DNA of 64,000 bases. Origin: Mesodorylaimus sp. YZB2_4. Taxonomy: Eukaryota > Nematoda > Enoplea > Dorylaimida > Dorylaimidae. A program made the position numbers and the translations under genes. The stretch is taken from positions 248,001 through 312,000 of the forward strand of contig JASANH010000863.1 of the NCBI GenBank assembly GCA_030248295.1, read 5' to 3'. The notes under the pieces were generated by a model, which searched no databases, was not told the origin of the DNA, and worked only from the letters and a program-made list of their open reading frames with translations. Each line of letters begins with the position of its first letter. Position 1 is the stretch's first letter. Below, piece after piece: positions 1 through 64,000 of this stretch.

Positions 1-431
1 AGCTTTCTTCAGGCAAAACGGGATCCTCTCAAGTAACAAAAAATCAAATCCTCTCAAAAAAATTTTTGTAGAAAATAGGTAGACCAACCTGGGTCAACGG
101 TGACCCGTTGAGCCTCTCCCGAACTCCACGCGGTTGCGAGCTACAATTTGACAATTATCCTACCCGACTTCCTGATACACGGACACCGCCGGTCGCTAAT
201 CGTGGCTGCTCGCATTCTGGCCAATCACCGATCTGTCCCAGCCGAGCCAAATTTTGAAGCCAGTCACCAAAACACCCTGGAAAACGATCAGTGCTCCCAG
301 CTTCTAATTTTTTGTGTTCAGTAGGGCCCCGTACTCGCGCTTGCTCGCCATAGCAAACTAGTGCAGAGAGTTAGCAGGAATAACCTACACAGTTGACAGG
401 ACAATGCGAGTAAAATGACCACTCTTTTCAG
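1..431 (+). other. Probable intron of peptide gene copy 1
   Basis: No coding exon is visible here. The stretch ends in a pyrimidine-rich acceptor (CTCTTTTCAG) directly before the last exon of the first tandem peptide gene, so it is most likely that gene's intron. The first exon should lie upstream of the window, because the conserved CWTV/CRTV-type coding block seen in the other copies is absent here. Confidence 0.5.
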
Positions 432-477
432 GCAGCAGTACAAGTCATTTCTGATCAGAAAACCAATAGTCGGATGA
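432..477 (+). CDS. Secreted amidated-peptide precursor family, copy 1, last exon only
   Basis: This 46-bp exon follows a TTTTCAG acceptor. Read in phase 2 it gives QQYKSFLIRKPIVG and then TGA. It matches, in length, phase and sequence, the last exons of three complete genes further along the same strand (9856, 15596, 18726). The conserved Gly before the stop is the usual donor for peptide C-terminal amidation. The signal-peptide exon is not in the window. The 3' flank resembles that of copies 3 and 4 (for example the CACAAGC and GAGTTCA words), so a whole segment was duplicated. A gypsy element is inserted 217 bp after the stop codon. I do not recognise the family. Confidence 0.72.
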
Positions 478-694
478 ACGATAATGACTGAGTTAACGGG
501 GACACAGCACACGGTGGTGGGGGATCTGAAGAATACGATATGATAACGTCACTCTATAAATGTCGACATGCACATGTATTTAGTTTCGCGTTCACAAGCA
601 CACACTGTATGTTACACACACGAGTAGAGTTCAACATGCCCCTATCTCGTTTGCCCATGTCCATACTGTATGTGCGAGTATGCTCATAATTTAC

Positions 695-894
695 TGTCAC
701 GGTAGAGTTCGTATCTCCCGCATAGATATCATATAGTGTAGCGTGCGTTAGTGTAAGGCTTGCTCGCCAGGGCTACGGCCAGAGCAGGCGACCGGTGTGA
801 TGTATGGGAGAACCGTAATATAATTCTCGTCTAGTGCGGTTGGCCTCGAGATTGCTCTTCTCCACACGCGGTCACGTCGGACGGCAACGTGACA
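695..894 (+). repeat. 5' LTR (200 bp)
   Basis: Begins TGTCAC and ends GTGACA, a short inverted terminal repeat. It differs from the 3' LTR at three sites (GATATC versus GATGTC, AAGGC versus AAAGC, TACGG versus TACTG). Confidence 0.95.
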
Positions 895-898
895 TTTC

Positions 899-916
899 TG
901 GCGAGCTTGGCAGGAG
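899..916 (+). promoter_or_regulatory. Candidate primer-binding site
   Basis: A TGG-initial stretch (TGGCGAGCTTGGCAG) begins four bases after the 5' LTR, where a tRNA 3' CCA end would pair. The donor tRNA was not identified. Confidence 0.35.
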
Positions 917-1285
917 GCCGAGGAGCGGTGGAGGAGAGTTGTGGCTAGAGTGGCGAACTCGTAAGTCGAGTTGGTTTTGGGCGTTAGAAAGTGATTGTTT
1001 TTGATTGCCGTGTAAGGTTTACACGTGCGGAATATTTGCGACCGGTTCGGTCTGCGGAATACTGCGTTTTCACGGGCAGCTGTTGGATTACGGCTTGCGG
1101 AGTACCGTGCACACGGGCAACTACGGATCGTAGTTTGCGGATTACCGTGGTGATCGCAGTCTGGAGTGACTTGCGGAGTGCGTTTGAGTGTGCACGAACC
1201 TGGTAGGGTCATTGTGTCCTTTAAGTAGGCTATTGGGTGTTTGGTGCTTCGAAAGGTGCCGTGCAGAAAGGTTTCGTTCGCAAGA

Positions 1286-2629
1286 ATGGCTGCAAAATTT
1301 AGTATCACGTATGCGGAATTGCGTGAAAAGTTACCTCCTTGGGTGAAGAAAGAGGTGTTGAAGGCCTATTGCGATGCCAACAACGTGAAGGTCTTGGCCA
1401 CGGCTACGAAGCAGGATATGGTAGACGAACTCGGCAAGGCTATCTTTGTTGGATTGGACCAAGATGCTGCGCACGGAGGTGGCAGCGGGGAAAGTACTTG
1501 GGAAACGGCCATGATTGATTTCAGCCCATACATGACTGAAAGTACGAGTAAAAAGCCGCCAAAAGGAGACGGAGAGTATGGGGGAGCGGATGAAGTGCCG
1601 GGTAAGGTGGCGCCCATGATGAATCCGCAACGTCCACGCCTGGATCAAGGCGATGGTGGCACAGGTTTTGCTCAGATGATGATGCAACAACAGGCCATGT
1701 TCTTCGAGTTCCTGTAGAAACAACAGCAGAGGCAGGACGAGGACAGGCGCCGCGAAGCTGAGGAACGGAAACGCCAGGAAGAGAGGCAATTGGAGCAGCA
1801 TAAGATGATGCTGGAACAGATGCAGGCTTTGACTGTTTTGATTCGGTCACCGCCGCAGGCTGGTAGTACGCAGCCAAGTCAAACGTCTGTAGTATCCCCG
1901 TCTGTGAATCTGCCAGGTTTAAAGATCGCAGTGTTTTCGGGCGACGTTGAAAAGATAGACCCATTCGAGTGGTTGGAGACTTTTCGTACGTATAGTACGT
2001 TAGGACGGTGGTCCGTCGCTCAAGTCATGGAGGGTATCAAAGTGTACCTCACGGGCGAGGCTTTAGCCAAGTGGAACGAGTTGACTGATACGGATAAGAA
2101 TTCTTGGGAACGTGCAACGGCCGTATGGCTGGAAAAGTTGCTCGGAGAGAAAAGGTCGCTTTTCAGAGTGCAGTTAGCTGCCCTGAAGCAGGAAAATCGT
2201 TCAGTCGCCTGGTATGCACAAGAATTCTTGCGACTGGCAAAGTTGGCCTCATTTACGGCTACGAACCAGACGGTTCGGGATAATGACTGGCCTATATGCG
2301 AAATGTATGTCGCAGGATTGCGCAACACGATTCAGAAAGAGGTTCGCAGAGATAACCCGGATAGGTTATCAGTGGCGAGGGCGATCGCGGAAAGAGCCGA
2401 GTCATGCTCTACTCTGTGTGGCGAGATAGTGGTGAAGCAACGAAATGATAGCCAACTCTCGCATGTCGGAGAAGCCAGGAATGGTAGTACAAACGACAGG
2501 GCCTGCTACCGGTGCGGACAGTTGGGTCACATAGCACGAGCATGTGTGGATCGCAGAAACGATCACGCGGGTGGTCAGCACAGGTCTCGTAGTAGTTATC
2601 CGCAGCGAAATGGCCGGAGGGAGTTTTAA
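1286..2629 (+). pseudogene. gag of the gypsy element, interrupted by a TAG stop
   Basis: The frame opens at an ATG (1286) with a short alpha-helical N-terminal region (PPWVKKEVLKAYC). It meets TAG at 1715-1717 and stays open in the same frame to TAA at 2627-2629. After the first stop come a Gln/Glu/Arg-rich coiled-coil stretch, a typical retrotransposon gag capsid core (DPFEWLETF, KWNELTD, WLEKLLGEK) and one zinc knuckle, C-x2-C-x4-H-x4-C, at 2504-2545. The family role is packaging of element RNA. The two in-frame stops could be decay or, less likely, readthrough sites: the frame also stays open past the second stop through an Arg/Ser/Gly-rich region into the protease. Confidence 0.85.
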
Positions 2630-3334
2630 AGCAGTAGAGGACGACATAGTCCAGGTCACAGAGACCAGTACGGTCGAGGACGACGTTTTTCGTCTCGGGA
2701 AAATAGTAGCAACAGTTACAGTCGTGTTAACTATCAGAATGATCGCGGACGGTCGGTTGACCGGAGGCGGAGAGTCAATTCCGTTTCGGATGACGGCTCG
2801 CGATCCGAAGAATATGGTGAGCAGAGTGACGAGTGCCAGGGGTATCGCCACGATGAGGGCCAAAATACGGTTGGCGGAAGGTGTAATACAGTGCTGGGCA
2901 TGCACAAGGATGCGCCGCATAGAGGATCGGCACCAGTTTCGCAGGAGGCGAATGCAGTAAAACGGAAAATTGGTCAGTTGAGTTACGTGTTATGCCAGGT
3001 TAATGGGCAGGACGTACCCATGATGCTGGATAGTGGCGCTACCGTAACCCTGATAAGCAAGGCAGTGGCGGAGAAAATCATACTGCGTAAAGATTGGAGG
3101 CCTAGTTCGACTAGCCCGAAAGGTCTAGGTGGAGACGGCACGCTAGAAATCGAGGCAGAGGTTGGAGTTGACCTCAAGGTTGGTTCGATAGTCGAACGAC
3201 ACGTAGTGCTGATATCGAGCACGATGGGTGGAATATCTTGGGCACAGATTTTACAGGCCCATGCCATAGCGAGCGGTACAGGTACTGTGCAGATTTGTTG
3301 CACGCTCAGGAAAAGCAGGGGCTCGTGGGAGTAG
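2630..3334 (+). pseudogene. Gypsy protease region, frameshifted
   Basis: Same frame as gag after its TAA. An Arg/Ser/Gly-rich linker is followed by a retropepsin-like segment with the active-site signature LDSGATVTLIS (about 3025-3060). Family role: cleavage of the Gag-Pol polyprotein. Towards the end the expected ILGTDF-type motif (near 3235) appears in a different frame, so there is at least one frameshift before the frame ends at 3334. No intact protease can be read. Confidence 0.8.
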
Positions 3335-4773
3335 TGTTGAGCTCTGAGTGCTCTGTGTATGTGTGCGCCGACGTTGTGATTCCGGCGAGGAGCGAAATAA
3401 TAATTGAGGCTGAGCTGCGAGCGCTGCCCAATGAGGTATCTGTTGACCAAGGGTGGTTGGAACCCAGTACGAACGTAGGAGCGGAAAAGAGGCTATTTGT
3501 GGCTCGTTCGTTGGTTAAACTGAAGGGAGACGGCCTCGTGCCAGTGATTGTAGCTAATACAGCTACGGACGATAAGGTATTGCATAAAAATACGCGAATC
3601 GGCCAGCTCACGGTCATCGATAAGGGTGACCAAGTGGTGGCAGCTTGCGGTTCTGCCGAGGGTAAACCGGTGTCCATTATGGACCCAATCGCGAAGATCG
3701 ATTGGAGGGAGTCAGAGTTTACTGAGGATCAACGGAAATGCGTTGTTAGCGTATTACGTCAATACGAAGATGCTTTTGCTAAGCATGAAGGTGATATCGG
3801 AAAGACGACGTTGCTACAACACAAAATCGTGTTGACAGGGGCGCCTCCGCCCAAGATGAGAGCCCGGAGAATACCAGAGGCAGTGAAACCAGAGGTTGAG
3901 CGGCAATTGAAGGTGATGCAAACGCACGGTTGGATCAAACCGTCGTGCAGCCCAGTATCGGCTCCGCTAGTTATAGTGCCAAAGAAGGATGGAGGCACTA
4001 GGATTTGTATCGACTTCCGGGCATTGAATGCTGTAACGAAGAAGGACTTGTACCCTATGCCACGCGTAGATGAAGCGTTGGATGCGCTGGGAGGTGCGAA
4101 GTGGTTCACGAGTTTGGACCTTCAGAGTGGGTACTGGCAGGTACCACTAAGCCCAGAGTCACAAGAATTGACGGCATTTTCAGCGCCAGGCGGGCAATTC
4201 GAGTTCACAGTAATGCCATTTGGATTAGTGAATGCGGGTGCGACCTGCGAACGACTACTGGAGATGGTCCTATCGGGACTGCAGTGGGATCACTGTTTGG
4301 TGTATATAGATGATATACTGATCTACAGTAAAACGTTTGACGATCACTTGCGGCATATCGGCAATGTGTTTGATCGGTTGGTGAAAGCGGGCTTGAAGGT
4401 TAAGCCATCAAAATGTCACTTCGCGAGGGCTGAAGTACCTTTCTTGGGTCATGTAGTTTCGAAGGCCGGAATTCACATGGACGAGAAGAAGGTTCTATCG
4501 CAGTGCAGAAGTTCCCAGGGCCACAGAATTGCACGGTGGGTGTACCAGTTGTCGGAGTACACATTTGATGTGGAACACGTGCCAGGGAAAACCAATGTGG
4601 TGGCAGATGCACTTTCTCGAAGCCCAATGTGCATGGGTTGCACAGTGGCCTTAAAAGACGGCGGGAAGAACGGCAGTGGAGTTGTCAGACCAGACGCTTC
4701 AGGAAGCGCAAAGGGCAGATCAGTTCTGTCAAGCGTTAATCGAGTATTTGGAGCGGAAAATGTTGCCCAATGA
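3238..4773 (+). pseudogene. Gypsy reverse transcriptase with most of RNase H deleted
   Basis: The RT core is well preserved: PLVIVPKKDGGTRICIDFRALN, SLDLQSGYWQVPL, MPFGLVNAG, and the catalytic YIDD at 4303-4314, followed by LGHVVSKAGI. Near 4490-4540 the reading changes frame and jumps directly from the post-thumb QKFPGPQN-like region to the very end of RNase H (EHVPGKTNVVADALSR). The roughly 200 residues that normally carry the catalytic RNase H core are missing. This copy cannot encode a working Pol. Confidence 0.9.
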
Positions 4774-5479
4774 CCCGCGGGATGCGAGACGGCTAAAGAA
4801 GCTCGCGCTGAGCTTTAGGCTCTCAGACACGGGAGTATTGTTGCATTTACCCCTGGGGCAGGAACGGAAGAACGATGACTGGATACAGATGGTAGTTCCA
4901 TCGTCTTTGCAGCGCGTGGTGTTTGACGCATTGCACGGTGATGCTATGGCAGGTCACCTGGGTTTCACGAAGACCTTTGTCAAACTGAGACAGCGGTTCT
5001 TTTGGCTTGGCATGTACAAGGACACTTTTCGTTGGTGTCAGAGCTGTCTACCATGCGCCAAGAACAAATCGTACGGCCAAACGGGTCGGGCACCCTTGAA
5101 GCCACTGTGTGTGGAGAATCCGTTCGAGTTGGTAGCGATTGATGCCATGGGCCCACTCCCTACGGATAGGGATGGCAGCAAGTATGTAGTAATCGTGAGC
5201 GATTACCTGACCAAGTATATCGAGACGCTCGCTGTGCCAGACATCAAGGCAGCGACAATAGCCCAGATCTTGGTAGACAAGATCATATGCCGATGGGGAG
5301 CACCGCGACGATTGCTGTCGGACAGAGGGGCTAATTTCACCTCGGAGTTGGTGCAGGATGTTTGCGAGGCGTTGAGTGTCAAACGATCCCTAACAGTGGC
5401 TTACAGGCCTCAGACCGATGGTCAGGTGGAGAGAGTGAATCGCGTGTTTCGCGATATGCTGAGAATGTACTGTACGTAG
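4676..5479 (+). pseudogene. Gypsy integrase, HHCC and DDE core, stop-truncated
   Basis: The frame holds an H-x4-H ... C-x2-C zinc-binding domain (HGDAMAGHLGF, CQSCLPCAK) and the catalytic core: D in AIDAMGPLP, D in LLSDRGANF and E in DGQVERVNR, spaced as in retroviral-type integrases. The frame ends at TAG 5477-5479 soon after the catalytic Glu. The continuation lies in another frame from about 5545, so a frameshift separates the core from the C-terminal domains. Confidence 0.88.
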
Positions 5480-5544
5480 ACCAAGATCACCAGGATACTT
5501 GAAGTGGTTTTGTTCCGTTTGCCCGATTCGCGTACAATACGTCA

Positions 5545-6324
5545 GTGCATGAAGCGACGGGTGAGACTCAGTTCTTTCTGATGCATAGTTTTGATGCACG
5601 GCTGGTGATCGATACGGGCATCTCGAGTGCAGCTAACAAATTTGGCAGCGCGATCGAATATCGCGAGAACGTGGTGCGGCAACTCGAGCGAGCTCGGAGG
5701 CTTGCTTATGAGAGCATAGAACGAGTGCAGGAAAAGCGTAAGGACGGTTATGACAAAAGTACTAAACCGGAGAAGGAGTTTCGGGCTGGTGATATGGTAA
5801 TGTATGAGCGGATGCATACACCAGCGGGCTTATCGTCGAAGTTGTTGGGCTCCTGGATTGGACCCTATCGTGTCACGCAAGTGATATCGGCGCACAACTT
5901 GATTATCCGTCGGCAAGGAGGATTAGTTGGCGAAGAGAAGCGTGTTCACGTAGGGCAGGTGAAGCAATATGTGCCTGAGGTGGAGAGGCCACGCAAACCG
6001 AGACTGCTGAAAGTGGGTGATGCGGTGTGGGCCAAGATGAAGTACCATCCGTACTTGCTGGCACGCATCGTGGATGAAACGGAATTCCCAGATAAGAGGC
6101 CTATAAAACCGAATTGGGTTCGAGTTCACTTCTTTGGCGAACAGAAGTACGGGCTAGTCGAGCGGGATAACGTCTTCGACTACATGCAGCACAAGGAGGT
6201 GTTAGCCTCAAGGGCGGCAGGTGTACCTCGAGCTATGCAGGCTGCGGACAGGTACTTGGCAGAGGAGAAAGACACGCGCAGTCGTGTAGTGTCTGTACGA
6301 GAAAGGCGGAAGTGGGTGCGATAG
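5545..6324 (+). CDS. Gypsy integrase C-terminal part: GPY/F module followed by a PWWP-like domain
   Basis: 259 codons in a frame different from the integrase core. The first part (AGDMVMYERM, GSWIGPYRVTQVIS, RVHVGQVKQY) is the usual GPY/F module of Ty3/gypsy integrases. Chromoviruses carry a chromodomain at this point. This element instead has about 60 residues (6010-6195) that read like a PWWP domain: KVGDAVWAKMKYHPYLLARI, then WVRVHFFGEQKYGLV and DNVFDY. These match the beta-barrel pattern GDLVWAKMKG-P-WPA-V ... FFG ... LFPY of LEDGF/HDGF-type proteins. The aromatic cage is altered: Leu stands where the second W of PWWP is expected. PWWP domains read methylated H3K36 and DNA, so a targeting role is a natural inference. 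A basic tail (VRERRKWVR) ends the frame. Confidence 0.78.
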   Translation: MHEATGETQFFLMHSFDARLVIDTGISSAANKFGSAIEYRENVVRQLERARRLAYESIERVQEKRKDGYDKSTKPEKEFRAGDMVMYERMHTPAGLSSKLLGSWIGPYRVTQVISAHNLIIRRQGGLVGEEKRVHVGQVKQYVPEVERPRKPRLLKVGDAVWAKMKYHPYLLARIVDETEFPDKRPIKPNWVRVHFFGEQKYGLVERDNVFDYMQHKEVLASRAAGVPRAMQAADRYLAEEKDTRSRVVSVRERRKWVR

Positions 6325-6450
6325 GAAATGAACACGTCCGATCAAACTCAGTGATGGATGTCAATCGAGATGACCGACTTACGACGTCAGTGATCATGAT
6401 TTTTCGGGTTCGATATTGTATGTGGTTTGAGTAGGTTTTTCGTGTAAACT

Positions 6451-6464
6451 GAGGGGGAGGTGGA
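6451..6464 (+). promoter_or_regulatory. Polypurine tract
   Basis: GAGGGGGAGGTGGA directly abuts the 3' LTR, the place and composition expected for the plus-strand primer. Confidence 0.75.
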
Positions 6465-6664
6465 TGTCACGGTAGAGTTCGTATCTCCCGCATAGATGTC
6501 ATATAGTGTAGCGTGCGTTAGTGTAAAGCTTGCTCGCCAGGGCTACTGCCAGAGCAGGCGACCGGTGTGATGTATGGGAGAACCGTAATATAATTCTCGT
6601 CTAGTGCGGTTGGCCTCGAGATTGCTCTTCTCCACACGCGGTCACGTCGGACGGCAACGTGACA
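6465..6664 (+). repeat. 3' LTR (200 bp)
   Basis: Direct repeat of 695-894 with three substitutions, followed by the TTAC target duplication at 6665-6668. Confidence 0.95.
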
Positions 6665-8821
6665 TTACCACATCACAAAGCATTCGATGTCCACACTATT
6701 CCACACGAAACAACTTGCCGTTTACATGGCACAATAATCGAAGCTATAAAGATCGTGAGCATGCTGCGCACGTAGAGTGACATCTGGTGTCGCTCGACGC
6801 AGGAAATTATCAACACTTCTAGATCTTCTGACATTATCCTCCAAGCGGTATCTCGCGCGATTTCATGTCGCAAAAGCGATGTGGACAGCACTGCCGGGGC
6901 CTGTACCCATTCATAATGACACGGAACCAGCACTTGTGGGCAGTCGGGAGATCAATACTCTCCCCTTGGCAAGAAGATATCAAACCGCTCTGATCGTGAG
7001 TCTGAATTTGGGTAAATCCTCGCGAAGTGCTTCAGAGAAGATGTACCACATTCGACTGCCCTACTAGAAGCGGCAAATCGATATACGCTGCAGTACAGAC
7101 AGGCAAACTGCACTGGACTTACGATTAGTAGTACAGTCCTGTTGCATAACGGATGGTTTTACTGAGGATGGGACCAAAATTCTTAAGTTTATTCGCTTAC
7201 GATTAGTATCCACAAGCTTTCGGCTTCAATATGGACGGCGATGCAGCACTAATATGCGGCACTGCATGATGCGCCTACCAGACCTTTTGCCATTGGGTCG
7301 GATAAATCGAAGAAACATGGAGGTGCTGTCAAGATCCGCTTCAGCTCACGATGTCCAGATCGTTTGCATGCATGCTGCCAGCATCTGCGGGCAGACACTG
7401 AACGCCGCGTTCTCCGCGACGTTTCAGGTAGTTCATTAATCTTGTACAGTACATCTCGATTCCTCCTAATCATTGCTTGCTGGCGGAAAATCTGATTATT
7501 TCGTGAGCTTTTCCACTGCACCAGCGAAGATTTCCTGTCGCATCCTATTTCTTGAATTGGTGGGGGAATAATGTCAGAATCTTAAGATATGCAAATTATG
7601 TTTTATATCTGATCAGCAATATCCGGATGATCATGTTTGAGAGTGAGTATCTTCACATTGTACAGAGGCATCACAGTTAAACTTGGTGGCAGACTAACTG
7701 GATGACGGGAAGACCAGCGCTCTGAATTAGATAAATCACGTTTTCATGAAAATGCTGTAGGAAGTTTCTGACGCTCAAGCCGTCCATTTGTGTTCATGTT
7801 TATGTTTGACTCATCACCCAACGAATGTAATCGCTCTTGAATGTGAAGGCAAGCAGATACACGAAATGATTTCCCGCAACACACAAACCCGCAAGATAGG
7901 TCTCACGAGTCAGTTGATCTTCGTGGATGAAATTTCGGGAAAAAAAGCGAACTTACGGAGAGTTGAGGGCAAATGTCTTTTTGAGGGGCAACAGTTATTA
8001 TTATCCTGTTAAGGATTCTGCCAAAAGGAAAACTTTTGGTAGTTTGATTATGAGGAGGGTTTTATGTATCTTCTTTCACTTGCAGTTTTTCTTACGCTTC
8101 ACATTTTTTAACTCCTTTAGTTGTTCTGGCCTTTTAGCGAGAGCTCAACAAAGCGAGACTCAAAATTTCCAATAACCGTGATTCAAGTCCCCTTAGCTCG
8201 AAAATTCGCGTGATCGCTTTGTTGGCACCATGACTATACCCATGTTTGGCACCGCGCAGTTGAAGAAACGCAGGCAACAAAACCCCCGCGAAATTAAAAA
8301 ACTTGTTCGACGAATGTGGTTTGAGTTTTGTTCCAATCGCTTTTTTGCAGGAATCAACTTTGAACACATGAAAATTTTGTTTGGCTTTTATTTAAAATTT
8401 TGTTTTGCTCCCGTTGTCTTCATGAAATGCAGATGTAGCTGTCGTCCGTATAACTGCTTACATTGCAAAGATCCTATTATAAAACGTTATAGAAAGGATT
8501 CATTCTTATTCGGCATTGACAATTTTATGGGTTGAGCGGGCTCATTACTCAGTGGGCGGGAATTCCGTCTTTTGTCTCGATTGATCTGCAGAGAGGGTCC
8601 ATAATGGAACCCCTCTCCTCATTGGCAATAGGCCGCCTTACCGCTCAACATGCTGTACATCAAAACAAGATTAGTCGACCTGCAAGGCTTATTTGACTCG
8701 TGCTTGAGAGGGCCCCTTTGTTCCAGCGTCGATGCAAGTGCAACAACTATGCAGCCTAGCCAATTGATGCTATTTGCAGATTGTTCTCATTGTTTTATGT
8801 TCTTGAAAACGAACGACTCTA
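6665..8821. other. Intergenic flank of peptide gene copy 1
   Basis: No convincing gene. Positions about 6770-6930 (GTGACATCTGGTGTCGCTCG onwards) resemble about 19660-19830 downstream of copy 4 (GACGACATCCGGTGTCTCTTG), showing that the duplicated unit includes long 3' flanks. The short ORF at 8230-8535 has a Cys-rich end (CRCSCRPYNCLHC) but no other coding support. Confidence 0.5.
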
Positions 8822-8976
8822 AGAACCCTCTCCTGTTACTCGTACTTCCCCACAAAGCACCTCAGACATCTTTTTTCTATAAGCAGTGCATCAACTTGTA
8901 ACACCACAGTACATACACCAGAGTTTCTTTTTCTCAGTCAGGTCTCGGGGGGCGGATGCATCTGAGGGGGCCAACG
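8822..8976 (+). repeat. Left arm of an inverted repeat bracketing peptide gene copy 2
   Basis: From AAGAACCCTCTCCTGTTACT to GGCGGATGCATCTGAGGG the sequence is a close reverse complement of 10109-10270. The peptide gene at 9339-9901 lies between the arms. Confidence 0.75.
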
Positions 8977-9338
8977 TTAACAACTAGGTGTCCCCTATTC
9001 CCACATACAGTATTGTTCATGCCTCCCCTAGATTGCCTAACAATGCTCTACACAATATCAAAAGACCGCCTACTTGACGCCCGTTTCAAATTGATTGGGA
9101 AAGACGAATAGGCGATCTCGTTAGAGACAGCGGGTGGGCTAAATTCGTGAACTGACAGATGCCCTGTGCTGTTGATTTTCAAGGATGAAACAGCCCCCCC
9201 CGTGAGTCTTAGCATTGTCCATGGGGGCGAGAGGACTCTAATTGGCCCCATCCTCTCTTCTTGATTTTGCCAGTTACTGTTCACTCAAATTTTTACCTTC
9301 GCTGCCGACAGTCGTGTCATTTCTCGCATCTTTCAGGC

Positions 9339-9901
9339 ATGGCTTATCACGATCGCAATCTCGCTGCTCTGCTTTGCATCTTCTGCCTTAGTACCGTGTG
9401 TATGGTACGCATTACGGAAGCGAGAACTTTCAGAATTTGTACATCGCCCTCTGGCCAACATGCGAAATGCTGGACGGTGGCCACTGGAGGAGAAGGTCAA
9501 CAGGACACACAGCCTACCAAGTACGTACAGTGGAAGGAAGAGCGGACAGAATGAGTTCCAGCGGCAGCCCAACCACTCTTTGAGTCCTTGTAGCCAGAAA
9601 AATGGCCTACGCTCGTGTTTTCGCAGCTCAGAAAAATTCTCTTATAAGGCCTGACAGGCGGGAGTACTTCTGGATGTTGAAACTTTTTAGAACCCAGTTC
9701 ACCTCAAATCGATGGGGTGCAATACCAAACCTATGGCATGTGAACATGCACACTATCTCTGATCTACTATGATACCACCCATTTGAAAATACCGTAGTCA
9801 AATCACAAAAGCGTGAACATGGCTTACAAAGCGCCACATTACCTAATAATTTCAGGCCGCAATACAAGGCGTTTCTGATAAGAAGGCCGATGCTAGGATG
9901 A
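9339..9901 (+). CDS. Secreted amidated-peptide precursor family, copy 2
   Basis: Two exons: 9339-9520 and 9856-9901 (donor AA|GTACGT, acceptor TTTCAG, phase 2), 75 codons plus stop. Residues 1 to about 28 form a signal peptide (LAALLCIFCLSTVCMV, then ITEA). Next come RTFRICTSPSGQHAKCWTV with a C-x9-C loop, a hydrophilic Gly/Gln/Thr-rich linker, and an end reading QYKAFLIRRPMLG-stop. The only two Cys of the mature part can form one disulfide loop. The terminal Gly would allow amidation. A plausible acceptor (CATCTTTCAG) ends two bases before the ATG, so a 5' leader intron or trans-splicing is possible. It is the most diverged of the three full copies. Family unknown to me; a secreted signalling or defence peptide is inference. 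Confidence 0.75.
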
Positions 9902-10108
9902 AGATACAACCGCCGCCGACCTGAAAATAAGATATTTTGTTATTTAAGATATGTCGATATAAGAATATTTGTTTGGCGGAGAGCGTAACGCACTCACAGA
10001 AAGGTAGAGAGAGGCATGTGCTCGTACTGTACCGTAAAACTGTTGTGCCACAAAGCTGTGCTCTCAATGCCGCAGCTGTTGTAATCCTGGTGCCCTCAGG
10101 CTCTCTTA

Positions 10109-10270
10109 GATGCATCTGCCCCCGAGACTCTGGAGAGAAAAAGACTCCCGAGACCCCTGAGAAAAAGAAACTCTTGTGTATGTACTGTGGTGTTAGAAAT
10201 TGATGCACTGCTTATACAAAAAAGATGTCTGAGGCGCTTTGTGGCGAAGTACGAGTAACAGAAGAGGGTT
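10109..10270 (-). repeat. Right arm of the inverted repeat bracketing copy 2
   Basis: Reverse complement of 8822-8976. Shared words include AGATGCATCTGCCCCCGAGA, ATGTACTGTGGTGTTA and AGATGTCTGAGGCGCTTTGTG. Confidence 0.75.
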
Positions 10271-10880
10271 TCCAATTTTCCATACGACACACTAACCTGC
10301 TGTGTGGATGGGGAATTAGAGTTGTCAGTTCAAGTTGCTTAAGGGAAAAATTTTGTCCGAGTGTCAGGAATCATGAAAGTATTCCATGATCCAGTTCAGC
10401 CAGCAAGAAGAGTAAGAGAGAATATGGCAAACCTTCGTTGTGCACACACAGCCTCATCGTGTGTGGTTGAATCCATCTTGCATAAGACGTCGGATGGAAC
10501 CGAATGCCATAAAATTGCTTGGCCATACTGAATTTGGTATCCTGCGAATCATCCAGGGGTGAATGGTTTTGCCCAATACTTGAGAATTTTATCAGAAATA
10601 TGTTGCAGTACGCTTAAACTCAATACCTTGTGTGGATACGAAGGCTATCCCATCAACCACGGCACCTAAATCCAATGTTCGACCCCTCGTCACTTCCGCT
10701 CTGACTACCACCGCTCTTTCTACAAAGTGTATTGCGTAATACGTATGTGACCCATGGTATCTCTACACTTGCGTGTCGGTCATCAATGTAGGGTCGCCAA
10801 TGTAAACATCTCATGCCTGTAACAGGGACCATCCTACATCAATGCCCAATGCCTTCTTCATCCTGGCATTGGGCCCGCTA
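10271..10880. other. Intergenic, nothing recognised
   Basis: No open frame with coding character, no repeat that I could match inside the window. Confidence 0.4.
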
Positions 10881-11204
10881 TCACAGGGTCCGCTCTTCGG
10901 CAAAGGCGTCTTCCGGGGATGCGTTGACGATCTTCAGGGCTTCCTTGATTCTATCCATCAGCAGTCTCTTTGGTCGGCCTCGGGGCGGTGGCCTACGCGG
11001 TCGAACCGTGTGGCTGTATTGGCACTCCGGACTAGGTGTCCATACTGTGCCGTAGTAGACGCGATTCGAGCAATGTCTCTTTGATAGTGGTCTCCTGGCC
11101 GCTTCCGAATGTCCTACTTTACAATGCGATCCCATTGCGTGATTCGCAAGCTCTATGGGCGCATGCTTCTCCATGGTATTGAGGGCATATTCGTAGATGG
11201 ACAA
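10881..11204 (-). pseudogene. C-terminal remnant of a LINE (RTE-like) reverse transcriptase
   Basis: About 107 codons end in RPRRPPPRGRPKRLLMDRIK, EALKIVNASPEDAFAEERTL. The motif G-R-P/R-P-R-G-R-P-K ... W/L-x-D-x-I-K-E followed by an acidic helix and an A-x-x-E-R/D-R segment is typical of the extreme C-terminus of RTE/BovB-type LINE proteins. The RT core is absent, so this is a 5'-truncated copy in the minus orientation. Confidence 0.45.
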
Positions 11205-11440
11205 CGCAGGCTAGTATTCTGTTGAACAGCACTGTCAAATGTCGGTTCCCCAAGGGCCAGGAAGCTTCAAGACTTCAACTGGGAACTTCAACATCTGGTC
11301 CAATTGCTTTGTCATTCTTCATTTCCTTTGCGGTCAGTTACACTTAGGCCGGTGTAAAAGGCGGAACAAGTCCGGGCACAAGGGGCGCTCTCGATTGGCG
11401 GGTGTGTGAATTCTTGCTTGCTGATCTCAAAGAAGTACCG

Positions 11441-11913
11441 TATTCCCTCGAAATTCCCCCCCCCCCCCCCCCGCGAAATCCTCCCAGTCTGGTTATTCTT
11501 CCCCGTCTAGACCCCGATTGAACTTTTTTCTCCCCCCTCTCTGGAAATCCTCCCCTTGGGCGATTTTGAATTACCGCGCAAAATCACAAAATCATATGAG
11601 TGTCACGTGATAGGAAATATTTTTTTTGGAGGGTCAGATGATGAAGATAAGGTTGAAGACGATGAACGTCGTGCATATTGATTGAATTCGGTTATGAGCA
11701 GCATGAATGCGAGAAGAGAAGTATTGAAATTAACAAAGTTAGCAGTACTTGTTGCGAAGCTTTAGACTGTCTATCTTTCTATTATGCCGTCGGGAAAATG
11801 TTTGAATTTTATTCTCCCCCCTCTGGAAATCCTCCCACCTCTCGTTATTCTCCCCCGTCTGGTACTAATTTGAAAAAATTTCTCCACTGGGGAAATATGA
11901 GGAAATATGGTAT
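11441..11913 (-). repeat. Interrupted copy of the CCGTATTTCC MITE
   Basis: Starts TACCGTATTCCCTCGAAATT and ends GAGGAAATATGGTA. The inside (CCCCGATTGAACTTTTTTCTC, then TTCTCCCCCGTCTGG) is the reverse complement of the compact element at 52750-52922. About 240 bp of unrelated sequence and a small duplication (about 11565-11810) split it. A 16-base C run lies at about 11458. Confidence 0.65.
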
Positions 11914-14267
11914 TCGCTCCAACGCAAGTAGGATGGCGGGCGGATCACGTAGGACCTCGAGATCGTCGTCCTTAATGCCTTTGATCTGTCCAATTTTTTG
12001 CGTAAAACGGTGGCGCGCATTCGGTAGGCAGTAGATCATGTTTGCCCCTTCTGGCGTGTCGAGGTTGGCAATGCCTACTTTCGTCTTGCTGCAGCTTATT
12101 TCGAAGGCACCTGTTCCCCACCAGGTTACTTGCCTTGCGCTTCAAAGTTTAGACCCTCCCTCCAAAGCTTTCCACTTTCTATATACTCACAAGGTCGACC
12201 GACAAGAGGGTCGTTCGTGGGAACCTATTGCAAGCTCCCTGACTTGCTGCTCCCGATATTGCGCTCTGAGCTTTTGGAGCATATGCATTATATCCTTGGA
12301 GCGAATAATAACCTGGGAATCTAGAGGAAAGATGTTACGACTTTCCAAAACACATTGCATATATACGCACAGTATGCATGCGCAACTCGGAATATACTGT
12401 AGCTTCTGTTGTCCGCCTAGTCCTCTGACTCATTGTCAGATTGAGGAATACGAGCATGGACGTCAGAGTTTCTCACGCCAAGATATGCCGTGAAATTATA
12501 GAGAAGGTGTGCCAAGAAAGCAACTATGATCTGGGGATGTTTGTGCTTCAATCAGCGAAACGTGCGTCACGAGAACCAGATGCCAGCCTGTTTGGCTCGA
12601 AAACAGGATCTGCGGAGGCTATTCATAGGCTTTGTATAAAACCATGTATCAAGGTTTAGAGAAATTCTTCATGACAAACAACGACTCACCTGTCACAAGA
12701 CCTGGGCTGACCAAAAGTGCCACACAATCATAAAAATGGACGCTCTATCCGATGGTGTGCTTATCTTCATACTGCACTGGCGCGTTCCTCTATCCCATAT
12801 AGCCCACAATGTCTTGCCCATCGGGCCATCGATATTTTGTCTCTCCAAAGAGATGACCATAGCAGGATCAGATGCCACCTTTTCTGTTTGGAGGCTGCTT
12901 CTCCATTGGCTCAAAGTGTGGATTTCTTCCCTCGTATCGCTTTGGCGTTGTGCGTCAATAACTGAGGATCTGATTCACGGAGGCCTAAAGAATGATCCAG
13001 TCGGCTCCGCGGGCGCCTGTCGAAGTCATACAGCGTGAGTGGCGAGACATATTTAAGTCTGCCAAGTGCGCAATATGCTGTCATAATTAGCACCCGGTAA
13101 AGATCACATTTAATGTGCATCCTGTTATTTCTCGGTAATGACGAACATCCGGTCTATTGAGCCAAGAAAAGCGCAAACACTTTTGCTTCGTCAGCTGCTC
13201 TGTTCCCAATTAGGCTGCGGCAAAACCCGTGACTTTCTCTTGGCAACGCCCCATAATATTGCGCTTACGATTTTCGAAGGGACTCACCGAATTCTTGTCA
13301 GACGGTTTCAGAGAAACCGAGTAATATAGTCTCAGGCAAGGAAAATTAGACCAAAGGATGACCAGGTACTCTGCTGAAAAGTAAGGCTCGCATTTTTTTC
13401 AGTTGGGTGCATATCGATTCATTACTGCTCATCCTATGTCTCTTCGTCACTCACTGTGGTGACAGCGCGCTCGTTGGGATAGACTGCCTCAGGAGATGTG
13501 TGCCTCGTACCGGCACCAGCAAGCAACACTAACGTCAGTTTCTATCTTTGACCAACTGGATCTCGTGGACGTTCTGGGGACGTTCTGGTCATAAGACGAA
13601 GGTCCTCGATACGAAGATACGAAGCAAACGAGACAGAGACAGAAGTGGCATCAACAAGCAGCGCCATGGAGCCGTCATTAGCAGAGATGACATCATGCAA
13701 CTAATCGTATGTGATGCAAAGACTGGCGTTCACGAGCCAAGCGTTGATGGCCAGGGCAGCGTGACTGCGTTTCTGGGTCTCATACGCCATGGAAGGCACA
13801 ATATTGCCAGTGCTATCGTCACTCTTCCTCATGTTTATCTTTTTCCTTCTTGTGAAATTTGTTCAGGATGCCGCAGATTTCGGCTACATGAATTGTCGGA
13901 GGCCCGAACCGCTGGGCCAGGCACAGGCGACCAGTTTCGAGGTATGAGCCCCAACAGATACCTTTTTAGCGTGAAAGCTTTCTTGAGGGCCAGTCGCTTA
14001 TAGTTGAAGTTAGAGTCTGGATTTTGCTCAGTCTATTCCTTCGGGAAGTGTCTAACGTCGTGTCTGACTAGTTCGCGCTGCAAAGGTCGAAAGAGCCTTC
14101 CGCAGGCGATATTGGCAGACGCACTTCCAAACTGAAGACGTTAATGCCAACACATGACTAGGTCTGATATGACATGCGTTTCCGCCCTCGACGATTTGGA
14201 GTAGATGGCAAAAGCATTCCATTGGTCCTCTTCACAAGTAACTGGACGCCACACTGGCCCGTCAAAC
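11914..14267. other. Intergenic region and promoter of peptide gene copy 3
   Basis: Only short frames with no recognisable protein. The last 110 bp (14159-14250: GGTCTGATATGACATG, TTTCCGCCCTCGACGATTTG) match the sequence upstream of copy 4 (18221-18265), so the duplicated unit includes a putative promoter. Confidence 0.45.
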
Positions 14268-15641
14268 ATGATCTTTCACAACCACAAGCTGGCTGTCCTA
14301 CTTTGTATCGCCCTTGTCGGCACCATGGTCATGGTTGATTTTACCAAAGGGAGGACCGTGAGAATCTGCACATCGCCTTCGCGGAAGAATGCAGAATGCT
14401 GGACGGTAGTCGTTGGAGAGAATGGTCAGATGAAGGCCAAGCCAGGGAGGTAGGAGACAATTTACTCCTTGTGATATTGCATGGATGGTGCAGAAGCAAT
14501 TTTTTTTTTCAAATTTTTTTGGACCGAAACCCGTTTTGCCTATAGCCAGCCAGCAGTCAAACCTTGTAGGCAAGGCTATGCGGGGACCAGTACACACAGC
14601 AGCGTCCCTGTGCGTGACCACTAGAAGCACCTGCACGCGAGGGCACCGCTTCTGAGGACCACGGCGGGCGGGCTGTGAACCTGGTCGGTGTTCGACAGCC
14701 GAGACTGTCTAATCGTTTGGCTCCCGTCTCTCCACTCGGAGCAACTCTTGGGTATCAGGTGAGTCACCCACAGCCTGGCGTGCAAGGTCAGCGAGGGCTT
14801 ATGGTTCGCACCCGATCTCCGTCACTGAGGATCGAACCTGGGACGAGTCCAGCCACTCGCTCCCAAGCAATACGGAGAGACAATGCTGACACGCTGCACC
14901 ACCGCGGGCGTAGATTGCTTCTCGTGGGCGAAGTGCGCCTCTTGGAGCACCTCGAGGGCGCTGGGTGAGTCACTCACGGCCCAGCATGCAAGGTCAGCGA
15001 CGGTCACTGGGGATCACCCATGATTGAACCTGGGACGAGCCCAGCCGTACTACCAACCATGCATTACGGCTAGACAAATGCTGACCACTCTGTGCCCGCT
15101 GATATTCAAATCTTGGCCGCGTCAGTGCATGGGTAGCTTTTATGCGAAACTTCTATGATTCGAATAATAGGCCTGTTATTCGTATTCTTCTGCAACTTTG
15201 ACTTGGTTTAAAAGAGAGGTCGAGTGGATACTGTAGTTTTGCCTGCACTGAATTGGTGTTTTACACGAGCCTCAGAGCTACTGGAACCTGAGTGACTCTG
15301 CTGCAGCACCGACGGAGATTTGGCGAACTATGAGGCTCCACGAATATTGTCCCCTTGCAAGATGCAGTTTGGCACAAGCTCAATGCGTAGCGGGGTCTGT
15401 CTGCGGGGCCTGTACGAGCAGACTTGGTAGGCCATGTCGAGTAGGAGAGTTTTCTATGTCTAGAGGGATGCCCATACCGCGGACATGCTATAGTCAAGAA
15501 TCGCACCGGAAGTTCAGTATACTCCAGCAGAAAAGTGGAGCTTGATTGCGCACTTTCCAACTGGTCCAATTTTGAAACGACCTTGTTCCTTTCAGGCAGC
15601 AGTACAAGGCGTTTCTGATCAGAAAACCGTTGGTGGGATGA
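14268..15641 (+). CDS. Secreted amidated-peptide precursor family, copy 3
   Basis: Exons 14268-14449 and 15596-15641 (donor AG|GTAGGA, acceptor CCTTTCAG, phase 2), 75 codons plus stop, the same exon lengths as copy 2. Signal peptide LAVLLCIALVGTMVMVDF, then GRTVRICTSPSRKNAECWTV with the C-x9-C loop, a Lys/Gly-rich linker, and QQYKAFLIRKPLVG-stop. The ATG is taken by alignment with copies 2 and 4: an upstream in-frame ATG at 14205 would add 21 residues ahead of the signal peptide and is not supported. The intron is long (1146 bp) because a tRNA-derived SINE and a fragment of another are inserted in it. The coding parts remain intact. Confidence 0.8.
14498..14918 (-). mobile_element. tRNA-derived SINE in the intron of peptide gene copy 3
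   Basis: About 400 bp in minus orientation. The right end carries pol III promoter-like boxes when read on the minus strand (a TGGTGCAG A-box region near 14900 and a GGTTCGATCC B-box near 14835). The left end is T-rich, i.e. an A-rich 3' tail. It shares most of its length with 22600-23006 and 43913-44313. Confidence 0.75.
14935..15107 (-). repeat. Truncated second SINE fragment
   Basis: Repeats the GGGTGAGTCACTCACGGCC ... GCAAGGTCAGCGA ... GAACCTGGGACGAGCCCAGC segment of the adjoining SINE without its 3' half. Confidence 0.6.
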
Positions 15642-16374
15642 ACGACAGTTGCCAAGTCAATGGGCATACAGTACGCCTAGGTATCGGGCATCCGAAAAAT
15701 ACGAAATGAATGTCGTTATACATATTCATATTTCTAGTTATATAATAACCGCAAGCACATGCTTTAAACACAAGCAGAGTTCAGTATGCCCGTATGTCCT
15801 GTATCGTGTCGCACAAGCGAATGCTTATTTGTGTTTTGATTGTTCAGTGTATTTGTCGGTTCACTTTGACCTAATCGCGAACCTTGAGTTGATGACAAAC
15901 AGCAGATGACCACAGTAGATGAGTTGCAAACAATTAGGTCTCCAACGAGACAAGTCTAGAGTGCGCCTGTCGACCGATCTGCCGATCTGCCGACCTGTAC
16001 CGTCTACTCTCCCGCATTTTCAGCCTGCGTAATTTCTGAGTAATTATTGTTAAGATCTTATGAAGACATCATTTCCGAGCAATATCTGACGTAGACCACC
16101 ATTTCTAAGTAAGACTGATAAAGTCCTTCATAAGAGCACATACGATATGAGTCCAGGTCTACAAAAACTAGTAAGAAGTAATAATTTCTTAGTAACGAAA
16201 CCCTTTAGCAATTTCAAGCTAAGATTAAATAAGTTCTTGTTAGGATTACTGTTTTTTATGCCACATTTGATTTGGTAATACCTATAGGTAATTATTATGA
16301 GGATAGCTAAAGTGTTGTTAAGATTACTTTCCTGACTCGCTTCACATACTTAAATGTTTAAAAAATTGCACTCA
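15642..16374. other. 3' flank of copy 3
   Basis: The first 250 bp resemble the 3' flanks of copies 1 and 4 (CACAAGCAGAGTTCAGTATG, then a cluster of TGTGTTTTGATTGTTC-type words). The rest is AT-rich with no gene seen. Words such as AATTTCTGAGTAATTATT recur in inverse form near 17205, so 16030-17215 may be one inserted element. Confidence 0.4.
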
Positions 16375-16878
16375 CTAATTATGTTCAAACGTCACACATT
16401 CCTCCACAAATACAGTAAAATCAGAAAACTCGACCAATAAACACCGTCTTCTTAAATGCTCCAACTCAAACACCCGAGATACGTCAGAAACTTCCACTAT
16501 GCGATACCCTTGGCTATTAGACTCACTATTATGAATTTCCAAATCAAGCAGAATTCTGTCACTGCACTTTGGAATCATATCGATTAAACAGCCAACAACC
16601 CGGAGCTCTCTACATAATGCGAAGACACGATCAAACCGCAAAAATATTTTGTCGATGAGTGCTTAGCATACCATATCCAGCTCCAAAAATTCACCAACAT
16701 GGGTGCACATGTTCTTTCCAAATTCAAAAACTCTGCTATTTATGACCATCGAACCCACCTTCACAGATGCAGCAGTTAACGAACTGTCCAACTTCTCTCC
16801 AAAGGCCAATTCAATGGCAATGGATTCACTGACGTTCAGTTTAGTCATTTCAGTTTTTGAAAGTGGCTTAACTGACAA
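16375..16878 (-). pseudogene. Unidentified degenerate coding frame
   Basis: Two minus-strand stretches lie in the same frame: 16878-16663 (SVKPLSKTEMTKLNVSES, IAIELAFGEKLDSS) and 16641-16375 (RFDRVFALCRELRVVGCLID, ending CVTFEHN), split only by one TAA. Together about 165 codons with amphipathic, protein-like composition. I do not recognise the family. It may be a pseudogene or a gene whose short intron holds the TAA. There is no clear ATG. Confidence 0.3.
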
Positions 16879-16879
16879 A

Positions 16880-17619
16880 AAATTTGTTGTTCGATTCTAT
16901 CCCTGTCGATTGTTTTTCATTCTTCTTTTACCTCAGCCACGATTTTATAAATTTTTCTTGGGAAAATCTTCTTGGGAAATCGATAAGTCAAAGTACGACA
17001 AATTTGGCAAAGGCGAAGATGAGCACTAGCTTAGAGTCGATGATTATTGCTTGTTTCAAAAATGTTGCTTTTCGACGAAGGTAGTCTAGAGCCTTTAAAA
17101 TAAGATAACCAGCGCTTTGCTTATGTCTAAAAATAAAAATAAATACTGTATGCCTATAGTGTCAGATTAGGGTCAGAATAACTAGAAAAAAGATTTTAGT
17201 TAGAAATTACTCAGAGCTGCTAAGATATTGTTCATTTTTCTTAGTAAGTAAATATATTTTCAGTCTCGATATTAATAAGTCTACCCTAAAAAACGACATT
17301 GCTCCTAATAAGAAAATTCCTCAGAACTTAGTCGGAAATCAAAAAGAAGTGAGTGCGGGCGTTTGGCTCACGCACGATCCAAATAATCAAATTTGGGATA
17401 AGGAAACGCGCGTGGCAGTATGCAATACTAATATGAAATATCTTCAGAAGAGAATGTCACTTCGACTGGAGAGTGGGAAAATGAAATTGAAGCCGCTTTA
17501 GCCCAATGGAGCACCTGCGAGCACCCCGTACTATGCGGTGATGCTCACCCCTGTCGATAACTCCACATTTTGTTGCATTGTCTTTTCTAACATTTTTTTG
17601 GGTTAGGCAAGAGCCGCCC
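16880..17619. other. AT-rich intergenic sequence
   Basis: No supported gene. The right part carries CTAAGA/TTACTCAG words that echo 16020-16200. Confidence 0.35.
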
Positions 17620-17945
17620 CAGTTCCATCTAACTGGTTTTGCTATATGATATGGTGACCAGCTCTCATGGCAGCGTCCACTAGGAGCACCACCACGTGAG
17701 GGCATCCTGGACTGGACAGACTTCCTCGGACGATGGCGGGTGGGCTGTGAACCCTGTCGGTGTTGGACAGTCGAGACTGTCTCCTCGTGTAGCTTTCGTC
17801 TCCCCCCATCCCTAGGGCGCCTAAACGTTACTGGGTGAGTCATCCACGGTACGGCATGCAAGTTCAACGAGTATTATTGGTTCTCAAACCGACGTCCATC
17901 ATCGGGGAGAAAACCTAGGATCAGCCAGCCCCTGCAACACTCTAC
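17620..17945 (-). repeat. Partial tRNA-derived SINE
   Basis: Shares GGCGGGTGGGCTGTGAACC, GTCGGTGTTGGACAGTCGAG, CTGGGTGAGTCATCCACGG with the full-length SINEs but lacks a good A-box end. Confidence 0.6.
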
Positions 17946-18399
17946 CGGAACACCCTCGTGTCCCAAATTTTTATCTCTTTCTTTCTGCGAATGGAGTTAT
18001 TCCAGCTGCCGCATTTTCTATGTCTTGCATCCTAGGATCGTGTACCCCTACTTTTATGTGGCAAAAAATCTATTTTTTGGAGGTACTCAGCAGGACGGGA
18101 ATTTTACATCTGATGAACGCAGATACAGTATGATCGTGTCACTTACAGCAGTTAGAAACTCCCGCAAAGGGGATTGGGAGGAGCGCTCAAAAGAGAACGT
18201 TCATGCGAACTCAATGATTAGGCCTGGTATGTCACGAGTTTCCGCCCTTCACGATATGAAGTGGGTGGAAAAAACTCTGCCGGTCACGTCTTCATGAATA
18301 ACATCAGAAGCTGTCGGTGCCCGTTGATCGCGGACAGCTCCTCACTCTTACCCCTGATTTTGCTGCTCATAGTCGGGTCACTCTTACCAGCTGTCAAGC
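17946..18399. other. 5' flank of peptide gene copy 4
   Basis: Contains the duplicated upstream block shared with copy 3 (18221-18265) and a possible acceptor (CTCTTACCAG) ten bases before the ATG. No other gene seen. Confidence 0.4.
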
Positions 18400-18771
18400 A
18401 TGCTTTTCTTCAACCATAAGCTCGCTGCCCTACTTTGTGTCGTCCTTGTCGGCACCATGGTCGTGATGGATTTCACCGAAGCGAAGACGGTGAGAATTTG
18501 CAGTTCGCCCTCGCGAAGCAATGCAAAATGTCGGACGGTGGTCATTGGAGAAAACGGTCAGAAGGCCCAGCCTGACCAGCGGGAGTAAGTCCTGATTAAC
18601 ATACAGTAGGTCAATGGTGCAGTAAAAGCTGTGGATGTATTTTTGCTACTCACGATCAGACATGACTGGACTACTGTCGCACGGAGTGGGGGCAGCGGCG
18701 TAAACTATAATCTCATTGCTTTCAGGCAGCAGTATAAGGCGTTTCTGATCAGAAAACCTGTGGTGGGTTGA
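18400..18771 (+). CDS. Secreted amidated-peptide precursor family, copy 4
   Basis: Exons 18400-18584 and 18726-18771 (donor GGGA|GTAAGT, acceptor GCTTTCAG, phase 2), 76 codons plus stop. Signal peptide LAALLCVVLVGTMVVMDF, then AKTVRICSSPSRSNAKCRTV with the C-x9-C loop, GENGQKAQPDQRE linker, and QQYKAFLIRKPVVG-stop. The Trp after the second Cys of the other copies is Arg here. At 141 bp the intron is the shortest of the array and probably closest to the ancestral form. The start is fixed by alignment of the signal peptide with copies 2 and 3. Function unknown; one disulfide loop plus an amidation-type end suggest a peptide hormone, venom-like or antimicrobial peptide, none of which is shown. 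Confidence 0.82.
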
Positions 18772-20885
18772 GCCCCGGTGGTGGCCGATTGTGAGTCGAT
18801 TGGAAAGCCGTACGCGATGAGGTGGCGCACCCAAAAAAATCGATATGATACTTTATGAATATTGTCATATATATTTGTTTCGAGTTGAGAATCACACACT
18901 TATATATTTTAGGCACAAGCAGAGTTTTGTGTGCTCGTTTTTCGTGAGGCATGACGAATGCTATCTGAGTGTTTTGGTTGTGCGGTATTTCTGTCAATAT
19001 TTAACATGATCGTGGACAGCGTGTTGCAAAATTCAGCATTGGTACAGGGCTAATGCAGGCAGATATCAGTCAGGTGACCTCAGTATGACTTGAAAACAAT
19101 CTTTTTTGCAATGAGACAAATCGAGAGAGTACTCGAGGGCAGCACCGTGTGTTGTTTCCAAGTACTATAAGCACCTCCATTTGGCCATGCTATAGGGCGC
19201 GCGGTTCAACTCACATTCATGTTTCTGGCTAACAGTTAGAGCCACGACGTGACTTCGTAGTTCAAAAGTTTTTGTCAGAGTATCTTCCTTGCAATGATCT
19301 GCGATAGCGAAATTCAGTGAAACTAAAACCTTTATGGCAAATCAGAGCACTCTCGGTTTGATAAAATCGTTTCACTTTTCCGGTAAGATTTTGTTGAATG
19401 ATGGCAATATGAAATATGCAGTGGTATTCTGCCCCTTGAAATACGGCTAAAATGAATGATTCGACATGATCCTCAACAACTGCAACTTTCTTGAAATTTT
19501 TCTTTGAGCTGACTCAAATTTGCGAACGATATTTTATGCTGATCGCGAGCTTTAGGGATTTGTAGTTCCTGATGACAGCGAACGTGCATAGGCACAGGAA
19601 TTAATTATTCTCGGAGCTATAGATAGGTTAAGAACATCCTGTTATCTCTCCCTTTCGCGTAGGTTGACGACATCCGGTGTCTCTTGACGCACAAAGAGTA
19701 AAAGCACTTCTAGATCATTCTAAATTGCCCTCTTTAGAACACCTACACGATTTTATGTCGACGAAGCGACCAGCAGAGCTCAAGCACCCATAGATAAAAC
19801 TGTATGTAACTGGTATGGCGTACATAGGTGCTGAGGTGTGAGGCTCGAATCAGTCTGACGCGGATTTCTATGACGTTAACCTCTTGATAGCAGCCGTGTC
19901 AACACCTGAAACTCTGACAATAGACTGCATCCAGCTTGCCGTTACGTCGAGATACACTCGTTCTCCTGGGCATTCAGGCGATGAATGCACAGAATTCAGG
20001 AACAATATGGGCCCATCCCTCTTCTATACTGTAACCCCCTGAGCTGATCGTGAGCCGTGGCTCTTTTAGGGCTCGCTCTGGCCCGGAGTAGGAGGAGCCA
20101 AATAGTCCTGTGTGCTGTAGGATTACGTTTGCTCTGGCAATAGGAATGCGCCGATTGTGAGTCGCCTACTGTATCACATAGATATGCGCGGATCAAGCAG
20201 GATGTGATGTAAATGAAAGCAATCCACGGTAGGGACTCAACTTTCCGAGCTCTTTCACAGTATTGATCACAACGAATGGCAGCGAGCGCAACGGAAACAA
20301 AGAAGGTTCAAAGCAACAGCAAAAGATGTCATATCGCCAGAATCGCCGGGTGTTTCGAAGATTATGCCGCATGCGCAAATGCAATTTCTGGACGAAATTT
20401 GCCTTTTTGAAATGAGCACACGACTTTCTTGGTGGGCCCCACTCTCTCACCCTTGACTCCCAGAGCACATTTTCACTCTAAAAAGCGTTGCTCCCAGCAT
20501 CGACTGATCTCGGATTTCAAAATGTGCTGCAATTTTCAATGCCTCGCGACTAACCCATGTGAAATAATTTATAACCTGTTTTCTTTGAGAATATACACGC
20601 CTTCCACGTTCCGCATAGTGAACTTTCGCAAAAAAACAGATATTATATGAGAAGCAGCCCCAAGGCGGGACTAATCACCTGGAAAATGATGATTGTATGA
20701 GTAACCCGTAAAATGAATCGATTTTATGGGCTTTTTTGATTCAAACATAGAGTAAGCTGAAACTGAGAATAAGTCCAAGTTTTACACCTCGTACCTTGCA
20801 CCTCGCTTGGCCATCACCTCAAGCACCTAATTTACTGTACATGACGATTCATGGTCATGATGAAAAACTGTCCCCCCCCCCCGAA
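18772..20885. other. 3' flank of copy 4 and intergenic sequence
   Basis: 18772-18990 resembles the 3' flank of copies 1 and 3 (AGGCACAAGCAGAGTTTTGT). 19660-19830 resembles 6770-6930. No gene seen in 19000-20885. A C run lies at 20872-20882. Confidence 0.45.
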
Positions 20886-21443
20886 TCACTGCCCATTTCT
20901 TGGGCATTCAGGTAACTGATGCTTTTTCTGCCACTGTGGTTCACCATTATACTCGTTCATCCGCGGCTCCACTCGTCGAACGAATATGTCATTTATCTCA
21001 CTGGAATTTCCACTGTTGACTTCCTCATACCCGTCATTTCCATCCGCATTTCTTGCTTCAATCTTAGGAACCAATTTCGGCGTAAAAGGTTTTTGTGATC
21101 GAAGATTTTCTACTTTCTCCGTTCTTAGCAGAGTTTTTCCAGTCTGGCTGCACTGACATTTGTTGTTTCTCTTGCTGGCCTTTTTCACTAAGCTCCTTGT
21201 GACACTGAAACGCACAATGAGGGCGTGTGTTAAAATGGCTATGGGCACCACGATAGCCATCGCAATAAAGCATATCCGAATCTGGTTCAGGTACCAGCGC
21301 ATGGCGTGAAGGTCATCCAAAGTGCGCACGAATTTGTCAGAATTCTTCATCAATGTATTGAACCCTCCCACTGCATCCGCTGGCATTCTGAAAATACCAG
21401 TTGCTCGATCAATAAATTCTTGAACGCCAGCAGCGGCTACCAT
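20886..21443 (-). CDS. Unrecognised single-pass membrane protein
   Basis: A 185-codon uninterrupted frame from ATG 21443 to TGA 20886. Residues 1-54 are a soluble, mildly amphipathic segment (VQEFIDRATGIFRMPADAVG). Residues 57-77 form one transmembrane helix (CFIAMAIVVPIAILTHALIV) followed by a basic stretch (KKASKRNNK), which suggests a cytosolic C-terminal tail by the positive-inside rule. The tail (about 100 residues) is hydrophilic with EEVNSGNSSEINDIF. There is no signal peptide and no domain I know. The order of hydrophobic and charged blocks and the lack of stops support coding. It could also be one exon of a larger gene. Confidence 0.6.
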   Translation of the reverse strand: MVAAAGVQEFIDRATGIFRMPADAVGGFNTLMKNSDKFVRTLDDLHAMRWYLNQIRICFIAMAIVVPIAILTHALIVRFSVTRSLVKKASKRNNKCQCSQTGKTLLRTEKVENLRSQKPFTPKLVPKIEARNADGNDGYEEVNSGNSSEINDIFVRRVEPRMNEYNGEPQWQKKHQLPECPRNGQ

Positions 21444-22229
21444 TTTGGCAGATTAGGCGATGCGCTGAAACTGGTGTCATATACCCGCACGAATGTCCAA
21501 GGGCCCTGCTAAAGCTGAAATTCGGTCGTAGCGAAATGAATTTATATATTTGAGGACGAAACGAAAGCACAGGCAATGCGAATACAGCGCAACACACTCA
21601 CTTTTTCGAAGCTGCCTACGCGCGTGGGATATTGATAAGATAAGGGGTGTAAAAGAAGATTATTCCCCCTCGTGGAGAGGATAGATGCTTAAAGAATCAT
21701 CGACTGTGATTGGCAAGAATAAAACTACACCTTTTGCGATGATAAGAAGCCGTGACGCAAAACCGATTATTCCTACAAGGTCAATGTGACTCACCTTCCA
21801 AACTGTGCCATGGCACATAGAATATATGCAGGATTGTGCCTCATGCCGCCCAATGTCCTTTTCCAGCCAATGACCCGTTTGGCCAGAAAACTTCCTATTT
21901 CAGCCAAAATATTTTTTATAGATAGCCAAGCATTCCTAAAATAACGTGTTCACTGTAATGTCCTACTGCAATATGCGCTTATCGTTAGCTTATGAGCGAA
22001 TGAACCAAGTGATCCTGAATAAGCTTGATTTTCTTGCACCAAAACATGGCGAGGAGCATCTATGGGTTCCGTACCATCTCAAAAGTCCTATTCTGACTTT
22101 TTGTGAGTTCGCAAATCAGTGTCCGAATAAAAAAGCAGGATTCCGATTGCAGGGTTCATGATTTTTCAAAATTATAGTGCACTCCACTGAGAGACTATTC
22201 GGGAAATCTTTTAAAAATTTTTGTTGATT
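21444..22229. other. Intergenic, putative promoter of the membrane-protein gene
   Basis: No supported frame; nothing repetitive matched. Confidence 0.35.
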
Positions 22230-22545
22230 GGGCCACGTGACACCCCGCGGGCCATGGGGCTTCCAACCCGTATTGCGTATAGCCAGCCAGCAGTCATATT
22301 GTGATAAGCGAGGCCGTGAGGTGACCAGCTCACACGGCAGCTTCCTTCTGTGTGTTCTGTGTCTGTGTCTGTCTGTCCTTCTGTGTCTTTCGGTTCACAC
22401 GGGGCCATCCTGTGCCAGCACCAGCTTCCCAGGATGAAACTGGGCGAGAATGGTAGTACCTTCCCAGCTCGTGTTTCCTGATTCTCTACTCGTTCGGCGT
22501 GCGCCACTTGACGGTACCTGGTGAGTCGCCTAGAGCCAGGTGTGC
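22230..22545 (-). repeat. Divergent partial SINE
   Basis: Shares CCCGTATTGCGTATAGCCAGCCAGCAGTCA-type and GGTGAGTCGCC...GCAAGGCCAGCGA blocks with the full-length SINEs. The middle differs and includes a TGTGTCTGTGTCTGTCTG run. Confidence 0.5.
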
Positions 22546-22599
22546 AAGGCCAGCGACGGGCTTAAACTGCAGTATTCAGTAATATACTGTATGTGCATT

Positions 22600-23006
22600 T
22601 TTTAAAAAATTTTTGTGGGCCGTAGCCCGATTTGCCTTTAGCCAGCCAGCAATCAAACCTTATAAGCAGGGCTTGCGGGGACCGGCAGCAGCGTCTCTCT
22701 GCGTTTCTCTTATGGGAACGCACGCACGCAAGGGCATCCTGTACTGCACACCGGCTTCCTCTGATGATGGCGGGTGTTCGACAGCCGGACTGTCTCCTCG
22801 TTTGGCTTCCGTCTCTCCACTCGGAGCACCTCGGCGGTACCGGGTGAGTCACCCACCCACCCACGGCCTGGCGTGCAGTCAGCGAGGGTTTATGGATCAC
22901 AAACCGACCTCCGTCACCCGGGGATCGAACACGGGACGAGCACAGCCACTCGCACCCAAGCAATACGGAGAGACGAATTCCGGACTGCTGCACCACTGCG
23001 GCCGCA
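22600..23006 (-). mobile_element. Near full-length tRNA-derived SINE
   Basis: Minus orientation: right end GCACCACTGCGGCCGC (A-box side), B-box complement near 22920 (GGGGATCGAACACGGG), left T-rich tail. Ends and order agree with 43913-44313. Confidence 0.75.
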
Positions 23007-24217
23007 CTGTACATTAATGGATGCTTATAAAATTGTGACCATTATGCACTGATTGTCATGACCGATAATCGGATCAGTTTCAATCTGACCATTTTTAGAA
23101 TAGTCTGGGCATTTCGTCCTCGATTATGACTGCTGTTGGCATTTTGACTATTGTTGACAGAGTTGTGGGCGCGGGTGAAGGCATGCTAAGAGATTCAATC
23201 GGGACGCCATATAAGTAGGATCACTGACCGAAAAAATCTGGCTAAAAAGGACGCTGGCCCGAAGAAGATTCTGGCCAAAACGGATCGCTGGCTGAACTTG
23301 GATAGGCTCGTGAATAGCAGAGGTATAAAAAGTCAATCTATAAGATTTTCTATGCTCAATGTTAGAAAAAGTTTGCGACTAGTTTTCTTAGATATCGCAG
23401 CTTTCTTTGAATAATTTATCCCGATCTGCAGGTACAGTACCTCCAGATCGGTGCTTTTTATTAATGCAATTAATGTATAAATACTTTAGGTTCCGGCTTT
23501 TACAGTCTAACCAGTACCTGAACCAACTGGATCAGATGGTTATTTTCATCGCACCGAACCAGGACCAATAAACCACCAGTTTCTTGCAGTTACGCTCAAC
23601 AGCTTATTCGATTGCAGTGAAGAGCAAACCACACCACTTATCTCATGATACATACTCAGCGCGAAAACCTGAGATTTCGATGGTCATAAATGGCGGAGAC
23701 TGCAATTCAGTTCGCTTCGAGTTTGTGTGGTCTAGTTTCTGAATGTGACCTGAATTCACCGTGGCCTTTTAACTAATACCTTTTCTACTTGAGCTGCCTG
23801 TCATTGTCAGTGCGAAATGATGCAAGACACTCAAATGGGACGCAGCTTGGTGCCTGTTCAGCCACTTCGAAGCACCTAAGCACACACTCACCCACGTACA
23901 ACAGTGACGGCCAACACTGTTCTTGGGATTTCAGCCATGGCTATACGTGTGTGATCACATATGTATAGTATAGCAACAGTTTCACCAACATTCGCAGACG
24001 CGACGTTACTGTACTTCTGCATCCCCCATCGACTGTTTCAGGGCAGAGTTTCCATCATGGAAATATCATCTACGACCTTACGTATCTGCTGTTGGACGCA
24101 TCAAATCTGAGAACACGATCAAGCCTCCAACAAGCCTCACAGTTTGAGTATCTTTTACGATAAGCAAATAGTTACGGCTTTACGAATTTTTAAAATGGCA
24201 CCATCACAAAAGCAGAT
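23007..24217. other. Intergenic region downstream of SNX14
   Basis: No gene seen. It lies between the SINE and the SNX14 stop codon and presumably includes the SNX14 3' UTR nearest 24217. Confidence 0.4.
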
Positions 24218-27200
24218 TTAGGGAAATTCAGGAAATAGTTCTCGGGCTACGGCGTCCAACAAGACATAAAATAACTGCTTATTTAGTCTGGGACACTGTA
24301 AACAATCAAATATGAGTTTCAGTCCTCCATCGAAGCTCTCGACCCCAACGATTTGCTTTACCAAGCCGAACTCAGCCTCGAAATAAAGCTGGGCCAGCGC
24401 GAAAGCATTCTCTTTCCGTTTCAATCGGGCATCCTCTTCATTTTCAGCTTCTTCATCCTCGCCACCAAATACCAGATCACGTAATGCATGGATGACCATA
24501 GTTACTCTTTGCTCGTGCATGGCTGTTTCCAACTGTTGGCGTAAATATTTCGAGACATAACTATCGAAACTTCGTCTAACTAAGCTACGAGCCGCGACAA
24601 ATAATGTCCATGGCAAATGTGGAATATGAAATATTTTATGAGCCAGGAAAATCAAAGCGTCGTAAACGCCTTTCACAACACATTGATCATGAGAGAGCGA
24701 CCCGCTGGACCCGAGAATACCCTCCAATGTTCCGAGCGATGCTGATGATGATCTCGCCATCAGATCAAAATTATTTTTGTACTGCGTCCCATAAAGCTTG
24801 TCCTGAAAGAATAAAAACCTGATTCTGTTTTTGTGAGCAGCTAAATACAGCTAAGTTATAAAAATGCTGTTTCAAAACTGTTAAACAGCAGCAAATTTGA
24901 AAAGTCACCTTCTGGATATGATACGAAGAGCAAGCGAGATGGTATAAGCGAGCAACTCACTCTGCTCTGCAAATGTCTCGACTAGGTCCTACAGTTCATG
25001 TACGGGCATAAAAAAGGGTACATCCTGGGCTTGGTTCGCTGAATGGTTTCAAGGCCCAGTGCCTGTTTTGCCCCAACTAGCAGAATCTCATGATCAAGCA
25101 TATTTTACCCCATCACTGAGGTAATGAATTCGCGGGCAGGTACCGTGCTTTTTGTAAGAGAAAACCTTCTTCGGTAAAAGTTGAATTCAGAGAGAACAAA
25201 ATTGCAGAAACTTGCGTATATGCAGCCCCCTTACGAATAGAATAGCATCCTGTGCATGCTGTATCAGACAGCAGCATCGCTAAAGGACAAGGGTTAAATC
25301 CTTGGCCATCCTAGGGCCCCAGCCACAGGATCGAGCCCTCGCAGTCCACGACAGCTCGCGTATAGTTTACATACTACTCCAACACACACAGGAGCTGTTT
25401 AGACTAACAATCTGGAGAGAGGTCGCACGTGGAAAACAAGGAGGTTCTGATGGGCCTAGTATTGACTTGTCTAGAATGCAATTCAGACCAGGAACTCGAT
25501 ACCAGTTACCACCCGCTGCCCGCCACCCAAACCAGCCACTAGACCTCGATCTCCTCTCTCGTCAGTCTCGTGCCTGGCCCTGACTTTGAAGAGACAGACC
25601 AGTTCTCCGAACCAGTGCACTGATGGGTGCAGATAAGGTATCCAAGCCTGTTACAAGGGCCGACAGGAGGATGGCCCTAAGCGCGGGCTCTCAGACTGTT
25701 GATCAGCAGTACCACTGTAGTGTAACAGGCGTGGATATCTTATCTGCGCCCATCAGTGCCATGGTTCAGGAATCGGTCTGCCTATCCTATAGGTCAGGGC
25801 CAGACACGAGGCCTACAGCTCAATAAAGGCTGAGAGACTGATCAAGCATCGGGCGGTGACTGGTCTTCAGTTCCTGGGCTGAATTGCATTCCAGGCAAGT
25901 TGGTACTAGGCCCCTCAGAACCTCGCTGACGGCCGCTCTTTGACGGGCCTAGTGTGTGGTTAGTAATAAACTGCGTGGGATTGTTCCTGCGGCTTGAGTC
26001 TTCCTCTGGCAAGGCCTAGTTCACCCTGGGGCAAGCCAAGCATTCTAGTAGTTCCATAAATACATTTCAGATATATAAACATATTTTTGGGTAATAAATT
26101 TCAGACAGCTTTCGTTTAGAAGAATGCTCTTTTCGTATCAATCATTAAACTATAGACACATTTGATAAATTCAGGTTTTTGCAGTCCGTTCAAATATATG
26201 CTCCTTATGTGCAATACTATCTGTTAATTCACAGCCAGCAGCTTCTATTTAGGTCAATGGCAAATACACCTACTCTACTTCCACTAAAGAAATGTATCCT
26301 ATGAAAATCCTGCTCTCCAAAGTGCTACTCGCAAGAAAACTAACTGTATAACTTACGGACCTACAATAGTTTATAATTTTCATACTGTAGTAACTATAAT
26401 ATACGTATTCTTGATAGGGACAGGTCGGGATCACATTTTTCAGGATCAGGGTAATCCTGATCAGGATCGGGAACGAGATCGGGATTGTTTGCATTTTTCG
26501 GTTTTTTGCCTGTGAGCCTATTTTTCTCACTGAAGCACACTTTAGTCATCCAGGTTTTTTGAAGCTTTTTCTTGGGCCGATTTTCAATCATTATACATAC
26601 AGTAAGCTGAAATTGATCAGAACATTTGCAGTTTCGATACGCATCCAGCAAGGTCAGCCTCGGTTTGAGCAAAATCAGTGTGGCTATCGTTATCATCGAT
26701 TTGAGCTGATGTTGCTGTTGCCCTTCATCGCTACTGCTGCTACTGCTCCACCGAGTTTACCTAGCTTGATTATGCCTACATACATACACGCAGAATCCCG
26801 ATGCCTCAATCTCGGGATCCCCACCTATCCCTGATTCTTGGTAAATCATTCTCACCTGAAAAGCTCTTGAAGCAGACGCTCCTCCAGTAGTAGCCACTGG
26901 GAACGGTGATGTACGACCGACGGGGTTAGGTGATGCTCGTCCACCATTTTCTGGCACTTTTAATTCATTGTTGCCTGGTGCCTGTATTTTGGAAACTGAG
27001 TTGACCAGCGATTGTAGAAACGAGGTCAAATTTTGTCCGCGTTCTCGAGCCAACTTTCCTGGCATTTTCCTCATAACTTTGAACGGATCTGGCAAGAAGC
27101 TGGCCGTCAATTCGTTGCGCGATGTAAGGAATGCGTGCAATAGTTCGGAACCCTTCAATGCTGGATTGTGCAATAAACGCTTCAGAAACTGATCAAACAC

Positions 27201-30062
27201 GGGTCGTTGACTTTCGATAAAAGCACGACTTTTGTTGTTGAACGTTTTTTTAGGCGGTAATGGAAATCCTCCCAGGACTGGTTCGCCGTGGAATTCGACC
27301 AGTTTACTTTCCAAGACATAGAATTCCCTATATCGACGATCAGTGCACCAACGGCGCGATGCCTCCGTGACTTCCACTTCTATCACATAAACGTACATTG
27401 TACGACCAGTTTGCGGATCGCGACGTGGTTCGATCCTTGGCAGCGATGCTCTCCATTGACTCAAATCTCGAGGGGCTACCATGATCGGGCCCGCATCGGA
27501 GACACTGGTCTGCTGTTGCACAACGACCACTTCTTCATCCGATCCTGATGCCGAACTGGATGTTGAACCAGAGAGTGCCCCACCGCCAGCACTGTTCGTG
27601 TTGCTGATAGCATCTTCCGCCAATTCTTTCGATAGTGATCGTTTTTCAGCCAATAATGGGCCGATACTACCCAAAATCTCTGCCCCCATATTCAATCCAC
27701 TATCCGCACCCAGGCCACTCTCGATGTCTTCTTGACTTCTCGACGCGCAAATCATTTCCATGAATTTTGCTGATTGACAAAACGGTGTGACATATCGCCA
27801 CTGTAATTGCTGATACATGATTTGATACGCTCGTTCGATGAGTTGACCAATCATGGTAATGGCTTGATCGGGGCCAGCTTCCACCCCTAATTTCATATCT
27901 TGCGCCAAACTTGGCGGAATAACATCGTCGCCTAATTTATCAGGGGCACCTTCGTGCAAATAATTTCGATACAATTCCCACGATTGCCAGTGCAAATGAG
28001 AAACGTCTTCTCGCGTTAGAGTGCGACCATTATGTAGCTGTTCCTAAAATACACAAGTACTCAAGAACGGATAGTGAGTATAAGTTGTGTTTTCAGCTCG
28101 ATGTCTCAGGGGGAGACACAATCCACAAATAGTCTAAACCCCGATTCATCTACAGCAGCATACCTGAATATCATGAGCCGATAAAATAAATTGAAGCCAA
28201 TTCATTGGTGCATTCACCGATTTTACATAATTCATAAACATATACAGCACTGGTGGGTCTCGAATAATTTCCGATAATTTGATTTGGAACACAACCGTAT
28301 CGGATAAAGAATTCGGATTTTTATCATCGACAAATCGACTGAGCAAAATTACTTGCTCCGACAATTCACCATCGAATGTACGCATAGGAAGGGGATCGAA
28401 AAATAATTCTAATAATCGATTAATTACATGTGGATCAGCCACAGCATCGACGGCTGGTAAACACACTTCAAATGTCAAAAGTTCACGAAGGAATGTAAGT
28501 GTGGTGGGGGATATCGATTTGTCAGCGCACCGTGAAATAATATATTCGACTAATCGTTTCAAATAAGACAATTCTGATGTTCTTGAACGCATGGCAGGAT
28601 GTAAAAGTTTCGTTGACGACATTCGTTCCAAAACGAATTGTTCCAAATCGTCTAAATGCAAAACGGTTTTCCTCAAGTTTTGTATTAAAACATGCTGGAA
28701 AAAGGAGGTTGAAACTGATTGTAGAGATTAAACATTGCTTTAACTACGAATGAAAGGCAAGGTGATCGCATCATTTCAAGCCCTGTCGAGCGAATCCGCA
28801 GGATTACTCAGATAAACTCACGCTAGTAAACTCTGGCTGGGAACATCAATAGGATTAGTAAGCTGCAGTCTCAAGAAGAACTGGCTGCGGTGAAATTCTG
28901 CGCAATGTACAGCAAACTACCATTGCATGAAAATGTGGATATACAGGATAAACAAACTTTACACTTGCGAGGAGAACTCATCTTGGCGCTTTTCCTCGCG
29001 ATTGTAAAGTTGTCCAGATGTTCTTTACATAAACGGACGCAACTTTATCACCCCTTAATTCTGCAGTACTTGGTGCAAACTGCTTCAGAAAACAGTTCGC
29101 AAGTGCGCCATAGAAGTGTAGTTTAATGGTTTACACAAAGGACATCCCATCATCTCAACCACACCACTGACAACTTACCTAGCGATTCCGAATGTTGTCG
29201 TTTCACATCAGCGTACACAGCCGCATGATTCACGGCGATTGGTAGGATCTCGTCCAAAATTACATGCGTCAAATCGATAGTCCGCAAACGGCCGAAACAT
29301 TGACATAAAGCATATCGAATATGAGCTCGTAATTGGTTGATAAATGCCTTATCCTCGCGACTGATCAACATTTCGTACCAGTTTTCCACAAAAGTTTTTA
29401 TTGTTAAATCAAAAAACTCTTGTAAAGCGTCATCCACGACTTTTGGTATTTTTGGACCTAACGCACCACTTGTGATAGTGTAAACTGAATTTGCGCAACT
29501 TGATCCGCCTCGCTTGCAATGTTCCGAACCACAAACGACACACACGGCTGATATCGAAGTTGACGATGATGAGCTGCTGTTCGATACTTGATGACGATCG
29601 CGATATCGCCGACGTCGACGACACGGATTACGATTGGCCGCCAGAGACGATGACAATGCGAAAATATCTGGAACACCGTCGGCGTAACGCAAGAAATAAT
29701 CACTGATTATGTAACCAATAAATAGCACAGCTAGCGACAGTAAACGGAACCACCAACTAAAATTTATGAAAGAACATTAGCACTTTTGATTTAGATTTTA
29801 TAAAACTGCGCTGAGCCAATGTATAAATTATGATTTCAGGTCCTTTTCTAAAATATGTGAAAGCATCTGGTGTGTGATTTTTCGATTGAAGTCTTAGAAA
29901 CGGAAAAAATTTAAACCCTAACTTACATACAGTACAGAACAGACAGGACAGAAAATCTGTGGACTTTATTCGTGGACTTTAGTCTGTGTCTTACCTCCAT
30001 TGTAAAATAGCAACAAATACCACTATTGAACCGCCAATTACCCCGTATAAGAATGCAGACAT
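24218..30062 (-). CDS. SNX14: Sorting nexin-14 (PXA-RGS-PX-nexin C), five exons
   Basis: Exons read on the minus strand: 30062-29995, 29756-29179, 28694-28164, 28043-26856, 24802-24218, about 982 codons (human SNX14 is 946 aa). Two N-terminal membrane segments (SAFLYGVIGGSIVVFVAIL and FRLLSLAVLFIGYIISDYF) anchor it, as in the ER/lipid-droplet contact protein SNX14. Next come a CVVCGSEHCKR pair shared with the vertebrate protein, the PXA domain (ending in SELSYLKRLVEYI and LPAVDAVADPHVINRLLELF), an RGS-like domain across exons 3-4, a PX domain (RRYREFYVLESKLVEFHG, residues about 585-690) and the nexin C domain in exon 5 ending NKQLFYVLLDAVARELFPEF. SNX13 and SNX25 share the layout but match less well. 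The exon 2 to 3 junction is out of phase as read, so one small exon or a different donor is missing from the model. Confidence 0.9.
25290..26045. repeat. Foldback (large inverted repeat) in the last SNX14 intron
   Basis: Left and right halves are reverse complements around about 25680: GGTTCTGATGGGCCTAGT, GAATGCAATTCAGACCAGG and GCACTGATGGGTGCAGATAA on the left pair with ACTAGGCCCCTCAGAACC, CCTGGGCTGAATTGCATTC and TTATCTGCGCCCATCAGTGC on the right. Arms are roughly 370 bp. No transposase frame inside. Confidence 0.8.
26540..26840 (+). repeat. Dispersed repeat, copy in the SNX14 intron
   Basis: ACTTTAGTCATCCAGGTTTT ... AGCAAGGTCAGCCT ... GTTGCTGTTGCC ... GCAGAATCCCGATGCCTCAA recurs at 52677-53165. 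This copy has no MITE at the site occupied in the other one, so it records the empty site. Confidence 0.7.
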
Positions 30063-33000
30063 ATCTAATTTTTCAGAAAAACAGAAAAATACGCAAAAAC
30101 TTTTTCCTAATTAATAATAAATAATACACGGCGATGCCTTATTTGGGTGCTAGAGGAATATGGCGCATTATTAGCAGCCTTTTTTTGGCCACACGCCATG
30201 TCGTGACGCGTGAAGGAGTCGACTGCCTACTGCGATGAAGCGGGAAATTTAAAAACATTGGAAGAATTGTAGACCAATTATCACCCAACCGACCACTGAC
30301 GCCTTTCATTATAATGCCGCCGAGCAATCCTAAGCGCTTCAAACTGTTTCTTTACACTTTCTTGACTACGCTGCTTTTTTATTCGCTCTTTACACTAGCC
30401 TTTGCCTGCCTGACATCTCTGCTCCAGCTGGAAATAATTTTCTTTACGATGGTGGCTAGAGATCTTACTTTTGCCTCTTTACACTATGACTCTTTGTTGT
30501 CCGGCTGTTACTTGGATTTTGCAGTTTGCGTCTTCATGCCAGTTTGAAACTTCAAACCTATCACGTGTTTTTCGACTTTCTGCACGCTGCACGCTCGCAT
30601 TGATTGCACATCATACACTCATTTAGTTCACTCATGGCAGCAAAACGTACAATGCAGTCAGCTGACTAGTCTAGCTCCGGCTGCTTTCTTGCTCCCTAGC
30701 CTTGGCGTAAGATAGGCCAAGGTGAGGTCTGAGGGGCGCTCGATTACGACAGCTTTCTATTTCTATCGTCCACTGCTCGTTCACAACGCAATCTTTTTAA
30801 ACCAGCTGGGCTAAAGTCGGAGCTACACAACATCGAGCGCAGTGCACTCTTCTTTGACAAGCGTTGCAGCTTCGAACTATCGACGTGGCCGAGGCGAGCT
30901 AGTTCGTGCCAGAAATTATGATCCACTAGGACGACGACGCAACCAGCATCCAAGCTATACGTAGCTGTTCATATATGTACTATGTGTATAGTTACTCGCC
31001 TTCGCGCCAGCCAGCTCCAACCGCCAGCCGATCTCTGTGCGAGGGGGGGAGCTGAAGCACAGTGCGGCCGTCGGCACGGACGCGATTTCAATAATGGCGC
31101 GAGATCAATGGAGAACGGTTGTGCAACGATGTTGAGCAAGAACCTTGTTTCGCGTGCTTTAACAACTGCCACTGCGAAACTCGTACCAAGCACGTCTCCA
31201 GCAACTCCTTACGAACTGAAGAAGAATTTTTAAAGCACAATTTGAAATAACACCATAAGGTAACTAAATTTTTTTGTTGGTCTTTGAAAAAGATTAAGTT
31301 TAGGAATTTTTCAGTGCCTTGAGCACGGATCTCCCAGGAAGCTGATGCCTTCCTTCTGCCCCTCTCCCCAGGCTTAGACGAGTCTTTTTGCAAACTAGGA
31401 AGAAAGTAGAGATTGTTTTGTGCTTGAAATCAGTCTTGGTTTTGAAAGCCTTTTACACTCTTCTAGACATCATCGCCATTTAGCACTGCTGACTTAAGCC
31501 GTATCGTACTCATCAACAGTGTATATCCGGCTAATATATTCATGAATCCATGTGCCTGGCACGTTTTCTCGTGGACTTTTTTATCATATTTGTTCCGCCC
31601 AGTTGTTTGCACCCTTATATGAATGTTGAGCACCGTGCCAAGTAGAGCCAGTCGTCAGTTTTTTTAGTGTCTGCATACTTTGCCAAGTTTTCAAAAATTC
31701 TGTGCATCAAGCTAGGAACGGAGTTTTGGTGGAAATCTTTCTCTTTTTGTGCCTTTATTTTTCTTGCTTGCTAGGAAGTAAGTTTAGCACGCAACCACGT
31801 GCCAACTCTCGGACACGCAATCCTCAGTTCGATCGCCAGAATCGACCACTGAGCGAAGCGGACACCCAACATGCTAACAACGAGCGCGATGTCCTAGGCT
31901 AGCACGAGAGAAAAGCAGATTGCAGTTTCGAACAGATTTAATAGCAGCTGTGTGGAATCACGTGGTTTCTAGAAATAGCGACAGAATGCATGAAAAGGAT
32001 TGCCTTTGTGTTTGAACAGGCTCAGATTGTTGGCTGTGAAAAATAGTGAAGAATTTGAATGATAACATCATGGTGAAATAATAGATGAGGTTTTTCAAGG
32101 TTTTGCTTATGAACCTGCAAACTTGAAAATGCTATTCACGATTTCTCGTTATTTGTCATCAAGAATGTAAAACTGATGCGAGCTAAAAACTCCCCTACTT
32201 CTTGCGATTTTGCTTCGCCTGGGCTTGGAAGCTTTTTAAAACCGCGACCGCACTGAAAGTTTAAAAACCCAAACAGCTGCATTATTTCCGAAATATATGA
32301 AGGTTGTGGCTACAATAATGATTATTTCAGTCTCAAAAACCAACAGTTCACTTTGTGAGTAAGAGCCGACAAATTTTTAAACTAGTCCCAGTTTTGGATT
32401 TATGCTCCTCGTCCTCCTTCGCTCACGATCAGTTTGGCACGAGTTAGGCCTGTTTTGGTATTCCATTGTGCTGACTAGGTACTGCGTCGGCTTCATATAA
32501 AAGCTAGTTTCCTTGGCACCATTTTCGCATTGAGGAACGCACAATACATTTCATCCTGTTGAGCTCATTTAAGTTATATGGAACACAAATTTAGGCCACC
32601 AAGCAGGTTCTCGTTTTCATCAACAAGTATCGCACATTTTTCAAAATCCACCCACATTTCTCATTCGACCACAACCGAAAAACATCTGATTCAAACTGAG
32701 TCAGCTGGGAATTTTGAAAACTCACAAAAAGCTTTTTTGTTGAGCTGGCAATTTTTGAAAGCGCCGAGACGGCTTTAAAACTTGAACAAAGCAAACAACC
32801 TTTGCGCTATCTGCGTCGCTCGAGTTCAGAAAGGTTGTTCATTTTTGAATTGTGTTAGCGAGGGTACAAAAAAAAGAACTTTACCGTCCGCTAGAAAAGA
32901 ACTTTCTGGCGCGAAATTCAAAGCTATATTTGAGAAGCAAAAACAAGATTAGGAGAGCCAGCAGGCAGACGGGCATTTCGATAAGGGGCACTCTAGAGGG

Positions 33001-33068
33001 AACAGGCACAAACGTGTATGTTGATAAGAAATGCTGATATATCGGCTACATATGGTTTAATATTTCAG
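30063..33068. other. Region upstream of SNX14, no gene identified
   Basis: The part next to 30062 should contain the SNX14 promoter and 5' UTR. A 77-codon hydrophobic frame at 30314-30547 and a frame at 30982-31233 with a mitochondrial-presequence-like start (LSKNLVSRALTTATAKL) have no further support. Confidence 0.35.
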
Positions 33069-33231
33069 TAACCCCATTGATCTCTCATCATTATTCCTGC
33101 TGGACCTTCTGGTGGTCTGCCCATCACTCGAATGTCCGGCAGCCCTGTTACCTAGGTTGGAACCCCATCAGGCTTTGCAACAGCATGTCCTGCGGATAAT
33201 GGCGGAGCAGAGAAACGAAATGATGGAAAAA
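33069..33231 (+). other. Candidate isolated exon
   Basis: Between a TATTTCAG acceptor and a GTATGA donor lie 163 bp open in one frame (NPIDLSSLFLLDLLVVC, CPAALLPRLEPHQALQQHVL, MAEQRNEMMEK), protein-like and better than its surroundings. No neighbouring exon was found, so this is weak. Confidence 0.25.
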
Positions 33232-35592
33232 GTATGATGGGAAATAGATTATTCAAAGCGGGATTCGAGAAAATTTTGCTGAACTAGAACATAAAACAAG
33301 ACGTGCTTCGAAGTCATCTAAACAGAGCCAAGAATGAGGAGTCACCCTTTTACTCTTTTAGGTAAATCTTAAATCTTCAAGAAGCATTCGATTTTTTCAA
33401 CTCAATTTCTCATTGGGAAAAGGAATAAATGGCTATGATGATAATGCGCGCGTTGAATACGTTTGCCACCTCAGGGACATGCGACGTGCGTACATGCGAC
33501 GATTGAATGATCGGCGCGATTCGACGGCGTTCCATCGGCAGGGATCATATATAGCGCCCAAGCGAAAAATATCCTGGCTTCTTCAAGCTTCTTTTTTTAA
33601 AAAAAGCAGTGTAATCTGGTCTTTATATGAAATAGATTTTTTGGCTGAGTCATAATTTTACGCCCTTTCGTTTTTAAAAGTAGGTCATGGTTGGGTTTAG
33701 GTTTAGGGTAGATAACAGTTTTTAGGGTAGATAACATAACCAGAATTTAACATTATATAAACTCCAGGCCCGACCTCTATATTGGTGATAACGCAGGAAA
33801 CGCAAACCGAGCCGTGTGCTGCGTGTACAGTATATAAGTTCTTTTGTACATATAATTTCTTTTGGAGGGACCCAAACCGTTGTCCAGAGCGGGGTCAGAG
33901 GCGAGAAGACACAACCGGTGAATTGTGTACAGTTTATCATAGTTGACCCTGCTACGGTCACTGCCAGCCCTGAGTCAGAATTACATCACATTTCAGGTTT
34001 ACACAAAAAATCCTTGCATTTGGTTTGGTTTTTTGCAGCAAAATTTTATAAAGTTAGGATTAACTTGACTCACTCACTTTTTTAAAAGAATTTGCGAATC
34101 TGACCAGGCAACACGTTAATATAGCGTCGGTATTAGCGTTTGTAAAAATTCGACGCTGACTGAATTTGTGCATTGGCTACTAGTTAGCTTCAAACGTTTC
34201 ATTTAACTGTCACCTGCAAACCTATCCGTATTTTAAATTTTAGGTAACTGTTGGAAATCTTTTTCTCCGCCCAGTATTTCAAAGTAATTAATCCTGGCTG
34301 AGCCAAGTAGTTTTTATTTTTTGGCCTGCTTACTGTGCACGATGTACAATTATAACATGGTTTTTGGAAAGTTTTCTAAAAACTGCCATGATCCGAGCGC
34401 ATGCGGTCTATGTGTACAGTTTTATTTTTTGTCATTTTGTCAAGTCAGAATACCTGGAAATGTGTAAAGTTTTGTCATGTGTTTTTGATTTCGCAACGCG
34501 CATGATTTGGTACTGCATTTTTCTTGGTGACCCAGTTTCATGATCAGCCATCATTTCGTTTTTCATCTCTGTTCGTTATACGCCAATAAAATGTTCTCTG
34601 CACCCAGCCGCTTATTGGTCCAATGAAGGTGGTGCAAGTTGGCTGTCAAGGCTGCAGTCCGTCACTGGTCAAATTTGTGGACTCGTGCTACTGTGCAGTA
34701 TAGGGGTCCACATATTAGGTTGCAATTTTGATCAGTCTGTCAATAACTTAAAACAATTTTTCAAAATCCTATCGTAAGGGTCGTCGGATGCTACAGTAAG
34801 CCTGGGGTAAAAAATTATCGAAATCCATCAGCGGTTCAAAAATTGCATGTAGAACCCTTTATTCAGAAGTGTACAGTATAAGACTCATGTGAAACAAAGT
34901 CAATATTCTTTTAGAGCAGGAAGAACTGTCTTCTAGTACGAGCGTAATAAGTTGCTGCTTTGTTTTTCCCCCCATCCCTGTCGTTCCTGAGGACGGTCAA
35001 TTTTCGACTCTTCTCGCGAGCTCGTTGACGCTACCTTGCGTAAGCCTGGCAAGAGCGCGTGCTAGTCGCTACTCAGCTATGTCGGCGGTACCCCTTGGTA
35101 AGCATACCATACGGACTCCGTGCCTCGTGAGGGGAAGCCGGGTTTGAGAGCTTCCGGCCCCGTGAGGCCTCTGGTAATCCAGGGATGACGTGATGGCGAT
35201 TTGACAGGCGCCGTCCACAGTCAGGCGTGCAAGGCGCAGAAGAATTTTACCGTTTTCTCAGACGGCCACCACACCCTAATTACGGCGAGCGTTCATGAAT
35301 ACGACCTCAGATTTCAATGTCCAGGCGACTGGTTTCCAGCTGTGTCAAGAATACTGTGGCATGCTACTTTGTGTTACAATCATGGTGAACAGGAAGGTGA
35401 TCTTACTTTACATTATGTTGTCTTTTCTGCTGGACCAGATCTCGAAGATCTTGACTTCTCTCTGTAGATTCAAAGTTTTGAGGGGCTGTGTCCCACCGTC
35501 CCAGTTTTTTCTCCCGCCAAACGGTTTTTGATGTAATAACTGGCTGGCAGTCAGACTTGGTTTGCGACACGAACTGTAATCGTGCCTGCTTA
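33232..35592. other. Gene-poor stretch
   Basis: No supported gene. 34930-35230 has a distinct, GC-richer composition (GGGGAAGCCGGGTTTGAGAG, CCCGTGAGGCCTCTGGTAAT) that could be the end of an old retroelement. No frame supports it. Confidence 0.3.
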
Positions 35593-36106
35593 AGGCTCTT
35601 GTATACTGTATATTGCGTGCCGGCCAAAAAACGTCGGCGTCAAATGGAATTATCACGTGACCTCGGTGTGTTGCTCTCTAGGCATACTGTAGATCAAAAA
35701 GTTTTGCCAGTGCGCCTCGACTGGCAAAAGTCTGCAGTATTTCTCACCTTTTACTAAAAAAATAATAATTTCAATAGCTAATCGAGAACAAAAAAAACTT
35801 CACAAATGGATAGAGCATAGTTAAAAACCCAAAAACTTTAACACCTCTTCCTTTCTAGCCGCATTTCCGATTTTTAAAGACAATAAATCTTCTTGGTATT
35901 CCCGTTTGACGCCGGCGCCGTCAAATGGAAAGACCCTAAATTCCATTTGACGCCCAGCGTCAAAATAAAAACGGGTGGTCTTTTGACGCCGACAGATGTA
36001 TACTTTTCTTACTGTAAGCGTCATTTTTATGCTCAGGTTCAACATTTTGCAAAATGGTCCTGGCTGTGCGATTTCGACGCTTGACGCAGTATACAAGAGC
36101 CTTAGA
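35593..36106. repeat. Inverted-repeat (MITE-like) element
   Basis: TTAAGGCTCTTGTATACTGT at the left pairs with CGCAGTATACAAGAGCCTTA at the right. Inside, CCATTTGACGC/GCGTCAAATGG words form further small palindromes (35905-35975). Non-coding. Confidence 0.65.
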
Positions 36107-36149
36107 CCAGCCAACTAGACGCACAATGCTAAAGGACCATTTTCGCCGG

Positions 36150-36600
36150 CTAATAACTCAAGAACGGTTCGACAAAAATTTCTGATTTTTCGCACACTTT
36201 GCAGAATAGGCCGGGTCTACAATCTTGCCAATTTTTATCAAAATCTATCCAGCCGTCGTCGAGTTCAAGAACACGCGATTTCTTGTTCAGGGGGGAGAAG
36301 ACGAGGAGGAGGAGGATGAACATCAGCCTAGAGCAACAACCAGAGGTCGAAGAGTTGTAAATTTTAGTTTTTCTGAAAGCTTGGGCCTCTGGAATCTGCC
36401 TTTTGATATTCATTTTTTTAAAGCCTCAATTTCTGAAAAGTTATTCCTAAAAATAGTCCCTTTTTTGGCCTTTTTCATCCGTCGCTCGTCAGCTACTGGA
36501 CGGATTTCGATAAAAATTGACACGATAGCGGACCTGACCTATCTTGCGGAGCTTGCAAAAAAATAAACTTTTTGGGTTAATCCGTCCTTGAGTTATCGAT
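36150..36600. repeat. Inverted-repeat element, second family
   Basis: Ends are TAATAACTCAAGAACGG and CCGTCCTTGAGTTATCG, an inverted pair. Inner blocks (CAACAACCAGAGGTCG, CAATTTTTATCAAAATCT) recur in opposite orientation at 48608-48925. Confidence 0.65.
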
Positions 36601-36970
36601 TATTGAAAATATTTCGCTCAGAGTTGAGCGTCTCCTCCCGCTGCAAAGGCAGTTGGGGATGACGTGAAAAAGGGCCCATGGGAACTAGCTAGTATATAGC
36701 TCAGTTTTGGCAGTAAGCTTGTTTTGAAACCACGAGATACGCGGTTCGACTCCATCACTGCACTGAATTTTTGCTTTGTTTTTCTCGCGTGGCAGGGGCA
36801 CCTTACTGTGAACAAAGAATATGAGGGTGATCTTGGATTGTGTTTCCAAGTAGGGGATAAGCTATCGGATATGATAGGCGCATAAAAGAAGTAATGTTTT
36901 TTTTCCTGGCGTCTATATATACGGAGGGAGGGCGTTAAAAACGTTAAAAAACTCCCCCCCCTTGGAGAGA

Positions 36971-37403
36971 GTTAAAAAAGTTCGTAGCCTGAGTACCTTC
37001 CGCATGAGCTGCAGAAGTGAATTTTTAATTTACACTGCCACACATCCCACTAGAACCCCTGCAAGAAATTGCTCAGGCTGCTATCGATGAATAGGGATTC
37101 AAACAAATTGATCATCCACCATACAGTTCAGACCTGGCACCCAGCGATTACTACCTATTCGAAAAACCCAAAAAAAGTTTATTGTGGGGGGGGGGGGGAA
37201 GATTTTTGAGTGATGAGGAAGTGAAATCAGCGACTTAAGCGTTTTTTGGGGGGTGTGAGTAATCCTTCCTTTTAAGCGATATTCACGCGTTGCACGAAAG
37301 TGTGAACAAGTGCATTGGTCTCAGGAGATGTTATGTCGTAAAAGCATAATTATGGATTTGTATAGCTTCAATTAAAATGTGGTTTGGCTACGAACTTTTT
37401 GAG
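36971..37403 (+). pseudogene. Internally deleted mariner-family transposon with transposase remnant
   Basis: The inverted ends AAAAAAGTTCGTAGCC (36973) and GGCTACGAACTTTTTG (37388) enclose a fragment reading HPPYSSDLAPSDYYLFEKPK (about 37108-37167), the signature around the last catalytic Asp of mariner transposases, followed by a degraded tail with KCI/GDV-like residues. Stops and a G run break the frame and most of the transposase is gone. Confidence 0.75.
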
Positions 37404-37592
37404 CTCCCCTCGTTTCTACATATTTTTTAAAAAAGTGCATGCATTCGATCCTGTTAGGCGGACCGTACGAATAATCTCAGGCGCGCGGCTGCAAGTTCCG
37501 TTTGGGGTTTATGCTTTTCAGAGAATTGGATGTATATTAGTCAGTCACCTCATTTCTTAGTGGATCTATGCAGGGGCACGCAGTGTTCTGGT

Positions 37593-38336
37593 CGAAACTA
37601 GTTTTTAGCAAAAACGAAAAACGGTCTTATTATTTCCAAAAAAGTCTGATATGACAGATTCAAAACTTTTAGACCAGCCAATGCACAGAGTGGATAACCA
37701 GGGCTTAGGATGGCTGGTCTACTCGGCCGCACGATTAAAGGTCCTCTCATGCTGCTTGATGCACACAGTGTGTAATCACTAACACACAGATGCTTGTCGA
37801 TTTCAGCACCAAAGCCACATAGTCTGTGTGCTGCTGCTGTTTGGACAGGCTCCCCAAAGGATACCAGCTGTTTCACACGATGGCAACCTAAATATGCTGA
37901 AGCTCTAGCGCTGCGAGTAACGTGGTACAGCTTATGGGCAGATCCCAAGCCTTGAGTAACACTCGCAACAGTCTTTCCCCTTTCCAACTGTATGTTCATG
38001 GTCATGTTTCACTACATCAGGAATGATTTGCGTAGCCGGGGGTTGAACACTCGCTAGTAGTGCGCATTCAACCCGAGAGGCAGACACTTCGAGCCCACTA
38101 TGTAGACCACGAACTGGATCTCTCAATGACCCTCACGATTAGTCGTGGTGCTTATATTCATGCACGTTCCTCAGCCGTTGTATTCAGCTTGAGCACGTTT
38201 CCTAATCAGCCGTTGTTGCGATTTGCAGTGGCCGAGTAGACCAGCCATCCTAAGCCCTGGTTATCCACTCTGTGCATTGGCTGGTCTAAAAGTTTTGAGT
38301 CTGTCATAACAGACTCTTTCGGAAAGAATCGTTTGT
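37593..38336. mobile_element. TIR element, copy 1 (non-coding DNA transposon)
   Basis: The ends are long inverted repeats of at least 110 bp: ACTTTTAGACCAGCCAATGC ... GGATGGCTGGTCTACTCGGC at the left and its reverse complement at 38226-38315. The same ends and inner segments occur at 47083-47897. No transposase frame was found. Confidence 0.75.
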
Positions 38337-38689
38337 GGGTTCAAGAAATTCCAAATAATCCATATGACCGATAAAAAATGCTCCCGTCCCGAGGTTGAAT
38401 TGACTCATGCGAGATAGCTGGAGATTTTACATGAAGGCTCTCTGCGGTGCTGGATATGGGCAGAAAATCTTACTAAAAACCCTTGAACACGAACCTGCAG
38501 TTATGGCTACCTGCGCCCTTTTATGCGAAAATCGAACATGCGCTTTTTCGCAAGGAACACGTGTCTGCCTGCCTGCTAACATTGTCTGCGCAACTTGGCG
38601 CTACCGCCAGCGGATTCTACAGAACGTAGAAAATCAAAATATTGCGCATTAGTCATCTTGCGTGGTGCCCAAACGTACCCAAACGTAAA
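38337..38689. other. 5' flank of the NERD-helicase ORF
   Basis: No gene seen. The frame of the downstream ORF stays open back to about 38642 without an ATG. Confidence 0.4.
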
Positions 38690-41131
38690 ATGCAATTTCT
38701 TGGCCCTGCTCGAACGACGTTTAATACATTCAGTCAGCTTTTAGATTATTCTTTGAACACTTATTGGCCAAATTGGAAAAATTTTCGTGAACCTGAAAAT
38801 TATTTAATTCCACCCATTTTTGTGTATAAATTTGCGAATAAGAGTGACTGGGATATTGAAAATGAAAGAAAACTAGCACCTGTTTCATTCCATCGGCTTA
38901 GTATTGATCGTCAATCAGATGAAGCTGAGCACGTAGTATTCGAAGCCGTTTATCAGCTAGTCCAAGAAAAATTTGAAGCGCCTTTTTTGGCTGTGCAAGG
39001 TTTAAACATTGATGCGGTAAAAAGTCATTTAGTGCACATTTTCCCAAACCTCGACTCGAATGCATTAGAAAGATATAAAAGATGCATTCGTCAATACGAC
39101 TTCGTCTTAATCGGACCTAATGTGGGACTTGTGGTCATAGAAGTGAAAAGTTCATATTTTACTCAAGCCAGGGATTTTTCTCCAACAAATAAATATTTAC
39201 CTGACGGACTCATTGATGGTCTGGAACAATTAGATTCATTCAATATATTTCTAGAATTCTTGCAACAATGCACTGGAATGACATTCCAGAAAGATACTCA
39301 AATTTCTAAAATTTTATTCACTCGTAATTTAGAGCGCAAACGATTCAATGACTGGCTCGATAATTTGGACAACACGAGCCGTGAGATATCAGCTAAGAAA
39401 TTTTGTACAGCTGAGCATTGGTTTTGCGAAGATCTGGAAAATTGTCTGGCAGACCAGAAAAAAGCGCCTCTTTACTCCAAAATAAAAGAAGTTTTAAAAT
39501 GTGGTCATTCAATAACGAACGAAATATTTGAAAAGTATGCTGCTGTTATTGCTGGATTGGCTTCTCTGACAATAGTGACAACACGAACTGATCTGGCTGC
39601 CAGTTTAAATTCTTTAAAGCTGGCAGAATGCAAAGCAGTACTTCAGGAAAGTGATCGAGTTCAAAGTCAAGATCCGCTGGGAACTCTAGAAGCTGCTTCG
39701 GCGAGTAGGGTCCCGAAACGAGCAAAAATCACGAACTCGTCACGGGCCGCAATGGCAGTTGAACATTGTTCGAAACTTATTGTACTCACTTCGCAACAAC
39801 AGGAAGTGTTGAATGGTCCCAATTGGCAATTTATTATCGGCCCTGCGGGAGTTGGTAAAACTGTTATTTTACAAGAAAAGGCCATTCGACTAGTTCGTCG
39901 AAAGCAATCAGTTCTAATATTAGCGCCAAGAAATTATATGGACAGATATACAGAATTATTGGCGACTGTTGGAGGCGATTTTGCTGTTTATTCTTGGACT
40001 GATATTATTACAACAACTTACCAAAAACTCGTCGAATATAAAACCAATTTACAGCACCTCCGGCTGAAACAAATTTTGGAAACAACTGTCGCTAATAAAC
40101 CATACGCGTGCAGAGAGGTTTACAACTTTCTTCAGAGAACTTTCTTTAAAAATGGATGGTTGGATGAGATTCTTGAATTTATGCTGACTCACGATCATAT
40201 TCTGATCGACGATGCCTTCGATGAAGAAAAGTACAAGGGTGTTCATCCTGTAACGGGTCTTCATCTCATCGTTCTCATAATGGCATTTGCTCGAGTCAAG
40301 CAGTTGCAAGACAAGACGATTTGGGTAGCATTTGATTATCATTTTAAGGATGACGATTCCTGGCGCTTATCCACAGCAAAGAAAAAGGATCATTTTATGA
40401 CATTAACTTGTTTCCTGAAAATGTTTGCCAGCATTGACGATGATCTATCGACGTGGTTAAACGACCGAGAACGCATTCTTCTGGTTAAGAAGTTTGGCGA
40501 TTATGACAAGTCGGGAATCTATCAGTCAGCAGTTGTATTGAAGCAAGTTATGCGGTACCCTGAAAATATATTCCGGGCTCTCTATGACTCTGAGGATGGT
40601 TGGCTGAAATGTGTTGATCGACCAATACTCGGCCATAAGTTGCAAGGACTGTGCACTTGCGTCGACAAGTCGTGTGAAAAATTTTCGCATGCAATTGATA
40701 CATTGTGGAAGCTTGTCGAAGCTGAACTGATTTGTATGGACAAGAACGAGGTAAGTTTTGAACACGTGGCTGTTATTATGGGCAGTTGGAGCGGGGCTGG
40801 CCTCCAGAGACAAAAGCCGGCAGAAATAATTTTGGAAAAAGATTATTTAATTGATTGTTACAAAAACTCAATGGCAACTATTTGTTCTGGGATTAATTTT
40901 GGTAAAGGCGAAAGGTTAGCCATGTTTAATTGGTATGAAGTGGCCTCACTAGAGTTCCCGTTCGTTATCTATACAGCGTGTTTTCCATCCAGCGGTACAG
41001 TCAGCAGCGATTTGGAACATACACGATATCGTGTTTGCAGCAGAGCGACTGAAAAACTGATCAACTTACGGGTCACATACGACGTGTATGACTGTTTCCC
41101 AACACAAACGCGACCATTGCATAATTTTTGA
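38690..41131 (+). CDS. Intronless NERD-like nuclease / SF1 (UvrD-like) helicase protein
   Basis: 813 codons without an intron, from the first ATG (38690) to TGA. N-terminal part: RQYDFVLIGPNVGLVVIEVKS, with D137, E151 and K153 forming the D...E-x-K pattern of NERD/PD-(D/E)XK nuclease-related domains. C-terminal part: Walker A IIGPAGVGKT (about residue 385), a motif-Ia-like LILAPRNYM, Walker B HILIDDAFDE (about residue 505) and a motif-VI-like RVCSRATEKLINL (about residue 781), the pattern of UvrD/DUF2075 superfamily I helicases. Bacterial NERD-helicase fusions and Schlafen-group helicases are built similarly. A nucleic-acid-processing or defence role is inferred. Single-exon structure among intron-bearing neighbours suggests a retrocopy or a horizontally acquired gene. 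Codon use is AT-rich but not obviously decayed. Confidence 0.72.
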   Translation: MQFLGPARTTFNTFSQLLDYSLNTYWPNWKNFREPENYLIPPIFVYKFANKSDWDIENERKLAPVSFHRLSIDRQSDEAEHVVFEAVYQLVQEKFEAPFLAVQGLNIDAVKSHLVHIFPNLDSNALERYKRCIRQYDFVLIGPNVGLVVIEVKSSYFTQARDFSPTNKYLPDGLIDGLEQLDSFNIFLEFLQQCTGMTFQKDTQISKILFTRNLERKRFNDWLDNLDNTSREISAKKFCTAEHWFCEDLENCLADQKKAPLYSKIKEVLKCGHSITNEIFEKYAAVIAGLASLTIVTTRTDLAASLNSLKLAECKAVLQESDRVQSQDPLGTLEAASASRVPKRAKITNSSRAAMAVEHCSKLIVLTSQQQEVLNGPNWQFIIGPAGVGKTVILQEKAIRLVRRKQSVLILAPRNYMDRYTELLATVGGDFAVYSWTDIITTTYQKLVEYKTNLQHLRLKQILETTVANKPYACREVYNFLQRTFFKNGWLDEILEFMLTHDHILIDDAFDEEKYKGVHPVTGLHLIVLIMAFARVKQLQDKTIWVAFDYHFKDDDSWRLSTAKKKDHFMTLTCFLKMFASIDDDLSTWLNDRERILLVKKFGDYDKSGIYQSAVVLKQVMRYPENIFRALYDSEDGWLKCVDRPILGHKLQGLCTCVDKSCEKFSHAIDTLWKLVEAELICMDKNEVSFEHVAVIMGSWSGAGLQRQKPAEIILEKDYLIDCYKNSMATICSGINFGKGERLAMFNWYEVASLEFPFVIYTACFPSSGTVSSDLEHTRYRVCSRATEKLINLRVTYDVYDCFPTQTRPLHNF

Positions 41132-43019
41132 AAATACTTGAAACATTCTGCGCTCACATGTCAGACCTTGTCAGCTCTGTGTATGTACTTGTGCACCTGG
41201 TCACATGTTTCTAAATATTTATTAGGCTTCGGCCTCGTCTGCCCTCTTTGCATAACTTTGTAGTATCAGTGCCTGCGCAAACTGTTTTTGTAGGTGCTGT
41301 GAACAATTTGAGTTGTAATAGAATTTTATCCCCTTTTTTTGGCACAACTTGCACATTTTTTAAAGATTTGAGGAGCCTGTGCACTACAGGAGTAAGATTT
41401 TATGGGTCTGTTCCTGTTGAGCTTATGAATGGAATTTGTCTGACATGCAGTCAAACACTGGCTGCCTACGAAAAATGCACATCCTAGATACTCAAGCTTT
41501 GTACAAATATGCGATATACAGTATGATACATGTGCGGGTTGAGGGCCAGGGTGGAATGTGTTATCCTCTTGAATGATGAAGGATAAACAGAGAAGGGATG
41601 GCCGCCAGAGGCTCCACCCTGCGATCTTCACAAGCGTCACTTTGGTAGATGACTCGTTCTTAGTGTACATTGATTCTCAATTGTAATCGTAAACTTTCTG
41701 CAACTCCTACCGATTGGTTTCGAAAGATTGCAGTCAACAATACTCCAGCATAGCAACTTCTCCTTTCGAACATTTTTGTTTTCCATGAAAGCAAATGTCC
41801 CAGAAGCATTTTGATCCAATGTGATCAGATTCTATTAGGTACTAAAATGCTCTCTTTTTTCAGTGCAGAATCATTAGCTATTCATGTTACCTGATTTTAA
41901 CACCCTACAGGGTTAGTGCGAGTAAATTGGTAGCATGGCTAGATCGACTCAATGGTTTGAATTATGAGAGGACGAGCCTGGCATGTCGGTATTCTGATGG
42001 TATGACGAACGGTACATGGTCGTTCCCGACACGCCACTCTGAGCTTTTGGTTTCACAATCTGATAAAGGGAGAGGCGAAATTATGCGCGCAAATTCATCA
42101 TAGGATTTACTTTACATGTGTATGTTGCATGTGTACTGCATGAGTGCATGTGTGCATGTGTACTTAGTATGTTCCATGCCGCATGATACTGTACATACTG
42201 CCAGTACGTTACGTTACATTCGTAACAGCCAGCATGTCCTGATGGTCTGACTAGATAAATGCCGATATACATATACTGTAAATTTAAAAAAATGGCGCGC
42301 ACTTAAAATTAGAAAGGCAGATTGGAAACCGAAATACACTCTATGCAGATTGGCATCTTGGGGAGTCAAAAAAATGAGGTCCTGAAGGGCAAGACTGATG
42401 AGAAGCTTCGGTCTTGTCTTCAAGGCACCCTGAGACTGTGATTGCGTCTTGATTGAAGCTGGTGTGAGGCATGGATACAGAAAAGCGAAAAAGAAGGACC
42501 ATTTCCATTCAGTTGCTTCCTAAAGTTGACAGAGATCTGACCGCTTTGTTCTAGTCTAATCTACTGTAGCTCTCAATGCGGCTTAGCGGCCGCGTCAGCC
42601 GTGGAGTAGATGGGGTACCTACCTACGGCTTCGCTACATCTTGTTTTTTTACAGTACAGCCGTTCGAAACCTCTGGGTCAAAAGGTGCTTCCGTGAATCT
42701 TTGATTCCCCCACTGAAACGGTAGTTCCCCTCCTAGACATCGCTTGACAAAAAAAAAGCCCACGAGGGGCGCCTCGCATGCACATGACTTCATGAGCACA
42801 ACGGACTCTTTTGTATGTTTGAATGTAATTTGCCCCTGTTGGCCTGTCAGGGGACAAAACTGGGGTTTGAAAGTGAAATTATCATACTACCTATCTATTT
42901 ATTTCTTGCCGAAACACATTAATGTGCACTCTGAGACAGCAAGCCACATAAGGTATAACGCAAAGCACAAAACAAGAGAAAAACCATTAAAAGTCGTCAG
43001 AGAAACATGATCGATGAAC
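41132..43019. other. Intergenic, nothing recognised
   Basis: Includes the 3' flank of the NERD-helicase gene and a TG/CATG-rich patch at 42110-42190 (repeated CATGTGTA words). No gene seen. Confidence 0.4.
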
Positions 43020-43790
43020 TTATAAAATTATTGACTTAGACAAAGCTTTTTGAAACATATTTCTATCTGTAATCGAGGTAACTTCATATGGCAACAAGTT
43101 CCATGCATTCATAGAGCTGTACAAAAAACTTTGCTTGACACGTTCGTAGTTTGGGATCGGGACAATCAAGTGGTGAGGTTCAGTCAAACGAGCACTAAAA
43201 CGTAAACCTGAGTCCGTGTAATATTTGTGGAACTGGCATAATTTAAGACATTTTCTACGATCACAAAGTGAAGACCACCCGATCTGACTAAGTCCAGTCT
43301 CATACGACACGTTCCAATCTTTCAAAATCATACACAGCGCAAAAAATTGGAATCGCTCAAGCTCCTGAATATCTTTTTTCAAAACGGGGTCCCAAGATAC
43401 ACATCCGTATTCAAGAACTGATCTTACACTCGCTTTGTAAACAGTAACTAAAGCTTGGGACGAAACCGAACGACCAAATTTGCGATTAATGGCACCAATC
43501 ATGAAATTTGCCCGTCTGCTAACTTCAAAAACATGATCAGAAAACTTCATATCGTGATCAAAACGAGCTCCAAGGTATCTGACACAGTTCGAAACATGCA
43601 AAGATGCATTATTCAAAAAAAGGGAGATTTTTCTGAAGTCTGGGCTAGGACCATAACAAGAAATCAAAACCTGCGTTTTAGTCGGGTTGAGATTCCGTCC
43701 AGCCAACGTAATTCATTCTAAAATAAAATCCAAGGCAGGTTGCGCCAATCGATGAACATCGTCCAGTGCATTTGAAGGAACCATCAGAAG
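43020..43790 (-). pseudogene. 5'-truncated LINE (jockey/CR1-like) reverse transcriptase C-terminus
   Basis: Reads LAGRNLNPTKTQVLISC, VRYLGARFDHDMKFSDHV, RRANFMIGAINRKFGR and KASVRSVLEYGCVSWDP, the conserved region after the RT palm of non-LTR retrotransposons (lN-x-x-K-T-x-x-l, YLG, R-x-l-EYG). Upstream it continues as DDVHRLAQPALDFILE but is broken by an in-frame TGA near 43720. The catalytic core is absent, as expected for 5' truncation. Confidence 0.8.
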
Positions 43791-43912
43791 AATGGTGTGT
43801 GATGTGGATGATTGAATGGTTTGTGATGTGGAGTTGCACCGGCGCAGATTAAACACAGTATTTGCTAAGTTTGGATAGGATTAGTAGATTCATACCATCA
43901 TCAAATAGTTAT

Positions 43913-44313
43913 TTCTTTATTTTTTTAATGTTTTGGGCTGGAGCCCGTTTTGCCTACAGCCAACCAACAGTCAAACCTTCTAAGCAAGGCTGTACAGCGT
44001 CCCTCTGTGCGTCTGCACTTAGAGCACCTCCAAGCGAGGGCATCCTGGACTAGACACTGGCGGGCGGGCTTTGAACCCTGCCCGTGTTCGACAGACGAGA
44101 CTGTCTCATCGTTTGACTCTCGTCTCTCCACTCGGAGTACCTCAACGATAGGTACTGGGTGAGTCACCCACACAGCCTGGCGTGCAAGGTCAGCGAGGGT
44201 TTACGGTTCGCAAACCGACCTCCATCACTGGGGATCGAGCCTGGACGAGCCCAGCCACTCACTCCCAAGCAATAAGGAGAGACGAATGCCGAACCGCTGC
44301 AGCACCGCGACCA
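43913..44313 (-). mobile_element. Full-length tRNA-derived SINE with a perfect 17-bp target duplication
   Basis: Flanked on both sides by CATCATCAAATAGTTAT (43896-43912 and 44314-44330), which fixes the 401-bp element exactly. Read on the minus strand it begins GGTCGCGGTGCTGCAGCGG, with an A-box-like start and a GGCTCGATCCCCAG B-box about 80 bp in, and ends in an A-rich tail. The long target duplication indicates LINE-driven target-primed insertion. Confidence 0.88.
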
Positions 44314-44658
44314 CATCATCAAATAGTTATGGCCGAATCCGTTGGTCTTATTTGAGAAAATGCGATATGTTTGTACGAGTATGCCAAGAAACCATAACTC
44401 ACTCGAATCGATCTCATATGGTTTTAAGTCATTTCAACCCTGCGTCTCGAACATGAGGGTGCCCTCCCGATGCCTCTGCAAACGTGGGCCCCATTAGCAA
44501 GAAATTAGTGCTGGAACATGAATGACTCCTCGATTGGCGATATCGACGCGACGCAACGTATCAGTTTCCTGGTTGATTACTGTAGTTCTCCAGCAGACTG
44601 TACGACAGGGCAGGCCGGGCGGCGTCGCTGAAAGTACATTATTTTGCAGCAACAGGAG

Positions 44659-45072
44659 TCACCGTAAAAACCCCATATTTCCAGCACCACCCCCCCCCCG
44701 CAGGGGTGCTACAGTACGATGTCTAGATCTACCATTTTCTATGGGTGCATGCTCAGTTTCCATCTGCAGCGGTTCGGGAGTTTTCGTGAATAAAACTACT
44801 TTTTGCCGAACTTTCCAAGTTTTTAACCTGGAAACGCGCAGAAAGGCGCGCAAAAAGGAATCCCAGTCATCGATTTGAGTCATCAGAAAAAGTGAACTCC
44901 GATCTTCGTCATCTTCTGCTAGCCAGGTACGCTTCGACTTCAAGTTTTGGGGTAAGATACGCACACAGCTCCAAAGCGCGAAAGGAATGAAAGTTGCTGA
45001 GCAAAGACAACGCTTTGTACACAAAGCATATCGAAAATTTTCCCCGCTGGACGAGCTAGCAAGTGACATCAT
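44659..45072 (-). CDS. Candidate first exon of an unrecognised protein
   Basis: From ATG 45072 the frame reads FRYALCTKRCLCSATFIPFA, LAEDDEDRSSLFLMTQIDDW and DSFLRAFLRVSR, with protein-like composition. A donor-like AG|GTTAAA at about 44835 may end the exon; the rest of the frame to 44659 looks random and runs into a C run. It points away from the TMEM45 exon at 45817, so the two could share a promoter. No family recognised. Confidence 0.35.
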   Translation of the reverse strand: MMSLASSSSGENFRYALCTKRCLCSATFIPFALWSCVRILPQNLKSKRTWLAEDDEDRSSLFLMTQIDDWDSFLRAFLRVSRLKTWKVRQKVVLFTKTPEPLQMETEHAPIENGRSRHRTVAPLRGGGGAGNMGFLR

Positions 45073-45816
45073 TTATTGAAGCACCGCTCATTCGGCCAAT
45101 CTGTATTCGAAGGATGAACTAGGGGCATTCTACAATGTTTTTACGGAGCGCTCGTTTCTTTTGCCCACAGTCACAGTCTTTTAGACGCGTTGGGGTGTCA
45201 TCCAAGTCAGCGTTGCCGCAACAGCTGCCTGACTAAGTTGGGTTAGTATATAGATCTTTCCGTCTCATCCATTTAACGTACATGTTGTACATAAAAAAAA
45301 CGACGAGCAGAACCTACCAAAAACGTTTCGACTTATTTTTTTGACCGATTTGGGGCTATTAGCCAGCTAAAGCCTTCGTTTTCGATTCGCCAACTTCTGG
45401 AAGAAGAATTGCGACTAGCTACCAGCCAATCGAGCGGGCATTCTTAGTAGCTTGACCGACGGGATGGGGGCGGTGGGAGGTAGTGTTTGGATGGTGGGTC
45501 ACAGCCGTACTAGCATGTATCTACTTATTAGATATGGGAAAATGTCCGTCGAAACAGCGCGCTGAGCTGGCAGAGATCATTCATCGTGAGCGATGTGTGA
45601 GCGATCTGAGTGCCGATTTACGAGCAACCATCGGCGCTATAAAAATAATGTGCTCCGTTGCTACGCACTTTGCGATTTTTCGAGAACGTTGTCAAGACAT
45701 ATCGAATTTCCCGATTTTCAGGCTCATCATTCATCGGAACAAGTCCTCGAGCGAGCTTCTCAGGGACGAGAAAAGCGGACAATTTACCAAATACTGCATA
45801 CTTCGGGTTCGAGAAG
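45073..45816. other. Spacer between the divergent candidate exons
   Basis: Overlapping frames at 45483-45983 are shadows of the TMEM45 leader. No other feature seen. Confidence 0.35.
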
Positions 45817-45939
45817 ATGGGAAATTTTGGTGGTCATGCATTGCCAGGATCGTTTTTCTTTATTATCGGCGTTTGGCATCTGGTCAATTTCTGCATCAGC
45901 TATTTTCGTGCGAAAAAAAAGAACGGACCCCCTTTTCAG
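45817..45939 (+). CDS. TMEM45: First coding exon of a TMEM45-family membrane protein
   Basis: ATG 45817 to a CAG|GTAAAT donor at 45939, 41 codons in phase 0. The sequence begins MGNFGGHALPGSFFFIIGVW, almost the same as the start of vertebrate TMEM45A/B (family DUF716, multi-pass membrane proteins), followed by the first hydrophobic helix and a basic KKK end. No second exon with the remaining transmembrane helices could be found downstream before the ShK gene. The gene is therefore cut by insertions, is an orphan exon, or has diverged too much to read by eye. Confidence 0.7.
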
Positions 45940-47082
45940 GTAAATTATTTTTTTCTAAAATTCGTCCCTACTCAGCAATTTAGGAATTCGACTCGGTTAG
46001 GACTGTAATCTCTCTCGGAATCCACCTGTGTGTAAAAAATACACGCATAAATCGACGCACTTTTAAAGTTTTAGTAAGTGTAATAAGTGTCTTGTTACGT
46101 TTTTTACTTCTGTTGACAAAATGCGTTGGAGAAGAATCGACAAGGACAGAAACTCCCGGTTTGTAGATGAAAAAATTAATGGGTGATCAAATGCTCAAAA
46201 ACAATTGTTGGTTCGGATTAGTGCGTTCTGTTTTTACGATGATTCTACGGGACAGCGAAGGCAGGCGAAGATCCTACATGGGTGCAATACATAGGGTAGA
46301 TAAAGCATATGTGCTGTCTGATAACACAAATGAGAAAGCGCGCGTTGTGGGGAGCAAGGCTCGATACACGTATGTATATGATCTCATCGCACGTGCTCCG
46401 ACTCAATGATTGTACCACTTTGCGGGCATTTGTTCCTTGTTGCCTGCCAAAACAGGGCTGTGCGACCAATTCTATGTTTGTGGGATGCAACTCGCGGCTG
46501 TTAAAACGCTTGGTGTAAGTCGCAACCGATTCCTTGCATCTTCGTGTAGCTAACCTTTGTCAGAGACAAAGTAATTGGAGGGGTATTTCACAGTGCTTTA
46601 TTGATCTTCTGAAATTCTTTTTCCTGTGCTTCCAGGCCTCCGGTGTGTAAAAAGTTGCTGGAAAATTTGGAAGGGGCGAAACTTAATTTAATGGTTCCTA
46701 CAAATTGCATTAGCTGAGTTGTGTTGGGCTGCAAAGGAAGCAAACTTCTTGTTTGTCCGTGCATGCCCATCACTACCCACTTGCTGTGGACTCGATAAAA
46801 AAGAGTAAAAAGAGTAAAAGAGTATAAAAGTCACTTGTCTACGAAATGGACTGGACTCAATACTTTTCAGTCACAAACTTATTTTATCTCGTCATGCTGC
46901 TCGAAGTTCCCTCTGGAACCCACATTGAAATTAGTCGTTATTACGCTCGCACTAATCTCGAAGCGTACGGCGTAAGCAAGACAGCAAGGAAACGCAAACA
47001 CCCAACAACCAAAAAAACCGGGGGGGGGGGGGGGAAAAAAAACAAACAAAGGAAAAAAACACAAAAACACCCAAAAAAAAAA
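45940..47082. other. Sequence after the TMEM45 exon
   Basis: No second exon recognised. 47023-47092 holds a 15-base G run followed by an A-rich run with little T, directly at the edge of the next TIR element, possibly an assembly or polymerase-slippage artefact. Confidence 0.35.
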
Positions 47083-47897
47083 AAGATTATTTCCAAAAAA
47101 GTCTGTTATGACAGACTCGAAACTTCTAGACCAGCCAATGCACACAATGGAAACAGGGCTTAGGATGGCTGGTCTACTCGGCCACTGCTAAGCGCAACCA
47201 CGGTTTAGGAAAAATGTCTGAGCAGAAGCTGCTTTTTCTGCATGAATATCAACAGGACGACTGATCCTGGTAGAGGGCCACACGATCCTGTGCTCGTGGT
47301 CCTCAAAGTGGGCTAGGAGTGTCTAACTCTCGGGCTATGCGTAGTAGCGCTTGCTCGTATCATTACTAGGGAGTGTTCGACTCGCGGCCAGGTAAATCAT
47401 TTTGTGTCATGTGCCCTTTTATCCTAGAGTGTGTCATTACTGATATGATAAACCATGAGCATGAACATAAAGTTGGAAGAAGGGGAAAGATTTTACAGTG
47501 TTCATCGAGGCTTAGGCATGTAACGATAAGCAATATCACTTTGCTCCCAGCGCCAGCTTTAGCATGCAGTGTGCAGGTTAATTGTGTGGAACAGCACAGC
47601 TGCCTTTGGGGAGCCTGTCTGAACAGCAGCAGTACATGCACCGAACACAAGCTTTGTGGCTTGGATGCTGACATATCAATGCATACATACAAAGTGTGCA
47701 GTATATGTGTGCGAGCAATTACAAGCTGTGTGTGCACTGCCTGTTGGGGCACTTTCCCTTTTTCTTGTGGCCGAGTAGACCAGCCATCCTAATCCCTTGT
47801 TCCACTGTGTGCATTGGCTGGTCTAAAAGTTTTGAGTCTGTGATAACAGACTTTTTTGGAAATAATAAAACCGTTTTTCGTTTTTTGCTAGAAACTA
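47083..47897. mobile_element. TIR element, copy 2
   Basis: Ends pair as inverted repeats (TTATTTCCAAAAAAGTCTG at the left, CAGACTTTTTTGGAAATAAT at the right; GGATGGCTGGTCTACTCGGC and GCCGAGTAGACCAGCCATCC). Same family as 37593-38336, with the interior in opposite orientation (TTGGGGAGCCTGTCTGAACA here). Confidence 0.75.
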
Positions 47898-48381
47898 GTT
47901 TGGCCCAAAACACTTGTTCCTACAACTGAGAGAATTGAGCGACTTGACTGTCATACACCTTCTTCCAAACCTCTCAAAACAGAAACATAGAACGGAACGT
48001 TAACCCGCGCCCATGAAATTACTCGTAAAGACCGCCTACAGATCGATCGACCATTTCATAGTCAGAAACTCTCACCCGTGCCTGCTCATGAAATGCGCAT
48101 TTTTTTGCATATGTACTCAGATATACAGGCGGCATGAAAAACATAAAAGCTCATTCGTAAGGATTTCTAATTCGTAAGGACTAGCTCATGCTCGAGTGGT
48201 CTTAAGTTCTTTATCCTCAGAGTATTCCATCAGGAGCTGAAACTGAACACTTAGGATACGCAAGTTTTATAAGTTATTTTTAGCTCCTATTTTCCTCAGC
48301 AATATTACCTCCACATCTAATGAAACATTTCCTGACCATGGAATCTCTTTCCACATCATTTATATTCGTTCACATATTCTC

Positions 48382-48482
48382 AATTTATTACCAGCAAATT
48401 TATTGGTGTATATACACCAAAGAATTTGGTAATAAATTACGAAGATGGGTTTGGTGTATGTACATACACCAACCCATCTTCG
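48382..48482. repeat. Two adjacent palindromes
   Basis: 48382-48438 is a 57-bp palindrome with arms AATTTATTACCA/TGGTAATAAATT around a perfect 18-mer TTGGTGTATATACACCAA. 48440-48482 is a 43-bp near-perfect palindrome (CGAAGATGGG...CCCATCTTCG) with core GTATGTACATAC. Both share the TTGGTGTAT/ATACACCAA motif. Confidence 0.85.
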
Positions 48483-48607
48483 TGAAAGCGCGCCAAGTGA
48501 GCCTAGCCAATCAATAGCGCTGCACCTCAACCCGTTCAGTTGATGTTTCTAAGCTGCGCGCCGAAAATGAAAAAAACAGAAACACCAGAGCCAGCTACTT
48601 TCGGTAG

Positions 48608-48925
48608 TCAATAACTCAAGAATGATTACACCAAAAAAGTTTATTTTTCGCACGCTTTGCAAGATAGGTCAGATCCGCTGCCACGTCAATTTTTATCAAA
48701 ATCTGTTGAGTACTCGACAAGCGACGGGTTGAAAAAGCCAAAAAAGTGATTATTTTCTGGAATAACCTTTTCGAAACTAAAGCGTTCAAAAAACGAATGC
48801 CAAAAGGCAGATTCTGAAGATGCAAGCTTTCAGAAAAACTAATATTTACACCTGTACGACCTCTGGTTGTTGCTCTAGGCTGATGTTTATCCTCCTCCTC
48901 CTCCTCCTCCTCCTCCTCCTCCTCT
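48608..48925 (-). repeat. Partial copy of the 36150-36600 element, ending in a CTC microsatellite
   Basis: Begins TAACTCAAGAATGATTACAC and shares the ATTTTTCGCACGCTTTGCA and GACCTCTGGTTGTTGCTC blocks. It ends in (CTC)n at about 48892-48923, where the other copy has GAGGAGGAGGAGG. Confidence 0.65.
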
Positions 48926-48954
48926 CCCCCCGTTTCACCCACAGACGTATTTTT

Positions 48955-49780
48955 ATAAATTTTTCTTTCTTATTTAAAAATAACTCTCTTTTCTTTTCTT
49001 TTTTTTTCGTTTTGTTTTCTCTATTGGAAGGGGCTGGGGGTGGGGGGTTTTTCTTAAATATTTCGCTATTTCTTTTTGTGAATATTTTTGTATTTATAGA
49101 ATTTCCCTTTATATCCTTCTCTTTACCTCACCACCGTATTTATTATACCTCTTTTTTTTTTTTTTTTTTTCTTTTCTATACACTTCCAAAAAACTCTTTT
49201 TTTTTTTTAACCTAAAAAACGAATTACCTACCCTCTCCCTATTCTCTACATCTTTCTTTTATATTACTTATCTGGGCACATAATTATTTTTTTTTTCTTT
49301 AATTTCTTCCACGCCTTTTTCCTTTTTTAACATCTACTTTTGGATTTTTGCAGTTTATTTTACTTTTTTTATATTCCCCCTTACCCCCCCCTTCTTTCTT
49401 TTCCTTTTTTTTTTTTTTTGTTTTATTTCTTTTCTAACATACAAACAAACTATATTAGTTTAAATTATATACTAGTAGTGTAGGAACCTTGCTGCTTAGT
49501 TATTACTATGCCTATTCACCTAGGGAACCTTGGCCGAAATCTTGGCCCACTTCACCACAATCCCCCTATACTTAATTACTTCAATTTTTTTACTTTATTT
49601 TTATTTCTTTATTTCATTTCCTCCACTTGAGTGGCAAAGATAGATTAGAAAAGTCACAATCAGATTATTATTCTCTTTATTTTTTTTTGTTTTGTTTTTT
49701 TTTTCTTCATTTTCTTTTTCTTGTTTTCTTTGCTTTTTCTTTTTTCTTACACAAAAATTAAACACGAGAACATGCTTACT
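48955..49780 (+). repeat. Extreme T-rich, G-poor low-complexity tract
   Basis: About 800 bp dominated by T and C with runs of up to about 20 T (for example near 49150 and 49410) and very few G. The frame at 48820-49215 is only Phe/Ser/Leu from this composition. Confidence 0.8.
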
Positions 49781-52071
49781 TGCACGCTTCGCTAACAGGT
49801 TGCTTGCAATACGTTTACAAATATAAACAAAAACGATAAAAAAAATATACTTATTAAAGAAAATAATATTCCTATCTTAGAAAAGAATAGACAGTACTCC
49901 AGCCTGTGGAAATTTTTGGACGTGCCTATTTCTGAAATGTGATCAGTTAATTATGGCGAAATGAAGAAAAGTACGTCTGATGTGTACTTATGTAAGATGA
50001 TTTACTAGAATGTATTTTTGGCACGGCCACAGGGAGCTACTTGTCTTAGATTCCAAATATGCAATGCGGCTTTATGATTATCTGTGTGCTGAATTTATTG
50101 ATTGGATAGAATAATAAAAAGTTATGAAAATGTAAACGATCTCATTGAGAACGAGGGAGCGATGCGCAAAATAACGAAAGAATTCTTTTCTCAAAAGGTT
50201 ATGAAGTAATTTTTAATCGAAGTGGCAAATAATATACTGTAAATTAGGTCAGGAGGAGGGACCAGAGCGAAAGCCTCATTTTCGGCTCTCTGTGGATATC
50301 CCACGATCGATATCCGTTCAGCTTTGGATGGATCTAGCAGATAACGACAGAAAGACATTGCGCGCAGTGCTGTCACACACTATATGTTTTCTTTGGGAAT
50401 GTACAAGCGGCACTATGCGGAGTGTTTAGGGCGTGTACAGTATATTCTCATAGAAAGCAGTAGAAAGCAGGTTATACCTGCTGCGCAACTTGTGCCTCAT
50501 TCGCAGGTTCTCTCTTCGCTGGCAGAATGTGCGTATTTCTTATACAGCAGGAAAAAGTCATATTTTGATTGCTTACGTACGTCATATTTGAGACGTACTA
50601 CTGTAAGTAAGCAATCAAAATACAATCTTACAAAATGGGTCCGTGTGGATTTACGTAGTTTCCAACCAGCATCTGGTTCCTTGTGGATCCATGTGCTGTA
50701 CGTCCATTTGGATTCCCTGCACGGATCGAAGAGAGGACGGGGCATGTGATGAATGGAGCCACAGTGGAACGAACCAGCGTGGAATTCTCAGAATTCAAAA
50801 CATAAACTAGGCAGCGCCTAAAATTGACCCATGATGTCATCGATCTTACAAAATGGGTCCTTCCAGCATCAAAAACAATATCCCTAGACCATGATAAAGC
50901 CGCCACCATGTTTAACCATTGGGACTGTGCACTGAAGGTTGCACTTTGTCTTCGCAGGACGACGAATATGCTCGATATCATTGCTTAGGAGCAAGCTATC
51001 GTCGAACTAACAAACTTTTACCACTACTGTTGGGTCCAAGGAAAAGGATTAGTTGGCGAGCTGAAAACTCGTTTCTAACCTCTTTTATAATGAATTGTTT
51101 CCTCTCTGATCTTTATCGGAGCAAACCATTGTCGTTTGGGCGCTGTTGTACAATCGTGATAATGATGCCTAGGCTGCCCACGGTTGATTTGACAAGCCCA
51201 GTGCATAATCCAGGAGTAGCAACAGCTGCGAGTCTGATTTGATGATTCGGATAGTTATCAGTTTTTTTTGGCCTGCCAGACTTTTTGGCCACAGCGACCG
51301 ACCAGCTTTCTCAATATCGACTGACGACTCACATGCAATCTTTTCATACCTTTTTAGGAGCATCGAAGTCTTTGTCTTCGATTTTTCTTGCTCAAATGCA
51401 TATTGATTATTGCGTCTTTTTAAGACCTTCCGACATTTTAAGACCATGAGGCGTTTTGCAAAAGAATGCGAGCAAAACTTACGATTAGAATTTTGCGGGC
51501 GAGTTATGCTCCTTTTAGCGCGTTAGGTTCGAATGTGACTCGGAAACTCAGACTGGCGCGCTTTACACTCGTTTTTGACAAGCATACCTAGATTTGCTCT
51601 ACTTCTGTCGCGCCAATATCTTGAGTAATTTTCAATTTAATTTCAAAACATTTTGTGGCCATGATGGTGGACCTAAGTCCTAAGCGAACCTTCCTGGGTC
51701 AGTTTTCCATGCTCTTTCAGCAACTTTCAATCAAAACAGTGTGCCTTGCACGGACAGCAGAAAATTCCTCCGATTGCAACTGAGAACAGAGTTGCTCTAC
51801 TTTTGTCCGCTACTGTAGTTTCGATCGATCGCTGTCGCATATGGAATTTGTAACTAATGGCTAGCGGGTCATGACTAGAGGGAGAGTATTATTAATCTTT
51901 TCTAGCTGGAGATGTCAGCCTCTCGGGTTGATGCTTCAGCCGTAGGTATGCCTGCTCTCGATCAGTAGGAGTTTTTCCCACCGACTTGGTCGGTCGCATT
52001 TTCCCCCAGCGACACCACGAATGCACGATCGCTCGCAGCGCGCTGTCACATTTCCTGCGCTTTATTGCTTA
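49781..52071. other. Gene-poor stretch with one strong hairpin
   Basis: No supported gene. 50561-50622 is a two-step palindrome (TATTTTGATTGCTTAC / GTAAGCAATCAAAATA, inner GTACGTC / GACGTAC). CTTACAAAATGGGTCC occurs twice nearby (about 50627 and 50847). Confidence 0.45.
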
Positions 52072-52309
52072 GGGGCCATCCACAAAGGTCGACCGCAGCC
52101 TGGGGGGGAGGGGGGGAGGGGGTTAGCAAAAATGGTCAGGTGCGGTCGGGGGAGGGATAGCGGCCAATGGTCGACCGCAGCAAATTTTTAAACCTTTGAT
52201 GACAAAAGAGCACCTTTTATCTTCACTGTTCAAACCTTCAAAACTTTTTGTCCTTTCTTCTCCTTGTCGTTCATTCTCGATAATGCAATTTCGGCTTCAT
52301 CAGGACTCT

Positions 52310-52676
52310 TATTCCCAACTGGAATGGCATCTGATCCGAAAGGGAAAAGTTCGGAGGCGATGGCTAAGCTGATTTAGGCGTTGATCCGCCTTTCTGGCCC
52401 GCAACCCTGACTGGGAGGCCGAGGTTCTGATCCGACGGAGGACGGCAGTTTCGTAGCTTGTCGTTGGCTTTGGACACCTGGCTCCGGGCGACACCACGTG
52501 ACTGTCAAACGGCGGACGCCCACCCAAGGGGCAGAGAATTGGGAAACTGTTTTCAAGCACCAGTCGAGAAGGTCCCTAAGCTAACGCCAAGCCCCTTCTC
52601 ACCCAGTATGCCCTCGTGTTGAGGTGCTCCCAGTGAAGACACATGGAGCCTGCCATGAGAGCTGGTCCAGACTAAA
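52310..52676 (+). repeat. Degenerate SINE inside the Harbinger-like element
   Basis: Plus orientation; shares the AGCCCCTTCTCACCCAGTAT-like, GGTGCTCCCAGTGAAGAC and CCATGAGAGCTGGTC blocks with the SINE family. Confidence 0.5.
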
Positions 52677-53165
52677 GCTCACTTTAGTCATCCAGGTTTT
52701 TTTTCATGTCGAGTTTCAGTCATTATAAATAAGCTGAAATTGATGAGTACCGTATTTCCTCGAAATTCTCCCCGCGGGAGAAATTTTTTCAAATGGGTCC
52801 CAGACGGGGGAGAATAATCAGAGGGGGGGGCTGATTTCCAGAGGGGGGGGGGAGAATAAAGTTCAATCGGGGTCTAGACAGGGGAGAATAACCGGAGGGG
52901 GGAGGATTTCGAGGAAATACGGTACATTCGCAGTTTCGATACTCGTCCAGCAAGGTCAGCCTAGGCTAAGTAAAATCAGTGTTGCTATAATAATTGTCGA
53001 TTTGAGCTGATGCTAATGTTGCTGTTGCCTCTTCATCGCTACTGCTTCATGGCAGATGTAATGGATCAGTGTACCTGCCATGCTTATGCGTATCATAATT
53101 ATTAGCAGAATCCCGATGCCTCAATGTAGGCCATCAGGATTGGGATCCCAACCTATCCCTCGCAG
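52677..53165 (+). repeat. Dispersed repeat, copy interrupted by a MITE
   Basis: Same repeat as 26540-26840, carrying a 173-bp insertion at 52750-52922. Confidence 0.7.
52750..52922 (+). mobile_element. 173-bp MITE with a TA target duplication
   Basis: Ends CCGTATTTCCTCGAAATTCT and GGATTTCGAGGAAATACGG are inverted repeats. TA lies on both sides (52748-52749, 52923-52924). The uninterrupted repeat at 26540-26840 (GATCAGAACATTTGCAG) shows the empty site against GATGAGTAC-[MITE]-TACATTCGCAG here. TA duplication points to Tc1/mariner-type mobilisation. Confidence 0.8.
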
Positions 53166-53544
53166 CCGCGCTTATCATATCATGACTGCTTGCCAGCTAT
53201 AAGATTGGAAGTCCCGTAGAGAACTGAGCCGGCGCGGCCCAACCCGCAAAACTTTTAAAAAATATGCGGAAAAGTTGTGGGAAAAGTTTGTGGAGGCTTT
53301 TAAAAAATAGAAATCCGCTCCATAAATCAAAAACAATTTGTCTTCGAAGGAGAGGGCACCTTGTCGAGCTCAAGAAAACATAAGACGACACATTTCACAA
53401 AACTGCGTTTGGAAGGGGGAGGGGGTCTGGCTGAAGTGGTCGACCATTTTTGAGGGGGGTTCGCGATAAGTGGTCGGCATGCGGTCAGGGGGGAGGGGGT
53501 CAAAAAATCGAGATTTTGTGCGGTCGACCTTCATGGATGGCCCC

Positions 53545-54767
53545 TTAATGCGGATTCAGCAGAATACAAAGCAAAACCTGGAACAGAACCGCATTTATTT
53601 GGTTGTACATATGATTATGCTGTGGGTTGCAGAAAAATCAGCAGTGTCTTCTTCCGATCTTCATGATTGGCGCCACGACCCGTCGCTTTTGTTAGTAGTG
53701 TTGTTAGCATCCCCAGTTGACGCATCAGGCACTAATAGAAAAAGCTTTATTTGCTCTTTAGCCTTGCACTCCCAATCCCTCCTTTACATCTCGCCGTATG
53801 TTTTTGGTTTCTCAAACGATGGCCAAGGATTTCAGGCAACATAAAGGTATCAGCGGCCCCTGGATCTGTCAATCATAAGCTGGAAGTATAGTTCGATGCG
53901 ATGCGACGTTTTAGGCACCTTTTTACGTCAGTTGACCCAAAAGTGTCGCATCGCACGCTTATTTGACGCATCGCATCGAACTATACTTTGGGCTATATCC
54001 CTCCTGATGATCCCCGTCAGGGCAGAAATACCACACCGACCACTCTCTAACGCATTCCTCTGGCGCATTCGAATGCGTGGTATCACGTCGGGATATGGAA
54101 TTCACTGGACTGTCGTGCCCATAACAGAGATTTCAACATAAATAACGACTGCATATTTACGTCACGCAGGCGTAAATTTGTTCCCGCCCACTGAGGTGAG
54201 AATACAAACCATAGTTTACTTCATGATTGGTGTTTTGTAGGACGGGTTTAGAAAATGACAAATAGGGCGAACTCACGCCCGATTCCAAACTCGTCGCGAT
54301 CTTGACATTGGATGCGTGTATGGCAGTTTTCTTCTACACTAAAAGTGCATGGGTACAGGACGCGTATATTGTCTCCTTGTTTAGGTTTCAAATTTTACAG
54401 TTACGCATGACTTGACATTGGAAGGCGAGCGTGGCAACGAGGGTCCTGGTAAAGGGAAGTTTTTATTTCTTATATGGGCAAACTAGGTTATCCTTCCAAC
54501 GTACAATCTAGGAGATGCACTAGGGGTTGGCGGGCGGGCAGAGCGAAAAATCGTGGCCAATTGAACAAAACTGTTTTAGCCAGTTTCCAACGCCTGCGAA
54601 CAATCAGTCCAAATTCTTTACGTTGAACTGAGCGGTAAGATTTCTCAACGCCCTTGCTTTTCTATTAGTCCTAGATGTGAATACGTGAACAAAAAGCAAT
54701 AATAACTGCTCTGACTTGACCTGATCTTATTGAAATTATGCTATTTTAGATAAGAATTGCGTCAAGA
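53545..54767. other. Intergenic region and 5' flank of the ShK gene
   Basis: Contains a 104-bp palindromic MITE (53885-53988). No gene seen. Confidence 0.4.
53885..53988. repeat. Short palindromic MITE
   Basis: AGTATAGTTCGATGCGATGCG at the left and CGCATCGCATCGAACTATACT at the right are exact reverse complements (first 20 bases shown suffice). A shorter copy, AGTATAGTTCGATGCAATGC ... GACGCATCGCATCGA, lies at 56365-56411. Confidence 0.75.
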
Positions 54768-56026
54768 ATGCCCCAGTCATTGCGTGTCCTGGTTCTGCTT
54801 GTGCTGACCTTCGGCAACTTTGCCTTCGGCGGACGTAAGTTCATGTTGAACTGTTGGCTCAGATGGGTGCTGAAGGTGACTGAGAGTTCATTGAGAAATT
54901 ATTTTAGTGTGCTGGATCAAACTAAAGAACACTTTTAAATTTTGCACTTAAAGAAATTAAAGGAAATAAATATTGCTGATTTAATACTTGCTGTGCTTCG
55001 GTCGCGGGAGGAACAGTTTCTATAGTATCAAAAAGATTGCCATCCAAGGTCCCAGCTTTAGTTCAGAATCTTGAGGGGACTGCAATCAAATTGCGTGAAG
55101 TTAGAGATGAAACAGTAGCAGGGCAATGAACACCACTTTTTCCAGAGGTCTGCAAAGACATCAGCCCGAACTGCAATGAGTGGGTCGAGGCTGGCCAGTG
55201 TTCCCAAAGTGAATTTGTCGTCAAAAATTGTAGAGTATCGTGCGGCAAATGTGATTTTACGCTGCCGGCCAAAGGTATGAACTACCATCATTAGGACTTG
55301 TTTTGTTCTGACCATAACCGGAAACATATTTCTAGCCTACGATTTATCCAGACTGCCTCAAGAATTGCAATCGATAGGATTTTTGGTTGGTCGTTGGAGA
55401 GCAGAATTTACTGGAAAAGCGCGTTTCCCGACGATTCCAATTTTTACATATGGCGAACAAGTTGATTTTACAATTGCCGAAAAGCCTCAGTTTGGAGTCC
55501 CATCCATAAACTACACGTAGGCGCAGTTTTTAGGCGGAGTGCTTTTTTAAATAAAATTTCCACTTCGTTCTAGCGCATTTGCCTGGAGTTCGGACCAAGT
55601 GGCGTTGCATAGTGAATATGGCACTATTCACGTTCGAAGTGGAAGCAACCAAGTGTCACTGGTCACAGTCATGAATAATGGTAAGACATGTCGTGCACTA
55701 TCCTTCATGGGCCATTCAATTGCAGACATTTTTTGTGCTAACAGGTTTCACCACTGTGGAAGAAGGCACAGTGAGTGGTAACTCAATTGATTTGAAATTA
55801 GTGGATATTGGTCGTATTTCATGGAGTCGTGATTTGCCAGTGCTCGATGTGAATCTTGCGCTTACTCTTTTTGCATGCATATATAAAATATTTCCTGAAT
55901 TTTTAGTTACGCCGTGAGTGGACTTTGGTCGACTCGGACACTTTAGATCACAGGATCACCATGCAAACCTTGACCAATCTTTTGCAAGAACACGTCTTTA
56001 TCCGTTATAAGAAAATGTTTCCTTGA
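54768..56026 (+). CDS. Secreted ShK-domain plus nitrobindin-like (THAP4 heme-binding) protein
   Basis: Six exons: 54768-54834, 55146-55274, 55336-55516, 55574-55680, 55745-55848, 55907-56026; 235 residues, all junctions in phase. Residues 1-22 are a signal peptide (LRVLVLLVLTFGNFAFGG). Residues about 24-60 are one ShK domain with six Cys (VCKDISPNCNEWVEAGQC, VVKNCRVSCGKCDF). The rest is a THAP4/nitrobindin beta-barrel: LQSIGFLVGRWRAEF, FPTIPIFTYGEQVDF, LHSEYGTIHVR, VEEGTVSGNSIDLKLVDIGR, and the end QEHVFIRYKKM. The final His lies where, by my recollection of the family, the heme-ligating His of human THAP4 sits. Nitrobindins bind heme and react with NO or peroxynitrite; a secreted ShK-linked form is unusual. 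Four introns are only 57-64 bp. Confidence 0.88.
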
Positions 56027-57171
56027 AGAAAACCACCATCCTACTTATACTTGTGATGAAGGTTCTGATAAGGGCCTCCAGATTTACGCGTATATTATGC
56101 TATTTTCTATAAGTAACATTGTGCTGTAATACTGGTACTGTAGGCTGGTATTTATTTTTAATCTATTTGCGCAGAGAAATCGTTAAAGGATTGTCATCAA
56201 ATTTGACCAGGCAAGGCAAAAATAGTTTAAAGATTTTTATCGTTTTCTACTGTACAGGGAAGAGAAGAAAAGATAGAAAATTGGCAATCGCTTTCCTGAT
56301 TCGCGTGTGTGCGGCCGAAAAAGTGCTCTGATCAGAGTATGATTCCTGAGCACTAAAGCTGGAAGTATAGTTCGATGCAATGCGCATGCTTATTTGACGC
56401 ATCGCATCGACTAATAATAATTGCAGGCTGTTGATTTCTCACTTTTGTAGTTGATTAGATTGACTGCCGACATAAACAGCATTCGTCCATTGACGCTTCA
56501 GAGAGATTGGCACCCGTCATCTGACTTATCCTTGCGCAGGCAATGTTTCTGAATGTTTGGTTGGGGCAAAGATGTTTGGCCTTCTAATCCCACATCTGAA
56601 TCTGGTCGATACTGGCCCTGAACCCGAATATGGTCCACCCCAGAGAAAAAAAGTGTGTTCTACAAGATTTGATTGCGCAGATGCAGTGAAGAGGTTTCGA
56701 AAATGCAGGGGGGTGGGGGGGAGTTACAGAGAGCGACTTGTAGGGACATTGTCGATAACTTCGTGAAATGTTTGGATGAGTTTGCACGCTCAGGGGAGAC
56801 ATTTTTGAATTGCTGAAATTATGATAACGCCGATACGTGTTGGTGTCAGAAAAGGATGGTTTGGTTTACTTGAGTATTGCCAGTTTGATCAAATTTTAGC
56901 TGGATGTCAGACTTTATCACGCGCCCTAACAGTAGTCGTACAGTAAATCAGTCACAAAGACCATTGTAGAAGCTAGCCCATCTTCTCAACAAGACCTGAC
57001 TTTAAAAAAAGCCTGAAACTACAGCCACAAGATAAAATAAAATTGTTTCGCCATTCTGGAATGCGCTAGTGTATATCAGGCGAAATTTTAACACTCAGAT
57101 TTTAATCGGTGATTTCGTAAAAACATCAGCTGATATTTGATTTCGCGGGCCACCTCGGGCCTGTAGGATAA
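56027..57171. other. 3' flank of the ShK gene
   Basis: No gene seen; contains the second short MITE copy at 56365-56411 and a GGGGGGTGGGGGGG run at 56707. Confidence 0.4.
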
Positions 57172-58328
57172 GGGGCCGTTCAAATACGACGTCGTACGCC
57201 AGGGGGGGAGGGGGGGGTCAGCACCAAAACGACTAAAAACGACAAGGGGGGAGGGAGGTCAAAGGCAAAAGGACATCGTTTTTGCACTAGGTATTCCAGC
57301 GTTTTTCGTCCCTTTCGAACTCTCCCGCGAGAGCCTAATTACGGTCAGATGAGCGCAGGTCCGCCACTTTTGGGTCACCTATTCATGATAGTTTTGATTA
57401 TAATTATGTTGATTTGCCAGACTCAGTTCGTTATAGGAAGCGGCCGCAGTGGTGCGACGCGGTTTCAGCATTTGTCTCACCATATTGGTCAGTAGCGTGG
57501 CTGGACTCACCCTGAGTTCAATCCCTGGCGACCCTCGCTGACCTTGCACGCCAGGCCGTGGGGTCTCACCCAGTAACATAGAGGTGCTCAGAGTTAAGAG
57601 ACAGAAGCCATACGAGGAGACAGTCTCAGCTGCTGAACAAGGGGCAAGGTTCAAAGCCCGCCCGCCATCGTCCAATCGAGGATGTCCTTCTGTAGAGGTG
57701 CTCTTAGTGGGGACGCGCAGAGGGGAGCTGGTGTGTTAGCTGGTTCCCGTACAGCCTCGTTTAGAAGGTTTGACTGTTAACCAGCTAGAGGCAAAAACGG
57801 TCTTCAGTCCAAAAAATTTTTTAAGCAAAAAGGGTAAAGTTCGATTTAAAAAATGTGCTCTTCGTATGTCGTTTCGAGTTATTCGTCTTGCTTTTATATT
57901 GCTTATTCGATTTTTGACAAGTGCATTTCAAAAATTGACAAACAATCTTTGGGAACTAAAGGCGTCGAGTCAAGCTGTGAAACCATCAGCACAATTTACC
58001 TCTGCCAAATTGTTACTGAAATCTAATTACTGAATGTCTCTACACGTTCCGAAAAACATTCTTGGAATGTATACCGATAGGAGTATGATAACATGCGGAT
58101 TCGTACGTGATGTGAATATGAGCAGCGGCAGGGTGAAGTGCGCTGATACTCATGAAATTTTTTTGAAATATGTCCTTACTCCCCCCCTTTGCAGTTTGGG
58201 GGGGGGGGGTATTGGCTTGTACGACGTCGAAAAGGGGGGGACAGGCTCAAAACGACAAAATACGATAGGGGGGGGGAGGGGGGTCGAAAATAGCTGATTT
58301 GCATACGACGTCGTTTTTGAACGGCCCC
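57172..58328. mobile_element. Second Harbinger-like non-autonomous element, TSD TAA
   Basis: Inverted ends GGGGCCGTTCAAATACGACG and GACGTCGTTTTTGAACGGCCCC (last 20 bases shown suffice), flanked by TAA on both sides (57169-57171, 58329-58331). Subterminal G runs and TACGACGTCGTA motifs sit near each end. It encloses a SINE (57433-57830), the same arrangement as 52072-53544. An 87-codon frame at 57770-58033 has no recognisable domain. Confidence 0.78.
57433..57830 (+). repeat. SINE nested in the second Harbinger-like element
   Basis: Plus orientation: GCGGCCGCAGTGGTGCGACG (A-box side), GAGTTCAATCCCTGG (B-box-like), GACCTTGCACGCCAGGCCGT, A-rich tail at about 57810-57830. Several substitutions weaken the promoter boxes. 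Confidence 0.7.
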
Positions 58329-58331
58329 TAA

Positions 58332-58840
58332 GACTAAAAGCCGTACGTTTTCTGTTTTGAGATTCAGCCAGACTTAGGAAGGAAGCACAGAGCCCAAAGC
58401 GTCCTTTTTCGAGACCAGTCCTAATGTTTTATGCTAAGAAATTGGCGGCACAGCGAGTATTGATTAGATAACTTTACACTTTCTAAAATGTGCAGCCTGA
58501 AAGAGCTTTAGTGCGCCAGAGTGAATTTGTCTGCTAGTGGCGCGTGGAGCACGAACGACCGCGCGAACACGTCTTGATTTCAACTCAACTCTTCCTATCC
58601 ATTCGTATTCTCGAAATAAACTGATCAGTTTAATCCGAACTCCACCACATTTCAATCACTGGCAACAATTATCAAACAGGACACTTTGGTAAGTTACGTA
58701 TTCTATCAGCACGATGCACCCTAGCACTAAAAAATCCTTTGTAAACTTATCCCTCTTCTTAGTCACCCCGTTCTTTGCTTTACCCTCATCCTCAAATATA
58801 TACTCTGTTCCCTACGTATACCACAGCCTAACACCGTAAA
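58332..58840. other. 3' flank of the tandem-BTB gene
   Basis: No gene seen; presumably the 3' UTR of the minus-strand gene near 58840. Confidence 0.4.
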
Positions 58841-60854
58841 CTAACTTGTTCCATCGGCGCAATAACTTCCGCACTGCGGACACAGCCACTTGATGTTGTA
58901 ACAAGCCGATCGTTTTCGACATTTCAAGCAAAAATGGGGCGATAGACGCAGATCAGTTCCGGTGATGGCTGCGTGCATAGGTTCTTGCGATGTGGTCTGT
59001 AATAGATTGGCAATTTTGTCTAAAATAGCTGCTTTGGCTCGGCTGCTCAAGCATTCGTATGCGGGGTAAGTGGAGAGACGTAACGCCTCGTTGACGTCGA
59101 ATACGCAACTACGTAAACACGGCTCCAATAATTCGTGTAAGAAACATCGATCTAATAGTGTCACTTTCTCGAATACATCCAATGTGCTTATCGGACTTAA
59201 TAAAAATGCCACGCAACGTCTTATCAAACCGGGCGCTTCCAATTTACAAGATGCTCGTAAAATTGAACCAACGTTAGCATCATTCAATTTCATCAAGGGC
59301 GGATGTACGGCTAATAAAAAATTTGCCGCTTCTTCATCGGTCAATGTTGCACAATCGAGTTCTAATCGATTAAAACTCAGGACATCTTCGGCAAGAACAC
59401 GTGACCAGGCGGCGAGATAATAAGGGTTACAATAATAATGACGACCTGATTTCGAACGAAGGACGCTAAAGTAAATTTCCGATTTTTGACTAAATTTTGC
59501 TAAACGACTTGTCACAACAGCCGCCGTGTCTTCGTTTTCAACTTCAGGGATGCTCTAGAATTAAAAGATTTTGTTCACTCATTTATAAATCACAAAACTT
59601 TGAGGCTCAGGTCAGCTTTTATGTGTATCGTTTGGGTCACGGCAGGCTTTTCAAGACTTGAATTTTTCTTCTCGTTTCCTCATTAAAGCAATTGAAAGAA
59701 TTCTGGCGATATGGATTTTCCATGGCCATAATAGGAGCTGTATTCGATGGCTAGGTATTATGTTCTCCCATGAAACGCAGCAGGTGTTCTTACCTCGAGT
59801 CGGCCAGTAACATCGGATTTAATTTGATGTAATTTTTCTAACAGCTGGACTTTAGTTCTGTCGCTTAGACGCTCGTATTGATTCGAATAGAAATCCAGCT
59901 GACCGCTGACACGTATTTGCTGTAGGCAGTAAGCCAAGAGGTTGTCCAGGTGGAATCGATCGGCCAAAACAATCTTGTCCATGTGTTTCATGGGGGCGTG
60001 CTTGAGAAAATCGATACATCGACGCTGGATTTCTTCGATTTGATACTCGTATGCCAGTGGCAAGACGCGATGGATGTTGTGCTCTGTGACCAAATGAACT
60101 GCTATAGACTTGGCTCAGAGATGGAATGGCAGGGTCAGCTATAAAGGGATAGGCGCGGCACTGCCCTATCGAGGTCCATCTGACCACTTTGGAAGTGAGA
60201 AGAATGGGGAATTGAGCGTTTCAGCTTTGACAATCGTAACCTAGCCTAATAATCAGATCAGGCGGAGTGTGATTCAATTAGGGTCGGCAAATCTACTCTA
60301 CAACTGTGGTTGAGGCTGAGCCTGTGGGAATTGGTATTGCATCGTTTGCCAATTCACTTACCAGTAATGGGTTTGTGCTGAGGATACATGCATTCAAGCA
60401 GTTCTAGCAAATGGTTGTAGCGAGCGTTGGGCACAGCCAGTGCTTGCTTATCATCGCGTTGACCTCCAGCGAAAAACGCCGCTCGGAATACTGGTGACCA
60501 AATGGACATGTAATACTCGCACACGTATAATCTTCGATTTTCCACGATCAACGCTCGGTTTCGCAGTCCATCGGGTTTGGCGAAATCGATGGCGCAATGA
60601 AGTACGGGAAGAGTTTCTAGTAAAGTCAAGATTTCTTCACTCATATCTGGACGAGGCATGGTGGAGGTGGTTGCGCCTGAGATGAATGTCGGGTTGGTCT
60701 GGCTTTGATGACCAACGAATCGTGGACTGGAGGTTGGAGTCCAACCGTCCTCGCCACTCTCGATGACGGCGTGCTGAGGCGTTCTCGATCTCCCACTTCG
60801 AACGATTGGTTGCTGATGTTGAGACGATGGCAATGGAAAATTCGTCGACATCAT
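58841..60854 (-). CDS. Tandem BTB/POZ-domain protein with C-terminal cysteine-pair motif
   Basis: Exons read on the minus strand: 60854-60362, 60101-59794, 59554-58841, about 504 residues; junction phases agree. Residues 1-75 are Ser/Pro-rich and probably disordered. First BTB: LPVLHCAIDFAK, NRRLYVCEYYMSIWSPVFRA (exon 1), with the helical part RVLPLAYEYQIEEIQRRCID in exon 2. Second BTB: EIYFSVLRSKSGRHYYCNPY, YLAAWSRVLAEDV, LIRRCVAFLLSP in exon 3. The end has two C-x2-C pairs (CLKCRKRSACYNIKWLCPQC), a probable zinc site. BTB proteins are mostly Cullin-3 adaptors or transcription factors; two BTB modules and a zinc tail favour an adaptor. The start is the first of two ATGs after a possible CAG acceptor, so an upstream exon may exist. 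No gene symbol recognised. Confidence 0.8.
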
Positions 60855-61835
60855 CCCACCTTCGACTGATCGAAACCTGTCCAGGGCAGGCGGAACAAGG
60901 GATACTTTTTTCGAAAGCGCAGATACAAGGGGCGGTACTTGTCAAGGTAACCAGTACTCTTAATGCGCGGGCATGGAATTCGATTTAGCCCTAACGAAGT
61001 TCCACCTCCTTGTTCGTTCCAAGCGGGGCCATGCGCACTTTGGCGTGACGTGACCACGGGTGGGGAAGCCCGTGGCGATAAAGATAAACGCGGTACGTCG
61101 AGCGTGCACTAACCGAGCTGTCTCGAACTCGAACTCTGGCCGCCGAGGCGAGTTTCGCGCTAAAACTCGTTTCTCCAGTAGCAGCGCGGCGGAATGATGA
61201 TTATTCAATTCTTTTGCATCTTTATCTCTAGCGCTAGCCCCCGAGTGACGGGGCCGACGGACGCAAGGAGCAACTTACGATTAGCAGCGTCGGACCTATG
61301 GCTAGTCCCCAACCGTTGTCTCTGTCGCCCAATGCGCTTTTTTACGCGCGGTGGTTGCTGTAAGGAATGAAATGGGTGAGCGGGCACATACATATATGGA
61401 GGGTGAGCAAACGAAACGATAACTGCGCCAAGGTCTACCAGCCCTGGCTCAGACCCGTTAGCTCAGAAATTCGATAGCATAGGCAGGCAACCCTTCGGCC
61501 CGAATGCCAAATATGGATTGGAGTGTGGGCGAATGGGACTTGCTCCAGCTTTTTTCTATTTCTCCCTTCCCTTCGCCTCGTCCTCAGGCAGGCGACGAAT
61601 TGCTCGCTTTCCTAGTGACGCCTTGTAAAATTGCTAACAGCGGCTGTTAAAATTGATTAACCCCGAACGACACGCGTCCAACAACGAGATTAGATCCAAA
61701 AGTGCCAATACTTAGCTTCCTTATAAGCACGCATGCATGAAGCCTCGATTGAAATGCTATATATACACATGCGCTAACACCCCGTTCCTCTTTGGCGCAC
61801 TAGGACTCGTGACTGGTTGATGGCCGAGTGGAAAG
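60855..61835. promoter_or_regulatory. Divergent intergenic region between the BTB gene and WDR83
   Basis: About 1 kb between two genes transcribed away from each other. Frames inside are short and unsupported. A TATA-like GCTATATATACACA (61757-61770) lies about 65-75 bp before the WDR83 start codons. Confidence 0.45.
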
Positions 61836-64000
61836 ATGTCCAAGACGAAAACGACGACGAGCCTTATTCCTCGACGATTGACAGCGACCCTGACGTGCAA
61901 GCAAGGAGCCGTCAGGGCTGTCAGATACAATGGTAATAAAGTCGTATTCTCTAAGGAACGTCTTGCACGAGCAAGGGGAGGTTAGGAACGAGGGGATAAG
62001 GTATACTGGTCAAGACTGTGAATAAGAAAATGTGTAAGGCTGGGCATTAGGAAACACGGGAGACACCGATCAATCGTGCCAAGCTTATGCGCACAGGAAA
62101 TGCATGTGGAACAAGCTAGCTTGTTTCAATCGATTTCCAACCAGCTTTGATAAATGGCCTCGGGAAAATGATTGTTGGTTTTGCTGGAATGAGAAGGCAA
62201 TAAATCTTTTTGTGATAGCTTATAAACCGTGGTTCCCTTGACATCGAGGCCTAAGGTCAGCAATGTTATGCACTTTTGACATGGCTTGATGGCCAGTCAA
62301 GCTTGTTTGAGGGACTCGAATGAGGTGAGGTGTCAGCCCTTTGCTTAGGTGGGTGCCCTTTCTACAGTACGCACACACACACACACAGACAGCCCTTCAC
62401 ATACACACATACTCAGTACATACACACACACACACACAGCGCTTACTGTGCGTCATAATGGGCGCTAAAAAATAAGTACTGAACAGTTTGGCGACGGTGA
62501 TATGAGTGTGCTCACGGTCGATCGATTGCTCGGTATACGTAGTCGAGCATCGATGTAATTAATGGAATCGATTGTATAGCTTATTGAGCGCGCTATTGGC
62601 AGAATCAGAGGTTGAAGAAGGGGTAGGTCAGTAAAGCTGGCGAGAAAACCTTAGTGTAGACGAAAAAGTAGGCGATGTCGGAAAGAACATTTAAACTGGC
62701 AGCAATCAGCAATATGACTCATGCCCGCAGGCCTAACTGTAATTCATCACGCATCCGCGACAGCTGTGATAACTAGTAATGATTTCATTGCCCGCCCAGC
62801 CTATCCGAGGTTTAACAAGTCCTTTGTAGTGGATGGCAACTACTGCATGACGTGCGGTGGTGATAAAACGGTCAAATTATGGAACCCTGAACGCGAGCTT
62901 GTATTGAGAACGTATATGGGGCACGGAGGGGAGGCATTGGACGCCTGCAGCTCCAGCGATAATGGGCAGATCGCCTCGGGTGGTATGGATAAACAGGTAT
63001 TCATATGGGATGTTGGAACGGGTAAAATCACGAGGAAACTACGAGGACACGCCGCCCAAGTCAACGCGGTGGCCTATAATGAGGAGTCGACAGTGGTGAT
63101 CTCCGCTTCGTTGGATGGCAGTGTAAAGTGTTGGGATATGAAAAGCAATGCCAGGGATCCAATTCAGGTAGGCTCTCGGTTTTGACCGTTCTGACAATTC
63201 TTGGTAAAAGTGGCTCAGATTTAAATCAAGAAGCAGAAATAAAAACATGAGCCACGAGCGGGAGTCGAACCCCCGCCGGTTTAGTTAACTGGCCCCGTAA
63301 TCTCACTACAATGGGTGCGGGCTCGACTTGCAGTAAAAAGACAGCAAAGATACCACAGCTGATCGGACGAAATATGTGCAGTAGGAGTCTACCTAAAGAG
63401 AAACATAACCCCCAAGCGAGAATCGAAATTGCACTTCTGATTGTGAGATTCCTGGGCTAGTTTACCGTACTGGTGCGTGTGCGTGTTCGACTCCCGCTCA
63501 TGGCTCATGTTTTCCACTTTTTACTGTTTCAAGAAGAGTTTGTCCGATCAGCTGTGCTATCTTTGCTGTCTTTTTTGTGAGACCATTTTCCTGGACTCTT
63601 CTATGGAATCACTGAAAAGAGCAGTTATGCACTGCCTGGTTGACAGTTGGATCAGCACAGCAAGCATTCGTGTTTGCACCTGCTGCAAGAGATAACAGCA
63701 GTTACAGTGAGCGGGGCTCATGTGCAAATACTGTAACCGAATAAATATAGTGTAAAGCGGGAAGTTTTAGTAGATTTTTGGGAATGGTGTAGATCATTAA
63801 AATTTCATCCACTACTGTAATGGGCAGGTGAATACACACATTTTTTTTCCGTCGTACTCTACTGTAAAAATAGATACCCACTAAATTTTCGCCCTCCTTG
63901 CGGTATTCAAAGTTGTAGTGAACTGACGCAAGGGCTTTTTAGACATTGGACGAAGCAACCGACAGCGTGTTGTCAATAGCCGTTAGCGATCACGAAATTC
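61836..64000 (+). CDS. WDR83: WDR83 (MORG1) WD40 protein, first three exons, runs off the window
   Basis: Exons 61836-61932, 62830-63167 and 63943 to beyond 64000, all in phase. Exon 1 gives an N-terminus ending KQGAVRAVRYN; exon 2 gives VDGNYCMTCGGDKTVKLWNP, RTYMGHGGEALDACSSSDNG and SGGMDKQVFIWDVGTGK; exon 3 opens TLDEATDSVLSIAVSDHEI. These follow human WDR83 residue for residue through WD repeats 1-3 and into repeat 4. About 150 of roughly 315 residues are in the window. WDR83 is a seven-bladed WD40 scaffold linked to ERK-cascade assembly, PHD3 and the spliceosome. An earlier ATG at 61820 opens a different frame that overlaps the start and runs into exon 2. Intron 1 carries a CA microsatellite, intron 2 a tRNA-derived repeat pair. 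Confidence 0.92.
62371..62438 (+). repeat. (CA)n microsatellite in WDR83 intron 1
   Basis: Two CA-repeat runs (about 62371-62387 and 62421-62437) joined by CA-rich sequence. Confidence 0.9.
63247..63578. repeat. Inverted pair of tRNA-derived repeats in WDR83 intron 2
   Basis: 63247-63330, read on the minus strand, has GGGGGTTCGACTCCCGC (perfect B-box) and CGTGGCTC; 63441-63510 carries the same block (TGTTCGACTCCCGCTCATGG) on the plus strand. A second shared block, CAGCTGTGGTATCTTTGCTG, lies at 63341-63365 (minus) and at 63550-63572 (plus, one change). The 5' acceptor halves do not pair, so neither is an intact tRNA gene. Confidence 0.65.

Follow-up and report, generated by a model that had tools for sequence, protein, structure and literature searches.

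A multigene family of predicted amidated, one-disulphide peptides in a dorylaimid nematode

Introduction

In nematode FMRFamide-like peptide (FLP) genes the C-terminal motif is kept while the remainder varies, and most neuropeptide precursors typically contain dibasic cleavage sites. Calcitonin/CGRP hormones are built from an N-terminal disulphide loop, a linker and an amidated C-terminus, and allatostatin-C-like NLPs are small secreted precursors with one two-cysteine loop. Dorylaims, which feed with an odontostyle, are usually assigned to clade 2/I, the group of Trichinella, Trichuris and Romanomermis. Few known neuropeptides (PMC8764417) and few antimicrobial peptides (AMPs; PMC10506718) are reported for this clade in the available text of these papers.

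Here we describe a peptide gene family from a dorylaimid nematode, found in a 64,000-nt stretch of DNA (the window) and across the 145-Mb genome, whose COX1 marks it as that of a dorylaimid. Its gene structures in the DNA, coding constraint, invariant glycine and size are established directly. Like the FLP genes, the family is multigene and combines a conserved, presumptively amidated C-terminal motif with a variable N-terminal part. Unlike them, it has neither a C-terminal RF-Gly nor conserved dibasic sites (0/23 gene models have the FLP motif; RFG lies inside the loop of only 2/23), and each precursor carries a single tail together with a two-cysteine loop. The order of N-terminal loop, linker and predicted amide recalls calcitonin/CGRP, but the loop here spans 8-9 residues, the tail is unrelated and there is no pro-region with dibasic sites; a Pfam scan of 17 members at E<=1 matched five families, none of them calcitonin. 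The single two-cysteine loop and the small, apparently secreted precursor are shared with allatostatin-C-like NLPs, but here the loop lies near the N-terminal end and is followed by a tail ending in Gly. The (K/R)NC(F/Y)F motif, which the available text of PMC8764417 reports for five of its new genes only, occurs in 0/23 models.

Nematode AMP groups (CS-alpha-beta, diapausin, nemapore and glycine-rich) are likewise small, secreted and organised in gene families. In the available text of PMC10506718, CS-alpha-beta peptides and diapausins have six Cys or more, nemapores have three disulphides, and the glycine-rich group (GRSP) has 17-74% Gly. The mature parts of our 23 models, with 1-3 Cys and 4-11% Gly, fit none of the groups as defined there. 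Two members show a weak Pfam similarity to GPR15L (PF15854; E 0.0055 and 0.03), but their scores, 17.4 and 15 bits, fall short of the threshold of 27, and most of the match covers the hydrophobic N-terminus.

Results

Genes in the window

The window holds three two-exon genes of the family, at 9339-9901, 14268-15641 and 18400-18771. In each, the encoded small protein begins with a hydrophobic stretch, followed by a two-cysteine loop and a linker that varies, and its tail is carried by a 46-bp last exon:

432..477, + strand: copy 1, orphan last exon encoding (R)QQYKSFLIRKPIVG-stop (tail match; upstream first exon not found)
9339..9520, + strand: copy 2 exon 1, 182 bp, with signal-like hydrophobic start, RICTSPSGQHAKC loop and linker (gene model)
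9521..9855, + strand: copy 2 phase-2 intron, GTACGT...TTTCAG, 335 bp (gene model)
9856..9901, + strand: copy 2 last exon, 46 bp, encoding PQYKAFLIRRPMLG-stop (tail match and gene model)
14268..14449, + strand: copy 3 exon 1, 182 bp, with signal-like start, RICTSPSRKNAEC loop and linker (gene model)
14450..15595, + strand: copy 3 phase-2 intron, 1146 bp, containing repeats also present elsewhere in the window (gene model)
15596..15641, + strand: copy 3 last exon, 46 bp, encoding QQYKAFLIRKPLVG-stop (tail match and gene model)
18400..18584, + strand: copy 4 exon 1, 185 bp, with signal-like start, RICSSPSRSNAKC loop and linker (gene model)
18585..18725, + strand: copy 4 phase-2 intron, 141 bp (gene model)
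18726..18771, + strand: copy 4 last exon, 46 bp, encoding QQYKAFLIRKPVVG-stop (tail match and gene model)

The tail shared by copies 2, 3, 4 and the orphan exon reads QYK[AS]FLIR[KR]P-x-x-G-stop, a pattern matched four times in the window against 0.00 expected from 100 shuffles. A preliminary description of this DNA had proposed four gene copies with a phase-2 intron and a last exon of exactly 46 bp. Copies 2, 3 and 4 exist as described, intron phase and exact last-exon length included, but copy 1 consists of a last exon alone. tblastn and profile searches found no convincing first exon for it in the 20 kb upstream on the contig. Since the longest intron among the 23 gene models is 1467 bp, copy 1 is most plausibly an orphan exon rather than a gene truncated at the window edge.

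A family spread over the genome

Genome-wide, the family occupies at least 33 first-exon places on 14 contigs (E<=0.002), which bears out the earlier proposal of a multigene family; part of these places probably represents the other haplotype. Two weak matches, C171 at 86 kb (E 0.03) and C164 (E 0.008), were excluded from the count. We modelled 23 of the gene places, and most counts given here refer to these models. Outside them are C232, the first copy on C115 (start lost, tail not found), the second copy on C171, C117 at 167 kb and 175 kb (a C117 tail is cut by the end of the piece analysed), C340 at 84 kb, C108 at 59 kb and 161 kb, C10 at 911 kb and C171 at 95 kb.

A GT-AG phase-2 intron is present in 23/23 models and the last exon is exactly 46 bp in 21/23; the junctions were fitted, so that GT, AG and phase are partly given by construction, last-exon length and frame less so. 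Searching the genome for an acceptor followed by the tail gave 11 matches, versus 0 for a reversed control, and all 11 end in Gly-stop although the pattern did not include the Gly. Two of the 11 are not independent, since they lie on C299, whose array is a near-copy of that in the window. The tail is retained even in members with only 25-36% overall identity to copy 3. The family also contains decayed copies, with start, stop or second Cys lost, and orphan exons.

In alignments read by eye the N-terminus is hydrophobic and signal-like. The mature part has a net charge of +4 to +9 in every model and two Cys in 20/23. The loop had been thought to have a fixed C-x9-C spacing; this is the case in only 13 models, nine having C-x8-C and one lacking the second Cys.

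The terminal glycine

Gly ends the tail in 25/25 last exons (the 23 models, copy 1 and one relic on C117). It is followed directly by a stop in 23 of these and by Lys-Arg-stop in one; the remaining one has lost its stop. Gly-Lys-Arg-stop is a classical amidation signal, and this single occurrence may have arisen fortuitously through a shift of the stop. Past the start, only three positions never change in the 23 models: the first Cys, one tail Lys and the terminal Gly, and no other codon is free of amino-acid change. At the Gly codon we count seven inferred silent changes, all at position 3, and none at positions 1 and 2. The strict conservation of this residue, claimed initially from the window copies, thus stands. 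Conservation of Gly-stop and of Cys spacing in homologues had been set beforehand as a test of the idea: the Gly holds and the spacing is not strictly kept. The accompanying suggestion of selection for amidation gains from the Gly constraint and the one Gly-Lys-Arg-stop member, amidation itself being a prediction.

The commonest form of the tail, before the terminal Gly, is QYKAFLIRRPLV. The junction residue preceding it is K or R in 11/23 models, and no dibasic cleavage site before the tail is conserved among the 23. We therefore reject release of the tail alone by dibasic cleavage as a general rule. The Cu2-monooxygenase domain PF01082, which covers other copper monooxygenases as well as PHM, gave matches above its curated cut-off (best E 4.4e-30), at the level of the domain.

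Selection and divergence

Pooled over eight of nine close pairs (C157a-C157b left out), omega of the mature region is 0.32 (bootstrap 0.20-0.49): mature regions are under purifying selection. The signal region gives 0.46 in close pairs. The tail, at 0.48 (0.18-1.37), is not lower than the other regions; its dN is the lowest of all, yet its dS is low too, so that its dN/dS is indistinguishable from the rest. Omega rises above 1 in individual pairs with few changes: C340a-C26a (mature, 1.35), C115b-C97 (tail, 4.37) and copy 3-C299a (signal, 1.59). A kept signal, loop and tail had been opposed to a free linker. This contrast does not survive: signal dN (0.46) is not below linker dN (0.37), and the dN/dS of the tail is not special.

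Between the window and its near-copy on C299, the three genes differ at 6/228, 11/228 and 2/231 coding positions and at 27/318, 117/1036 and 7/135 intron positions, all introns lying above coding divergence. For copy 3, coding divergence (4.8%) nearly equals that of the flanks (5.4-5.7%). These counts exclude gaps, and the 3' 300-bp flank of copy 2 was dropped because an insertion spoiled the comparison.

Searches for relatives

The initial remark that no hormone, toxin or antimicrobial family was known with this layout agrees with our searches, which gave no convincing match in Pfam, NCBIfam, PDB or 5.8 billion proteins, a set in which dorylaims are barely sampled. Nothing in that protein set matched at E<=1, either for a single copy (2 candidates) or for a 17-sequence alignment (976 candidates); because the search relies on shared words of five residues and dorylaims appear thinly represented, this result is compatible alike with restriction to dorylaims and with missing sampling. 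Pfam matches were all below cut-off (KYNU_C, GPR15L, DUF4627, DUF7227, Sex_peptide), NCBIfam gave a single chance match, and PDB gave nothing by sequence and one chance match by profile (E 3.4). On viral contigs, 44 stretches fitted a pattern and 0 were confirmed. A transferrin N-terminus as origin of the loop, a lead from the C-x9-C start, was rejected, with no Pfam match for 3 members at E<=10 and 17 at E<=1. The strings QYKAFLIR and KAFLIRRP are absent from a library of 5.39 million open-licence papers, and the family is described neither in the titles and abstract openings listed from it nor in the available text of PMC11315170, PMC13195034, PMC10506718 and PMC8764417.

Discussion

To explain these results we propose, with a probability of roughly 55%, that the genes are a lineage-specific family in this dorylaimid nematode whose products are cationic secreted peptides with one disulphide and an amidated C-terminus. 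That the exons are spliced as drawn, and that the peptides are secreted, disulphide-bonded and amidated, is predicted from the DNA. Each gene would encode a signal peptide followed immediately by a cationic mature chain of ~45 residues, in which a loop at the N-terminal end, closed by a single disulphide (C-x8-C or C-x9-C), would precede the variable linker and the conserved tail QYKAFLIRRPLV. The Gly after the tail would provide a C-terminal amide via the PHM/PAL route. With less certainty, we envision that the amidated tail is the receptor-binding part, that the peptides act as external signals in a hormone or neuropeptide-like manner, and that loop and linker confer the specificity of each paralogue, comparable to the motif-plus-variable design of nematode FLPs. 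The persistence of the tail in highly divergent members points to a fixed binding partner. A receptor ligand is the function we prefer, with antimicrobial action and gland secretion as its rivals; the many copies, some decayed, are as compatible with a redundant family of defence or secretion genes as with a hormone.

A dorylaim peptide family that is large, constrained and apparently amidated would be a candidate to fill the neuropeptide and AMP gap of clade 2/I. A bolder and doubtful extension is that dorylaims evolved a peptide signalling of their own, a large loop-plus-amidated-tail hormone family unknown in other animals and expanded where the set of classical nematode neuropeptides has shrunk. 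The family supplies defined peptides for synthesis and mass-spectrometric detection, and a profile for searching other dorylaims.

It is possible, if rather unlikely, that the genes encode divergent antimicrobial or defence peptides, cationic, amidated, tandemly duplicated and secreted onto cuticle or gut. The positive charge of all 23 mature parts and the birth and decay of clustered copies would suit such a role. A closely kept tail without positive selection is unusual for antimicrobial peptides, and here the tail is closely kept, with its invariant Lys and Gly, and there is no general sign of positive selection. In its available text, PMC10506718 credits clade 2/I nematodes with the narrowest known range of AMPs, and it suggests that divergent AMPs were missed by its pipeline; the family fits no AMP group as defined there, by Cys number or Gly content.

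Less probable still are pharyngeal-gland secretions delivered through the stylet, as feeding or host/prey-directed peptides. A signal and mature chain without pro-region, ending in Gly or Gly-Lys-Arg, is common in gland-secreted peptides and is the layout of this family; dorylaims feed with an odontostyle, and the family is large, with relatives found nowhere else in the 5.8-billion-protein set. The mature part, however, is not accelerated overall, its omega lying below that of the signal.

That the final Gly has a structural role or is a chance inheritance and is not amidated, in small secreted proteins of other function that are partly pseudogenes, is suggested by the several damaged copies but is improbable, since the Gly codon shows silent changes only (seven, with a chance of ~(1/3)^7 = 5e-4 under an even spread of changes across the codon) while its neighbours change, and since one member ends in Gly-Lys-Arg-stop.

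A dispersed family of small putative secreted peptides

Protein searches of the genome (145 Mb in 1067 contigs) located 33 first-exon places of this family, spread over 14 contigs, which are given here as C-numbers (C49 carries the window, at bases 248001-312000; suffixes a and b mark copies on one contig). A place was counted when at least one search matched it at E<=0.002, and the count is a lower bound; C171 at 86 kb (E 0.03) and C164 (E 0.008) were excluded as weak.

First-exon places by contig
C49 3, C299 4, C232 1, C157 2, C115 2
C97 1, C106 2, C10 2, C839 1, C340 3
C117 4, C171 3, C26 2, C108 3

The window array has a colinear counterpart on C299, with main pieces 91-96% identical and others 74-89%. 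This block could represent the second haplotype or have arisen by recent duplication, and the distinct genes therefore number fewer than 33; C839 and C340 at 84 kb may likewise be haplotype or recent duplicates. Window positions 10095-12420 lack a counterpart in the C299 block.

The copies in the window and their surroundings

Copies 2, 3 and 4 are present as first described, each with two exons, a phase-2 intron (335, 1146 and 141 bp) and a last exon of 46 bp; their first exons measure 182, 182 and 185 bp. The tail pattern has four matches in the window versus none in 100 shuffles. The fourth match, copy 1 (432-477), had been counted as a further member of the array: its tail exon stands, its status as a full gene copy does not. 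Over the 20 kb upstream in the contig, the best tblastn match (E 0.03) did not have the family's form, and a profile search found no convincing first exon. Given that introns in the 23 two-exon models that we built across the genome span 104 to 1467 bp, copy 1 is best regarded as an orphan last exon.

Other features of the window
695-6666, between copies 1 and 2: Ty3/gypsy-like LTR element
8824-8949 and 10147-10270: inverted repeat pair, 92% identical
14500-14910, 17656-17933, 22598-23004, 43916-44309 and 57532-57831: dispersed repeat, about 200-400 bp
24218-29728, minus strand: ORFs like a sorting nexin with PX domain (by eye)
38642-41131, plus strand: intronless single ORF, 829 aa
58841-60854, minus strand: ORFs like a BTB-domain protein cluster (by eye)
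62721-63185, plus strand: WD40 protein-like ORF (by eye)

The LTR element is bounded by 202-bp repeats (695-896 and 6465-6666, 98.5% identical) and contains, by eye, gag, protease, reverse transcriptase and integrase-like ORFs. The inverted repeats flank copy 2, with arms about 1.2 kb apart, and the dispersed repeats are 66-78% identical, one lying within the intron of copy 3. The 829-aa ORF, with a nuclease-like and P-loop-like stretch by eye, is possibly mobile or acquired.

Gene anatomy and decay

All 23 models have a phase-2 GT-AG intron, partly by construction since we placed the junctions; 22 begin with ATG and 21 have a 46-bp last exon. TTTCAG acceptors, present in many copies, are consistent with nematode splicing. 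The loop is less uniform than the fixed C-x9-C of the preliminary description: 13 of the 23 models have C-x9-C, nine have C-x8-C and one, C340b, has lost the second Cys. The commonest tail is QYKAFLIRRPLVG, its Tyr replaced by Cys in two of 23 models and by Phe in one. The terminal Gly, by contrast with the loop, held throughout, closing the tail in all 25 last exons (the models, copy 1 and a relic on C117), with the stop directly after it in 23. In C171a, Gly is followed by Lys-Arg-stop, and one C299 copy has lost the stop. The start codon is gone from another C299 copy and from one C115 copy, the latter with no tail found either; the C117 relic lacks a proper acceptor. Thus, the family undergoes birth and decay.

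Selection on the coding sequence

By parsimony on a tree built from the nucleotide sequences of the 23 models, the terminal Gly codon changed 0, 0 and 7 times at its first, second and third positions; the first Cys and tail Lys codons each changed 0, 0 and 5 times. All remaining listed columns had amino-acid changes, the start column solely through one lost start. That all seven Gly-codon changes are silent has a chance of about 5e-4 if changes spread evenly over the codon, by our arithmetic.

Over eight close pairs, omega for the mature part was 0.32 (0.20-0.49); the loop gave 0.28, the tail 0.48 (0.18-1.37) and the signal 0.46. Omega exceeded 1 in single pairs with very few changes (C340a-C26a mature, 1.35; C115b-C97 tail, 4.37; copy 3-C299a signal, 1.59). 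When eight paralogues are pooled, dN is lowest in the tail (0.15, others 0.31-0.46), and so is dS (0.51). The tail is therefore the slowest-changing region, and stronger protein selection on it is not provable by these ratios; gene conversion may lie behind part of its sameness.

Between C49 and C299, copies 2, 3 and 4 differ at 6/228, 11/228 and 2/231 coding sites and at 27/318, 117/1036 and 7/135 intron sites. Coding divergence lies clearly under that of the flanks open to comparison for copies 2 and 4, and hardly so for copy 3 (4.8% against 5.4-5.7% in 300-bp flanks). Copies 3 and 4 show 10.5 non-silent versus 2.5 silent changes; amino-acid changes are thus not depleted, in line with the damaged C299 copies.

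Proposed product and function

After export by a putative signal peptide, the chain would comprise 46-48 residues including Gly (its start placed by us), with a net charge of +4 to +9 in all 23 models and one predicted disulphide near its N-terminus. The terminal Gly is predicted to be converted to a C-terminal amide, and we file the family among amidated secreted peptides. The genome encodes Cu2-monooxygenase domains; their profile, PF01082, is not specific to PHM, as this domain family includes other enzymes too. The residue before the tail is K or R in 11 of 23 models and no dibasic site is conserved there, so separate release of the tail is unlikely. That the tail changes slowly while loop and linker vary suggests binding of the tail to a fixed partner, for which a receptor is our preferred candidate. 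We thus prefer a signalling function, as yet unproven, to its rivals, antimicrobial or defence peptides and a gland secretion.

Searches of Pfam, NCBIfam, PDB and protein sets with family members gave no match that stands. Such a layout is not described in the available passages of a nematode NLP survey (PMC8764417) or an AMP survey (PMC10506718); the latter paper nowhere uses the word stem 'dorylaim'. The same passages give few known NLPs (PMC8764417) and AMPs (PMC10506718) for clade 2/I worms, and this scarcity gives the family its interest.

Source of the assembly

The best COX1-like stretch, on C73, is stop-free under the invertebrate mitochondrial code. Among the 120 matches listed from a 5.8-billion protein set, the nearest named is Xiphinema rivesi (81%), followed by Longidorus vineacola and Paralongidorus litoralis (80% each); sequences without a species name reach 84%. 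With longidorids as closest named relatives, the assembly most likely comes from a dorylaimid nematode, which need not be a longidorid; Mesodorylaimus is named within Dorylaimida in a passage of PMC13195034. The C73 stretch sits on a 488-kb contig and is possibly a nuclear copy itself. COX1-like fragments are numerous (C73, C273, C741, C47, C56, C1, C66, C225, C380 and C489), several with internal TAA or TAG stops, which suggests numerous nuclear mitochondrial DNA copies, or contaminants.
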